A stretch of DNA of 64,000 nucleotides from Hydractinia symbiolongicarpus (taxonomy: Eukaryota; Cnidaria; Hydrozoa; Anthoathecata; Hydractiniidae): positions 28,059,828-28,123,827 of the forward strand of contig NC_079876.1 in NCBI RefSeq assembly GCF_029227915.1, in the 5' to 3' direction. A program made the position numbers and the translations under genes. The notes below the pieces were generated by a model. It searched no databases. It was not told the origin of the DNA and saw only the letters and a list, made by a program, of their open reading frames with translations. Shown here one piece after another: positions 1 to 64,000 of the stretch. Each line of letters starts with the position of its first letter. Position 1 is the stretch's first letter.

Positions 1-3000
1 TGTTGACATCAGTAAAAGGTCTAAAATAACCACTTTTTACATTGTCCTCCTGTCTAAGTGGATTTCTCCACGGCCTTATCGACTAGTCTCTTATAATAAT
101 ACGGAGCTTCTGTCTGTGAGTTTTGCAAAGTGGATAAAATTTCTTTGATAAAGTCTATAAAACATCGTCTATAAATTTGTTCTGTAAATTAGCAAACTTT
201 GACGTTAAAGCAATATTGACGTCAAAGGAAAGTATATTAAGATTAGTGAAGCCATTGCATTGCACTTTTAAATTTAAGGCTTAATAACATGGAAACGGGT
301 GGAAATAACTGACGTCATCTCCTGCGTGGGTAACTAGGGACCACCTAGGACCAATTTGGGTAAGTTTCCCAAACTTTGGTCCCCAAATCCGTTTCGGAAT
401 GGGTGGGTTGATGACGTCATCAAAAAACCTTTAAACCCTAATATCTCTGCAACCGTTTGTCAAAAGTACATAATCCTATATTTCTTGATCAGCGTTTCAA
501 GATCTATACGATAGAGGCAACAGGTATACAAATTTCTAAAAAAAATTTATCGGTTTTGACGGGGCCATTGCTGACGTCAGCAAAATCTTTAAATCCTTAT
601 ATCTCATTAACATCAAAATTTTTATCCTGCTTTAGTGGATTTTCCACGGGCTTTATCGACTAGTCTAAAGCATAAAATTAGTCGTTTCACCCGACTAAAA
701 TTGGAAGAGGAAAACACTGTTGTGTTTTTTCTTCCTTGTTATTTTTCACTCTCCTGTCCTGTTCCTCGAGGCAGCAATAACAGGCCTCAATTGACCATCC
801 TTAACGACAAATTAGATTCAAACCAATCACGGAGTGCCTAAATCTTTTCTCCTCTTTAAAAAAACAATTAGGAGAAATTAGTTATTTGCATTTAAAATTT
901 TTTTTTAACCAGTTGTACAAAAATAGAACTTATTTTATTGAAATTTTTGTACGAAGCACTGCTGATGGATTTACCCGAAAAGGTTATGCAGTTATGGCAA
1001 ACGTTTTTACCTAAATCTTATATAATTCAAAATTTCTTCAAAACACGATATTTGTCGTTTAAAATGAACCAAGGAATCTTTACCTGGATTTCTTGGATAA
1101 TCCACTTTTGAACGGAAGACTCCATTTTTGGACAAAACCTCTTTACTCCCGCTATAGTCTCAGATAGTATGTACGCTGTATATTTCAAACTGGGATATAG
1201 GCTACAAGCTGGACAAAACATACAAAAGTTGCTCTAGTCAGTTATTTTGCAATTTTTAACATAGACCACGTTATATTGAACATATGTATTGTTTGCGTTA
1301 TGTGCTTTTAAATTTTAACATGCATGTATGAAAATCAATCAATCAATCTATATACGTCATAACGTTTATTTGTAGTGAACATTGTTTCACGTTCCGTTAC
1401 AAATTATGTAGTGTTTGGTTACAAATCAAAAGCAGTATTGCATGTAGTTTGCCTCAAAACACAAACTCGTCCACAGCATCATGTGGTGTAATCTACACCA
1501 CATGACGCGGAAATACTCGGCTATTAAGGTTTATTAGGGTTATCAATTCGTTTTCTTGTCTTCATTCACGTTATTTCACAGGTTTAATAATTTTCTCCAC
1601 GTGGTTAATGCGTATCTATTTTGCGTGCTTTTGTAAACTTTTACTTCGCATACATTCTATTTTCTCAAACCTTTACAGAGTCAAGGTTTGAGAATGAAAT
1701 TAAGAGAAAGAGAAGGGTAACATAAAGATTATGTTTATTAGCTTTGGTTGTCAGAAAGAATTAATTTACTCGTAGACAAATAAGGTTTTGATTGACTGCG
1801 ACATGCAAGTGTCCTTTCGCAAAGCCTTAACCCTATCCGTACCATGGAGAAAAGGAGGTGTTTGTTTTCGGCCGTGCTATTAATTTGAAAATTAATTTGA
1901 TGACGTTATGAGAATCGAAAATGACGTCACACATACCTAAAATAGGTCATTTCCTCATTTTTCAATGTAACTCAATTTCGCACGTGGTACTGAGGCTACA
2001 ACCTTGATTGTTGGTAGACTTGTGGACTGTAAACGGAACAATGATTTAATTAAAAAGAAATTCAATGACGTCATTGGGAGAAAGAATAAAGTCTTATCTG
2101 CAAAAGTGTTTGCTATTTTAACGATACATATAAAAAGATGCGTTTTTTCGTAAATATTTCAGTTGCTTTTGTTATCAAACTTGGTAGCTATGTAGAATAT
2201 TGTATTTTAAGACGTTTCAGGTAAGGAAAGCAATATAATGACCTCATTGGGAGCAGAACTGACGTCATTCCCTGGAAATAATACTTCCTTTAAATCTGAT
2301 CTATATTTTATCCCTAGTACCCATATTATGCCCTTAGTCACTCCTTGGTAATCACCTAGTGACCAACATACACGTGATTTGTTACACATATTGTGTAACA
2401 TATACAACATTCAACTCAAAATTTCCCAGAATTTTTTTATCACTAGTCCCCATAAAAGTTAGGAAAAGTCACAAAATTTCAACACTTAATGACGTCTCCA
2501 ACAACCCCAGGTATGAAGATAAGGTTAAAACGTTTTTATGTCCTTTACGGAATCTCTTAGTATATATGGCTGCATTATTGATTGTTTGTCATATTAGTGT
2601 GAATAATAAGACAGTGAAGTTACAGAGGGGAGAGAATCTGTCCCCTACCCTTGCATTGAGGAGCCTCTAAATAGTCCAGCAGGCGATTCTTGGCGGCGAT
2701 TCAGTATAAGCGAGTGAATATTACCATAGTCCTGGGTTAGCCCAAGTCAAAATGAGCATTAAATACTCTAGGACTCCCCATCTAAGGCATGACCCCTCCT
2801 GGAAATAATAGACAGGGTATATCCCGCGATATTTGTGAGGCTAGCCATGCAAAATATGCACATCTATTTATCTTAGGGTTAACATTTGAAAACACACGTA
2901 GGTTTCTCATCAAAATCATCTTTTTTAGAAAATCTGCAGGGAATAATATCTTTTTTGTTGAATAACTCGATGGCCGAGTGTTTGCAAAATTTCCGGGACA

Positions 3001-3260
3001 TTCCTGCATTAACAAAATTGTGTCAATTTTTGTTTTACTGGAATTAAAAATTGCAATTTCGCTAGAGTTTTGACTTTATTTATACAATGGAAAAAGGTTG
3101 TATCACAAACTTTTACCAATCCATCAACTATATATTTTTTTAATATTCCATATTTTTATTTATTCACATACTTAAATGATTGGTTATTACTAATATAGCC
3201 AAGAAAGGACGAGCGAACCCGTGGATTTTTCCACGGGCTTACGACCAGTTGTCTATATTA
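1..3260. other. Gene-poor AT-rich region with dispersed repeats
   Basis: I see no convincing gene here; all open frames are short and unlike any family I know. The region holds several TGACGTCA-type palindromes (about 216, 310, 411, 571, 1921, 2065, 2260), two short perfect inverted repeats (1479-1490 with 1494-1505; 1662-1673 with 1683-1694), and three copies of a small hairpin repeat (about 58-90, 635-665, 3211-3245) built on TGGATTTTTCCACGGG followed in two copies by CGACTAGTC. It may be remnant transposon ends or intergenic DNA. Confidence 0.6.
3211..3245 (-). repeat. Dispersed short hairpin repeat copy
   Basis: CCCGTGG (3218-3224) and CCACGGG (3231-3237) form a 7-bp stem around a T-rich loop. 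Related copies lie near 58-90, 635-665 and 21880-21915, usually next to GACTAGTCG. Four copies in one window show it is a dispersed family. It may be the end of a SINE or MITE; I cannot assign it to a named family. Confidence 0.6.
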
Positions 3261-3268
3261 CTTTTCCA

Positions 3269-3332
3269 TTTTATTGAAAGAACCTAAATGGATGTCTGGA
3301 TCCAGACATCCATTTAGGTTCTTTCAATAAAA
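3269..3332. repeat. Perfect 64-bp palindrome
   Basis: Two 32-bp arms meet without a spacer at 3300/3301 over a GGATCC centre; every base of the left arm pairs with the right arm. The match stops at 3268/3333. No coding frame crosses it. It could extrude a cruciform or mark a fold-back junction; an assembly artefact is possible. Confidence 0.9.
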
Positions 3333-3389
3333 CATATCCTCTAGAAATATGGTTAAAATTCTAGTTGTGCGTCCGACAGATTTCTGGTA

Positions 3390-3425
3390 CCTTAAGGGGA
3401 GAAATTATTTGCGGAAGAAATTTGT
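3390..3425 (+). repeat. CCTTAAGG-type terminal repeat, solitary end
   Basis: The sequence reads TA then CCTTAAGGGGAGAAATTA, resembling the terminal repeat of the intact element at 25070 (CCTTAAGGGAACTTATTTTG, also preceded by TA). It may be the left end of the element that carried the HIRAN/transposase genes downstream, or of a MITE. I found no matching right end nearby. A 19-bp direct repeat (3365-3383 and 3690-3708) brackets part of this stretch. Confidence 0.45.
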
Positions 3426-4089
3426 GCGGAATTTATTTTTACGGATGAGTGACCCAAAAATGACATATTTTGCGGAATAAATTTTTGCAGATGCAAGAAA
3501 TTTAGTAAATTGGTTGGGAAAAACCTAATTTAGTACCTTAGTGTATGAAAAACAGATTCTATCGCGAAATTTTTTAAATGAATTAGTGATAATTTGTAAA
3601 TTATAACATCCTTCATGCCTATGTTGAAAGACGCGAACACTTCTACCTTATATAACCGTAAACTTGAGGTACAGGCAATGTAAAAATTTTTGTGCGTCCG
3701 ACAGATTTTAGTTTTTGACTGGAAGGTAGAGATTACGCATTGTAATAACCAATTAGATCCCTCATTTTCGATTAAATTGTGGAAGTAATTATGAAAATAC
3801 TTTAAGATAATACAAGCTTCCGTTAAAAAAGGTCAATAAACATTTAGATCGATAGTAAAAATCATTATGCGCGACCATTTTTTACTTAAACATATTGTAG
3901 GACTCGAATATAGGATATGTTTTTCGAATTTCGAATTTCAATGAACCAAACTGGCAATGTATTTTCCACTTCCTTTGGTTTCTTGTATGCTGACAATCTG
4001 TTGTTAATCAGTTCAACATTTTAAGGTATGTAGCTACTTGTATCTTCATATAAACGATATCATATAAACAACGCATTATTTAAAAAGAC

Positions 4090-4600
4090 GGCCATTTTCA
4101 TTAAAGAACTTCGCAATTTCTAATGTTTGCGTTTTTTACATACAGAAAACATTATGGGTGCAAAGAGAAAATCCCAAGAAAATAAAACCTATTGTAAGCG
4201 ATAAGATGCAACAAAGAGAAAAAGAAAGCAACAATTTATTAAAGATCTCGTTTCAGATGGAGAGGAGTATTTTGTTGGCGTAGGCACAAAGAACAGACTC
4301 CAAGAGAGGATTTCCGTTTCTTCTGGAGACAATGTGTGCATGGAGAGATTGGTAATTAGGCTGTTTTCGAATATTCTTTTGTTTTCTTTTAGTATTGCCG
4401 ACGTTTTCCGGGGTAGGCTCTTGTTGCGTTTGTTCTATTCCACGCCATGTGTGAAAAGACGTCGGATCGCATTATTTAAAAAGACTGTCTTTTTTCATTG
4501 AAGAACTTTACAATTTTCAATGTTTCCGTTTTTTTACATACAGAAAACATTATGGGTCCAAAGAGAAAATCCCAAGACAATAAAACCTACCGTAATTACT
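4090..4600 (+). repeat. Duplicated ~120-bp segment with short coding start
   Basis: About 120 bp around 4090-4200 recurs around 4470-4600 in the same orientation. Each copy has a polypyrimidine stretch ending in ACATACAG, then an ATG opening a basic peptide beginning MG(A/P)KRKSQ. The first copy can be read on through one stop into a longer basic frame to about 4350. This looks like a duplicated first coding exon of a transposase-like gene, now without the rest. Product not recognised. Confidence 0.4.
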
Positions 4601-4813
4601 CTAATTTAACGCAAAACAAATAAACGGTAAAACAGTAAAAATAATTATTTTAACAGCCCCGCGAAAATAATTAGAAGCGATAAATTACAAACTTTTAAGC
4701 ACGGTCAACCCGCGTTAATAGTTAGAAGCAAATAAACTAATCCGCTCAAAATACGAAACATTTCTTTGAAAATTTTTTTTCATTTTTTTTTTCAAAATAA
4801 TTTTTTTACAAAA

Positions 4814-5228
4814 CTATTTCTTCTTGTCCTTGTTTTCCTTTGTTGCACGTTCCCTTGCATCTTTGTACTCATTATGAGCTCTCGCAACAAGGCCTGATAA
4901 TTTTGAATGTATCTAATATGTACAAGGCTGGGAGCTCCATTCCTCCTTGAGCAAGGTCTTTTGAAAATTTCCTCTTCCCAGTTAATCTCACTAAAAGCTT
5001 ACCACCATTCTTTATGTAAAAGTACGTAATTTTTGACAAGAACTTTGTTACGTGCCCCAAAGTTACACCGCTGTATTTCAACGCCATTGCGTACTTATCT
5101 TCGACAAGTGCACCAGGTCGTGTTTCATGGCAGACTGTTAGCTCGCTGTCCACTTTCGCTTCCCATTCACTCTGGTAAACATGATGCCCTCTCACACAAC
5201 ACTCCGTAGAGAATTCTTTTTCTATCAT
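4814..5228 (-). pseudogene. HIRAN-like gene A (frameshifted)
   Basis: A small protein of the HIRAN-like type. Conserved points are VRGHHVYQSEW near the start, E..PG.L..DKYA in the middle, LGHVTKFLSK, a TGKR block and a glycine-rich GGMELP segment, shared with three other copies in this window. HIRAN domains (as in HLTF) bind DNA 3' ends; DNA binding here is inference. I start at the ATG at 5228, since the frame upstream has no other ATG. Near 4915 the frame must shift to continue into a lysine-rich tail ending at 4814, so this copy is broken. It diverges from the transposase that starts 238 bp away. Confidence 0.65.
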
Positions 5229-5465
5229 AATGGGTATATCGTTTGCATTTGGCAAAAGTTCTTTAAAGCAAATCTTTCACAAGCTTTCCATGTTGTGTAA
5301 CGATGGATGTTGTGTTTCGAATGTAAATGAATTTTTATGCTTCGAATCGAATGTTTTTCCGTTTCGAATGTCTGGATTTTTTCACATGTTTCGAATGTTG
5401 CGATTTTTTGATTTTTTTGTCGCTATTCATTCTCGTCAGCTTTTCAAAGCAAGAGACACGTGAAA

Positions 5466-6999
5466 ATGGCCTCACAAGCTAAGATTCAAAATTATTTTAA
5501 TAAACGGCCTGCTACAACAAGTGAAGATTTCAAGTTTTCTGAAACCTGTGGATGAAAGCGAAATGGATGATCTTATTTGTACAGGAGGTAAGAAACTCTT
5601 TTCCTGTGCTTATGATTATTTTGATGTTTTTCGAGACATTATAATGAACTGTTTTATTAATTTTTCTTAGGGACCTCAGGATTCCCACCCCCTTCAAAGA
5701 AACGCGTCGTTGGTAGACCATCAAAGGTATTCCGGCCGGAACAGTTTCAGCATTTGATGGAAAAGTATCACGACTTCCACGAAATTGTGAATTCCACACA
5801 GTATTATGAGCAGTTATTAGACGTTCACTTCACGTCACTTGCATCGCTCAACCCTGACCCACCTTCCAAAACACGGAAACGCTTCACCCAAAGGACAACA
5901 CTGCACTGGCATTTGATATCAATGAGTCAACAGTCCGAGGAATGGTCAATACTCGCCCGCTACCCGATAACAAAAAACTATCCAGCAAATGTAATCTTCC
6001 TGGATCCGGTAGACCGTTAACTTATCCTGCTGAATTAGAAGATCAACTGTTGAAGTGGGTTTTTTGTTTTACGGGATTTGCATTTTCCAGTTTCAGTAAT
6101 AAGCTTTCAAGAGCAAAGCACGTCATCCAACCTCACAATCCATCATTCATTGCCAGCAGAGGTTGGGCTCAAAAATTTCTCAAGCGAAAGGTTGTGCCTT
6201 TTGCCTCGTGCTCGTACTTCGATCAGTCAGAAACTTCCAAATCAGTTGGAAAACGTCCTTAGCAAGTTTTATCAGGATGCTGCGCGTTTCATGCGGATTG
6301 GAAAATACCCTTTGTCCCTAGTTGGTAACATGGACGAAACACCTGCGTTCTTCGACATGGTTCCAGTCAAGTGCATTTCGAAAATAAGGGAGAAGGAGTG
6401 CGTGGTTCGTTCTTCAGGAAGTGAGAGAAAGCATCTGACGGTCGTCCTATCAGCTAAGGGAGATGGAAAAATGCTCCCATCTATGATTATCTTTAAAGGT
6501 AACACTGAAAAAACTATCCGTAATTTAGAAATCCCTGCTGGATTTGTTGTCAAAACGCAGAGTAAAGCCTGGATGGATGATGAATTGATGAAGATCTGGG
6601 TTGAAGAGATCTGACTAAAGCATGTACGCACTGAATGTAAAAAGTTTGGTTTCGGAAATTCCTTGTTATCATTTGATGCTTTCTCCGCTCATTTAACTGA
6701 CGGAGTCAAGGCCCAATTATTGGAAAATAATTTTGATATTCTCTAGATACCCGCAGGTTGTACTTCAAAATGTCAACCAATGGACGTCTGCCTTAACAAG
6801 CCATTTAAATCCGTTTTGAGGAAGTGTTGGGTCAATTACGTTGCAACCGTCGTTGAAAGTTTCCGTGAGGGAAATAGCAGTAGCAGCAAAATCCCCGTAC
6901 CAACTCGCCAGCAGATGATTGGGTGGATAAAGGAAGGATATGACTACCTTGCTTAGGACAAGGAAATGGTGAAACGATCATTTGAAGTGTGTGGTATTA
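5466..6999 (+). pseudogene. Tigger/pogo-like DDE transposase A (decayed)
   Basis: Degraded DDE_1-superfamily transposase. The first exon starts MASQAKIQNYF, a PCNA-binding motif (QxxIxxYF). A one-base shift follows near 5535, then an intron with GTAAG donor at 5588 and TTCTTAG acceptor at 5670. Then come a helix-turn-helix region (AFDINESTVRG), the SGRPLTYPAELEDQLLKW segment, and the catalytic core: NMDETP (first Asp), LLSFDAF (second Asp) and QPMDVCLNK (third Asp), with 35 residues between the last two. Breaks: frameshift near 6190; in-frame stops at 6612 (TGA), 6744 (TAG) and 6954 (TAG). It ends where HIRAN-like gene B begins on the other strand. Confidence 0.8.
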
Positions 7000-7501
7000 C
7001 TTCCTTTCTAACTTTTTTATCAACAGAGTCTAAAATCTTTTTAATACACCTTTCTGTAAAAGACACAGCTTTGTCAGGGCCAATGAGTGCGTAATGCACT
7101 GGAATTTCGAGACCATAACCTGCCCCACGGTCCACGCGTTTCCCAGTGACTTTGCATCTGATCGTACAGCTTGGGATTTTAAGAAATTTATTGAACAATT
7201 TGCCTAAATTCATTGGAACATGTCCAAAGACTTTTCCTTCCAGCAAAACAGCAACTGCAAAGCTATCATGTTCATTGTCGCTTTCTGGTTTCAAACAGAG
7301 ATTTTAATCGTCGACTTTCGGTGTCCAAATGTCCATATAAGCATGGTATCCTCGAACGAAAGATTCAAAACAATACTCCTTCTGTTTTATAATAATTACT
7401 TCTATCTCTTCATCAATGTTTTTGAGTAACATTTTAATCAAGAAATTCTTCTTCTTAAGCAACATCTCTTGACTGGTAGAAATGTTTTGAATGGTAGACA
7501 T
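6953..7501 (-). pseudogene. HIRAN-like gene B (one in-frame stop)
   Basis: Reads from the ATG at 7501 through VRGYHAYMDIWTPKVDD to a TAA at 7304-7306, then on in the same frame with ESDNEHDSFAVAVL, VFGHVPMNLGK, TGKRVDRG and GLEIPV. These match the other HIRAN-like copies, so a single stop splits one gene. The last ~15 codons before 6953 are antisense to transposase A, so the natural end is probably near 6999 and has been lost. It diverges from transposase B with a 190-bp gap. Family assignment rests on the E..N..D.(Y/F)AV.V and GHVP motifs. Confidence 0.65.
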
Positions 7502-7691
7502 GTTTTTCGTTGTTGTTGTTGTTTTTTCTCGTATCTCGCATCGTTTTCTCGCTCTCTTGTCTGTTGGTTTGTTCTCTCAATCTGTTGTTTAATGTCATTG
7601 GAAGACATTGCATTGTGACTTCTTTCGCAATCATTAAAAATTCGAATGTTTGTTGGAAAATCGAACATAGAACAAGTCTAGTTATTTCAAC

Positions 7692-9279
7692 ATGGCGACG
7701 GGAGGAGAGAGGTTGTCGAAGCAGCAGCTTGCTGGTAAATTTCAAAAAAAAACTTTAACATTAGATGAAAAGATTAAGTTTTTGGATTTTGCTAAGAAAA
7801 ATCCGAAATTTGGATGCAGAAAACTTGCAGATATTCACAGTATCGGGAAAACAGCAGCAGCTACGATCTTGAAGAATGAAAAGAAAATTCGTACTCAATA
7901 TGAAATGTTTCGTGAAAAAGACAAGAAACGTGATCGTCATGGAAAGGGCCATAAGTTGAATGAAATTTTATTTGAATGGTACCAGGGATGTACTGCTTCT
8001 AACATCTACCCAAATGGTGTTATGTTGAAAGAGGAGGCGATTGCAATAAAAGAGCAACTAAAGAGCAGTAAATTTGACGATTTCAAAGCTTCTGATGGCT
8101 GGCTAGATCGCTGGAAATCCACCTTCTCAATCAAAGAACGTCGCATTGTTGGCGAGGCTGGAGATGTATCTACAGAAACCGTTTCTTCTTAGATAGAGAG
8201 GGTAAACGAATTGATTGAAGGCTACTCTTTGGATAACATTTGGAACATGGATGAATCTGGCTGTTTTTTTAAAGCCTTACCAGATAAAGGATTAGTCTCA
8301 AAAGGAAAACAAGCAAAGGGTGGCAAAAAATCGAAACAAAGATTAACTGTCGCTTTTTTTGTCAATGCAGCTGGCGAAAGAGTTGACGAACCCATTATTA
8401 TCTGAAAAAGTAAATCACCACGCTGTTTCAAAAGATTAAAGGATCCTTCACGCCCTGCTGATGTTAATTACTTTTCTAATCCTAAGTCTTGGATGACATC
8501 GGATGTCATGGGAACCGTATTGACACGTTTTAACAGAAAGGTAGTACTCGAAGATAGAAAAGTGATCCTTTTTCTCGACAATGCTCCCTGTCATCCAGAA
8601 TCCATTATTGGCCAATTCTCGCAGATCAAGATCGTCTTTTTACTGAAAAATACAACTTCGAGGTTGCAACCACTAGATGCAGGCATCATTCAAAATTTCA
8701 AGGTCAAATATAGAAAAAGACTTGTTAAATACGTATTGGCAAGAATCCAGGAGAACACATCAGCAACTAAGATTGTCAAGGCTATCAACGTGCTTGTTGC
8801 TATTCGCTGGATACAAGATGCGTGGAAAGAAGTATCCAGCTCGACAATCAAAAATTGTTTTCAGAAATGTGGCATCAAAAGAGATAGCGAGGAGATAGAA
8901 GAAAATGACGGAGATGATGATTTGGAGTTTGAGGCACTTGTAAAGGAATTTACCACAGACTTATCCGCAGCAGAATATGTCAACTTCGACGCAAACGTTC
9001 CAGCATCAGAACCCATGATTAACGAATTAGAAATCGATTGGCGACAGAAGGTCAGAGATTTCTGAGGACGACCAAGATGACGAGGATAATGACGACTATG
9101 GGCCAGAACAAGAAGAGCAGATGAGCTGCAAAGAAATCATCACAACGTTGGACAAAATGCGCCGTTGTACCGTCTTCGATGAAGAAAGTCAAAAAATGCT
9201 GACGGCAGTTACAAAAAAGATTGAGAATCTACAAATTAAATGCAAGAAGCAAGCCTCTATCAAAGACTTTTTCATGTAA
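7692..9279 (+). pseudogene. Tigger-like DDE transposase B (broken)
   Basis: The frame starts ATG GCG at 7692. An N-terminal CENP-B/HTH-type DNA-binding region (LTLDEKIKFLDFAKKNP, then DDFKASDGWLDRWK) is followed by the DDE core: NIWNMDESGCFF (first Asp), VILFLDNAPCH (second Asp) and SRLQPLDAGI (third Asp), with 32 residues between the last two. Two in-frame stops (TAG at 8190, TGA at 8403) and one frame shift near 9050 interrupt it. The shifted frame supplies an acidic stretch and a C-terminus QASIKDFFM ending at 9279, a textbook PCNA-binding box (QxxIxxFF). PCNA binding is documented for Drosophila pogo transposase; here it is inferred. Confidence 0.85.
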
Positions 9280-9410
9280 AGTTTGATTAATGTTTCTGAA
9301 TATAGCTTATATACCCTCAAATCCTAGCCTCTTAACTTCTTACTTTAAGCCTAGTAAAGCATAAATAACCTTTTTCGGTCAAAATCCCATCTAAAATAAA
9401 ATTTGACACA

Positions 9411-9490
9411 AACTCTCTATAAAGCGGACATCCCGTTAAAGCGGACAGTTTTTTTGGTCCCAATGGTGTCCGCTTTAACGGGATTCTGTA
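9411..9490 (+). repeat. Tigger-type terminal sequence with 17-bp hairpin
   Basis: CTCTCTATAAAGCGGACA is typical of the ends of Tigger/pogo-group elements. Inside, the 17 bp at about 9428-9444 are repeated inverted at about 9464-9480 around a T-rich spacer. This may be the right end of unit B or a solitary end. No partner end was found in the window. Confidence 0.5.
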
Positions 9491-9719
9491 TGGACACTGT
9501 TACACACCGAACAATAAATCTCTTTGCTCCTGGAAGATATATTTGTTTTTTTGCAGTTGCGCCACATCTAATGAAAACAACAAGAAACTGTATCTATTAT
9601 CCAGTCACTTTTCAAAATTATCAGTTTTTGTGTTTTTTGTAACATAATCGAAATACAAATTGAAATTCTAATAAATCTTAGTCAAAATTTCTAAACCCAT
9701 TGATGTTATGTTTTTCTAT

Positions 9720-10436
9720 TTCTATCTATCCCACGGGAGAATTAAAATGCCAAAATATTTCTGTGTAGGTGATGGAAAAGGCACTAGAAGTTTGTGGAAT
9801 GATGAGAATGAAATACTCGGATATCATTTCCACAGAATTGTAAATGATCAACTGAATTTTGGACTGAAAATTGCCCTCAAACTGACGCATAAGCATGTCA
9901 GTTTGACAGCCTACTCTGTAATGATCGTTAAGCTGGCTGCACAGGTACTGAGTAGTACTGTTTCTAAACTATTAAATGAATACTACCTGTGGATACACGA
10001 GGGACATCGGAACTCTGCGCATATATGGACATTTTTTTTTATGATTTTTTTAACGTCAGAAATCAAAATGAGGGTTACAAGAAAAGAAAACAGTTCTTGG
10101 CACCTTATCGAAGCATGAATGATCCCAGGTTTGATTGGTTAAAAAATGATTTTCTGAAATATCTTTCCGATTGGAAGGAGAGCATTTCAAATCGTCCTGG
10201 AAATTTTACACCTAATGCAAAAGACCGTATGCTTTTGTCTTGGCAAACGTATGAAAAAAACCCACAATGTACCAGTTCGAGTACATCTCAAACACATTGC
10301 GCATGCAAAGTTAATCGCTCCTGTCACTGGCAACATTAGAGGGCTGTATAACCAGAAACGACGTGTTTCGTGGAGCATTGTCGACAATCAACCATTAAAG
10401 AAACATACAAAACGTAAAAGTAGAATGTTTACATTT
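9720..10436 (+). pseudogene. P-element (THAP9-like) transposase fragment, copy 1
   Basis: The translation carries blocks I associate with P-element/THAP9 transposases: WNDENEILGYHFHRIVND, KLTHKHVSLTAYSVM, AAQVLSSTVSKLLNEYY, then in a second frame (from about 9985) [52 protein letters not shown], and finally [14 protein letters not shown]. The N-terminal THAP domain is absent, at least two frameshifts occur, and about 60-70 residues between the MLLSWQTYE block and the end appear deleted. From 10055 on it belongs to a tandem duplication. Not functional. Confidence 0.7.
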
Positions 10437-10519
10437 TTTTATAATTAACGAATACTGGCCGGTTTTGATATTGTACTGGTAAATAGAAAGCCCTAGGTCA
10501 AAAGTACAGACCGAGCCTG

Positions 10520-10680
10520 TTACAGACGACTTAAAGACGATTACAGACGAGTTACAGACGAATCACAGACGAGTACAAACGAATCACAGACGAGTACACA
10601 CGAATCACAGAAAAGTTACAGACAGGTCACAGACAAGCCACAGACAAGTAACAAGTCGCAGACGAGTTGATTTATTTTTT
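10520..10680 (+). repeat. Degenerate ~12-14-bp tandem repeat (TTACAGACGA)
   Basis: About ten units vary around TTACAGACGAGT / TCACAGACGAAT. The block is repeated at about 11790-11950 in duplication unit 2. The same motif in reverse complement appears at about 19400-19485, so these may be subterminal repeats of one transposon family, perhaps the P-element here; that link is inference. Confidence 0.7.
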
Positions 10681-10947
10681 TATCTTGATGAATGAAACTT
10701 CATAAAAAGAAAAATGAGTTTCCCCACTGATTCTTTAAAATTTTAAAATAATGTAGTTTTCCCAAATTTCTCATAAATGTATAGAGTATTGTTAAAAAAA
10801 GGAAAAGTAGAGGAAACTGCAGAAAGCACATTCGATTCTCCTTTTCATTCGATGTATGATTCAATTTGTATGGAACGCCAAGGCTGCCTTATTCGATGAT
10901 TTCATTCGGTCATAAAACACTATTTGTCGCTATTCGATTTTGAAAAA

Positions 10948-11300
10948 ATTCATTCGATTATGCGCTAAATTCATTCGATAATGCGCGAAGTTCATTTGAT
11001 TATGTGCTAAATTCATTCTATTATGTGCTAAATTCATTCGATTATGCGATGAATTCATTCGATTATGCGCTGAATTCATTCGATTATGCGCTGAATTCAT
11101 TCGATTATGCGATGAATTCATTCGATTATGCGCTGAATTCATTTGATTATGCGCTGAATTCATTCGATTATGCGCTGAATTCATTCGATTATGCGCTGAA
11201 TTCATTCGATTATGCGCTAAATTCATTCGATTATGCGCTGAATTCATTCGATTATGCGCTAAATTCATTCGATTATGCGCTGAATTCATTCGATTATCGC
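10948..11300. repeat. 21-bp satellite array 1
   Basis: About 17 copies of a 21-bp unit of the form ATTCATTCGATTATGCGCTGA, with variants at the edges. Because 21 is divisible by three and the unit lacks stops in two frames, it makes spurious open frames on both strands (heptads NSFDYAL and AHNRMNS). No other sign of coding is present. Confidence 0.95.
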
Positions 11301-11325
11301 TTAATTTTATCAAGCATAGTGATTA

Positions 11326-12664
11326 GTCAGAAATCAAAATGAGGGTTACAAGAAAAGAAAACAGTTCTTGGCACCTTATCGAAGCATGAATGATCCCAGG
11401 TTTGATTGGTTAAAAAATGATTTTCTGAAATATCTTTCCGATTGGAAGGAGAGCATTTCAAATCGTCCTGGAAATTTTACACCTAATGCAAAAGACCGTA
11501 TGCTTTTGTCTTGGCAAACGTATGAAAAAAACCCACAATGTACCAGTTCGAGTACATCTCAAACACATTGCGCATGCAAAGTTAATCGCTCCTGTCACTG
11601 GCAACATTAGAGGGCTGTATAACCAGAAACGACGTGTTTCGTGAGCATTGTCGACAATCAACCATTAAAGAAACATACAAAACGTAAAAGTAGAATGTTT
11701 ACATTTTTTTATAATTAACGAATACTGGCCGGTTTTGATATTGTACTGGTAAATAGAAAGCCCTAGGTCAAAAGTACAGACCGAGCCTGTTACAGACGAC
11801 TTAAAGACGATTACAGACGAGTTACAGACGAATCACAGACGAGTACAAACGAATCACAGACGAGTACACACGAATCACAGAAAAGTTACAGACAGGTCAC
11901 AGACAAGCCACAGACAAGTAACAAGTCGCAGACGAGTTGATTTATTTTTTTATCTTGATGAATGAAACTTCATAAAAAGAAAAATGAGTTTCCCCACTGA
12001 TTCTTTAAAATTTTAAAATAATGTAGTTTTCCCAAATTTCTCATAAATGTATAGAGTATTGTTAAAAAAAGGAAAAGTAGAGGAAACTGCAGAAAGCACA
12101 TTCGATTCTCCTTTTCATTCGATGTATGATTCAATTTGTATGGAACGCCAAGGCTGCCTTATTCGATGATTTCATTCGGTCATAAAACACTATTTGTCGC
12201 TATTCGATTTTGAAAAAATTCATTCGATTATGCGCTAAATTCATTCGATAATGCGCGAAGTTCATTTGATTATGTGCTAAATTCATTCGATTATGCGATG
12301 AATTCATTCGATTATGCGCTGAATTCATTCGATAATGCGCTGAATTCATTCGATTATGCGCTGAATTCATTCGATTATGCGCTGAATTCATTCGATTATG
12401 CGCTGAATTCATTCGATTATGCGCTTAATTCATTCGATTATGCGCTGAATTCATTCGATTATGCGCTGAATTCATTCGATTATGCGCTGAATTTATTCGA
12501 TTATGCGCTGAACTCATTCGATTATGCGATGAATTCATTCGATTATGCGCTGAATTCATTCGATTATGCGCTGAATTCCCTCGATTATGCGCTGAATTCA
12601 TTCGATTATGCGCTGAATTCATTCGCTTATGCGCTGAATTCATTCGATTATGCGCTGAATTCTA
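11326..12664 (+). repeat. Tandem duplication unit 2
   Basis: Second copy of the 1.27-kb unit, including the P-element C-terminal fragment (11345-11710), the ACAGACGA repeats (11790-11950), unique DNA and a longer satellite array. The P-element piece has the same truncations as copy 1, so the damage came before the duplication. Confidence 0.9.
12218..12664. repeat. 21-bp satellite array 2
   Basis: About 21 copies of the same 21-bp unit as array 1, more homogeneous in the middle. It is cut at 12664 by the hairpin/MITE segment. One more partial unit (TTCGATTATGCGCTG) resumes at 13191, showing that 12665-13190 was inserted into the satellite. Confidence 0.95.
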
Positions 12665-12667
12665 AGT

Positions 12668-12806
12668 AGATATACAATAGGTAAAAATAGGTTATTGAGA
12701 TTTATTAACCCGAGGTGATTTATATTCAACGACGCGCAGCGGAGTTGAATATAATATCACCGAGGGTTAATAAATCCAATAACCTATGTTTACCTATTGT
12801 ATATAT
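12668..12806. repeat. Long imperfect hairpin
   Basis: Two arms of about 65 bp, starting ATATACAATAGGTA on the left and ending TACCTATTGTATAT on the right, form an imperfect inverted repeat around a short GC-rich loop (about 12733-12746). A small fold-back MITE is the simplest reading. Confidence 0.8.
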
Positions 12807-12807
12807 G

Positions 12808-13190
12808 TTTTATTATATACCCAGAAGAGATTGTTATAATTAATATTACTTACTTTGTTTTGTGTTTATTCTTGCATCATCTATGTCCCCGAAGCGATTC
12901 ATTTTTGTTTCGATTTCTTTGTTTTGATGTTTTTGTAAAAAGAATTTTCTCGACAAAAAAGTTCCTGCCATTTCACGTGTTTGGAAATCGACCAATCAGA
13001 AAACGGACCACTAAGAAACAACCAATCACAGTTAATTACGATAAAAATTAATGAGGCGGAAAGGATAAAATCAAAACATGCGTTTACGAATGTTTTGTCA
13101 AAACTATTGTTACGTCACAAGCATTGAATAATACGGGTGGAATACGATTATTTATTCAATGGCTGTTTTTGCTTACGGGTATATAATAAA
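12808..13190. mobile_element. Putative MITE with TTTATTATATACCC ends
   Basis: The left end reads TTTTATTATATACCC (12808-12822) and the right end reads GGGTATATAATAAA (13176-13190), an inverted pair about 380 bp apart. No coding frame of interest lies inside. Together with the adjoining hairpin it interrupts the 21-bp satellite. Confidence 0.55.
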
Positions 13191-13343
13191 TTCGATTATG
13201 CGCTGTTTGCATGTGATATATTTATATACTATTACTAATTAAAACTCGTAATATATTATAAAATATTAATATTTAGGTGACTATAATATATCCCCATGAC
13301 ATGCTCCTTACTGCAATTTAATTTTTAATTTTAGAGTTTTTGG

Positions 13344-14329
13344 TTGCATACGCCCACAATGTACCCCCCTTTAATATACTACAATATGATGTTGCAGACA
13401 CAAAATGAAACGCACAGATCAGTGTCATATCGCGAAGACCTGCAAAAGCAGATGGATGATATTGCAAAACAGAAATCGGCTATAAAGATAAACTTTAAAA
13501 GAAAAGGAAATTTTTTCGACAAATCTAAAGAGATTGTTGAATTCAACTCGTCAACCCAATTTGAAAAATTAGAAGAAGAATTTGCACAATTTGATTGCAA
13601 AGCGAGATTGCGAAAAAGTTGAATGTCAAGAAAAGTATCAGTTCAAAGAAAAATAGAGATGTCGTATCCGCAGATGTCTATTTAACGATCGATCGATCGA
13701 CCAGTTCTTCCAATAAGACTACGTTACGAAAAAGTTGGTGTGATGATTCATCTTCGAGATGTTATGGCCAATGATGAATCGGGATCAATAACAATTTCTT
13801 TATGGGGGCAACATATTGATGCCGTATCAAAGAGTGGGTTCTATTTTGTTGAGAACGTTATTGTTCAAGAATGGCAAAATACTATAAGTTTGATGACTTC
13901 TAGAGTTAAACATCCATTCAAAGTTCAAGCAAAACCTTAAAAAAAGCGAAGGTTAACTTGTCAGAACTTGAAACTAGGAATTACTTTTTTCCACTGCTAT
14001 CCATCGACTCATTTTCCTGCCATTATAAATGCAACAAGTGTCACCAAAGCGTAAACGCAATTTCGGGAAAGTTATTCAACTGTAGTAATATGTGTGACTC
14101 TATGTCATTCGTTAAAAATATGAAGAAATCCTACACCAACAAATTACAATTCAAGGATAAACCCAGACCTGTTACTATGTATGATAAGCAAGTCGAAGAG
14201 TATATTGTTGAAAATAGATTACCTTTGGATATAGATCAAGATGAGCTTGCGATATATCTATTATCAGACGAGAACATTAAGTTAGTTATTAATTCAAGAT
14301 TTACTGCTATTTGCGTGGAAGCTCTCTAA
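13344..14329 (+). pseudogene. RPA-like OB-fold protein gene (broken)
   Basis: Three consecutive frames look like one gene: a charged N-terminal part (13344-13622), an OB-fold segment (LRDVMANDESGSITISLWG, then FYFVENVIVQEW, 13740-13940), and a part with a zinc-ribbon-like set CHYKCNKC ... FNCSNMC (13958-14329). This layout resembles the C-terminal DNA-binding region of RPA70-type proteins. Frame changes near 13620-13740 and 13935 break it, unless unseen introns join the parts. It could be host-derived or belong to a mobile element. Single-stranded DNA binding is inference. Confidence 0.5.
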
Positions 14330-15440
14330 ACTGTACTGTTATTTTATTTTGTTAATTTTATGTTCCAGATAAACTGTTATTGTTATTTTTGTTATTAATA
14401 TTATCCTTTCAGAAGTACTAGGATCTTATACTTTATATAACTCTTTGTGGTTTTTCCACCCCAAACTTTGAAATTAACTTCTATCTTACACTACAACCAA
14501 ATTAATTTCGTTTTGTTTATCGCAAAAACATTATTTTCAAATAAAGTGTTCTTCTTTTCGCCTTGCGGATGAGATGCCTTTAGCCATCAATTCTTACGGT
14601 TCACAGGTATTTTCATTAGAATTATCCTAAGGGAACAAATTTTCGCAGGCAAAAGTTTTCGCGTGCTAAGTAATAAAATGGCGCAATTTAATTTCGTGAA
14701 GCTTATAATACGTGTCAATTCAGGATAAAACTTGTTTTTGCGAGTGCGTTTCTGATGAATTCGATAAACTTTCACGAACCAGAAAAAATCTTGTAATTCA
14801 TAACATTTCGCGAATGACGAATGATACGTCACGACGATAGAATTACGCTATTTTAATGCACGAAATTAATGCACGAAAGAATAAAAAGGTTGGAAGGTTT
14901 TTCTATTGCATGTGCAGATTGTGTGAGATAAAGTTTCTACGAAAAAGATATTATTTTAAGTTACAATCTACTCTGAATATATACTTCCATCAAATATTCA
15001 GCCGACTTCAGCTGTAACGGCTGTTTTATTCAAGTTTATAAAGGAAGCGCATACCCCTTTTTCGTCTTTGTCTCTATAGGAAACGAAGCAAAAGGCCAGT
15101 TAGTAAGAGTTTCTTTACCTTTGAGGCTTTTGACTAAAAAATGTTATAAAATTTAAAAAACACTAAATTTGTAAGCTACCATCCTCGTGCCTTGGTCCCT
15201 AAACCGTTATAACGAAGCGCCGCTATCAAATTCATCAAAAATGCAAAATGTCCTGGGAACGAGGTTGGTAAGCTAGACTTTTTATAAAAACCATAAAATT
15301 TGGCTTCAGCCTGAGGTGCTTTTATTTCTTCACATTTTTATAAATTCTTCCTAATTTCTTGTGCTTAATTGAACAAGTTGATTAATTTTCGGGAAGATTA
15401 ATTTTCGCGTAAATAAGTACGAATAAGCTAAGCTGGCTTC
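14330..15440. other. Non-coding stretch with a CCTAAGGG-type end
   Basis: No gene is visible. At 14627 the sequence CCTAAGGGAACAAATTTTCG resembles the CCTTAAGGGAAC end of the element at 25070, and TTAATTTTCGCG motifs occur near 15388-15410. It may be a non-autonomous relative with decayed ends. Confidence 0.4.
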
Positions 15441-15447
15441 TATTCAA

Positions 15448-18400
15448 TTGTTTTATTTATTTTACAACATGTCTTTACAAAGACATAAGAGGAAGAGATG
15501 GAAATTAGTGATAGTGGTGCGTTTCTTAAAATATTCTCTCCCCAGTGAAAATTTCCAATATAATTTAAAACACCACAGACAAGACTGTGGTAAAAATAAG
15601 GTAGTAGCAAGTAGTTTATTTCCTTCTTTTACGCAGGTTGTATCAAACTTATCGAACTTTATAACGGTTACACAACGCTTCCTGTTTATTGCAAAAAAAG
15701 TGTAGACATCAGGGAGATATTAGAAATATGTTTAGGAGATAAATATAACAGAGATTTGGTCGTAACAAGAAGACCATATAGAGTTAAGGAGACAGTGACT
15801 TTACTACACTACACAAAAGAACCTCAACATAAAACACCCATATGATTTAGATGCTGATAATATATCAGGAACTTCTTAAAAAAACGACAAAATACGATTT
15901 TATGAGTGGGATTTCGATGATGATGATTCCTTGATTTATTCTGAAGCACAAATGCAAAATAACGCTTTCGGAAAGGTTATTTCGGAAACTGTCAAGGAAA
16001 GAAATGGCAAACGTTGGATTAATCGAAAGGCGAATTGGATCAAAACTGTAGCGGTGATCCAACGTAGGTCAGAGCACAAAGAGACAAAGAAATGTACCGC
16101 CTTCAACTTCGTGCGCAACGCGATCTTCGTGATAGAGTTAGCCGAAGTTAATGACAGTTACTCGCGCATGCGAACACTTCCAACGTACGATCTCACTCAT
16201 TCTTTGATATTTCATACCATATGATTTATCAAGGAAAACGGATGATAACGATGATAACTTAACTGATACTAATTTAAAACAAGTTAGCAAAGTCATATCA
16301 ACCACTGCACATGAAAATGCGAAAAAAACACTACAAAACCCTTTCGCCCCATTCAGCATTCTTTAAAGTGTAACATAAAGGCAAAGCAGCAAAATTCTAC
16401 GTATTTTTTTAGACGAAATCGAAGAGTCAACAAACTCAATATTGAAGGAGCAGGGAGGTGTCAAAAGTGTAAAGCAAATTTATAAATATCGTTACAATTA
16501 TAGAGAGAAACAATATCATGACTTCACTTCCTTAATTCAACTTAGTCTTTTCCAAAAGGATGAAAGATTCGATATTTTTGATGGCGACCAGCCTTTTGTG
16601 CAAGAAATAGTGTTTCGGTCTGCTTAAAAGCCGTCAGTAGTTCTGTTTCTCGAATAAACGCTAGTATATATGGAACGCTTTTGTACAATGAAAGCTCCTC
16701 AAAAATATTTCTATCCAGTACCAGCAGATACGACATACCAGATTGCTGATCATTGCTACACTCAGACCGCGTTTGAAAACCTGGCAGTGTTTCGAAGAGA
16801 CAATCTTAAAAGTCCCTAGTTCCGAGGGAAGTATGTTTCATAGACATGAATAAACTCAAGATTTCACATATCTCTGGCAAGGGAATTTTCAGGGTATTAG
16901 GAACGGACGACGATAAATCGATCTACAATGCGATTTTAGGTGAATGCAACAGTTGTTCCAATCAGTTGCTGGGTTACGAACATTTAAAAAAAATTTGAAG
17001 ATAACTACGAAAATTGCTTTTTCCTCAAAGTCAAATAAAAATTATAATAAAAGATATATTCGAAGGGCTCTACAAGAGCAAGGGCGAGCAAGGCCTTGAC
17101 CGTTTATTGAATAATTTTCGCGATAAATGGCTAGTCATTGAGGTAAAATACACTAGAAATAAACCGGCTTGGAAATTTGTTTCATATTTTGATGAATATA
17201 AAGCAACACCAATGAAACACAAAATGCAAAGTTTGCGCAGCGACAATGTGGAATTGATTACAAGTACTGGCAAAACCCGATTGAGTGGCGCAATCACGTT
17301 GCAAAATCTGAAATAGACGCTAACTCTGAGACTAAAGCCACGGGACAGCATAAAACCGAAACACTGATGAATGCCATAAAAGCACTCTAAAAGCTTAACA
17401 TACGAAAATATAGAGCTCTTATTAAAGCTTTGTACGATGAAGGACTGTTCATTTTGGCACCACCATACCGGAAGTTTGCCCTCACATTTGGAGAACCGAA
17501 GAACAAAAAATGGAACAGATACGTTCATTCTTGCTCTATATCCACACATATTCTGCTCTGACTGAGCTATCAAGTAAGGGAACTGATTTACCACCACAGA
17601 TAAAAATAAGAAAGTTAATGAACAAGTATTGGCGACAGATTCTGATTTATCTAATTGTGCATCTAACAATAAAAAGCTGGAGATTCAAATATCTGCAGAA
17701 GAACTTGATATATCTACGGACAAGATACCTAAAGATACTTTAAAGAAAATTTTCCAGCAAGCCGTGAACATCCTGTCTGATGAAAAAGGAATAACTACAG
17801 CTGCATCAGCTGATTCAAGAATGCAAACCGTAAAATGTTCAACAACTCCGCACATCATATCACCATTTTCGAGAAATCGTTATTTATTGGAATGCAAATG
17901 TAAAACTCATACATGGTTCCTAATATGCGAACATACAATAGCTGTAGCGTGAATCTGAACATGTGTTTCGCATATTTCGTGCAGGTTAAAAAGAAAATCA
18001 TGCAAAGTAAAGCACAAAGAGGTTTAACTGCTGCAATCGAAACGGATTTGACAATATCACAAACCGGCCTAAAAAAAGATCAGATAAAAAAACACCACGC
18101 AAAGAAGAAGACGTAAGAAAGTAGTTAAGATGATCAACGAAAGCGATTCTTAGATTCACACATCCAACAGTATTACACAAACGCTGCTTTCATCAATAAG
18201 TCAACAATTCCTACACCAAAAAGCGCACCACTAACACCGCACCCAAGTTCACAAAATGCAAATAATGTTAACTCTTCCAACAATCAGTTAAATGTATCAC
18301 TCTCCAGTCCTCCTTCAACAGCCCTGCAATCTTTGCGTCCTCACAGCAGCAGTAATGCTGCCTTGTCTCAAATCATTAAAAACTTTCACAAATCAACAAT

Positions 18401-18735
18401 TGACAAAGTGAAATGTCACCTTTTTTCTATGAAATTGTTCTACTACCCGGAAATGTGTCAGTATACTATGGGTGCCATAAGAAATTTGAAGTCGAATGCC
18501 GCACATTTCCAAACAATGTTAATGTGAAACACATGGATAGAACAACAACATGAGTATCTCCACATGGACCTGTTACATTCCCTAATGACTTCACCGCAAC
18601 GTATTACCATTTAGATATGCAACATAGAGCTATAAAAAACAGGCTATTCTTCGAAAACCCGGTAGTGTACGCATCTCAAACCTTATCGAAACAGCTCGCT
18701 GGTAATATGGAATATGGTCAACGATTGCAATAGTC
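15448..18735 (+). pseudogene. MULE (Mutator-like) transposase with SWIM finger, decayed
   Basis: Pieces in successive frames follow the order of a MULE protein: an N-terminal part (about 15448-16060), a stretch with GTDDDKSIYNAILGECNSC and GYEHLKK (about 16900-17000) matching the MULE TDG...H core region, a downstream helical part (17014-17316), a SWIM zinc finger LECKCKTHTWFLICEHTIAV (17880-17945, pattern CxC...CxH), and a C-terminal domain with YYGCHKKFEVECR and FENPVVYASQTL (about 18400-18730). Many stops and frameshifts separate the pieces. No terminal repeats could be placed. Confidence 0.65.
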
Positions 18736-19760
18736 AGGCGCTGTTGTTAAATTTATTTCAAAACTCAGTGTGTCTCAAAACGATTTTCAGCGAAACTTTT
18801 GTTTTCTTTTTTTAATGAAGATTGTGTTCATGTGTTTTGTTTTTAAGCTACTTACTTTTATTCCATACTTATTCCATTAAGAAAACTTTCGTTTAAGCGC
18901 CAAATCCTACTTTTTAACCCCAGAAGGTGTAGAAAGACAAAAGAATAGGGCACGAGTTTGGAGGGTGCTTTAATGGATTGCAGTGTTTCATATTGTTTTT
19001 TAAATATTGTTAAATAGAAAGAGGCGTTTAATGAGAGAGGTGTTTATTCAAAAAAGAAAAACAGAGCGTTTCTTTACTAAATATCATCAGCATTTACAAT
19101 GTTTCAAATGTTTCAGTATGTACTATATGAGTATATTTGACGATCAAAATTTTACATATACTTTGTCCAATTAACAACCCCTCGAATGGTTTATGATTTT
19201 AGAGAGGGCGTTGAATAAAGGGGCGAGTTTAAAAAAAAGATAGTTCACATTTGTTTTTGAGGTGCACATAGCTTTGTTATTAATATGAGACTTGCATATT
19301 ATTCCATGGTTGTCATTTCAATACCCGCATAATTTTACGCAATTCAACGTTACTGTTAAAACCTAAAGAATAATTAGGTACTACTGGTATACCCATGACT
19401 CTACACTAGTCGCCTGTGATTCGTCTGTACTCGTCTGAGATTTGTCTGTGATTCGTCTGTAACTCGTCACTTTTTCGTCTGTGATCTATCGTAAGAACGT
19501 GGTTTGTAACATTATCAGATGTGGCAAGTGAAACAAATCACCTCCAAAGATTTCTTTGCTACAAGGAATGCAAATGCTTCTAACAGCCTGGGATGCAGTG
19601 ACAACAAAGACAGTTGTTACCTGCTTTCGGAAGAAATTTGCATTGTTCATAAAGGAAAAACTGTTTAATCATATCTGATCGCATTGGTCGCATAATTGAC
19701 AAGCATTTTGCACAAACAAAAAGCAAACAACGTTAAAAGATTTTTTATAAAAGTTGTAGA
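18736..19760. other. Non-coding stretch with two dispersed repeat types
   Basis: No gene seen. About 18890-19240 contains phrases such as AGGCGTTTAATGAGAG and GGGCGTTGAATAAAGGGGCG, like the block at 22400-22560. About 19400-19485 is the reverse complement of the ACAGACGA repeats at 10520 (TCGTCTGTGATTCGTCTGTA). Confidence 0.6.
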
Positions 19761-19762
19761 AA

Positions 19763-20195
19763 CAATCTAAGCTCTATTATCCGATTCTTTCTATAATCCA
19801 AACAAATTAAAATTCACCGTCAATTTTCTTTAAGAAACCCTCATAATTTACTTTCTACTATCCGAATCTCTGTAATCCGAAAACCTCTATATAATCAGAA
19901 CTAGTTTTCAGGTCCCTTCGGCAAATTCTCTCTATAATCCGATTTTTTTGTAAGACAAAGAGAAATCGCAAAAAATCAGTCAGTGAGTTCTTTTATTTTC
20001 ATTCTAACTTATTTATTCGTTTTTATCTCTCACCTTATTTTTTCAAATTTTTTTTAAAAATTTCTTTCTCTTATCCAAATTTTCACACTTGAAACCTAGA
20101 AATTTTAATTAGAGAGACTTTCTACTATCCGAATCTCTCTGTAATCAGACTAAAAACTTATCCCCTTTAAGATTCAGATTAGAGAGAGTAAACTG
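19763..20195. mobile_element. Tigger-type MITE (~430 bp)
   Basis: The right end in reverse complement reads CAGTTTACTCTCTCTAATC and is followed by TA. The left end near 19763 is a weaker match (CAATCTAAGCTCTATTATCC). Internal phrases CTCTCTATAATCCG recur several times. CAG-starting ends with a TA target fit the Tigger/pogo group. There is no coding capacity. Confidence 0.55.
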
Positions 20196-20744
20196 TATTA
20201 GCATAAAATGCTTAAATGTTTATAAAAATTCCTGTTCTTACTGTGCTTCCGATATTTCGAACATTTTCTAATTCGAACAAATAATTTCGTCCCTTGCGTG
20301 TTAATCAAATGTCATTTCAAAGTGGGTATATTTTCTCTTGATTTTCAAAATTTTCTCTAATAAAATTGTTGCAATTCACTGTCATTGGTGAAGGCGTCAA
20401 AATTGGCAGGAACTACATGTCCAACTTCCCATTTCCTTGCTCCTACAACTAAAGCCAAAACAAAACTTTCTTCTGTGCTCTTCAAAAATAAAGCAATCAG
20501 GCGAGAGAACTTGATGGGGAATATAGCTAATCAGTGTACCATCCATTTTAAAAACTTCGACATAGTGTTTATCATGGCTCAATGCTTCTTACCTATTCTC
20601 CTTTTTGCATTTCAGTTTTTCATTCAGTTTAGGAGTCGATGTTGTTTTACACACATGATGTTTTCTATGACGCACCTAAATGCAATTTATATGACATGCG
20701 TAGTTGATAATTTTGGTTCGTGACATTATTCATAAAACTTTTAC

Positions 20745-20990
20745 AATGCACAATTCTTTTGCGGATAAGCAAGTCAAAGGAGGTGGAAGAAAAGCTTTTA
20801 GTGAAATGGACGAGTCCGTTCTTGAGTGGGTACATGAAAGACGCAGTAGAGGTTTGCGAGTATCAAGAAACTCACTATGAAGAAAGCTAAAGTTCTTTAT
20901 GGCGAAATGGTAAAATATGGTGAGCCAAACGGAGCTTTTAAGACAAGTACCAGGTGTTTCAGGGGATTTATTAACCGATAAGGGCATCAA
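20745..20990 (+). pseudogene. Tigger-like transposase N-terminal fragment
   Basis: GGGRKAFSEMDESVLEWVHE followed by RRSRGLRVSR, a frame change, then KKAKVLYGEMVKYGE and AFKTSTRCFRGFINR is the DNA-binding region of a pogo/Tigger-type transposase (CENP-B-like HTH). No DDE core follows. It lies directly upstream of a HIRAN-like fragment on the same strand. Confidence 0.55.
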
Positions 20991-21019
20991 TATGAATTAT
21001 CCCTTATTTCTAGGAGAAT

Positions 21020-21390
21020 TGCCAATTGTGCTTGTGCAGGAATATGAAATAAGCTTCTTTGTAAGGGGCTACCATGAGTATTGCGAGACATGGACTCCTA
21101 TCGTTGAAGAGGTCTTACAATGCCAAATAGAGACAGATAATGTTATAGATAAATATGCAGTAGCAGTGATGAAAAAAGATAGAGTTGTTGGACAATTATT
21201 GAAGGGGAAAAGCAGGAAGTTTGTGAAAACTGTGTTCTCTTTTCTAAGCAGATGTTTGCAATATGGCAACAGTGAGAATAAATAGGAAGGCTGTGAACAA
21301 AGGAAAGGGAATGAAAGTTCCCTGCACAATTACAATCGCTGGTAGTAAGCCAATGTTAAAAAGTTTTGTAAATAGTGATATTAAATAATT
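21020..21390 (+). pseudogene. HIRAN-like gene D fragment
   Basis: The protein carries SFFVRGYHEYCETWTPIVEE, ETDNVIDKYAVAV and RVVGQLLKGKSRKF in one frame. After a shift near 21255 it continues with KAVNKGKGMKVPCTITI. This is the same motif order as the HIRAN-like copies at 4.8, 7.0 and 27.6 kb. It is broken and has no clean start. Unlike the other copies it lies on the same strand as the neighbouring transposase fragment, perhaps after rearrangement. Confidence 0.6.
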
Positions 21391-22650
21391 TTTTTTTTCA
21401 GAATTCTGGTTAAATAAAAATTCAAAATATCGAGGGTATTCATTCGAAGGAACCTTAAAAAGGTTTGGAAAATCAGGGAATTCGAAAAACCGAAGTACGA
21501 AACATCCAGGAAAATTAAAAGAGTTTCTCAAGGCAAGACCAAGGGACCAAGGAAATAATTTGAAAAATCGGGGAATTTTTCGTTGTACGGGTTTTGGCGT
21601 ACGGAGGTTTATAATTAAAATGTCGTTAGTCATATTTTACGATTTTCAAATTTTGTTTTTTGTTTTTGATAACACATCTACGTTTTAAAATTGTTTACCA
21701 TAACCATTATTTATAATTAATGAATAAAAACAAATAGCATAGTAACATATAACAAAATGAAATATTTCAAACCCCCGGTTTTTCAAGTACTTAGCAAGAT
21801 CAAAAAAGCCGCCGCTACCATTTTGCGTGACAGACAGACATACAGACAAAAGGGTATACGGGTATTATAATATGGACTAGTCGTTAACCCGTGGGAAAAT
21901 CCACAGGGTCGCCCGTCTATTATATACTGCATATTTTGTGTTTCCGTAGCACAATGTACTTCCAATTAAATTTGGGGATAGCGACATTTTAAAAGTTTGT
22001 GTTTAAAAAAACAACAAAAGTATCCACCAGTTAGGCTTACATTACCTGATGGAAAATTGCAAATCTTATGGATCATAGGTGAAGTGATATTGAGAAAAAA
22101 AGCAAAAGTTGATACACGTTCACTACCTACGCAAAATATTAGCGACATCACTTATGGTAAAATGTACGTAAAGTTATGTGAACCTGGAGGAATTTTATTT
22201 AACAATTGTAACTATTTTCAACACAGATGTTGTGTTGCACTTTACAAATCATCCAAAATATAAATCAAACTACAGAGTGTTTCCTTGTTTTTCTTGGTTT
22301 GAAACTTTTGTAACTGTCTACTTATCACTGGAAATATATATAATTATACTAAACGTTTAGACACTTCGTCCAAATATTGTCTTTATATTTTATTTAAGTG
22401 TAAAATTTTAATAAGCGCCCCTTCACATAAAATATGGGATAGGCGTTAATTAGAGCGGGGCGTTTATTAAAGAGGGGGCGTTTAATGCGGTTTTTGATGA
22501 TTTGGGTGCGTGTTTATTGAAGAGGGGCATTAAATAGAGAGTTGGAAATAAATAGAGAGAATACGGTAGAGGTGTGGCCAGTATATGTAGCTATAAATGA
22601 GAATGCAGCTGTTAAAAGGTATTTTGTACTACAAACAATGTTTAAAGATG
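21391..22650. other. Non-coding stretch with dispersed repeats
   Basis: No convincing gene. About 21800-21930 has a GACAGACAGACATACAGAC phrase followed by the GACTAGTCGTTAACCCGTGG hairpin repeat shared with 3.2 kb. About 22400-22560 carries GGGGCGTTTATTAAAGAGG-type repeats shared with 18.9-19.2 kb. Confidence 0.55.
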
Positions 22651-25069
22651 GGAGCTATATAGCTATAGCTTTGACAAAGCTCTTGATCAAGACTTGAAAG
22701 TACTGGAAATTGCTTGTACAGTTCTGCTTCCATCCTGATTGTTGGTGACAATTTGTTGGTTGAGGATCTCAGAATCTTAACGTCATTGGAGTTGTTTCTG
22801 TGTTTTGAATATTACAGTGGGCACCCTGTTTTGTTGTCGTTATTTAAAGAACACAAAGGTAAGGTATTTAAATCTGTTGATAGCATTTTGCGAATGGTAA
22901 CATCTTTTGAAGCTCTTGATGCTTCAGGTTCTTCGTGCTCTAATAAGTTGGTAAAAAATGAAGCCATTGGTAACTGTAAAAATCAAAAGTGGTATAGCTT
23001 ACTTTGCATATTTGCTTTGTCGTCAGTGTCATTGGCCAACATTAATACATATTTTCCGGATTGTGGTGACTCAAGAGATAAAATTTTATTTAATTGTATA
23101 ATCAGTCCAAGAAATCCCACTCCTTCTTTAAGGACATTGAAATTTCTATTTTGTTTACAAAGTTTTAATGTTGACTCAAGTATCACCTTTAAGCCTAATC
23201 ATTTTGTTCCCATAATTTTTGTGCCTAACGGTACAAAGCGAAAGTTACCGCACATCACAAAAAAAGAAAAAATGTCTTGTGTGCCTACCAAAAAAATTTC
23301 AGTTCAGTCAAAGCTCAGTTTTTGGACTGATAAATGTAGTGACACTTTAATTTTTCCAAAAGTTATGCCATTAATAAATGTTCATAAACCTGTTGTGTCA
23401 AATCCTTTAACCATCACACCAAGTTTAGACAGCAATAGTCTCATTTTTGAATCCTCACATACAATTTGTTATCCACCTGTCCAATCCCATGTTGCAACAA
23501 CAAGCATTGTCACACAACAGATTTCACAATCAACTGTAATTTCAGAAGCTTGTGCAGTTACAAAAATGCCCTTTCGTACACCATCACCTTGTAGTAACAT
23601 GCCAGACAGTTTATTACCTGTGAATAGATTTGATGTGTCATTGTACCGTGAAAAAATGAGAACTTTGAAAAATGACACTTCAGCAATTCAAGACCTCATT
23701 AAAAACGTTTTTAAACCAAATAACAATTATGTGTTCCCAAAAACTAAAAGATGCTTTCGTTTTGAATGGTTAAACAAATTTCCTTGGTTGTGTTATTCAC
23801 CAGCAGTTGATGGTGCATATTGTCTTCCGTGTTTTATTTGGAAAGAAATTTCCAACCAAAACCAACAAAATTAAAAAACTGTTTTCTGAGTCATTTAGAT
23901 ATTGGCCAGATGCCAATGCTCATTTCCTCAAGCATAATTCTAGCACTGGACTTCATGCTGATACATCAGCTGTATTTACTAGCTTTATAAGTAATTATTT
24001 TGGTAAGTCCCAACCAATTGACATTCTTGTTGATAGTAACAGGAGAAAAAAAATTGCTGAAAATAGAAAAAAGCTTGTCCCTATTGTTCAAGCAATAATC
24101 TATTCTGGTAGGCAGGGCCAGGCATTAAGAGGTCATCGAGATGACTCCCAGTATCATGGTGAAGTAGGGGAGTTTTCTTGTGGAAGGGTGGGGAATTTTG
24201 TGGAATTGTTGAATTTTAGGGTGCAAGGTGGAGACACTATTCTTGCTGAGCATTTGAAAAACAGCCCTAAAAATGCAACCTATATCTCCAAAACAACACA
24301 AAATGAGTTAATAAGTTGTTGTGGTGAATTTATTTTGGATAAATTAGTTTCTGAGATAAAAAACAATGTGTTTTATTCTATTCTTGCTGATGAAGCCTCT
24401 GATTCATCTCACAAAGAGCAAATGTCTTTAGTCCTGCGTTTTGTGGATGATTCATTTAACATTAGAGAGGAATTCATCCAGTTTATCCATTGTGATGAAG
24501 GACTTTCTGGTAAAGACTTACAGTCTGTTTTATGCAAGTGTTTAGAACATTTGAAGTTGGACATAAAAGATTGTAGGGGTCAAGCATATGACGGTGCAGG
24601 TGCTGTGGCTGGTTATAAAAATGGTCTCTCTGTACGCATTCTTAGTCTTAACAGAAAGGCCATCTATGTTCACTGTAACAGCCACTGTCTAAATTTATCT
24701 GTGGGAAAATCTTGTACTGTGAGCTTAGTTTCACATGTTATGACTAAAATTAAACACATTACTTATTTTTTTAAATTTTCTGAAAAGCGACATCAAGCTC
24801 TTTTGGATAACATTAAAAAATATTGTCCATTAGCTACTGTCACTAAACTTACAGATGTTTGTCGCACTAGATGGGTTGAAAGAATAACTGGTTTAGATAC
24901 TTTTCAGGAGCTATATATTGAATTTATGTTACCCTGGAAGAAATGAAGTTAAATTTAGAGAGGAAATACAACCATGATACTTCAAAACAAGCAGTTGGTT
25001 TTTTTCATCAAATAGCCAACTTTGAATTTGTTGTCACTCTTGTAATTACAAGAAGTATTTTTGATGTTA

Positions 25070-25290
25070 CCTTAAGGGAACTTATTTTGGCGGGAACTAA
25101 TTTTGGCGGACGAAGGAAATCTAAAAAAAATTTAATTTTGGCGGGAACTAATTTTGGCGGATCAACGAAATTTTTAATTTTGGCGGGAACTTATTTTGGC
25201 GGGTGGCGGTTTTTTTTAATTTTGGCGGGAACTTATTTTGGCGGGTCAGCGGATTTTTTAATTTTGGCGGGAACTAATTTTGGCGAGTGA
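25070..25290 (+). repeat. Left end and subterminal repeats of element C
   Basis: Five copies of TTTTGGCGGGAACT(A/T)A, spaced roughly 45-50 bp apart. GGCGGGAA resembles an E2F-family binding sequence. They may be transposase-binding sites, host-factor sites, or both. Confidence 0.85.
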
Positions 25291-25383
25291 AGGATTTTTT
25301 CAAATTTCAACGAAAATTTTCTTTGGTAAAGATGTAGAAATAAGCATTACAAAGCAAAGAATTTTAAAACAAATACTAAAAAT

Positions 25384-27224
25384 CTACTCTTCTTCATCGT
25401 CTATGATAATGTCAAATGCATTCCGACTAAAGTCTATGTCATCCTCGTCACGCGTGTACTCCTCTTCTTTGTCATCGTCATTTTCGACTCGCACGTTGAT
25501 GAAGCTATCCTTTAATAAATCTGGCGCATTGATTATGTCGGTTATGGGCTGAGTAATTACACTATTGCTTTCTGGCAGCGGTGATAGATCTTGAAAAGGG
25601 TCAAGGGATTCAAGTGAAGTGGATCCCATGCGAACTGCGTCGTAAATTCCAGATGCTTTCCACCCATTCAAAACGACTTCACGGCCATCTGCCGAAGTGA
25701 TATGGTTATAAAACTGGAGGAGCCAACTTGCATGAAGAGGCTTGATGGTGGTCAGCTTTAATTGAATATTTATATCTTCGATCTTTTTGTTAAGGGATAG
25801 CTCTTTCTCGATCTGTTTTGAATACCATTCAGTGAACAAATTTCTCATGAATTGCTTGCAATGATTATTCACAGTAAGATCCAAGGGCTGGAATATATGT
25901 GTCATGTTACTTGGAACCAAAACCAGGAAGATGTTGTTCTTCTTCAGCAATTCGGTAACTTCCTCAGTAATTTGTCCTCGAAAGACATCGAATATTAGAA
26001 GAGCAGCTTGCTTTGGGTTATTTAACTTCTTCCTCTGGTCTTCAACGTGCTTTAGAACGATCTCTTTGATGACTTTGATGGATTCTTGTGTATTGCTGTA
26101 GTGTTTGGGATTAACGCTTAGTGAGAACGATTCGGGGAATTCAAACTTTGGGAGGCTTTGATTTGTTTTCCCCCCATATATCAGTTGCATTGGCAGAAAA
26201 GAACCATCAAGCGTAATAATAAAGGTACCAGTAAGGCATCTTTTGTCGGAAGATCCAACGATAGGGACGGACGATGAACCCTTTTTCGCCATGGTGTGAT
26301 TCATTCTTGGAACAAACTTAAGAGGTGTCTGGTCCAGATTCATAACAAGTTGGTGAGGGATGCTGTGTTGTTCGATGGTCGAAACAATATCGTGAAGAAA
26401 TAGTAATTCGCACTCCTTTTTGGCTCCTTCAGTGATTTCAACTTTGGAGGTCGTTTTCATTCTTTTCTTGAAACCCATTCTCTTGAAGAGGCTTTTTGCC
26501 CAACTGTTATCAATTTTAATATGCCCCAACTCAAATTGAGGGTTTCGTGATATTAGAGCTTTCGCTGCAGCGGTTGCAACTGTTCTTGAAACAACACCTC
26601 CTCGATTTCTCAGTGCAATTAAAAATCTTTGTACCATCTCATCTAGACTGCCAAGGAACAGAGGTCTACCGCGTTTCAAAGGAACAAATTTGGTTACCAC
26701 GCTACGTTTTTCTCGGGTTGAATCTTTCAGCTCTTTTTTGTAAAGATTGCCAAATCTTCGAGCTGTACTCTCACTTAACGGCCTGTCTTTGGTTTGAAAC
26801 TTTGTGATTGCAGCCGCACCACCATGAATCGCAACATATTTTCCGATATCAAATCTTTCTTTTTCTGACCAACGGTTGTATGATTTTTTGCCACTGGATT
26901 TAACATTTTCAGTCGCGTCTGTAACAGCTTCGTAGTCTAACGAACCAAGGGATGATTCTTGCTGGAAGTCAGTTGGTTGTGGGCCTAAAATGAATAAAAC
27001 GAACCACTATGTAATTGCGAATTTTGACCAAAAATTAAAAATTTTCAAACAAAGAAAGAAACTTCTTCGCAGGTAGGTATAACAAAAAAAAACATCAAAG
27101 AGAAATACTTACTTTGTTCCCTAGAACTGTTTGAAGGTGTTTCGTCTGAAGTTTTTTCCTTTTCAGCGGCCCTTTGTTGAGCTTCTTTCTCTTGTAATTT
27201 AGCTAACTTCCTGATGTAAGACAT
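25384..27224 (-). CDS. Tigger/pogo-like DDE transposase C (two exons, intact)
   Basis: Exon 1 runs 27224-27113 (ATG at 27224, ending GAACAAA before donor GTAAGT). The intron is 27112-26985 (128 bp, acceptor TTTTAG). Exon 2 runs 26984-25384. The exons total 1,713 nt, giving 570 residues and no internal stop. Exon 2 begins with a charged linker and a helical DNA-binding region (SYNRWSEKERFDIGKYVAIH, then CENP-B-like SRNPQFELGHIKIDNSW). The catalytic core shows VMNLDQTPL (first Asp), LLIFDVFRGQ (second Asp) and IFQPLDLTVN (third Asp), with 35 residues between the last two. The C-terminus is very acidic. It would cut and join the element's ends in the nucleus. It diverges from the HIRAN-like gene across 355 bp. 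Family DDE_1 is clear; the exact clade is not. Confidence 0.9.
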
Positions 27225-27579
27225 TTTGAAAGCCGGGAGATAAAAAAGGAAACGTAAGTTATCTGTATCCTGTATATTTACTCGAACATAAACATTCCAT
27301 TCACTTGGCCTATATTTACACTAAAAATCGAACAAAAACATTCTTTTTTTCTTGGCTAAGGCCCGTTTAGACTACCCAATCGAACAAAAACATTCTTTTT
27401 TTCTTCGCTAAGGCCCGTTTAGACTAACCAATCGAACAAAAACATTCTATTTAATTGGGAAAGTTCGGTCTACACTGACAAATAGAACAAAAACGTTCTA
27501 TTTTCATGCTAGGCAATTAAAAAATCGATCGATTGACATTTTTGTTTTTCATCAGAGCTAGAAAAGAAAAGACGTCCAT
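27225..27579. promoter_or_regulatory. Bidirectional intergenic region with ~60-bp tandem repeats
   Basis: Between the diverging genes of element C, about four copies of a 60-65-bp unit occur at roughly 27326-27530, each with AATCGAACAAAAACATTC and most with CTAAGGCCCGTTTAGACTA. The position implies a shared promoter. The repeats could bind the transposase or host factors. No TATA box is obvious. Confidence 0.55.
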
Positions 27580-28230
27580 ATGGCTTACAACAAGACGTTC
27601 GAGTTTACAGCTGCTGTCAGAGGATTCCATTATTATAAAACTTATTGGAAACCTGAGGAAAATCAATCACTGGACTGCTTTCATGAGAACAACAATGTTT
27701 TCGATAGATTTGCAATCAAAGTTTGTGAATTCGGAAATGACAAACCAGTTGGCCATTTACCCAAAGAAATCTCAAGGGTTACAAAATTTCTTCTGGACAG
27801 AGGAGCGTCTATGAAATCCACGTTGACAAGTGTACACTATCGAAGATCACCTCTCGTTCAAGGAGGCTTGGAGATCCCCTGTAAAATAACTGTTACTTTA
27901 CCAGGGACAGTAAACAATCTTTTGGTTCTTGCAAGATACCAACAACTTGTAGAAGCCTTGTATACAGAGCCGAAAGAGGAATTGATTCTTGGTTCGTTCT
28001 TACATATTGCAGTTATTTTAGATGTCGTGGTTCCAACCGAAGAGAGACCAAAGCGTAAAAAAAATACAGCCAAAAGCCAAAGCAAAGAGACGAAAAAGCA
28101 AAAAGATATTCGAAACTTTTTTGGAAACACCTCAGCTGCACCAGCCCCAAAAAGGCAAAAAGTTAACAACAAACCTAAAAAGTCGTCACCATCGTCAAGC
28201 AAGGACTTAGAAATCATAAATATTGATTAA
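27580..28230 (+). CDS. HIRAN-like accessory protein with PIP box (intact)
   Basis: 216 residues, single exon, ATG at 27580. Residues 6-20 carry EFTAAVRGFHYYKTYW. Residues ~25-75 show ENNNVFDRFAIKV and KPVGHLPKEIS, the HIRAN signature (E..N..D..AI.V ... GH.P). Residues ~90-110 hold a basic patch and GGLEIPCKITV. The tail is lysine-rich with KQKDIRNFFGN at residues 173-183, a canonical PCNA-binding box (QxxIxxFF), then a basic KRQK segment likely to be a nuclear localisation signal. HIRAN domains (HLTF) recognise DNA ends at stalled forks, and PIP boxes tether proteins to PCNA. Hence a role bringing the transposon machinery to replicating DNA is a reasonable inference, not shown. Confidence 0.8.
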   Translation: MAYNKTFEFTAAVRGFHYYKTYWKPEENQSLDCFHENNNVFDRFAIKVCEFGNDKPVGHLPKEISRVTKFLLDRGASMKSTLTSVHYRRSPLVQGGLEIPCKITVTLPGTVNNLLVLARYQQLVEALYTEPKEELILGSFLHIAVILDVVVPTEERPKRKKNTAKSQSKETKKQKDIRNFFGNTSAAPAPKRQKVNNKPKKSSPSSSKDLEIINID

Positions 28231-28336
28231 AAATTATCTTGTATTAGAGGTTTATTATGACATAATATTTCTAGCGCAAAGGTATATTTCTAAAAGATAT
28301 AAAAAATTGAAAAAAAGTTGATTTTTGTCGATTTTT

Positions 28337-28546
28337 TAAGGGGAACTTATTTTGGCGGATCAACGAAATTTTTAATTTTGGCGGGAACTTATTTTGGCGG
28401 GTGGCGATTTTTTTTAATTTTGGCGGGAACTAATTTTGGCGGGTGAGTAAAATATTTAATTTTGGCGGGAACTAATTTTGGCGGATTTTGCCCCAATCCG
28501 CCAAATCCGCCAAAATTAGTTCCCGCCAAAATAAGTTCCCTTAAGG
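28337..28546 (+). repeat. Right end and subterminal repeats of element C
   Basis: The outer 41 bp are the inverted terminal repeat. Just inside (28337-28485) three TTTTGGCGGGAACT units lie in the same orientation as the left end, and the block begins TTAAGGGGAACTTATTTTGG, so a left-end copy seems duplicated here in direct orientation. Confidence 0.85.
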
Positions 28547-29633
28547 TACTCTGCCTGTGACACAACTGCTTCAAAATAAATCTATAGATATAATGGACTC
28601 AATAGATTTAATAAAAACTTTACAAAATGTTTTAAGACAGACAAGAAACAACGTCGACCATTTTCATGACTTATGGTACAAGGAAACTCTTTCTCTCTGT
28701 GCAAAGGTTGGTATAGAGGAGGAAAAAAAGAGGACTGTTGGAAGACAAATTAATAGGGATAATCATCCTTTCACCTGTATGTCTGAATTCTACAAAAAAG
28801 CTGTTACTAACCCTCTCTTAGACCACCTTAACAGTGAAATAAAGTCTAGATTTGAACCTATTGCACTTAGTGTATATAACGGCTTATGTATTGTCCCTGC
28901 TAAAATGATAAACCTTCTTTCCAATGGTAAGGTTAATTGGAAAGAAAAATTTACATCTTTTTCCTCTTTTTATGAAGATGATCTTCCTAATGCATTAGCT
29001 TTAAGTGGCGAATTAGAACTATGGGAAAGGTACTGGCTAGATTTCAAAGGTACCAGGCCTGAAACAATTGCCTAAACTTTAAAGTCGATTGATTTAAAAG
29101 TATTTGTAAATTTAAATGTGGCACTGCGTATCTTAGCCACTATACCTGTCACAACATGTGAGTGTGAGCGCTCTTTTTCATCCATGAGAAAATTAAAAAG
29201 CTATACTCGCACAACTATGGTCTCTGACAGACTTAATGGACTTGCTCTCATGTACATACATAATGAAATAGTGCCGGATGTGCATCAAGTCATAAATAAG
29301 TTTGCTAAAGACAAAAGACGTCTTGAACTTATATAATAAATTTGAAATAAATAATTAGATACAAATAAAATACTTACCTTATGTAATTACTTTACTATAC
29401 ACTTTAACTATATATACTTTTCTACCCCACCCCTGCTACTTACTTTTCCTTTCTACAGGTTCAGCTTGCTCTGGCTGATAGCACCTGTTCTAGGAGTCTC
29501 CTGTCAGGAGCTTTATGGCAACTTTTAACTACCTATTACGTTATTTTATTTCGTTTTATATCACCTCCACGCACTTTACCCCCGGGTTTAGCTTGCTCCT
29601 GCTAATAGTACCCGGTTTATTGGAGCGCTAGCT

Positions 29634-29724
29634 GACTGTACTTGTCTGGCACACTAAATAATATATAATGTTATTGAATGTTGCCTAGGCAAGCTGATGA
29701 GCCCTGATATTGGGCGAAACAGTC
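29634..29724 (+). ncRNA. Hammerhead ribozyme (type III)
   Basis: All core parts are present and base pairing closes all three stems. Stem III: GACTGT (29634-29639) with ACAGTC (29719-29724). The cleavage triplet is GTA, with the scissile bond after A29640. Stem I: 29641-29651 with 29682-29693, 11 pairs including one G-U and one bulged T at 29686. Core CTGATGA: 29694-29700. Stem II: GCCC (29701-29704) with GGGC (29712-29715), 7-nt loop. Core GAAA: 29716-29719. Stem III is the open stem, so type III. It lies after the hAT 1 coding region and may come from a retroelement inserted there. Self-cleavage is inferred from the complete consensus. Confidence 0.9.
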
Positions 29725-29879
29725 TGATAATATATAATTCCTACCGTTGTTTTTATTATCCCCTAACTTTATACAACAAATACATTTTTCCAAAATTAAC
29801 GCAAGAGTGGTTTTACACGTTAAAGAGTAAGAGAAGATTGGACTTTAATTTAGCCTGTTAACGCTTTGGAATGCCGTTA

Positions 29880-30047
29880 AAAGCAAAAACTTCCGGGGGT
29901 TCGCCCCGTACCACATTTGGGGGGCTTACAGCGCCCCCCAAAACCCCCAGCTGTTTTGGCGCGCAGCGGTTTGCTACGCAAACGGCTGCGCTTTTTTGCT
30001 TCGCAAAATTTGTGACTGGCATAAAATAAATTCTATATCCGCCCCTG
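29880..30047 (+). repeat. GC-rich hairpins at the 3' end of hAT 1
   Basis: In otherwise AT-rich DNA this 170 bp holds GGGGGGC...GCGCCCCCC and a longer hairpin GCGCAGC.GTTTGC / GCAAAC.GCTGCGC (about 29952-29982), ending with the hAT terminal repeat at 30047. Likely subterminal structure used in transposition. Confidence 0.65.
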
Positions 30048-30898
30048 CCCGAAGGCAATCAAACGTCACATCCGGATTCGGAAATTCTGAGGAACCGAAC
30101 TCCTCTGTTATGTACACCAATGTAACGTCCAGCTATAATAAACAAGAATGAAATTATCATAGTTCTTTGAAACTCTGCTAGTCTACAATGGTGTGAATAA
30201 CACATACCTTGTAAATCATTGCCAGTCTTTGGACAGATACTTGGCTTCTCCGCAGAGTTCTTTCTGTGCGATCCCAGTCACGGCCATTGTAAAAAATAAA
30301 TAAAGAATCCATATTTTATATTGATTTCTATCATGTGCAAATTAATCCAGCAACTGACTTATCCCCTCTCACTGGAGGGATTATATAGCTAGGCATGTAC
30401 CAGGACATACCAAAGAGGGGGCCGGCTAAAAAATGCGGGAAACCTAAATCTTATTGCATCATAAATATGGTTACGAAATAGTGGTATACAAGAATTGAAC
30501 CACCTGTCAATTGTACTACCTGTCATTTTTACTTTTAAAATTTTGAAGTTTGAATTTTAAACTGAATTTTGAATTTTGATTTTCAAATCGAATTGAAAAT
30601 CAAAATTATTCACAAATTTTGATTTTTGATGTTCAATTTAGTTGAAAATCAAATAGCCTTAAGGGTACACGCATTATTAAGGGTATTTGTAATAAAAAAA
30701 AAAACTTTACCCTTATTAATCATACAACATGGCGGATGTAGTAGCGTGCGCGTGGACAATGGTGAACGAAAGAGTGATAAATAAAATTCAAAGCTAACAT
30801 ATTATCAATCATTATCTAATCAATCAGTACTTCTCAATTATATAGTTACTGGATGTTATTATCGCTACTTATTTACTATTATTTTTCTTGAACTCAAT

Positions 30899-31750
30899 AT
30901 GGATATGGATAAGATTGCTGAAATGTCGACTGATGAAAAGCTGAACTTCATAATCGCAAAACTCTGCAAATATGAAACCCTGTTTTCAGAAATTCACAAT
31001 ATAAAAGACGTCTCCCAACTAAACAAAAATTTGGTTGGTTTGACAGAAGACATAGCTGGCATAAACGAAAAAATATGCCAACACGAAAAGGGAATTGACA
31101 ACATGAAAAAAATAAACAACAACATTCTGAATAAGGACACCTCAATAAATGAAACACTAAAAAAACAGGACAGCAAAAATCGTGAATTCGAAAATAGAAT
31201 TGCTGCTCTTAAAGACGAGGCAAATGACCTGAAACAATATGGACGAAGAACGATGGTGACAATCAAGGGCATCCCAAGAATAAATGACGAGGACACAAAT
31301 GCAATAGTTGTTGAGATAAGCAAACACATAATGGAAATTCCCTTGTCGATTGGGGATATTGACATATCCCATCGGACATCAAAGGATAAAGATGGCAGTA
31401 TCATTTTCAAGTTTGACAGCCGGAAAAAAAGAGATAGTTTCTACAACTGTCGGCATGAACTGTTCTCAAAAAAAATCACAACAGCAGATCTGGGATATAA
31501 TGACACAAAAGCAAACATATATATTAACGAAAGTTTGACAGCTAAAAACGGAGATCTTTACAGTCATGCGAGAAAGAAGCTCAAAAATACCAAGTTATAT
31601 AAATACGTATGGACAAAACATGGATCAGTAAAAGCTAAAAAAGATGACAGTTTGAACTCAAAAACAGTGACATTGCTAACTAAAGAGGAAATAAACAAGC
31701 TATATTATGACTCGTACCAGAACCAACAAAATGATCAAATCAATGAATGA
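30899..31750 (+). CDS. LINE ORF1 protein (coiled coil, RNA-binding)
   Basis: 283 residues from the ATG at 30899. Residues ~1-110 are charged and heptad-rich (INEKICQHEKGIDNMKKIN), consistent with a coiled coil. At ~115 comes QYGRRTMVTIKGIPRIND, the usual opening of the RRM-like region in L1-type ORF1 proteins, followed by a basic C-terminal domain. Such proteins form trimers that coat the LINE RNA. It ends 22 bp before the ORF2 start, as expected for a bicistronic LINE. No break is visible. Confidence 0.8.
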   Translation: MDMDKIAEMSTDEKLNFIIAKLCKYETLFSEIHNIKDVSQLNKNLVGLTEDIAGINEKICQHEKGIDNMKKINNNILNKDTSINETLKKQDSKNREFENRIAALKDEANDLKQYGRRTMVTIKGIPRINDEDTNAIVVEISKHIMEIPLSIGDIDISHRTSKDKDGSIIFKFDSRKKRDSFYNCRHELFSKKITTADLGYNDTKANIYINESLTAKNGDLYSHARKKLKNTKLYKYVWTKHGSVKAKKDDSLNSKTVTLLTKEEINKLYYDSYQNQQNDQINE

Positions 31751-31772
31751 ACACTATAGTACGTATAAATAA

Positions 31773-34700
31773 ATGGACTCTGAAACCTATTTACCAGTAG
31801 AAAATTTAATCTGTAATATTTGTCACAAAACTGCTCTGACTGACTGTATATACTGTAATCTGTGTAACACATGGCTCCATAGGTCCTGTTTAAAACTCAC
31901 AAAGAAAACTCTCACAATTCTATCCAAATGTGAGAGCAATTGGTACTGTAATACATGTCTGAACAATTTTCTTCCATTTCAACTACAAACAAATACCTCT
32001 TTACTTTCTACTCTGAGTTCTAATAACAGCATACCACCACCTAACCTTAATAAAACCTGTCTCTGTATCAAAGTTATTAAAAGTCCATTAATTTTTTGTA
32101 GCCTTGGTAAACATTATATACACCAAAGATGTGCTAATATAACATATAAAAATAAAAAAAAGTTGAACTTAAAATTGTGGTCATGTGATGATTGTAGTTC
32201 ACTTCCGTTTAAAGAAATAACTAACGATGAACTAACCAACTTCACCTATAACTCCTTGTTAAACTGTCGTTGTCAAAGTAAATTAAATATTAATCACACC
32301 AACCAGTTTGACAACCTTTTAAACCTACCAGTATTGACAATCGATAATCCTATTTCTGGGAACTCATCTGTACCATCTGTCCACAACTTTAAATACTATA
32401 CTACTCCTGAATTCCACAAACCTAGTATGAAGGCCAACATGAATTCAAACAACTTGTCAATACTGCATACAAACATAAGATCCTTTGCTAAAAACATTAA
32501 TAATTTGTGCAACCTAGTTGACCTTTTAGATCATAAATTTGACATCATTGGACTTTCTGAAACTTGGCAACAGAATGGATCAACAATACAACCTGAATCA
32601 CTACCTGGTTATCATGTATACGAATATTGTTGTGGTACTACTAGAAACTCAGGGTGTGGGCTGTATATAAAAGAAAATCTCAACTACAAGGTAAGACAAG
32701 ATCTTTCTACCTCTTTTTGTACTGAACATGAAGAGTTCCAAATTTTATTTATAGAGATACTGAATGTTCACAATGAGAACATCCTAGTAGGTATTACATA
32801 TAGACATCCGACAGGAAAATTCATAGACACATTTAAAAACAATCTTGAAGAAATCTTTAAAAAAACAAGAAAAGAGAATAAGAAACAAATTATAATGGGA
32901 GACTTCAACATAAACCTTCTTGACTACAATAATCACTCTGAAACAAACACCTTCCTAGACTTTATGTCGAACTTCTCATTTCTTCCACATATAACGCAAC
33001 CAACAAGGCTTAGTGAAAAAGGTAAATACAATTTGATTGACAACATATTTTACAATGACATCACTGATATATGCACTAGTGGAAACATTCTCAATTCTGT
33101 GACAGACCATCTCCCTAATTTCATAATTATAGATCTAAAATCATTAGATAGGAATAATCTTAAAACGGTTAAAAGAGATTTTTCAAAATTCAATTTGGAT
33201 CTTTTCAAAGATGATCTTCGGACAGAAAACATCAACAAAAAACTGAATAATTTTGACAATGTCAATGACATGTATGACTTTTTTCATGACACCTTGAACA
33301 AAGTACTAGATAAACATGCACCATGTAGGAAAACCAAGAAAAAGGATCACAAACAACTGAGAAAACCATGGGTAAGTAATCACATATTAGATTTAATTAA
33401 AGAAAAACAAATACTTTATAAAGAATATATTCAATACAAAAACATAGAAATATTACATCAATACAAAGTCCCAAGGAACAAAGTCAATCACACGATAAGG
33501 AACGCTAAGTATTATTATTTCAAAAGATTCTTTGAGCAACACAAAAATAACATAAAAAAACACTGGGATGGAATAAATCAAATACTGGGAAAGAAGAAAA
33601 CTAGTGCCCATCCTACAACAATAATTCAAAATGGTAAAACTCTAACAAAACCATGTGACATAGCATCAGCTGTCAATCAATACTATGTGAATGTTGCACC
33701 AAATTTAGTAAAAAAAACTTCCAAGTCCAAGGAACATTTTACACATTTTTTGACAAATCCTGTAAGTGACAGTTTTTTCTGTAATGCAGTCACACATGAA
33801 GAGATGACTAGCACCATAATGTCACTTGATGATAAAAAAGCCATTGACATCTATCACTTTCCAATAAAAATTTTAAAAGATGTTGATGAAATAATAGCTA
33901 ATCCTCTGTGTAAAATTGTCAATGAGTCCTTTTCAAGTGGTATATTTCCAGACAAGCTAAAATTGGCAAAGGTACTTCCCCTCTTCAAAAGTGGTGACAG
34001 ATATGAGGCGAAAAATTACAGGCCTATTTCCATTTTGCCAATCTTTGACAAAATTATAGAAAGACTAATGCATACCAGGCTGGTATCATTCCTAGATTGT
34101 TTTAATATTATTAACACCGCCCAATATGGCTTTCAAAAGCACAAGTCTACAAATCATGCTATTCTTGAAGTTATAAATAAAGTCTCTCAAGCCTTGAAAA
34201 ACAAAACACCTTCCAGTTGTGTATTTCTTGACCTAGCAAAGGCATTTGATACTGTAGATCACACCATCCTTCTAAGAAAACTTATCATTATGGCATCCGA
34301 GGTATACAAAATAAATGGTTCGCATCCTATCTGACAGATAGAAAGCAAAGTGTCTCCATTCTGAATAGTTTATCTCCCCTACTTTTTGTATTATACATCA
34401 ATGATATTAGCAATGCATCCAAGGTCTTGGAGGTCACCCAGTTTGCAGATGATACTTGCTTATTCCTAAAACGAAAAAACAAAGATCTTCTTGTTAAGGA
34501 CATAAATCACGAACTCAACAACATCAGTGAATGGCTGATATCAAATGCTCTTAGTCTCAATGTTAAAAAATCAAATTTTCTCTATTTCAGGAACAAACAA
34601 GATGAAGAATCACCTTTAATTAAAATCATGGGCTCTAAAATCGAACAAAAACAGGTTGTCAAGTATCTAGGTATACACATTGATGACAAGCTAAACTGAG

Positions 34701-35227
34701 AAGAACAGGTAACACAGGTAAAAATCAAAACATCACAAGGTATCGGCGTATTGCATAAAGTCAAACATTTAATACCAGCATCAAGCATCGTTAATGTATA
34801 TGCCAGCTTCGTGCAATCTCATTTATTATACTGTAACCTTGCCTGGGGATCTCCATATACCAAACTTGACAAACTTAACGTCCAAATCGCTAAGGTTCAT
34901 AAAGTCATTAATAAAATTATAAAAATTAAAAATCTACAAAATCTTAAACATATTTACATTACGAAATCATGTAAATTGATGTATAACTTTCAAAATAATA
35001 TGCTACCAAGTAACATAAACAAACTTTTTAAACAATCTAGCACTGTTCATAACCATCATACTAGACAGGCAGCAAGCAGAGGTATGTTTCTCCCCCATAT
35101 TGATAGTAAACTATTTCCTCTACCAAGATTAGCTTGTAAAAATTGGAATGAATACTGTTTAACAATCTGTAACTACTCTAAAGCAACATTCTCGGAAAAG
35201 TTGAAATCAATAATAGCTGACATTTAA
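31773..35227 (+). pseudogene. LINE ORF2: PHD-like fingers, AP endonuclease, reverse transcriptase
   Basis: An 853-residue frame (31773-34334). N-terminal Cys/His fingers: CNICHKTALTDCIYCNLC ... CNTC, and a second set near residues 95-140. Endonuclease: LHTNIRSFAKN, IIGLSETW, ITYRHPTG, MGDFNINLLDY, NLIDNIFYN, TDHLPNF. RT begins KNYRPISILPIFDKIIERLM and VFLDLAKAFDTVDH. A one-base loss near 34285 shifts the frame. It continues with FASYLTDRKQSVS, then jumps to LSPLLFVLYIND, so the GVPQGS block is deleted. It goes on to QFADDTCLFL (catalytic) and, after an in-frame TGA at 34697, to 35227. CR1/L2-like; inactive. Confidence 0.88.
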
Positions 35228-36160
35228 ACATCCCTAACTTTCATCTAAATTTTTAACACCTGTAAATACTGTATTATATTTTGTACTAGTAGCTTTACTT
35301 TCTTTTGTTTACTAACTTTACCGCAATCTTATTGCTCTTTTGTTTTCCCTTCCGCCCGCGCTAACCCCCTTCCCCCTCTACTTTTTTACAAGATATTCTT
35401 TTTTTTTTTTGCACAAATTTACTCAACCGTCAATACACTATCCTTTAACCCATTTTTTCGCATTAACCACGTGGTCGCCTACGGATATATAGACAGTCTA
35501 TTAATATATTATTATCATATCACCGAATATTTATTATATTTATTACCAGACATAGTTATATATTTAAACGAGTTTTTTTTGTGTGTGTGCGGAAAACTGA
35601 ATTATTGTAATCATGAATGTTGAGTTTACATACAGTGTACATATGGTTCGAAAGCCTTTTTTTAGGTTATTTTCATATGTAGTACTTTATATCTATATGA
35701 TCTATCACGAAATATATTACTACTTACTACTAGTGAGTTCGATAACATAGGATACTTTTAAGTTTACCCGTAATTTCATAAAAGTTTTGCTACACGATTT
35801 TGTCTATAAATAATTGCAATTAGGTAAGGATGTTCCAGAACAGGCTCAGACGGGGACAGTCAGGTCTAGATAGAAGAATGTAAGTTACAAAGTGTACACA
35901 CAGTGATAAAATTTAAAGTCTAGAGGTTTTGCTCCTCTAAAGAATATGCTCAGATAAAAGAACACAATTCTTCCTTTTTCTAAGAAGATAGTTGGCACAG
36001 AGTACTTTTTCAGCAAGAACTTTGCAGTGAATACATGTACCACTTTTGAAGTGATAACGATTTACTACTTTAAATTCTTTGGCATAACTGTATTGTTCAT
36101 TTAGGCCTTTCAAACTGCCTCCACAATTTGCCAACCTACTCGTATACAAAATAAAAATTA
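35228..36160. other. Region downstream of the LINE
   Basis: No gene seen. The first few hundred bases may be the LINE 3' UTR; the stretch GACAGTCTATTAATATATT near 35492 resembles the flank of the ribozyme at 29720, hinting at a shared 3' region. From about 36163 the R2-like element's tandem unit begins (AGCAAGGGGGGTTTGAC). Confidence 0.4.
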
Positions 36161-36196
36161 CGCCAGCAAGGGGGGTTTGACTTACCAGGTCCTATC

Positions 36197-39100
36197 CAGG
36201 GGCGGATCTAGGATTTTTTTATGGTTAGGCAAATTTTGTTTTTTTTTCAATTTTTTTTACGAGATACCAGAAGACCAGAAAGAGGTTTTCGAGGTGGTAA
36301 CAAGTGCTTTTCGGCTACTAAGGCTATATAATAATATAAAATACAAATAAAAGTTTTGATACATAATGCGATAACTACTCCCGTCTTTTTACTATCTTCC
36401 GACGTTTTGTATATGCCAGAATAATGTTTTTTATAAATTTGAGGTTAATCTAATAACCAGGCAAACAATTTTTCTTCTTTCTTCTTTCTTCTTCACTTGT
36501 ATATAAGCAGAAACAGAAGTAATACCAATGGACGAATGAATCTAGCATTGAAATCAAAATAAATGATCAATTGTCAAACAACAAACCATGAAGTGAATGG
36601 AGCGCCACTCAACAGATACAATTATTTGCATCAAGACCAGTCAAAATGATAGGGTAAAAGGCTAAAGGTAAAAACAATCATAATAAAAAACACACAAAAT
36701 TTAGGAAAAACAGAACTTAAGTAATTACGTAAATTGATTGTGAAATTTGGACCTTACTCTGGAGGTGCTTTGTTACAGTCAATTGCTTCCAGGAGAGGCC
36801 ACAAAGGCAACTCGAGAATTAAAGTTACAGAAAACATTTTTGTCAAAAATAGGTAAGGTAAGTACATAAAAATGTAAGTATAATTTAGGCAATGATAAGG
36901 CATATACTAATATAAGTATAATTTAGGCAAAAGAATAGGTATGGTAAAATAAGAGGTACATATGTATATATAATAAAAGAAGTGTTCTACAATAACTTGA
37001 AGTAAGGTTTTATGAAGAAGGTAATAATGTAATTCACTTAAAGTTTAATCGTCTATTTTTCAATGAAAATTTCTCAATAACATCAGAAATATTAGGAATG
37101 ATGTTTTGATGTACATGCATTAAGGCTAAGCCATTTAGTCTATCTGAGTCCATGGTTGTGCGAGTAAATGTTTTTAACCTCTTCATGGCTGAAAATGTCC
37201 TTTCACACTCGCAAGAAGTCACAGGTAAAGTGGCTAAAATTCTCAAGGCCACTTTTACATTTTCAAACCCAGTAAAATTGACAGATTTCAATGTGGAGGA
37301 AATGTTGTTAGGTATAGGCCCTTCATATGATTTCCAGTAAATTTCCCAAAGTTCCAATTCATGTTCGATAGATTGAACATTGGGCAAGTCTTCTAGATAG
37401 AATTGAAAGAAAGCATTGAACCTTTTTTTCCAATCTACATTTTCTTTGATAAGACTCAGCATTTTTTCTGGGAGAATAGCTAGCCAACTATAGCAAGACA
37501 ATGCTTTTTCTTCAAACCTGCCAGTAAGTTCGGAATGTAAATGATCCAACATAGGTATTGTAATATTCCTTTTATAATGATCAGAAGGATTTTCTGATGG
37601 TGTGTTGGATCTAAAAAGTGTTATACCCGAGGTTCGAGGACTTGCCTCAGTAACATGTAGTTCCTTAGCAAGATCAGAAGCTTCTTTGTACCACTTTTCA
37701 TGGTAGTAGTCAATGTTGTTTCTAACCATGGTAGTACGAGACTTGAGAGCATCTATCATATGTATACCATCCATGATATCATTTGCTCTGCTTTGTAAAA
37801 GCTCAGTTACTTGTAAAGTCATCAAAAAAATATTTTTAGTGATCATAAATGTAGCCATGAAATCAAATGAGGTTAGGACTTTTAAAAAAGGAAGAGCTTT
37901 AGAGGATGTGTCAGCATTACAAACATGATTTAAATTTAAATTCATTTCATCTAATGTGTTTACAATAGCTACATAAAGGTCATTAAATACCTCCATACCT
38001 TTAATTCTCTCAACCCACCTTGTTGCACAAACATTAAATAATTTATATTTTGTAGCTGATGGACAGTGTTCCTTGATATTACGTTCTAAAATCAACCGCC
38101 TAGTTTCAGAGTAATTAAAAAAAATGAAATGTCTCTAATCTGTCCCATAACATTCTCAACTGCTTGAATGCCACAGGTTTTACAGATTGCTAAATTTAAT
38201 CGATGGCTATGGCAATGCGTATACAAGGCTTTTCGGTTTATGCGTAGGATTCTTGCTGCCAAACCATTTCTAAAACCTGCCACTGAACCTGCACCATCGT
38301 AACCTTGACCTCTACAATCCATTATATTTAGCTGAAGATCTTCTGCGAGACATTTTAGGACAATTTTACATAAACCATCACCTGACAAACCTTCCCCACA
38401 ATGAACCAGTCTTAAAAATTCTTCCCTAACATCACAATTTTGGTCAACAAACCTTATACAAAGAGAAAATTGCTCTTTGCATGAACTGTCCATGCATTCA
38501 TCACCAAGAATAGAAAAAAATTTACTGCCTTTTATTTCAAGAACAATTTTTTCAGTGATGACTTCACCAATACAATTAATCAACTCATTCTGAGCTGTTT
38601 TTGAAATGTAGGTAGCATTTTTTGCACTGTTGTCAAGAGTTTCTTTGAAAACAGGGTTTGCACGAGCTCTATAATTTAAAATTTCTATGAAATTACCTAC
38701 TCCCCCAGATGAGTAACTGCCTACTTCAGGATGATAACTGCTATCATCTCTATGACCTCTTAAAGGGATATTTAGTCTTCCACACAACAAAATTGTATCG
38801 ATGATTGGCTCAAGTTTGGCTTTATTTTCAGAAATCTGTTTACTTATTTGCTGATCAACAAGTTCAGAAATTGGTTTGCTTTTACCAGAATGCTGGCTCA
38901 AATATGTTGTAAACAGTGAAAATGTTGCCTGGTGAAGACTTTTTACAGAGCTAGATGTTTTTTCATGGTTTTTGAACAACGTTGTAGCACAACGTTTTGC
39001 ATTAACAGGCTGTGTTACCAGATTTCTTATGTTTTTTAACAAATTAGGAAACTTATTTCCAAAAAGAACACATGGCAAACAGTAACCACCATCATAAGCA

Positions 39101-41162
39101 GGTGAATAACAAAGCCAGGTGTATTGTTTTAACCAATCAAATTTAAAGGAACGACCATCTTTAACAGGAAATTTATAGTTATTATCAGGGATGAAAACTT
39201 CGTTTATTAATTTAATTATTTCTGAATATTCCATGTTTTGAACTTTATTCATATACGAAGCTATATCGTTGGCTAAGGTTATTTCGGTTGACACAGAAAT
39301 AATAGAACTTATTGCACCTCCAGAGGATTGCTTAGTTACAGGACTAATACTAGTCACTGATTTAACAGTAGAACTTGATGACATTGGAATATTTTTTGTT
39401 TTGGTTGACATATTGACTGCAGTAAATGTTACTGTAGGTCTGTCAGAAGCAATACCTAGGTCATTCATGCCATGTCTATTTACCCAGAAAGGCAATTTTG
39501 ACTGCTTATTTTTTTTAATCACAGGTTTTGGCAATGGTTGCTTGATTTTTCTTTTTGGATGTACACCACATAATAGAGGCACAAAATGATTATGTTTAAA
39601 TTCAATTTGTGTCGGTAAAGTACCACAATAACAAAGTAAAATGTGAAGACTTGTAGAAGAAACTGCAGAATCTCTAGGTTCAATATTTTGACTGTAAAGA
39701 AGTTTCAATTTTGCGTGACCACAGTCTGGATATAGTGTAATGATGTTCCTCGAAATTGCTGAGGACAGTGCAAGAACACAAACAAAACTACACCACTCAA
39801 AGTTTTTTATATTATGCATTGCCTCTACTTTAATTAAAGCATCAGCAGTTTTACCTGAATCTAAAGCAGCATGTGAAACTAAGAGACCACCTAAAATGTT
39901 TCTGAAATTGTTAAAATAAACTCCTTTGCCTTTCTCATATGCCGAAATTATAGTGGGATGCTTTATATAAAAGCCACTATTTAAATACAGTTCTAACGAT
40001 GTCAAAGTTCTTAGTTTTCGAACAAGAGAGTTATCTCCACACAAAAACAAAGATACAGAGCTGTATAAACAGTTACCTGAGGCTTGTGACCTAAAGAAAG
40101 TAAAAGTTAAAAATTAAACAAAATTCCCAACTATCACACAAGCAGCTGCTGGCTAGCTATACTCCATACTAAACTTAACAAACTCATCAAAACATAAAAC
40201 AAGATTACACTTGTCTCAGTTATCTTGTTTTTAAAAAAACAAACTATTCATATGATCGAGGTTATTAATTGAAGCTTTTGTTTTGATAAGAAAGATTTAA
40301 TAACACGTTTTGTAAGAACATCTGTGGAGGTGGGGGTTAATTATTTCATAACAATCAGTGCTGGTGCTTAATAACTTTTAATGTTTTTCACAAAGAGGTA
40401 CCTAATACTCAAGACAGAAAAAGCTACAAAAATTATCTAGCTACTTACTTCAAAGCAATAAATTTGTCTTTAGCAAAGGTTGGAATAAAGGTTTCAGCAA
40501 CTAGATCGCGAAAATACTTCTTTCCAACATTATTAATCCTCTCATTATCCGAAAAGGTAGCTGAATCCAGAATTTCTTTTTTCAATTTTGCATACAACTC
40601 ATTCAATTTATTCAAATCATTTGACTTGAAAGCTTCTTCAACAGTGTACTCCTGATCAAGGGAATCCATGTTGAAAAAGAAGGACACACCCTTGGCCGCA
40701 CAGAGATTTATGTAAAACTTACCCGCGGTCGTTTTAGGCGTTTTTCTTCTCGGTTTTAGAATTCTATTCATTTGAAGTTGAAGACCCACGGACGTTTTAG
40801 GCGTTTTTTCTTCCGATTTAAGAATTCCATTCATTTGAAGTTGAAAACCCACGGACGTTTTAGGCGTTTTTTCTTCCACCCGTGATTTTCATTCATTTAA
40901 AACTTGGAAACCCACGGACGTTTTAGGCGAATCGGTATCTTGCCTAAAATCGCCCCGGGTTTACTTCTTATTGAATTTTTAAAAAAAAACAGTTCCTAAC
41001 AACGCGCATCCAGGTTGGCGAAGCAAAGTTAGCACTACAAGACAAATTTACAAAAATATTTATTACTTTCACAAGTTATGCTATATGGCATATTTTCCTT
41101 TTTTTTGCCCAAGCTTAGGCTTAGGCAATTGCCTAGGCTGCCTAACCCTAGATCTGCCCCTG
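36197..41162 (-). mobile_element. hAT element 2, nearly intact
   Basis: 4,966 bp. Ends are CAGGGGCGGATCTAGG (36197) and CCTAGATCTGCCCCTG (to 41162), an inverted pair with one mismatch, flanked by CTATC on both sides (36192-36196, 41163-41167), a 5-bp target duplication. The target is the ~110-bp tandem unit of the neighbouring R2-like element. Three to four copies of a ~70-bp repeat containing ACGGACGTTTTAGGCG lie at 40726-40930 near the 5' end. Confidence 0.85.
37034..40669 (-). CDS. hAT transposase 2 (two exons, one frameshift)
   Basis: Exon 1 runs 40669-40449 (ATG opening MDSLDQEYTVEEAF; donor GTAAGT). The intron is 40448-40091 (acceptor CTTTAG). Exon 2 runs 40090-37034. The exon join gives KSQASGNCLYSS, matching STGNCLYSS in hAT 1, which supports the splice. 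Domains: TTF finger KFDWLKQYTWLCYSPAYDGG..CLPC; DUF4371 core LRGHRDDSSYHPEVGSYS and FFSILGDECMDSS; hATC block CECERTFSAMKRLKTFTRTT. About 1,090 residues. A single one-base shift at the A8/T8 run 38117-38124 separates the two halves. Because it sits in a homopolymer it may be a sequencing error. The upstream in-frame extension to 40879 is translated subterminal repeat, so I prefer the ATG at 40669. Confidence 0.85.
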
Positions 41163-41176
41163 CTATCTGTGAAGAA

Positions 41177-41584
41177 GAGGGTGCCGATAAGCCGCAAACG
41201 CCCGCATATATATGGGTGAGTTCGAACTACTTTTCAAATAAAATTGGCGGTTGTCCCCCAAAACTACCCGCACCATGCGGAGAATGGTTGGGAAGTAGTC
41301 GCTTTAAAAAAAGGGTTAATAAAGTTTATATAAGATATTTATAAAGTAAACTGCTCCAAAAACCATCAAAAAACAGTTCTAAGAATTTTGCTACCACATA
41401 GTAAGTTTATTTTAATATTTATGGTTTTTTTGGATCATATATTAGTGTCTGTTTTTTTATCCTTCTGGCATTGCTCGAGCCTATGCGGGTTCTTTCGGGC
41501 GAATATTTGATTTTTTTTCCAAACGTTGAACTCGCCCGAAAACGCCCGCACTTTTTGCGGCGTATGCGGCTTATCGGCACCCTC
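41177..41584. mobile_element. MITE with 20-bp perfect inverted repeats
   Basis: GAGGGTGCCGATAAGCCGCA (41177-41196) is mirrored perfectly at 41565-41584; the unit is 408 bp with no coding capacity. It sits in the same tandem unit that hAT 2 entered, so the host sequence runs 36196, then 41163-41176, then 41585. Target duplication not clear. Confidence 0.75.
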
Positions 41585-41880
41585 GTCTTTATAGAGTGAC
41601 GACTCCACTTATTACCCAAGTTAAAAAACAAAAAAGAATATGTCAGCAAAGAGGTTTGACTGCGCTGGTCTTATCTTTGGAGAGTGCCAACTCCACTTCT
41701 TACCCCAGTCACACAAGATTAGTTACAGAGTAGGACAGATGAAAAGTTATGGATGTAAGAAATGTCTAGTTCCTGCTGAAGGCTGTTCCCAGACCTCTTT
41801 TGAGGTGACTCAGCTAGACATTTTGGGTACCTTGGATCAGGAATATGAGTCGAAACCCGTGTACCCTTTACAGAAGTTTT
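41585..41880 (+). repeat. 5' direct repeat block of the R2-like element
   Basis: Contains ~110-bp units with GGAGAGTGACGACTCCACTT and CAGCAAAGAGGTTTGAC, then a ~200-bp segment with TGTCTAG ... CTAGACA (41763-41820). The same order recurs at 45545-45990 after the coding region. It may be the 3' end of an earlier copy in a head-to-tail array, or a true terminal repeat. Confidence 0.7.
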
Positions 41881-42000
41881 TTCCTACTCTTTGGCTGCTG
41901 AAAGCTAACAACTACCACAGTGTTCTTTCTCAGCAATCAACAGAACCTGACCATCTTAGCACTATGAAATGGAAACAACCAACTGCTGGGCCCAAGTCAA

Positions 42001-45000
42001 TTGACACAAAATTTACCCCATACTCTTAAGAGCACATCTGACCCAGTTGAGAAAAGCAACATGCAAATCCTTTTAGATAATATAAAGGCCAAGTTAAGGT
42101 TACTTCGCAGAAGTGAGCGGAATAGAAAAAGACGTTGGAAAATCTCGAGTGCACGCCGGGCTTTCTCTAAGAATCCTTATCAGGCTGGAAAAATATTTTA
42201 GATCCTAAATGTTCTATAAAACTTGAAGTTGCCCAGGGCGAAATGGATTCACACAAACATTTAACCTTGAACGATCCTTCACGCCATATTCCTCTTTCAG
42301 ATCTCCCTGGATTACCTTCACCACCAAATCTAGTCTCAGCTTTCGATTCTTCCAAGCTAAAGTTCAAGGATTTCCAAGCTGTCCTACATTCTCGTAGAAA
42401 TGCTTCTTCTCCTGGGCTGAACCAAATTCCTTACACAGTATATAAGAATTGTCCTCATTCTGCATCGTTTCTGTTTAACAATTTTCAAGCTTGTCTAAAG
42501 AAGTCTTTTATTCCTGTGCAATGGAGAATTGCATCAGAAGTTTACATACCTAAAAACAACAGACCTTGTCCATCCAACCTAAAGGATTTTCGCCCCATAG
42601 CTCTTCTGAATGTTGAAGAAAAGCTCTGTTTTAGTTTGATTTCCAAGTGCTTAGAATCCCTTATTATAAAGAAAAGCAACTTCATTAATACTTCCATTAA
42701 AAAAGGTTGTATGGAAAAAGTTCCGGGTTGCTGGGAACACATGTCTCTTGGAAAAATCTCTAGAGGGTTGCAACCTCTAACTATAGTAGAACCAGCTGTC
42801 ATTAGACAAGAAATATCATTACAGCTAGCTGTTTTGTCACCTCATCATCAATGCGAAGGCACAACATTCTTCACTTTTAGCCATATGGCTTGATATTGCT
42901 AATGCGTACCCTTCAGTTCCGCACAAGCTGATTTTTATGGCTCTCAGACGCTATGGTGTACCAGAATCATGGATAAGGCTCATACAGCTATACTACGACA
43001 GCCTGTGGAGTAAGTCTTTATCGGCTTCTGCTCCTTCCAGTTGGCATCAACACTGTAGGGGAATTTTTATTGGCTGTACACTTTCCATTATACTATTTCT
43101 TGCAGCTATAAACGTTATTATTGAGTATGTGTGTGTTACCCCCAGCCTTATTGATACTGAAGGTAATAAAAACAAAATCCCAGACCAACCCCCAATAAAA
43201 TCTTTTATATATGATATGTTCTTAATGTCCACATCAATTCCAAGTACTCAAAATTTATTAAACAGGTGTACAACAGCTCTTGATTGGGTAGGCATGTCGT
43301 TTGGGCCTTCTAAATCACGCAGCATTGTTATTGATAAGGGAAAAGTCGTCCAAAGTTCACCGTTTACAGTTGGCAGCGAAAAAATTCCATCCATTCATTC
43401 TAATCCAATTAGGTTTTTAGGCAGAACAATAAACTCATCCTTGTCTGATTCTGCTGCAATACAAGAATTTCTAAATGATGCCGAAGACAAACTTATGGCT
43501 ATAGACAGGTCCTTTCATAAAGGGGTCCATAAGGTTTGGTTTTTAGACCTTTTGTTATTTCCCAGTATCCGCTGGCCATTATAAATTTATGAGGTCTCTC
43601 TATCTACTATCACAAAACTAGAGCAAAGATTTTCTGTTTTCATAAGGAAATGGTTAAAACTACATCATTCAATTTCCAACATTTTTTTATATTCCTTGAC
43701 ATCGCCTTGTCCTCTTCCCCTGAAAAGTCTTGCAACTGTTCTCAAATGTGCCAAAGTCAGTGGACATCTGTAACTACGAGATTTTGTCGACCGTTGAGTG
43801 TCTAAGTGCGTTGCAGATTTAAAAGCTGGAAATTGGAAGGTTAGTGATGCAATTCTTTCGGTGGATATTTAGCGCAATTTCAAAAAGATTATAGGTTTGC
43901 ATTAGACTGGTCGATCTGAACCCTTAGACCACAAAAATATACCACCAAAAGGCACTTATGCTTACCGAAAGCTTTTTTCCAATATCATTGAAGAAAACGA
44001 AGAAGATATTTACCATGCCAGAGCTGTACAGTTGCATTTGCATGGCAATTGGACAAAGTGGTGCTCTAATGTGAAAAATGTCAACCATTGCGGCAACTTA
44101 ATCTGTCAGATTTAGATTCCGTTTTAGTTGTTCCACCATACATTGCTATAACACAACTACGCCCAGACGTGTTATTAATATCCAGTTCTTCCAAAACTGT
44201 AATTATGGTAGAACTGTCTTGTCCTTGTGAAGAGAACACGGAATATTGGCACAAACGAAAGCTTAACAAATATTCTTCACTTTGTTATGCTATGAAAAAC
44301 AATGGATTGGATGGATCGTGTATTTCTTTGCCGTTGAGGTGGGTGCAAGGGGTTTCTGTTCAGAATCAGGAAGGACCTGTTTTCGTCGCCTTGGTTTCCC
44401 TAACAAGCCTTTACGTTCCCTATTAAAATCCCTAACTTTTACCTCCACGAGTGCTTCTTTTTACATCTGGATGTCTCGAAATTCTACCACTTGGGTTGAG
44501 CCTGAAAAGGCCCCAATCATTCCTGAAGTTTCTTCTGTTACAAATATGGAATGCAAGAAATCAAAATTTTCTGCAAGTCACACAAAATCTTGTAAAATCA
44601 AAAAACCCCAAACACTTGCTACAAGGTCTTCCAAAACAACAGTCGCATTGCCATCTAACCCTGATTTTAGGAATAGCGGTCTAAAAAACTTGGGAAACAC
44701 ATGTTATGCAAACTCAATCTTACAATGTTTTTATAACCTTCCAAAAGTGAAAGAAGCCATTTCTGTCAGCAAAACAACCTCAAAGTTAGTCGAAGCATTT
44801 GTAGGTGTTCTTCAAAGTTTGGCTGTTTCTAGAAGTCCAGTTGATCCCTCCCATTTTTTGCGTGCTATGAAACATATCTCAGCTACGAAGGGAAGTGCAT
44901 TTAATATCTTTGCTCAGCACGACGTCCCCGAGGTTCTTGAATATCTCCTACCTGGTCTGTCATTAGACTTTCTATTTCTTGGAAGTCTTTTTAGTATTGG

Positions 45001-45509
45001 CATCAAGATACAACCACTTGCAATTCATGTTATATTACCTCAGAAGTTATAGCACCATGCATCCAACTTTCTCTGCACCCTACGTTACAATCTTCCTTAG
45101 ATGATTTCTTTGAAAGCGAGGAGTTGTCAGACACCAATGCCTACTTCTGCCATGTTTGCAACGCTCATCAAACTGCTCTAGTTGAAAAAGAGGTAGTGTC
45201 GTGCGGTTCCCATCTCATTTTACAGCTGAAACGTTTTGCCAGTGCCAACGGCCTTGTGTCAAAAATTGCCTCTTGTATTACTGCTTACCCTGGTACCCTT
45301 TCCATACCTTTTACCGTAGATGGAGAAAGAAAAAAAAATTTTTTCAATTAAGGGCTATTATCAACCATTGCGGCAACTTAAATAATGGTCACTGCACAAC
45401 CATAGCCTTCGACCAAATGGTACACAGGTGGATACATTGCAACGATAGAGCAGTAATTCTCTGTGATGATCGCCTTATTAACAGTCACGAGTCATATGTT
45501 TTTTTTTAG
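42001..45509 (+). pseudogene. R2-like LINE polyprotein with C-terminal USP domain
   Basis: Parts in order: basic N-terminal piece (42060-42200); RT with SSPGLNQIPYTVYKN, LKDFRPIALLNVEEK and INTSIKKGCMEKVPGCWEH; after a shift, LDIANAYPSVPHKL, RRYGVPESWIRLIQLYY, GIFIGCTLSIILFL and FIYDMFLMS at the usual F(A/M)DD position (catalytic Asp pair altered); restriction-like endonuclease QLRPDVLL ... VIMVELSCPCEENTEYWHKR, then VEVGARGFCS in another frame. Next comes a peptidase C19 domain: GLKNLGNTCYANSILQCF (Cys box, 44680-44733), CHVCN zinc site, LILQLKRF, and the His box NHCGNLNNGHCT, ending SYVFF at 45509. Several frameshifts and a deletion before the endonuclease make it inactive. Ubiquitin cleavage is inferred from the motifs. 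Confidence 0.8.
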
Positions 45510-45544
45510 AAGAGCTGAGATAAGATTATTTTAATCAGATTGAG

Positions 45545-45990
45545 TCAGCAAGGAGACTTGACTACACTCAGTCTTGTCTTTGGAGAGTGACGACTCCACT
45601 TATTACCCCAGTCAAAAATAAAACAAAATCAAATAAAAATTAAGTTAGCAAGGGGGTTTGATCATACTAGGTCTTGTCTTTGGAGAGTGACGACTCCACT
45701 TATTACCCCAGTTAAAAAAAAAAATAAAAAAAAAGAAAAAAGAAAGTATTAGCAGGTGGGTTTGATCACACATGATCTTGTCTTTGGAGAGTAACGACTT
45801 CATTTATTACCTGAGTTATAAACAAAGAATAGCACAGTTGAACAGAAAATGGTCAAAGTTTACTTTAAGAAGATAGGGATGTCTAGTTTCTGCTGATGAC
45901 CGTCAGCAGACCTCTTTGAGGTGACCCAGCTAGACATCCAGGGTACTTAGGTTCAGAAATATGGGTTGAAACCTACCTGCCCTTGGTTAA
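45545..45990 (+). repeat. 3' tandem units and structured segment of the R2-like element
   Basis: Three ~105-110-bp units (about 45546, 45647, 45750), each with GGTTTGA, TCTTGTCTTTGGAGAGT and CGACT, separated by A-rich spacers. Then 45880-45936 folds as a three-way junction: TGTCTAG/CTAGACA closing stem, hairpin CTGCTGA/TCAGCAG, hairpin ACCTC/GAGGT. It duplicates the block at 41585-41880. Probably the 3' UTR recognised by the RT. Confidence 0.7.
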
Positions 45991-46117
45991 AGTTCTGTTC
46001 ATCTGTTCAAATGTGTTGTGTCCTTTTTATTTTTTTATATATTTTTTAATTAATTCCTTGTAAAAAGGGAGAATTGCGCTTTTAGAGGCATTTTCTCTAG
46101 AGAAGTACAATCTGTAG

Positions 46118-49100
46118 CAGTGCGGTAACCACGAATTTCGTTTTGGGGGGGCCAGCCTAGTTTTAGTGTCTAAGGAGGCCCAACCATGGTTGGGGCCGAC
46201 GGGCCAAGAAATTTTTTGAATTTTGAGTGCGCTAGATTGGCTAAAACAGCCTTTTTGAGAGTACTTTTTAAAGAAATTTAATCACTAGAAATCACGAAAA
46301 TAAAGGAAAATACAGACAATTGCTCCAGTTTTCTGAGTTTTTTTTTTAAATCAGGGAATAAACGTTTACATAAATTTCATGAACAAAAGACTAAAAATGT
46401 TATGTATTGTAATAGCCAAAAGTGTCTATTCTGCTTTGGTGTTTATCGATAAATTCATCTCCTATTTGAGTTAAATCCATTTTGTCAACGGAATTAGTAT
46501 GAATATGGAGGACCATCAAATTGTTCAAACGTAAATTCGTGGTTGTTGATCTAAGGTACGTTTTGACTCGTTTCAAAGCAGAAAACGATCTTTCGCTGAT
46601 GGCGTTTGTGGACGGCATTACCAACAACAATTTTGCTATTTTGACAACTTCACTTAGAAGTGTTCTTTGAGATTGATCAAAACTTTGTAACAGCTTGATT
46701 AGATCGGTTACTTTGAATTTCTCTTTGTCGTAACCAAGGTTGGATGCGATGACTGGGAGTAGCGGTATTTGGACTTTAGCAAGTGACTCGTTGATATCTC
46801 CTTCGTAGAAACGACAAACTGCTTTTAGATGACTTTCCCATTCCTGACCAGTGATCGATTTTAAAAGAACTTCCTGAAAATTGACGTATGTCTTGTAATC
46901 AGGTTGATCGAATCTTTGTTGGATGTAGTTAATAACTAGATCAAAAGTTTCAAAATAAACGTGGCGATAGTGATCTTTGGCAGTGTTATGAAAATGATAT
47001 GTTTCAGGAGGGCCATCTGATACTTTGTTAAAATAATCTGGCATCTTTTTTTTTCGTGGGAGTTTAGGATCAGATACTCCGAGTTGTGATTTCCAGACAA
47101 GAACTCGCTCCCAAAAATAGCTCAAACAATTCGTTGCTTCTGATCTTCTCTAACACAGCTAAGACTTCCGACACCCGTTGCTGTCCCTCTGCTGCCGAAA
47201 TATCTCCTTGGAGAGACCTGCTAAGATTATCTGTATGTTTCAATAGGGTTTCACCAAGACAACAGCAGAAGACAAAATTAAAACTAGACATAACAGTCAT
47301 TACTCCGTTGATTCTCACTCTCATATCTGGAAGCTTAACATTCGATAATGACCATGTCCAAAGCTCCATTAATTCCTTATGGTTTTCAAGAAAGGATTCA
47401 AGAACCTCACCTCGCACAGTCCATCGTGTAGGGGAAAACTCATCGACCGACTTGGATTCATTTCCTGTTGCTTCTCTGATATTCTTTAATTGTGTCTCTC
47501 TTTGGCGATTTTTTGACAAGTTTACATATTTCATAGGCAGTTCCAAACGCTTCTTTAAGTTCAGGGATTTCTTTTATCACATCGCCAACAGCTAAATTCA
47601 AAGCATGTCCGTAACAGTGTGTGTACAAACATTTTTCATTCAACGATTTGATTTGGGTAGCAACTCCAGATCTGTGACCAGCCATGGATGCAGCTCCATC
47701 ATAACATTGGCCGCGAGCATTTTCTAATTTCAAGTTCATTTGTAAAAGAATATCTTTGATTAAAAAAACGATTTGGTCAGCACTAGTATCAGGTAGTGGA
47801 TGGAGGCCAATGAACTCCTCGTGAGCCTGTAATTCATCATCAACCCGCCGAATGCAAATGACAAGTTGTTCCGTATTTGAGACATCCCCTGTTTCATCTG
47901 CAAGGATTGTGAAAATCTCAGCTGACTGAATATTTTTTGCAATGTCACGCAAAATACTAAGTGCTTCGATTCGCAGCATTTCGTTTTGAATAGCCGGTGA
48001 CGTGTAGTTTTGCTTTTTTGCAAGCCATGCACTCAGTTCCTTATCATCTTTACATCGGAGTAAAAGTAACTGGTGGAAGTTCGAATTCAACTCGCTGTGT
48101 GTTTCCTCATCCCAATTGCCTCTAAACGGAAGTGATTGTCGCCCTAGATATCGAACGCTTTGCAACAGTTTTAACAGCATTCGTCTATTCCTTTCCTTTG
48201 TGGCTGCAAGATTATCTACCATCATTTCACCAATGTCCTTTGATGTACCTGGCGCAGTAATCAGTCTTTCAGTGGCTTCTTTATGGGAGTCGCTACATTC
48301 GTGTTTAGAAAATCCTCTTCCAGATTCAATCGCCTTTTTCCAATTTCGGTAGCCGGTTTCAGTAAAAACTGTCTCTGCTTTTGTTGCAGAAATCATGCTC
48401 TTTCTAAGAGCACTGAGACAAGTAAAGCAGAAAGCAGCGTCTTTATTTTGGCCGTAATGTAACCAGAGGAACTTGTCAAACCATGTTGGGTTAAACGATC
48501 TTTGTTTCGGATCTTTACCAAACGTTGTTTTTTGAAAACTTAAAGAACGAGGTTGGTTCGGTTTAGATGGATCACTCGTTGTTTCCTTAAAATTATTCTC
48601 CGGGTTTGTTGGTGCTGTCGTTGTAGGTGTCGTCGTTGTAGGTGTTGTTGTTGCTTCTCCGTTTGTTCGTCTGAAAAGCAAAACAAGTGTAAAGGTTGCT
48701 TGGATAACAGTTATGGGATGAATTAAAAAGCAGTGGTGGGGTTAACAAAGTAATTAAATATTTATTTATTAATAAGTCACTTACTTTTCAGGTCTAATGA
48801 GCCATTTTGATAAATCACTTGTTTTCTTCGGCATTTTCACTCTTTCAAATTAGTCTGTTACTTTGTTAATTCTATATTCTTACACGTTTTTTTTGAAGTC
48901 AGTCCAACTCGTTCTCGTCTTCTCACAAACACTATTTTCAGAATGTAGTTTCCATCCAATTTCATCATCATTTCCATGCAGCAAACACTATCAGAATGTA
49001 GTTTCCATCCAATTTCATCATCATTTCCATGCAGCAAGTATAAGAGTCACGCGTTTTAAAAAAATAAAAGAGTGGAAATCGGTTATAAATCATTCTCAAT

Positions 49101-49284
49101 AAGTGTTTAGTTTGTTTATATATAACAAATGGTCTTTAGACATAAGACAAAACGTTTTTCTTAACTTGTCATAACCATCTTTGAAAAAACGTTTTTCTTA
49201 ACTTGTCATAACCATCTTTGAAAAAATTATTGGGGGAAGGGGGGGGGCGGGCCCCTTGCCCCCCCCCCGGTGGTTACGGCACTG
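46118..49284 (-). mobile_element. hAT element 3
   Basis: 3,167 bp. Ends are CAGTGCGGTAACCAC (46118) and GTGGTTACGGCACTG (to 49284), an inverted pair with one mismatch, flanked by TGTAG on both sides (46113-46117, 49285-49289), again a 5-bp target duplication. Subterminal G-runs lie at both ends. Two short tandem duplications (about 52 bp at 48938-49035; 37 bp at 49150-49220) lie upstream of the gene. Confidence 0.88.
46400..48836 (-). CDS. hAT transposase 3 (two exons, two homopolymer frameshifts)
   Basis: Exon 1 runs 48836-48787 (MPKKTSDLSKWLIRPE, donor GTAAGT). The intron is 48786-48671 (acceptor TTTTCAG). Exon 2 runs 48670-46400. Domains: Thr/Pro-rich linker; TTF-type finger SFNPTWFDKFLWLHY..FCFTC; DUF4371 core LPFRGNWDEETHSELNSNF and IFTILADETGDVSNTEQL; helical part with FSPTRWTVRGEVLESF; hATC with AISERSFSALKRVKTYLRST. 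Two one-base shifts fall in the runs 47509-47514 and 47113-47117; correcting either run length gives one continuous protein of roughly 770 residues. So it may be intact in the organism. The element's clean ends support recent movement. Confidence 0.82.
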
Positions 49285-49289
49285 TGTAG

Positions 49290-50383
49290 CTTATTTCCAA
49301 AGACCTAACAGGTTGAGTTCATCATTGCGGTGGTTTGCCACCTCTTTGTAAATTATTTTCTTCTTTACATTTACAGGTGTGGACGTAATATTTGTTGTAA
49401 TTGGAGTTATTGGTGGAATTATTATCCGTACTATTTACAGTGTTTGATATACCTGTTAATGGTTTTTTAACATTGTTCATTTTCTTGTTCTGTGTGATGT
49501 GGAAACAGGAAATGTATTTTTGTCTTTATCTAATAAACTGCATTCTTGACATTCATGTATAGTATGCTTAATCTTTTGACTATCTTTGACTTTCTTCTAA
49601 TTGTTTTGAGAGAAATCATCTAGGTATTTTCCCCTCATTTTACTGTTCCACTTTTTCTTTCTCGCAAACGCAGTAAGTTCCTTGGACTTTCTCTCAAAAT
49701 GTTTTTTCGTTATAGATATGTCAGGAAACTTCGCCATAAAATTTGAAAAATGTAAGTCACATTGATGATGACTTATATTTTTTATTCCATTCAATACTTA
49801 AGCACGCATAAAACCATTTTTATGTTTTTCTTTTCCCGCAGTTTTTGCGCGTCTTCTAATATAACAGATAAAAATCCGACACCGTATTGAAATGACGTAA
49901 AAGTACTGAAAATGACGAAACATCAATGAAAACATCGTATTTTACAGTTCGCACCACTTGGGGGCATGTGGCGTCATTGGATATTTTTTTAATCCACAGA
50001 TAATATGTCGACGACTTAAAAAAAGCTGTTTATAGTTGATTGCGTATTTATTTATATGGATTTTATTAAATTAAAAAAGTAAACAAAATCTCCAAAGCGA
50101 GGCTATATCGACTTAAATACAACTACAAAAATCTGTGTCAAAAGCTGTCAGATATTTCACTGGTCTATTAGAACACTGTGTGATCTTTAGGGTTGTTTTT
50201 ATGGAAACCGAATCAGGGCCTGCGAATCAAGGGGGGCCAGGGGGGAAACCCTAACGTATGGAGATGAAAGACATCGATGCACTCCAAGTTGAAACAAATG
50301 TCGACGGAAGACATTGTTAGGATTAACGATGCAGAGCAAGCGTTTCAATGTATTGACCCTGTTGAACGTACACAGGGAGATGA
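49290..50383. other. Mostly non-coding stretch
   Basis: No gene I can name. A minus-strand frame at 49597-49794 (charged, with KHFERKSKELTAFARKKKW) has the look of a real exon but I do not recognise it. The rest is AT-rich with no clear repeat. Confidence 0.4.
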
Positions 50384-52303
50384 CAGACGAACTCGTGTAA
50401 TTCGACTCTTCAGGGGGTCTCACGATTTGGTCGAATTATAGGATTTCAACCTTTTTTCGGCCAAATATTAAAAGTAAAGTATGGATGCTTTGCGCAGCGT
50501 AAAATACTGTGCGTTGGCTATAAGAAAGGGTACAAGTTTTTTGTTTTAGTTTTGTAAGAATCACTACTTCTATTTTTTCAACAATAATGAACAATTATTT
50601 GTTTTGAAAAAAGTCAGTAATGGAAGATTGTGTCAAACCGGCTAATCTTCTTTGCTTGATTTACTCTGATACTTTCACAAGCAAGGGATCTAACTGCAAA
50701 TCAGCTGTAAATAATGCTAATCTATTCAGAACTTCGATTGCTTCATTAACTTTATTTCGTGATGGTGGTGATATTGGGTTCTCATCCTCGTCATTGCTGA
50801 AATCTTCAAGTTCAACTTGGCTGTGAAACGTATTTGTTAACTATTTGGTAAATAGACAATGATTGAGATTCGTTTGTCACGATCTTTCTGTCAAAATCAA
50901 TGAGGGTGTCAGCATTAAGGTCTTCAGGTAATAAGTCTGGCCTTGCTTCACGAAGTTGATTCAGGTCAAACTGCAACTCTTCTACATTTTTCTTCCTCGC
51001 TGTCGCCTTTGCACTATCCATCTCTTTAAATGGATCGTCATCATCATCTATAGCAGCTTTACCAGCGTCTTCGGAGATCCCAGACTTTCGAAAACAGTTG
51101 ATAATCGTTCTCTCAGTCACATCATTCCAAGCTGTTCTAAGCATCATCATGGCTTCGAGAATTGATGTTTGGGGCAGTTTTTTAACCTTTTCTAATTCTT
51201 TTATTTTCTTACGAATAACAAGGGATCGGTATTTAGCCTTCAATGACCTGAAAGGTACAGAGAAGAGAAAGAGTGATAAAAACATATGATAATCGTTTTT
51301 TCCTGTATAAGTGATTAAAGGTGTTTCCCACTAGGCAAATTTAATAACAAGATGAAAGGAAGATGTGTTTAGTTTAATAAGTTTAAACTGATGTAATGTT
51401 GCAACTTACAATTTCTTCCTTTTCATAACGGCACCGTTAAGTTTGTCTAGTGGTAAACAAGTTTTACAGCTCACTCATTTTCCAGTAACAATGACATTAG
51501 CAATGTTCATTGAATTTAGCTCGTAAAAAGTAAGACTGTTTTAGCATATCGACTAGTTTCGAACGTCAACTTTCCCGAGTGCTACAAAATTAACTATCGA
51601 GTTCGATCCTCTATTCGTTTCGATCTATCAACCCGTTAACTCGATCCGCTATTTTTGTAACACTTTGGAAGTTGACGTCCGAACATTTTTAATCACAACT
51701 TCTAATAAGGGAATTTTCATTACCTCTCTTTCCAACCTCTCAACCATCCATTATATGCTGTAAAATACTTGTAGCTGAGTGCTTTCGCAAATTCTTGCGC
51801 TTTTTCCACTAGAATAGGACCATTGATTGGAATGTTGTGACCACGCATTGATTTAAGCCACTTCAACAAGGCTTCATTCAACATATCGTAAGTTCCTGTT
51901 TTGACACGCTGACGTTTTAATGACGAATTTTCAAACGAATCAAAGATCTTTTGTTTGTTTTTCATCTAGGTAGAATTGGTACTGCCGGAAACATTAAAAT
52001 GTTCAGCCACATATTTACGCGGCCTACCTATTTCTAGCTCTTTCAACGCATCATATTTAACTTTCAAAGTGACTTCATTGTGCTTTCTTTTAGTTGTCAT
52101 TTTGACTTGTTTGTATCATCAGCTGCGCCAGTACTCGAAACAAAAATTTTAAACGTAAACAAGCATTAGAATTTCATGATTCGATTTAAGAAAATTTCCA
52201 AAGTCGAATTACATGATGAAAAACATGACAAGGGGACTGAAGAATTTGGTCGATTTACATGATTTGTCGACTTACAGGAGGTCGATTTACATAAGTTCAA
52301 CTG
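50384..52303 (-). mobile_element. Tigger-type element lacking its catalytic core
   Basis: The right end in reverse complement reads CAGTTGAACTTATGTAAATC and is followed by TA (52304). The left end at 50384 reads CAGACGAACTCGTGTAATTC, preceded by GA where TA is expected. The ends are similar but diverged, about 1.9 kb apart. Inside are the two halves of a transposase gene but no DDE region. Confidence 0.7.
50812..52100 (-). pseudogene. Tigger transposase remnant: DNA-binding and C-terminal parts only
   Basis: From ATG 52100: TTKRKHNEVTLKVKYDALKE (CENP-B N-type), an in-frame TAG at 51966-51968, then the second DNA-binding half (LLKWLKSMRGHNIPI, YFTAYNGWLRGWKER) to 51724. The C-terminal part (51247-50812) carries SLKAKYRSLVIRKK and TAWNDVTERTIINCFRKSGI with an acidic tail. 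The catalytic DDE region is missing. A GTAATG donor at 51723 and a CTTTCAG acceptor at 51248 would join both parts in frame (GWKER/SLKAKYR). The 476 bp between hold an imperfect palindrome (51558-51590 with 51648-51688). It may be a deletion derivative or a DNA-binding-only protein. Confidence 0.7.
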
Positions 52304-53250
52304 TATGTATGAATTCAATATAGATATATGTATATGTGTATAATCTACCTGAACTTCGTGATGGTACTTGCAACACATTTTGGGAAGGCTGTATTTTCTC
52401 TGGTGTTCCTAAAAATTTAAATCATATTTTTAAATTTTTATTTAATAAAAATTTTACATATAAAATACTAAGTTCAAACAAATTTTAGTGATTAAAATTT
52501 TTTAAAGAATTCAATTTTTAATATATTTTTTTTCTATTCCCTGTCCTTATTACAATGTTGATGTTTTTTTTCTACTGATAAATACGTTGCATTGCTACAA
52601 GAAACTCGAAGATTCATTTTCTTAAGTAGAATATTTATAAACACGTAATATGACCATTTTAATACGAAAAGGGACAAGGTTCTTCTGTATCTCTGAACAT
52701 GCTCAACATAAGAAACCCATTTTATTACAAGCTCGTGAGCTTGTATTAAAACGCAAATGTGTCCTACAAGAATGGAAATTTTTGCCTCTCTGAGCACCGA
52801 CACGCGAGTCGTCGTGTGTTCGAATCTCATCTTGGTAACTATTTTTACTTTTTTTTCTTTTTTCTTTTTTAAAAAGATAAGACAAGTGTTCAAAACACTT
52901 GTTTAACTAACTAGTAAACAAAGGTGTTTCCACCAAACTTTTTAAAAGTGAATGTAGGCAGAATTAACTGAATTAATGAATTTCGCAAATTTTGGGGTTT
53001 GTGGATTTGTGGTCTTTCTTCTTCCTGTCAGTCGGTTCACCCAAGACGGACCCATCGAAAATTAAAAGTTCGAGGAATTTTCCGTTCAGGAAGGTCTCAC
53101 AAATCGATAGACAGCTTTTTGTAAACTTTATTCGCGAGGTTGTTTGCGTATATCATACGTCTTGTTTTTTTTAAAAAGGGAAACATACCTTTCTGTGGCT
53201 TTAGGTCTTTTATTTTTATTGTCAAATGTTTAATATCAATATCATGTTTT
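52304..53250. other. Non-coding stretch
   Basis: No gene seen. Around 52775-52835 a short stretch contains a TGTTCGAATCTCAT sequence like a pol III B box, preceded by a small stem, but no full tRNA fold. T-rich runs follow it. Confidence 0.35.
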
Positions 53251-53254
53251 TCTA

Positions 53255-54060
53255 TCATTTCCCTGTTCTCTTTACCTGATTATAGAGGTTTGTATATTGG
53301 CATATTATTTCCGTGATAGCGGTATTGATATCAGTAAAGTTATCCACATATTTTTCTAGTGTCAACACACGATCCAATAAAATATTAACTTCAGATGCAG
53401 TACTTTCATGCAATTCTAATAAATTCTTTTGTCCCTCTTCTATGTATGATGTCGCAAATTTAAAGTAAGTTAGCTTGTGTGGATCTAATGGTTCAGTTTT
53501 CAAATCAAGCATATTTCCACTTCTGCAACCCAAAACCATTTTATATATCTTCTAGTTCAGTCCATTTTGTTGAAAATTCATTATTATCCGTCAACATGGG
53601 ATTTCCATAGTGATACAAGAAGTGTCGCATGCGACGAGCTTTTAGTGAATTGGCTCTTAATCCTTGAACAGACAAAGGTGGGTTACTATCATCCCATCCA
53701 AAAACAGGAGCAGGTATTTCTTGTGCAATGTTTTAACAGAATCACCATTAAAGGAATGTCAAATTCTCTTGAATCAGTTCGCTTTGTGGCTGGGTATAAT
53801 AAATTCCAATGTGCTGATGTGATGCGATTTTTAGTTTTCAATTTACTCAACTGTGGTTGAAACTTTTTTAGTTCTCGAAATAAACCAACAGGATCTTCTG
53901 GTAGTCCATGATAAAAATGATTATTAAATGTATTATGAAAAATATTTCGAACACCTTTCTTATGATAGCATTCTGAAACCAAACACAATCCCATCCAGTA
54001 GTTTATTTTTGTGACTGGAGCAGATTGAGAAATAGCTGATGCGACTGCAGCACTGGCCAT
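53255..54060 (-). pseudogene. DZIP3-like HEPN-domain protein gene (two frameshifts)
   Basis: From ATG 54060: a start with VTKINYWMGLCLVSECYHKK, then LREL-type region PEDPVGLFRELKKFQPQLSK, SAHWNLLYPATKRTDSREFD and LMVILLKHC. After a shift near 53710 come FGWDDSNPPLSVQGLRANS and RRMRHFLYHYGNP, containing the HEPN-type R-x4-H. After a second shift near 53540 come MVLGCRSGN and a helical tail. This order resembles the HEPN region of DZIP3-like proteins, many copies of which occur in cnidarians and molluscs. HEPN domains are often RNases or NLR-associated; function here unknown. Both breaks are one-base changes. Confidence 0.55.
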
Positions 54061-54940
54061 TGTTTGTAATAAAGGTAAATCAGAGAAAAAATATATATCA
54101 TATATCTACACACACAAATTTTCATGAGTATATACTATAATTTTTAAATTTTTGAATTTAATTTTACGGATTTCTGCAATATGATCATAAGAAATAAAAA
54201 CATAAATAAATAAATTAATTAAATAAATTAAAATTAGAATAGAAATAATTGATATTACCATAAAATCTGTGTAAATAAATTACATCAAGATCAACACATT
54301 TTCCATGACACTTTCTTTTGGGAACAATTCTAAATGTAAGCAAATGTATATATGGTATTTTGTTTTACGTTTATTAACTTAAAGTATAAATATTTCACAA
54401 ATTTCAAAACTGAATAACTGCGAGCTATAACTAGACAATAGAAATTTAAACATAACTATAAACTTAAATGTAACTTTTATAAACTTAAAAAATAGAATTT
54501 AAATATAACTATATAAACTTTATTCGCTATAATATTCCCACAAATTTTGGTTGGCAATAAAATGATTAACTCTATGGGTGCAATAATAAAAAACAAAAAA
54601 GCAGTATATATGTTTTTTTTTATTTATATAATTTTAACTCTTCATCACTTACAGTAAAGTGTATAAATAAAACACTACATTTTTAAAAAGCACATCACAA
54701 CTGCAATTAAAAAGATATATATTAAAAATGGAAGCAAATTGTTGATAAAAATTTAGCACAATATCTCCTTGCTATTTGATATAAAGGATTTTGTTGGAAA
54801 AAAAATTGTAAATAAATATTAATGCCCCGAGAAAACAGTGTTTATTTACATAAGGTTTTGTATTTCCTTAGATTAAATTTAACCACAAGGTTATAAACTG
54901 TTCTTAATGATGTATATAGTTGAAGTGCAGTAATGAATAA
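54061..54940. other. Very AT-rich non-coding stretch
   Basis: No gene or clear repeat seen; long A/T runs dominate. May include the upstream region of the HEPN gene. Confidence 0.5.
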
Positions 54941-55429
54941 ATGCTTCATGCATTCCCGTACGAGTCAACTAAGAAATTCTTATCAGCAAATTGCAGACAG
55001 CTAATAATTACTGTTGAGAGGTTAAAGATTTTGAAAACAATAAGGCAATTCCGTCAGCAAATGTCAAGTGCCGACATGGACAAGATGACGCTTTACCTCT
55101 TGGTAGACCGACCGTATATATATCTTGGTGATAGAAAATACCAATGTAATCAGGGCAAAGATAAAAATGTTGCAAAAAAGAATAGCATCACTCAGACAGG
55201 GAAAATAGACTTACTTCTTAATGACTACCCTGAGATGTGTAAAACAAGAAAGCTCACACAAGCAACCAAAAAAAAGGATTTTCCTGTAGAGTTCCATGTG
55301 AATTTTTTTAACTTTCCAGAGTGCACAATAAGCAAAAATACTTCATTGCAAAGAAGAGCAACCTCTAAAAAGATTAAAAAGGCGTTTGAATATATATGTA
55401 ATTCAACATCTATATACAAAATGTTTTAG
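54941..55429 (+). CDS. Hypothetical protein, 162 residues
   Basis: An uninterrupted ATG frame in a very AT-rich region, with a lysine-rich middle (KKNSITQTGKIDLLLNDYPE) and C-terminal half (RRATSKKIKKAFEYIC). I recognise no domain. It may be an exon of a larger gene; the segment at 55540-55910 also has coding-like pieces in mixed frames. Length in an AT-rich context is the main evidence. Confidence 0.35.
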   Translation: MLHAFPYESTKKFLSANCRQLIITVERLKILKTIRQFRQQMSSADMDKMTLYLLVDRPYIYLGDRKYQCNQGKDKNVAKKNSITQTGKIDLLLNDYPEMCKTRKLTQATKKKDFPVEFHVNFFNFPECTISKNTSLQRRATSKKIKKAFEYICNSTSIYKMF

Positions 55430-56001
55430 CAAGTCAGAGTACATCACCACATTTCCAAAAGTGCTTCGTGTTTTTCTTGTTTTTGGTTGTTGTCGTGTTA
55501 TTAACGCAACAATGTATTGAATATTTGTTTTCTTAGACGGCCATCATTTTCACAATATGGGTGAATCAGCTGGTCTTGCAGAGCCTCTTGACTATAGAGT
55601 CGAAAAATTCTTAAAACAGCCCATCAGATCAGGATGTAGAAATTTGCAATGGTCCAACAGTTAGTACAGCATCAGGTGTTTGCTAGTGTATTGTGGTAGA
55701 AACAGGAAGTTTGCGAGATGTGGATAAAGAAATTCTAATGCTAAAGGAAGATTTCTGAACAAAAATATTTTCAAACATTAAATCTAAAAAATGAAACTTT
55801 TGGCAAAAATTAAAATACTTTATGGAAGAGTTTGCACTCAGACTTCTGAAAATGTAATTGCTGAATTAACTGAGGGGGGTGACAATCTTATCGATATAAC
55901 TAATATGTAAGTAGAGTAAGAACGGTCTTTTTATTGAAACCAAAACGAAAATACAAAGATAATATATTTTGCAGAAATCTGCCTGCAGGAGAGAAGTTTA
56001 A

Positions 56002-56175
56002 GCACCCATTCACGAAACAAGTTGGTGCAACAGCTGAACAGTTACACCTTAAATTGATTATTCCCTTAGATTTTATTTCATTTATCATCCATAATAAGCA
56101 ATCAAAAGTTTTACTTCTGATTTTAACAACAGTAACTGTTCAGCTGTTGCACCAACTTGTTTTGTGAATGGGTGC
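56002..56175. repeat. 43-bp inverted repeat (fold-back)
   Basis: GCACCCATTCACGAAACAAG onward (56002-56044) is mirrored at 56133-56175 with one mismatch, spacer 88 bp. The inserted arm at 56133-56175 is bracketed by direct copies of AAAGTTTTACTTCTGATTTT, so the helicase sequence is duplicated around it. It marks the outer end of the left RecQ arm. Confidence 0.85.
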
Positions 56176-57150
56176 AAAGTTTTACTTCTGATTTTAACAA
56201 CAGTAAGTCGTATATTAGGGCAATCAACTAAAGCACATACCACCTTGGTGTTTGCTGATAAATTTACAGATTCTTTAATCAAGCTGGAGATATCAGTATT
56301 TGCAGTTGCAGTAACAGCAAGAACACGAAGATTCTCTCTACATATGATCTTAGTTCCTTTAATCTTGAGAATGCTTCACGAAAGGGCTTTTAAGAAAAGG
56401 GATTAATACTTAAAGAACCCCTGAAAAATAATTTTCTAACACTTACATATAAAAGTACTTAAAATATTGTGAGTACTTATATTATTATATTAATAAAATG
56501 ACCCGGCTGAAAGAAAGTGGAGTGCTCACTTTCGTTACGCAAATGTTAAAAATTGAACGTTTTCTTGGGCCTAGCGACATGTGTCATAGCCAGACAAAAA
56601 AGTGGTCCAGACAGGATTTGCACCTGCATATTCGAGTTTTCAATATGTGTATATATCTAACAGAATACCAACTAAAAGCTGGATCATGAACTGAAAAAGG
56701 CAGCTTCAGTGGACTTAATGTTTAAACAATTATAGCTATGCTTAATTACAAAATGCAATATAGAATGTGTGCACATGAAACAGGACATGTGTGTCTGTGC
56801 AAGTAACTGGACATAACCAGGAGCCCCCATGACTATCTAAACTAAAAGTAAATAAAACATCCATGTGACTTTGTGAACGTCATCCACAACAAGGCAAACA
56901 GCATTTTTATGAAAATATTTAGAGCTCAGTACATCAGTCCATTTTTTGTTATTAATCCATAATTCAGGAGATCCAAATACTACATTGTACTGTCCAGATA
57001 AAACCTTTACGGTGTCTACATCACAGCCAATACGGACTGCACATAATTTTAATTCTTCGATTGAATTTCCTTGCTTTACTTGGTCATCCATTAATGCCAC
57101 TAGTGGAGAAATAACATTAACCGATATTTTTTTCTGAACTTTTTCACAAT
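56055..57150 (-). pseudogene. RecQ-like helicase, inverted duplicate arm
   Basis: Reverse-complement copy of 59110-60140. It encodes ISPLVALMDDQVKQ (motif Ia region), GSPELWINNKKWTDVL, AVCLVVDDVHKVTW (Walker B, usually DEVH), an intron-like gap, a motif III region, and VNLSANTKVVCALVDCPNIR. It stops within domain 1 and has no motifs IV-VI. High similarity to the right arm implies a recent inverted duplication across a ~2-kb spacer. Confidence 0.75.
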
Positions 57151-58930
57151 TTAATAAGACAATTGAAAATGAACTAAAATGGTCCCAATTTTCTCAGCAT
57201 CAGGGTAATTTCGTTTAGATATTATTTTTAGGTGACTTAGAACACTGGATTGTAATTAGCCGCAACGATTTTGATGAGATGAAAGTTTAAGATTTTTTAC
57301 GTTCTTTGGGGTACGGCATATCCCCAAGTTATTCTTAAATCAGCATGCCAAACAGCATTTAGCGAATCACCAACTTGGAAAATAACCATGATGTCAGTGC
57401 AACAACAAAACAACGTAGTCAACTATGGTGTATTTTCATTACTTCTGCCGTCGATTTCGCGCATGGATTAAAACCAGAAGCTGGCAAGTACAAAGTGTCA
57501 AAAATGCACAATGATTTGCTAACGTGTTTTCAATTGGAAGAATCTTCTCCATTGAGTAGAGATGGGCAGAGCTAAGGTTTTAAATATAAAGATATTTTGT
57601 GTTTGTTGACAAATGTACGACAAAAATGAGAAACAATTTCATCACTCAATGTGCCAACTGTGACAAAATGGTTCCAGGATAAATGTGTGCATATTCCTAA
57701 AAAAGTATTTTTAAGGAAGCAGTATGGTAAATTACACCTCTTCTGTATAAAGCATTTTTTCAACTTTCCTTTTAAAAAAGCATTATAAAAGTATATATGT
57801 ACTTGTTAACAAAAGTTTGTTCTACAATATTATGAAAAAAAATTGAAATGTTGTTACAGAAAAAAAATATAGTGGAAAGTCTTAAAAAGTGGGTGTGGCC
57901 AACTGTGAAGGGCTTAGTCTCAAAAGTATACCAGTTTACAGAAAAAAAGTATGTCCACATCTTTAACATACTCTGAATTTAAATCGCGTGTTTCATTTTT
58001 TTCTCAACTTTATTCGTTTTGAAAATATGCTGTAAAACATCTATAAGATCCCAAAATTAACACTCATTTTTTTTTTCTTTTAATCACTCTTGCATTTAAA
58101 TTAGCTGACCAAAAATTAAAATGAGACACGCGGGTAGAGATCAAACACTCGTGAAGCCGAAATCGAAAGTTTCAGGACGTCATCTAATGTATTTTTGAGA
58201 CAGATCCCTTTTAAGAAGAGTTGGCAACCGAAAAAGCAAAAAAAGGCCGGGAAATTCGCCCACAATAACGCATTTTGTGAGGGGGGTCATATATGACCCC
58301 CCTGGCCGCCAAAGAGTTAAGTTTTCCCTGACTTTCTTATTACAAAATGTCATCGAGAAAAAGAATGGAAAAAAGAGCTGATTAAGAAAAAAAATTACAT
58401 CAAAGACATTCAACTGAATTTAAAAAAATATTTAGCTTCCTTAGATAATGCGGTGATGTGTTACTCCCGACCCCAAGCTAAATTTGGACACTCTAACGGG
58501 TTCCCTGCACTTTGGGAAAAAGTTCTTGCCCTTATACTATCACCGCGCCGCCTTATCTGGAAAATGGAATTTCTAGAAATCTAAAAGGGATTTTTTGTCT
58601 GATTTTCAAGTCTTTTTCTGGTTAAGATTATTTTCAAGAATTCCAAAAAGCATGTCAGAGAACACAAATTAAAATTCTCCACATTGACTCTCCAAAGAAT
58701 TGGAACACTGTATCTCATCGGGTTAATTGAAAACTTAAATTAAGAAAATCTAAGGTAGGAAAAGTAACGCTGGGTCTCAAACGATTTTTCTGCGGCCAAA
58801 TTCTGGCCGCGCTTTTTGATTGGCTAATTCTATTGTTCTTTGCTCACGTGATTATTGTCGGGGAAAGCCCTTTTCATCCCGAATATTACGATGTGGCCAG
58901 GCTTGGTAAACAACTCAGACATAAATTAAA
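57151..58930. other. Spacer between the RecQ arms
   Basis: No convincing gene. It holds a possible piggyBac-type end at 58280-58320 (listed separately), AT-rich DNA, and short open frames without recognisable motifs. Confidence 0.45.
58280..58320 (-). repeat. 24-bp palindrome next to TTAA, piggyBac-like end
   Basis: AGGGGGGTCATA/TATGACCCCCCT is a perfect palindrome (58280-58303), followed by GGCCGCCAAAGAG and TTAA (58317-58320). Read on the minus strand it is TTAA, CTCTTTGGCGGCC, palindrome, which resembles ends of piggyBac-like elements with TTAA targets. The other end was not found. Confidence 0.45.
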
Positions 58931-60930
58931 TTGGCCTCCGAAGCGATTAGCATTGGCGGCGAAGAAGACCTGAGGTTTTTATGTAATGCAATTTTACACA
59001 GAGTTGATGACACTATGAAGGCCCTTTACCACACTTTCTTGGGGGCAGATACCTTGTGTCTTTTACTTACAAGCTCAGGAAAAGTTTAATTTTTCAGCTG
59101 ATTCCTGAAGTTTGGAGAAAAAGCTCAGAAAAATGACGAAAACCCAATTGTTGTTGTTATTTCTCCACTAGTGGCATTAATGGATGACCAAGTAAAGCAA
59201 GCAAGTTCAATGGAAGAATTAAAATTATGTGCAGTCCGTATTGGCTGTGATGTAGACACCGTAAAAGTTTTATCTGGACACTACAATGTAGTATTTGGAT
59301 CTCCTGAATTATGGATTAATAACAAAAAATGGACTGATGTACTGAGCTCTAAATATTTTCATAAAAATGCTGTTTGCCTTGTTGTGGATGACGTTCACAA
59401 AGTCACATGGATGTTTTATTTACTTTTAGTTTAGATAGTCATGGGGGCTCCTGGTTATGTCCAGTTACTTGCACAGACACACATGTCCTATTTCATGTGC
59501 ACACATTCTACATTGCATTTTGTAATCAAGCATAGCTATAATTGTTTAAACATTAAGTCCACTGAAGCTGCCTTTTTCAGTTCATGATCCAGCTTTTAGT
59601 TGATATTCTGTTAGATATATATACATATTGAAAACTTGAATATGCAGGTGCAAATCCTGTCTGGATCAATTTTTTGTCTGGCTATGACACATGTAGCTAG
59701 GCCCAAGAAAACGTTCAATTTTTAACATTTGCGTAACAAAAGTGAGCACTCCACTTTCTTTTAGCCGGGTCATTTTATTTATATAATAATATAAGTACTC
59801 ACAATATTTTAAGTACTTTTATATGTAAGTGTTAGAAAATTATTTTTCAGGGGTTCTTCAAGTAATAATCATAGCAAGCCTTTTCGTGGACATTCTCAAG
59901 ACTAAAGGAACTAAGATCCATATGTAGAGAGAATCTTCGTCTTCTTGCTCTTACTGCAACTGCAAATACTGATATCTCCAGCTTGATTAAAGAATCTGTA
60001 AATTTATCAGCAAACACCAAGGTGGTATGCGCTTCAGTTGATCGCCCTAGTATACGACTTACTGTTGTTAAAATCAGAAGTAAAACTTGATTGCTTATTA
60101 TGGATGATAAATGAAATAAAAGCTAAGGAAATAACCTGCCCAAAAATAATAATATACTGTCGTACTATCACCCTTGTTGGTTGGATGTTTGACAAGCTTT
60201 CAATTAACCTTGGAAAATATGCATACATAAATCAAGATTCAAAAAAATCCTGCGAAGCGTTTGATTGGTATTTTCCATTCAGAAAGCAGTAAAAATCGAA
60301 AAGAAAAAGTTATGTCATCTTTGACGGAAACAGGACTTATTAGAGTTGTTGTTGCCACCAGCTCACTGGGTTGCGGTATTAACTGCAAAGATGTTGAGTA
60401 TGTTGTGCATTTTGGGTCAAGTTTTGGTTTAGCAGACTACTGTCAACAATTTGGTAGAGCAGAAAGAGGGAGTGCACAACAAGCTCATGCCATTTTATAT
60501 CATTATCCGCAAGTTAGTAAGAAAGTGATTAAGGAAGATATTATTTCATATATCCGTACTGCTGATAGGAGATGTTTACGTGTCTCATTATAATCACAAT
60601 TTTCTAATAATAGCAGCAAAATATTACCTATTCTTCCCAAGCATAACTGTTACTGCTTTTGTTCAAAGAGCTGTACATGTGAATGTTGTCCAAGTACCAA
60701 TACCTAATTTTAGCCGTATTGTATCACAAGCAGGTAAGGATTTCTTGTTTCAACTGTTAGAAGGATATCGAACTGGGTTGTATGTTTCACAAAACCATTT
60801 GTTTGCACCTGTGTCAAGTGTTTGTGGAATTGACAGCAAGATTGCTTCAGAAATAATTGAAAATGCACCATTTATTTCATGTTTGGATGACATATATAAC
60901 AGAAGTAGTATTGTTGATTACAATACAGCT

Positions 60931-63558
60931 ATTTATTTATTTATTTATTTTATTTATTTAACGAATGTTTATACAGGATTTGCATGTCAGTATATAAAAC
61001 ACTGTTATAAATATGCGTCCTGAAAATAAAATGTTAAAAATATTAATATTCATTTAAAATGGTTATATACAATAGATAAAAAGTAAATATGTAATGTGAA
61101 GATTATGTATATTTGTACGGAATAAAATGAGAGACAAAAAGAGAGAAAGACTATATCGAGAAAAACAGGGAAACAAACTAAGAAACTGTCACAAAACGGT
61201 GCACTATATAGAGTCCTCAGTTGAAAAAGAATGTTAACACAAAACTCAAAAAGATTGTGTCAAAAGCTAAACCAGGCTGTATGGAAAACACACTCACAAA
61301 TACACTTATCAAACAAAATGTGCTTGACACAAAGCTTTAAATTCCTCAAAAATTTCACATTGCCTAATTCCAATGGGTAAAGAGTTGAATAAACTCACAC
61401 CCATTGAAAAGAAGCTTCCCTTTGCAAATTCTAATTTCACTTTAGGTATAAATAAAAGAAAACCGTTGTTTCTTGTTGTTCTTTGATGACGCTTCACAGT
61501 GAAGTAGTCTTGAAAGTTATCACAGACATTACCATCCAAACATTTTTTAACAAACAGCACAGCTCGTTTTTCAATTTCTTTTCTGATCTCAGGAACATTT
61601 TGTTGAGTCAGAATTCTAGCACGATTGTCAATGGATTCGAGTCTCTTTATTTGAGTATCACTGAATTTGAGCTGAACGTTACTGCAATAGGATAATCCTG
61701 GTAAAATAATAGCTGTGTAGATCTTTCTAACAGCATCCGCAGTAAGACCCATTTTGAGTGAACTTAACAAACGTAGCTTGTTCGAAGCTCTTTTGTAAAT
61801 CGTGTTGAAGTTTTCGTTCATGTTCAAAGATGGATCCAAAACAGTACCAAGATACTTATAATGTGTAGTTGAAGATATTGGAACGTCATTGTAATATAAA
61901 TTCATTTGTCGTGAATACACCGAGAGTCGTTTTTGAGTTCCAAATACCATTGACTCGGTCTTTCCTTTTCTGAGATTTATTACTAATTCGTTATCTTTGA
62001 GATATTCGGCTATCTTCTCGACATCGTAATTGAACTTGTCTTCGATGTCTTGTAACCGTTTGCTCGCAAAATATAACACCGTGTCATCTGCAAACTCTAT
62101 GACTTCAGAATATTTAACGCACTCTTCAAAGTCATTGAAATAAAGTAAAAACAAGATAGGTCCTAAGATGGATCCTTGTGGTACACCACAGACAATACTT
62201 TTCTCTTCGGATGCTACGTTGTTTACTACGCAATACTGCTTTCTATTGAAGAGGTAGTCTGAGAACCAATTCAAAGCAATTCCTTTAATACCATAAGAAC
62301 ATAATTTTGACAGTAATAATCCATGACTAAGAGTGTCAAATGCTTTTGACAAGTCAACAAAAATTGCACCAACTAGATTGCCACTGTCTACTTCTTTCCT
62401 GATGTTGTCCGTTAATAACGTAGTCGCCATCTCCGTTGATCGTTTTCGACGGTACCCAAATTGATTTCGAGAAAGTAAGTTATTTGATTCTAGATAATCA
62501 ATTAATTGGTGATGAACAGCACGTTCTAGAATCTTGGAAACTATAGGAAGAACTGAGATAGGTCGATAGTTTGTTTCTTCAGATGAATTTCCTCCCTTAA
62601 AAAGTGGCGTAACTTTTGCGATTTTCCAGTCCGACGGTATTGTACTGGTACGCAGCGACAGGTTTATAATGAATGCTAATGGTTGAGAAAGGAGTGTAGC
62701 AGCATCTTTCAAAACACCCGGTGGTATGTCATCTGCACCGGTGGCTTTCTTTCTCTTCAAAGATTTTAATTCTTTTTCGACAAACACTTTCGTGACGTAA
62801 TGAAAATGAAAGAGTTTATCAGTCCTGGCCGAAATTATTGGAGTATATCTCCATATAAGGTTTCGTAATGGAAAAGCGACGTCCTTCAATTTTCTAGCGC
62901 AATCTGAAAAGTATCGACAAAATTTGTTAGCGTAAAGAAGTTTCTCAGCTGCATCCGGCTGATCACTATTTGTTGGAGATGATGACTTTCCTGCAGGAAA
63001 TATGCTTTTGATTGTTTTGCAAAACTTACGAGGATTATGCCGGTTTTCCACTAACAAGTTTTTCTGATAACCATTTCTTGCAACTCGAATTTTGTTGTTA
63101 CAAAGATTTTTTAATTGTCTGTACAAACATTAATCTGACGCTTTCTTCGTTTTTCGTGCCTTTCTCAAGAGTTTATCTCGATTGTTCATATGTTTCTTAA
63201 TTTCAGCACTCAACCACGGACAGGAACGTCCTTTTACCATTTTGGTTATAACGGGAGCGTGCTTGTCGATTATAGCATGTACTGTTGTTTTAAAATATTC
63301 CCAGGAACTTTCCACGGAACTCATTTCATACATAGGTTGCCAATCATGATTATTTATGTCTGTGTTCAATTTTTCAGGGTCATATTTGTTGTAATTTCGA
63401 CATCGTGTGGTGCGCGATTTAAACTTTTGATGGTTAACTTTTCTTACGCAACCAATACAATCGTGATCACTCAGACTCAGAGGTAGAACGTCCGTGTGGG
63501 AGATCGTCGAACTTTTGTTAGTAAATATCACATCAATTAATGTTTCAGTGTCTTGCGT
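60931..63558 (-). mobile_element. CR1-like LINE, 5'-truncated, inside the RecQ gene
   Basis: Its 3' end carries an (AAAT)n tail, seen on the plus strand as ATTTATTT at 60931-60962. Its 5' end lies near 63558, within the endonuclease region. Helicase coding sequence stops at the tail and resumes at 63560, so the insertion limits are narrow. A target duplication is not obvious. Confidence 0.8.
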
Positions 63559-63609
63559 AAAGAAGTGTTGTATATTATTGGTGAAGTTTTTGGTGATATT
63601 GATGATCAT
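61309..63609 (-). pseudogene. CR1-like LINE ORF2: endonuclease C-terminus and reverse transcriptase
   Basis: The LINE frame enters near 63555 with endonuclease end motifs TLIDVIFTNKSS and LSLSDHDCIGC (the usual SDH) and linker SCPWLSAEIKKHM. One TAA at 63130-63132 interrupts it. From 63129 it is open for over 600 residues: TNYRPISVLPIVSKILERAV, RNQFGYRRKRSTE, IFVDLSKAFDTLSHGLL, CGVPQGSILGPILFLLYFND, IEFADDTVLYF (catalytic), HYKYLGTVLD, and a C-terminal region ending KALCQAHFV. All RT blocks are present and undamaged. Bases 63559-63609 of this open frame are antisense host helicase. Lacks RNase H, as in CR1. Confidence 0.88.
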
Positions 63610-63769
63610 GATAAATTAGATTGCGCTGCAGCAAGTGAAATAGCACCTTGTCTGCAAGCTGTTGAACTGGTAGGCCATAACAACCTTGCCTTACATGATT
63701 CAATACTAAGCATAGATGGCGAAATTAGTGCAGATGATTTTTCAGATAGTGAACCATTGTGTTAAAAAA

Positions 63770-64000
63770 AAATTTTAGAGTTTATTTACAAATTTATATA
63801 AATGATAAATGTGTAAACATTCGTAAAATCTTTATATTTATACTTTTACTAACGCATGTAAATGTTTAAGTACCATATGTTCACAACTATTTACTATTAA
63901 CATTATATATAAGTTATATCGATAGCATACTGTCTCTATATAAAGTCTAAAATTCAATTTTCTTTTGCAGATTCCAGTTAGCAAAGTCTGCTATTTTTAA
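63770..64000. other. AT-rich DNA after the RecQ gene
   Basis: No gene seen; possible 3' UTR of the helicase copy. Confidence 0.4.

Follow-up and report, generated by a model that had tools for sequence, protein, structure and literature searches.

A divergently oriented HIRAN gene accompanies the DDE transposase of Tigger/pogo-type transposons in Hydractinia symbiolongicarpus

The element at positions 25070-28546 of the 64,000-nucleotide stretch of Hydractinia symbiolongicarpus DNA analysed here (the window) is a Tigger/pogo-type cut-and-paste transposon with two genes, a DDE transposase and a HIRAN protein, which are read from a common divergent intergenic region. Pairs of this kind recur throughout the genome, and we regard it as practically certain that the HIRAN gene is a conserved accessory gene of the element.

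Results

The 3477-bp element is bounded by terminal inverted repeats (TIRs) of 41 nt at 25070-25110 and 28506-28546, which are 100% complementary and extend to perfect inverted repeats of 43 nt when the flanking TA is included (25068-25110 and 28506-28548). The TA target site is duplicated at 25068-25069 and 28547-28548. The insertion interrupts a hAT (DUF4371) gene on the forward strand, the left part of which (23807-25069) is itself frame-shifted, while the right part lies at 28549-29336. Because these flanks, joined by one TA, align gap-free to a hAT paralogue at 37034-38095 (62 of 144 amino acids identical) and thus represent an empty site, the limits of the element are exact, as originally claimed. 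Two further copies, L033 and L034, are 99.97% and 99.74% identical across the element's span with TA on either side, and suggest recent movement of this family. Both ends carry arrays of the 18-bp repeat GGGAACTWATTTTGGCGG, on the left at 25076-25286 (6 copies, forward strand) and on the right at 28341-28540 (4 direct and 2 inverted copies). With up to 3 mismatches allowed, 12 of the 13 matches in the window fall inside the element; shuffles gave a mean of 0.06. The right end also holds a near-perfect palindrome (28459-28532; 33-nt arms, 97% complementary, 8-nt loop), and the DNA fold of 28420-28546 has -42.4 kcal/mol with a z of -8.9. A 19-bp word of the TIR had 4 single matches in 257 billion bases of prokaryote contigs, by estimate about the number expected by chance, and no match in viral contigs. 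An Rfam scan of the window returned nothing at the Rfam cut-offs.

The transposase is encoded on the reverse strand by exon 1 (27113-27224) and exon 2 (25384-26984), the latter with the DDE_1 domain (DD35D), separated by a predicted GT-AG intron of 128 bp (26985-27112). With this predicted splicing it comprises 570 amino acids without stops and scores 40.1 bits against Pfam DDE_1 (cut-off 22), in agreement with the intact spliced transposase of the original prediction. The match to the CENP-B/Tc5-type HTH was 14.5 bits with a cut-off of 22.2. No relatives of the transposase were found in viral contigs or plasmids.

Head to head with it, across an intergenic region (27225-27579) that holds a 52-bp tandem repeat with AATCGAACAAAAACATTC, lies the HIRAN gene (27580-28230, forward strand) of 216 amino acids; the longest frame in 500 dinucleotide shuffles of the region had 138. 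Residues 8-86 (27601-27837) matched PF08797 with an E of 7.8e-8 and 32.5 bits (cut-off 24.7). The Pfam scan of the protein yielded HIRAN only, with neither an SNF2 motor nor a RING domain. It scored 12.9 bits at most against PHROGs, NCBIfam returned nothing, viral contigs contained no relatives and no phage record matched. A structure model from a 5-row alignment predicted a HIRAN fold, with a pLDDT of 57.5 overall and of 60-85 in the ten-residue blocks of residues 1-110. The Pfam score and the predicted fold are in line with the HIRAN-like gene that had been read intact on the opposite strand. An unrelated fold, for which structure prediction had been proposed as a check, appears to be ruled out by the model. 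Sequence searches reached HLTF chains at E 0.007-0.01 only. The HLTF contact positions N90/N91, D94, H110, K113 and Y72 are kept in the intact protein and Y93 is replaced by F. We take D94, H110 and K113 to be contacts of the single-stranded 3' end; the position of Y72 is variable across the HIRAN family.

The divergent arrangement had also been claimed for two older units, A (4814-6999) and B (6953-9279), and was confirmed for both, which are decayed with stops. Unit A consists of a decayed HIRAN gene (4893-5276, reverse strand; phmmer E 1.9e-10 from the intact protein) and a decayed DD35D transposase (5466-6999, forward strand). In unit B a HIRAN gene with one stop (6956-7576, reverse strand) is paired with a decayed DD32D transposase (7692-9279, forward strand), which at 7714-9046 matches the 2824-bp B element with 77% identity in the DNA and scores 91.6 bits for DDE_1 and 49.4 bits for the HTH, above the cut-off of 22.2. 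The right terminal region of the unit (9363-9486) aligns with the B element's right end at 79% identity over 124 nt. The overlap in the limits given for the two units arises because the end of HIRAN B at 6953-6999 reads antisense into transposase A; their junction is near 6999. Counted in the translations, the last two Asp are 35 residues apart in the intact element and unit A and 32 in unit B, the same spacings as first reported and both within the pogo range.

Comparison of the four HIRAN-like proteins with PF08797, another check that had been proposed, gave a divided result, as the intact copy passes while B reaches 24.4 bits by ORF and A and C gave no hit. When read through its stop, B scores 29.5 bits and is over the cut-off. 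It was found by phmmer from the intact protein with an E of 0.032 (best shuffled decoy 9.2 bits) and by the family HMM, of which it was not a seed, with an E of 3.4e-17. The HMM was seeded with A and C, whose own scores against it are therefore not independent. The fourth HIRAN fragment, C (20914-21282, forward strand; phmmer E 1.1e-7), does adjoin a transposase fragment as had been noted, namely an HTH stretch at 20746-20877 on the forward strand (HTH_Tnp_Tc5, E 0.0032, 17.8 bits, cut-off 22.2), but the two are in tandem and not divergent. A weak possible HIRAN relic on the reverse strand at 20592-20675 (family HMM 15.4 bits, E 8.8e-4) may be the divergent partner of the HTH fragment. A further decayed Tigger-type transposase, D (50607-51965, reverse strand), has an HTH of 50.5 bits, above the cut-off of 22.2, and a C-terminal PCNA-binding (PIP) box, QSSITDFF; a search of the window that included the family HMM found no HIRAN near it.

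The pairing was followed through one genome, the window's own of 480.9 Mb. The counts are lower bounds, being drawn from the best 150 of 251, 150 of 778, 96 of 1048, 150 of 784 and 150 of 777 candidates. The HIRAN protein recurred at 100% identity in at least 22 matches, the window's included. Among the matches listed, a HIRAN match lay within 3 kb of 63 of 98 related transposase matches and of 72 of the best 150 DDE_1 matches, compared with means of 0.165 and 0.66, respectively, under random placement, which served as the only control and for which contigs C7, C10 and C15 were taken as 28 Mb in the test of the 98. The orientation was divergent in 134 of the 135 co-located matches listed and tandem in one; one further listed HIRAN match was convergent to its transposase match. 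The other 35 of 98 and 78 of 150 transposase matches had no listed HIRAN match within 3 kb, yet this does not equal absence of the gene, because L053 and L054 hold divergent HIRAN genes that were not listed. These were both of the loci examined in the class of transposases below 44% identity. All 91 HIRAN matches listed were above the PF08797 cut-off (best 150 of 251 candidates scored).

Viewed from the HIRAN side, 17 of the 20 best Pfam-scoring loci were divergent pairs. The exceptions were a probable host HLTF exon (L013), a locus with a transposase fragment 4 kb away (L015) and one at which no transposase was found (L026). Hence a HIRAN family that is usually found without a DDE gene, which the original prediction had named as its refuting case, was not borne out in the Hydractinia genome. 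Inspection of four HIRAN matches without a listed transposase disclosed a divergent transposase at two; at L057 there was none within the 3 kb examined, and L055 gave no match to the family HMM. The pairing with HIRAN extends over at least three transposase lineages, transposase distances and HIRAN distances correlate with r = 0.90 and the HIRAN gene is under purifying selection. The TA duplication was also present at five B copies. The conserved transposon partner proposed from the window was therefore recovered genome-wide, as divergent pairs far above random placement and in several lineages; transposase and HIRAN have moved and evolved together in the Hydractinia genome.

PIP motifs had been overlooked in the earlier reading of the window. 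The basic C-terminal tail of the intact HIRAN protein contains QKDIRNFF (28099-28122, forward strand), which fits the canonical pattern Qxx[ILM]xx[FY][FY]; 0.7% of shuffles of the 216-aa protein do so as well. A sister family with a HIRAN protein of 236 amino acids has the canonical box QKDIRSFF. Transposase A carries QAKIQNYF at its N-terminus (5475-5498, forward strand) and transposase B has QASIKDFF at its C-terminus (9250-9273, forward strand), and a canonical box is absent from the spliced transposase of the intact element. Eight pair families were compared: the window's, the 236-aa (whose transposase was seen only as a copy with an internal deletion), the 214-aa, L042, L053, L054, B and the second pair of L030. 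A canonical box is present in four, on HIRAN in two of them and on the transposase in the other two. In three the motif is PIP-like only, in the HIRAN tail (214-aa and L042) or, by eye, at the transposase N-terminus (L054), and in the L053 pair no PIP-like motif was seen. The motif DIRx[FM][FL] is present in 15 of 22 HIRAN loci examined and missing from 7. As a background, the PIP pattern matched 24 times in the six-frame translated window and in 2 of 70 other ORFs of at least 100 amino acids.

Discussion

The elements resemble pogo/Tigger in the DDE_1 transposase with DD32D or DD35D, the TA duplication, a Tc5-type HTH that is clear in B and D, PIP boxes on the transposase in several units and, in the B and L030 families, a TIR of the CAGT type, a start typical of pogo/Tigger. 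They differ from pogo/Tigger, of the IS630-Tc1-mariner group, by the second gene on the opposite strand, and the TIRs of the window's element, which begin with CCTTAAGGG and carry the 18-bp repeat array, are also unlike those of pogo/Tigger. A transposase together with a second protein is likewise encoded by PIF/Harbinger, CACTA, MuDR and RAG-like transposons; the first three are known as two-gene transposons, and the second proteins are Myb-like, TnpA-type or RAG2-like. A 2020 survey describes pogo elements with one or two ORFs, and these code for transposases (PMC7386202). The RAGL genes are convergent in the published description consulted (PMC7204232), whereas the HIRAN/transposase pair is divergent. 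In fungal DNA transposons a TET/JBP dioxygenase is an accessory common to diverse groups, thus a DNA-modifying enzyme, and neither HIRAN nor pogo occurs in the main text of that report (PMC12730594). The ciliate TBE/Tec elements of the Tc1/mariner group have extra ORFs, one of them reversed in Tec, for a zinc-finger protein, an unknown ORF or a recombinase, HIRAN not being mentioned in the main text (PMC7325037). HIRAN itself is reported from mobile genomes of phages and bacteria with unclear function in phages, and the passage concerned names no transposase partner (PMC7785012). Within the accessible parts of the open-licence literature searched, no description of HIRAN in a pogo/Tigger element came to light.

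HIRAN is a DNA-end-binding domain type otherwise familiar from DNA repair. The Pfam family, the predicted fold and the match at N90/N91 and several other contact positions suggest a likeness to the HIRAN of HLTF/Rad5. In contrast to the latter the transposon protein is stand-alone, with open frames of about 190-250 amino acids, and transposon-encoded, and in the window's branch it has the basic tail with a PIP-type motif. We propose that the transposase, as expected from its family, would cut at the TA-flanked TIRs, and that the HIRAN protein would bind the 3'-OH DNA ends exposed by excision or strand transfer. From the partly conserved HLTF contacts such end binding is probable. The PIP-type motif, on the HIRAN tail here and on the transposase in other lineages, would bring the complex to PCNA; we favour this contact only slightly because a canonical box was found in only four of the eight pair families. 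As it has no motor domain, the transposon HIRAN is expected to act as HLTF's HIRAN domain does when isolated; the latter is reported to be an inhibitor and not an activator of HLTF action (PMC11237066). By competing with HLTF at 3' ends in this manner it could shield transposition intermediates from the host enzyme, and might steer ends and gaps to replication-coupled repair. On the other hand, 3'-end specificity should not be assumed, because yeast Rad5 HIRAN is described as having no 3'-OH preference (PMC7804152, in part). To the proposal as a whole, i.e. two-gene design, end binding, PCNA and shielding from HLTF, we give an even chance; that competition with HLTF is the main purpose of the protein is less likely than not.

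The strongest alternative, which we consider possible though rather unlikely, is that HIRAN and PCNA attract the gap-filling and ligation functions of the host, or else HLTF, to the donor and the new site, so that transposition occurs at forks and the gaps are closed. A PIP or PIP-like motif on one partner in seven of the eight families would fit this, as do a link of pogo transposases to PCNA in the part of the review consulted (PMC5371812) and the title of Iyer 2006, in which HIRAN figures as a repair-recruiting domain. The inhibition of HLTF by isolated HIRAN speaks against recruitment, and the present data do not separate recruiting from shielding. Improbable, by comparison, is a structural role in the transpososome, in which the protein as a DNA-binding subunit pairs ends or binds the 18-bp subterminal repeats or flaps like the second proteins of Harbinger and CACTA; co-divergence with the transposase and the dense subterminal arrays of the window's element agree with it, the lack of any Pfam domain besides HIRAN in the intact protein does not. 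Regulation of the element's expression or silencing through the divergent promoter is very improbable. It could draw on the head-to-head layout in 134 of the 135 co-located matches listed and on short words common to the intergenic regions of the element and units A and B. These were weakly above chance (for 7-mers 28 of 2000 random triples were equally good), but the test was weak with 8-mers (229 of 2000), and we know of no HIRAN that reads double-stranded sequence. A passenger, be it a host HIRAN fragment captured once or ordinary clustering in a window dense in mobile elements, where three of four HIRANs have a transposase stretch no more than 400 bp away and 16% of the window qualifies, which is not decisive, is refuted in the Hydractinia genome, chance by the genome-wide counts against random placement, the near-uniform orientation and the several lineages, and host-gene capture because HIRAN is under purifying selection and co-diverges with the transposase.

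Pogo/Tigger elements are the source of the CENP-B, POGZ, JRK and TIGD genes. According to the part of the review cited above the relevance of PCNA-binding motifs in pogo transposases is unclear (PMC5371812); a conserved second protein of predicted HIRAN fold that in the window's branch carries a PIP motif offers a direct handle on the use of PCNA by pogo/Tigger. Returning to the shielding proposal, it suggests a transposon answer to the stripping of proteins from DNA ends by activities of the HLTF type. Somewhat more speculative still is an animal Tigger/pogo branch built on a transposase and a HIRAN end-binder, in which the motif for docking to PCNA has shifted between the partners and HIRAN, as the transposon's own version of the isolated HLTF domain, blocks or redirects host fork remodelling at transposition intermediates, acting against repair or steering it. 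Genes that animal annotations list as stand-alone 'HIRAN domain' genes may belong to transposons.

The element and its insertion site

The element at 25070-28546 (3477 bp) has perfect TIRs of 41 nt, is flanked by TA on both sides and interrupts a hAT-type (DUF4371) gene. When the flanks were joined with one TA, an open frame ran through the joint and matched the paralogue at 37034-38095 without gaps (62 of 144 residues identical). This gap-free match fixes both the TA duplication and the ends of the element; that the ends are exact had been stated in the original prediction. An 18-bp repeat is arrayed at either end, and 12 of its 13 matches in the window fall inside the element versus 0.06 expected from shuffles. 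A long hairpin is possible at the right end (fold z -8.9), where 28459-28532 is a near-perfect palindrome; nothing like it is listed at the left end. The intergenic region between the divergent genes contains a 52-bp tandem repeat (27315-27452), which is itself a candidate for bidirectional promoter elements.

Copies and pairing in the genome

The searches covered one genome, the assembly that contains the window (76 contigs, 480.9 Mb). The HIRAN protein of the element returned at least 22 full-length matches of 100% identity, and the transposase exon at least 19 at 100% (rounded), each including its own. Because two further copies are 99.97% and 99.74% identical over the full 3477 bp and TA-flanked (L033 and L034), the family has probably moved recently, judging by sequence.

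The two genes form one mobile unit conserved across several lineages of this genome. Pairs were counted as transposase and HIRAN matches within 3 kb; only the best matches were listed, so that counts are lower bounds, with random placement as the sole control. At least 63 of 98 transposase matches had a HIRAN gene among the 150 best HIRAN matches, every one of them divergent, with no tandem or convergent case, versus a random mean of 0.165 and a maximum of 2 (200 trials). By transposase identity, pairs were found for 21 of 21 matches at 90% or more, at least 11 of 14 at 57-89%, at least 30 of 44 at 44-56% and at least 1 of 19 below 44%; both loci inspected in the last class, L053 and L054, do carry a divergent HIRAN gene that is absent among the matches listed. 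Among the best 150 DDE_1 matches, compared with two sets of 150 best HIRAN matches, at least 72 were paired (71 divergent, 1 tandem), versus a random mean of 0.66 and a maximum of 4 (300 trials). Thus the divergent pairing proposed from the window holds in this genome.

The pairing was also counted from the HIRAN side. In one set of 150 best matches, at least 72 lie within 3 kb of a transposase match from either list, in 71 cases divergently and in 1 convergently; of the 150 best matches to the window's HIRAN, at least 64 have one of the 98 transposase matches nearby, always divergently. The PF08797 profile yielded at least 91 matches that fall into groups according to the length of their open frames. 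The highest-scoring one (80.9 bits) resembles an exon of HLTF, a HIRAN-containing protein of the host itself. Seventeen of 20 loci inspected among the best PF08797 scores had a divergent pair, so HIRAN genes here are not mostly found without a DDE neighbour. At one of the 17, L014, a second HIRAN on the opposite strand sits between the pair members. In a copy of the 236-aa family (L035, 3404-5060) HIRAN is intact while an internal deletion cuts the transposase to 105 aa, and some further HIRAN matches likewise have no transposase among the matches listed.

Lineages and selection

The pair occurs in no fewer than three lineages of transposase. The first is the window's DD35D type, with HIRAN-bearing relatives down to about 40% identity (L042, L053, L054 and the 236-aa and 214-aa families). 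The second, DD32D, is represented by a young 2824-bp relative of the window's unit B with ends CAGTGGAATCCC, TA-flanked at differing sites in the five copies inspected (out of ten compared). A third lineage is represented by L030's second pair, whose ends are TACAGTAGACTCCCGG. Both genes lie between TIRs of 25 nt in L042, 24 nt in L030 and 15 nt in L053; in L054 the enclosing TIRs are imperfect. The pairing across transposases with 35 and 32 residues between the last two Asp, noted in the original prediction, is real in both lineages.

Transposase and HIRAN distances correlate over seven pairs (r 0.895, equalled in 3 of 5040 permutations). There are signs of purifying selection on HIRAN, with pN/pS of 0.36-0.49 in seven between-family comparisons and a similar 0.44 for the transposase (one comparison), values that are rough because synonymous sites are near saturation. 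The recent copies L039 and L040 gave 1.17 for HIRAN, on very few changes. Among HIRAN matches at 34-42% identity, many frames of 170-173 aa are interrupted by one in-frame stop (1 TGA or 1 TAG), which may mark an intron in that lineage. The N-terminal part of the L053 HIRAN ORF (1195-1950, minus strand) includes a Cys-rich stretch resembling a zinc-binding domain.

Both older units of the window, A (4893-6999) and B (6956-9279), proved to be divergent pairs as claimed, each decayed. Unit B shares four collinear DNA stretches of 68-79% identity with the young element, including its right terminal region (9363-9486). The fourth HIRAN fragment does adjoin a transposase fragment, an HTH piece, but in tandem rather than divergently; a weak second HIRAN relic lies on the opposite strand. 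No HIRAN was found near the decayed transposase D (50.6-52.0 kb), even with the family HMM.

In the open-licence literature, no report among the matches listed linked HIRAN with pogo, Tigger or any other eukaryotic DNA transposon. In the available part of a survey of pogo elements, these have one or two ORFs that encode transposases (PMC7386202); the window's element adds a HIRAN gene. We file the two-gene element as a variant of the pogo/Tigger kind, new as far as the literature searched shows.

A putative PCNA-binding motif

The tail of the intact HIRAN contains a full PIP box (PCNA-binding motif), QKDIRNFF; 0.7% of shuffled versions of the protein match the pattern. The element's transposase has none. 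The pattern has a background, because 2 of 70 other window ORFs of at least 100 aa also match. The 236-aa sister family has QKDIRSFF, and DIRx[FM][FL] is kept in the tail at 15 of 22 HIRAN loci examined in the window's branch, copies included. In five of the other seven the tail is shifted or altered relative to close relatives (L046, L047, L048, L050 and L052); the remaining two are L053 and L054. The DIRKFF of L040 appears to resemble the start of RFC1.

In the B element the PIP box is absent from HIRAN and the transposase ends in RKQSSIKDYFK; the transposase of the second L030 pair ends in KKQCSIKDFFKS. The transposases of the window's units A, B and D each have a PIP box, which is N-terminal in A but C-terminal in the other two. 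Over eight pair families it is canonical in four (two on HIRAN, two on the transposase) and no more than PIP-like in three, and no such motif was seen in the L053 pair. From these sequences the motif appears to change partner between families. PCNA binding and a PIP box are known for pogo transposase, with unclear relevance in the text available (PMC5371812).

Possible roles of the HIRAN protein

Structure prediction gives the element's protein a HIRAN fold, in line with its initial description as HIRAN-like. The HIRAN protein would bind free 3' ends, and the PIP motif would take the complex to PCNA. In the excerpts available, mutation of HLTF N90/N91 disrupts HIRAN function (PMC11237066), Y72/Y93 are further HLTF residues (PMC4666394) and the HIRAN of yeast Rad5 shows no 3'-OH preference (PMC7804152). 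N90/N91 align to N38/N39 of the element's protein and Y72/Y93 to Y18/F41; the Y72 position is variable across the family in the HMM comparison.

Most speculatively, the protein might shield the ends from HLTF. In support of this view, the isolated HIRAN domain is reported to inhibit the removal of Cas9 from cut ends by HLTF (PMC11237066, in part), and the element makes just such an isolated domain. Recruitment of repair by the HIRAN protein and a structural part in the transpososome are both live rivals to shielding.

Other features of the window

At 44282-45052 (plus strand) an ORF has a domain of the ubiquitin-specific protease type (PF00443, E 3.4e-16). It lies just downstream of ORFs at 42243-43584 that resemble a non-LTR reverse transcriptase, and may be either a host gene that was captured or a component of an element. 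Tandem-repeat ORFs lie at 10930-11342, open on both strands, and 12274-12669 (ALNSFDY and MNSAHNR units). ORF translations suggest another hAT-like transposase gene, split into several ORFs, at 46400-48681 (minus strand).
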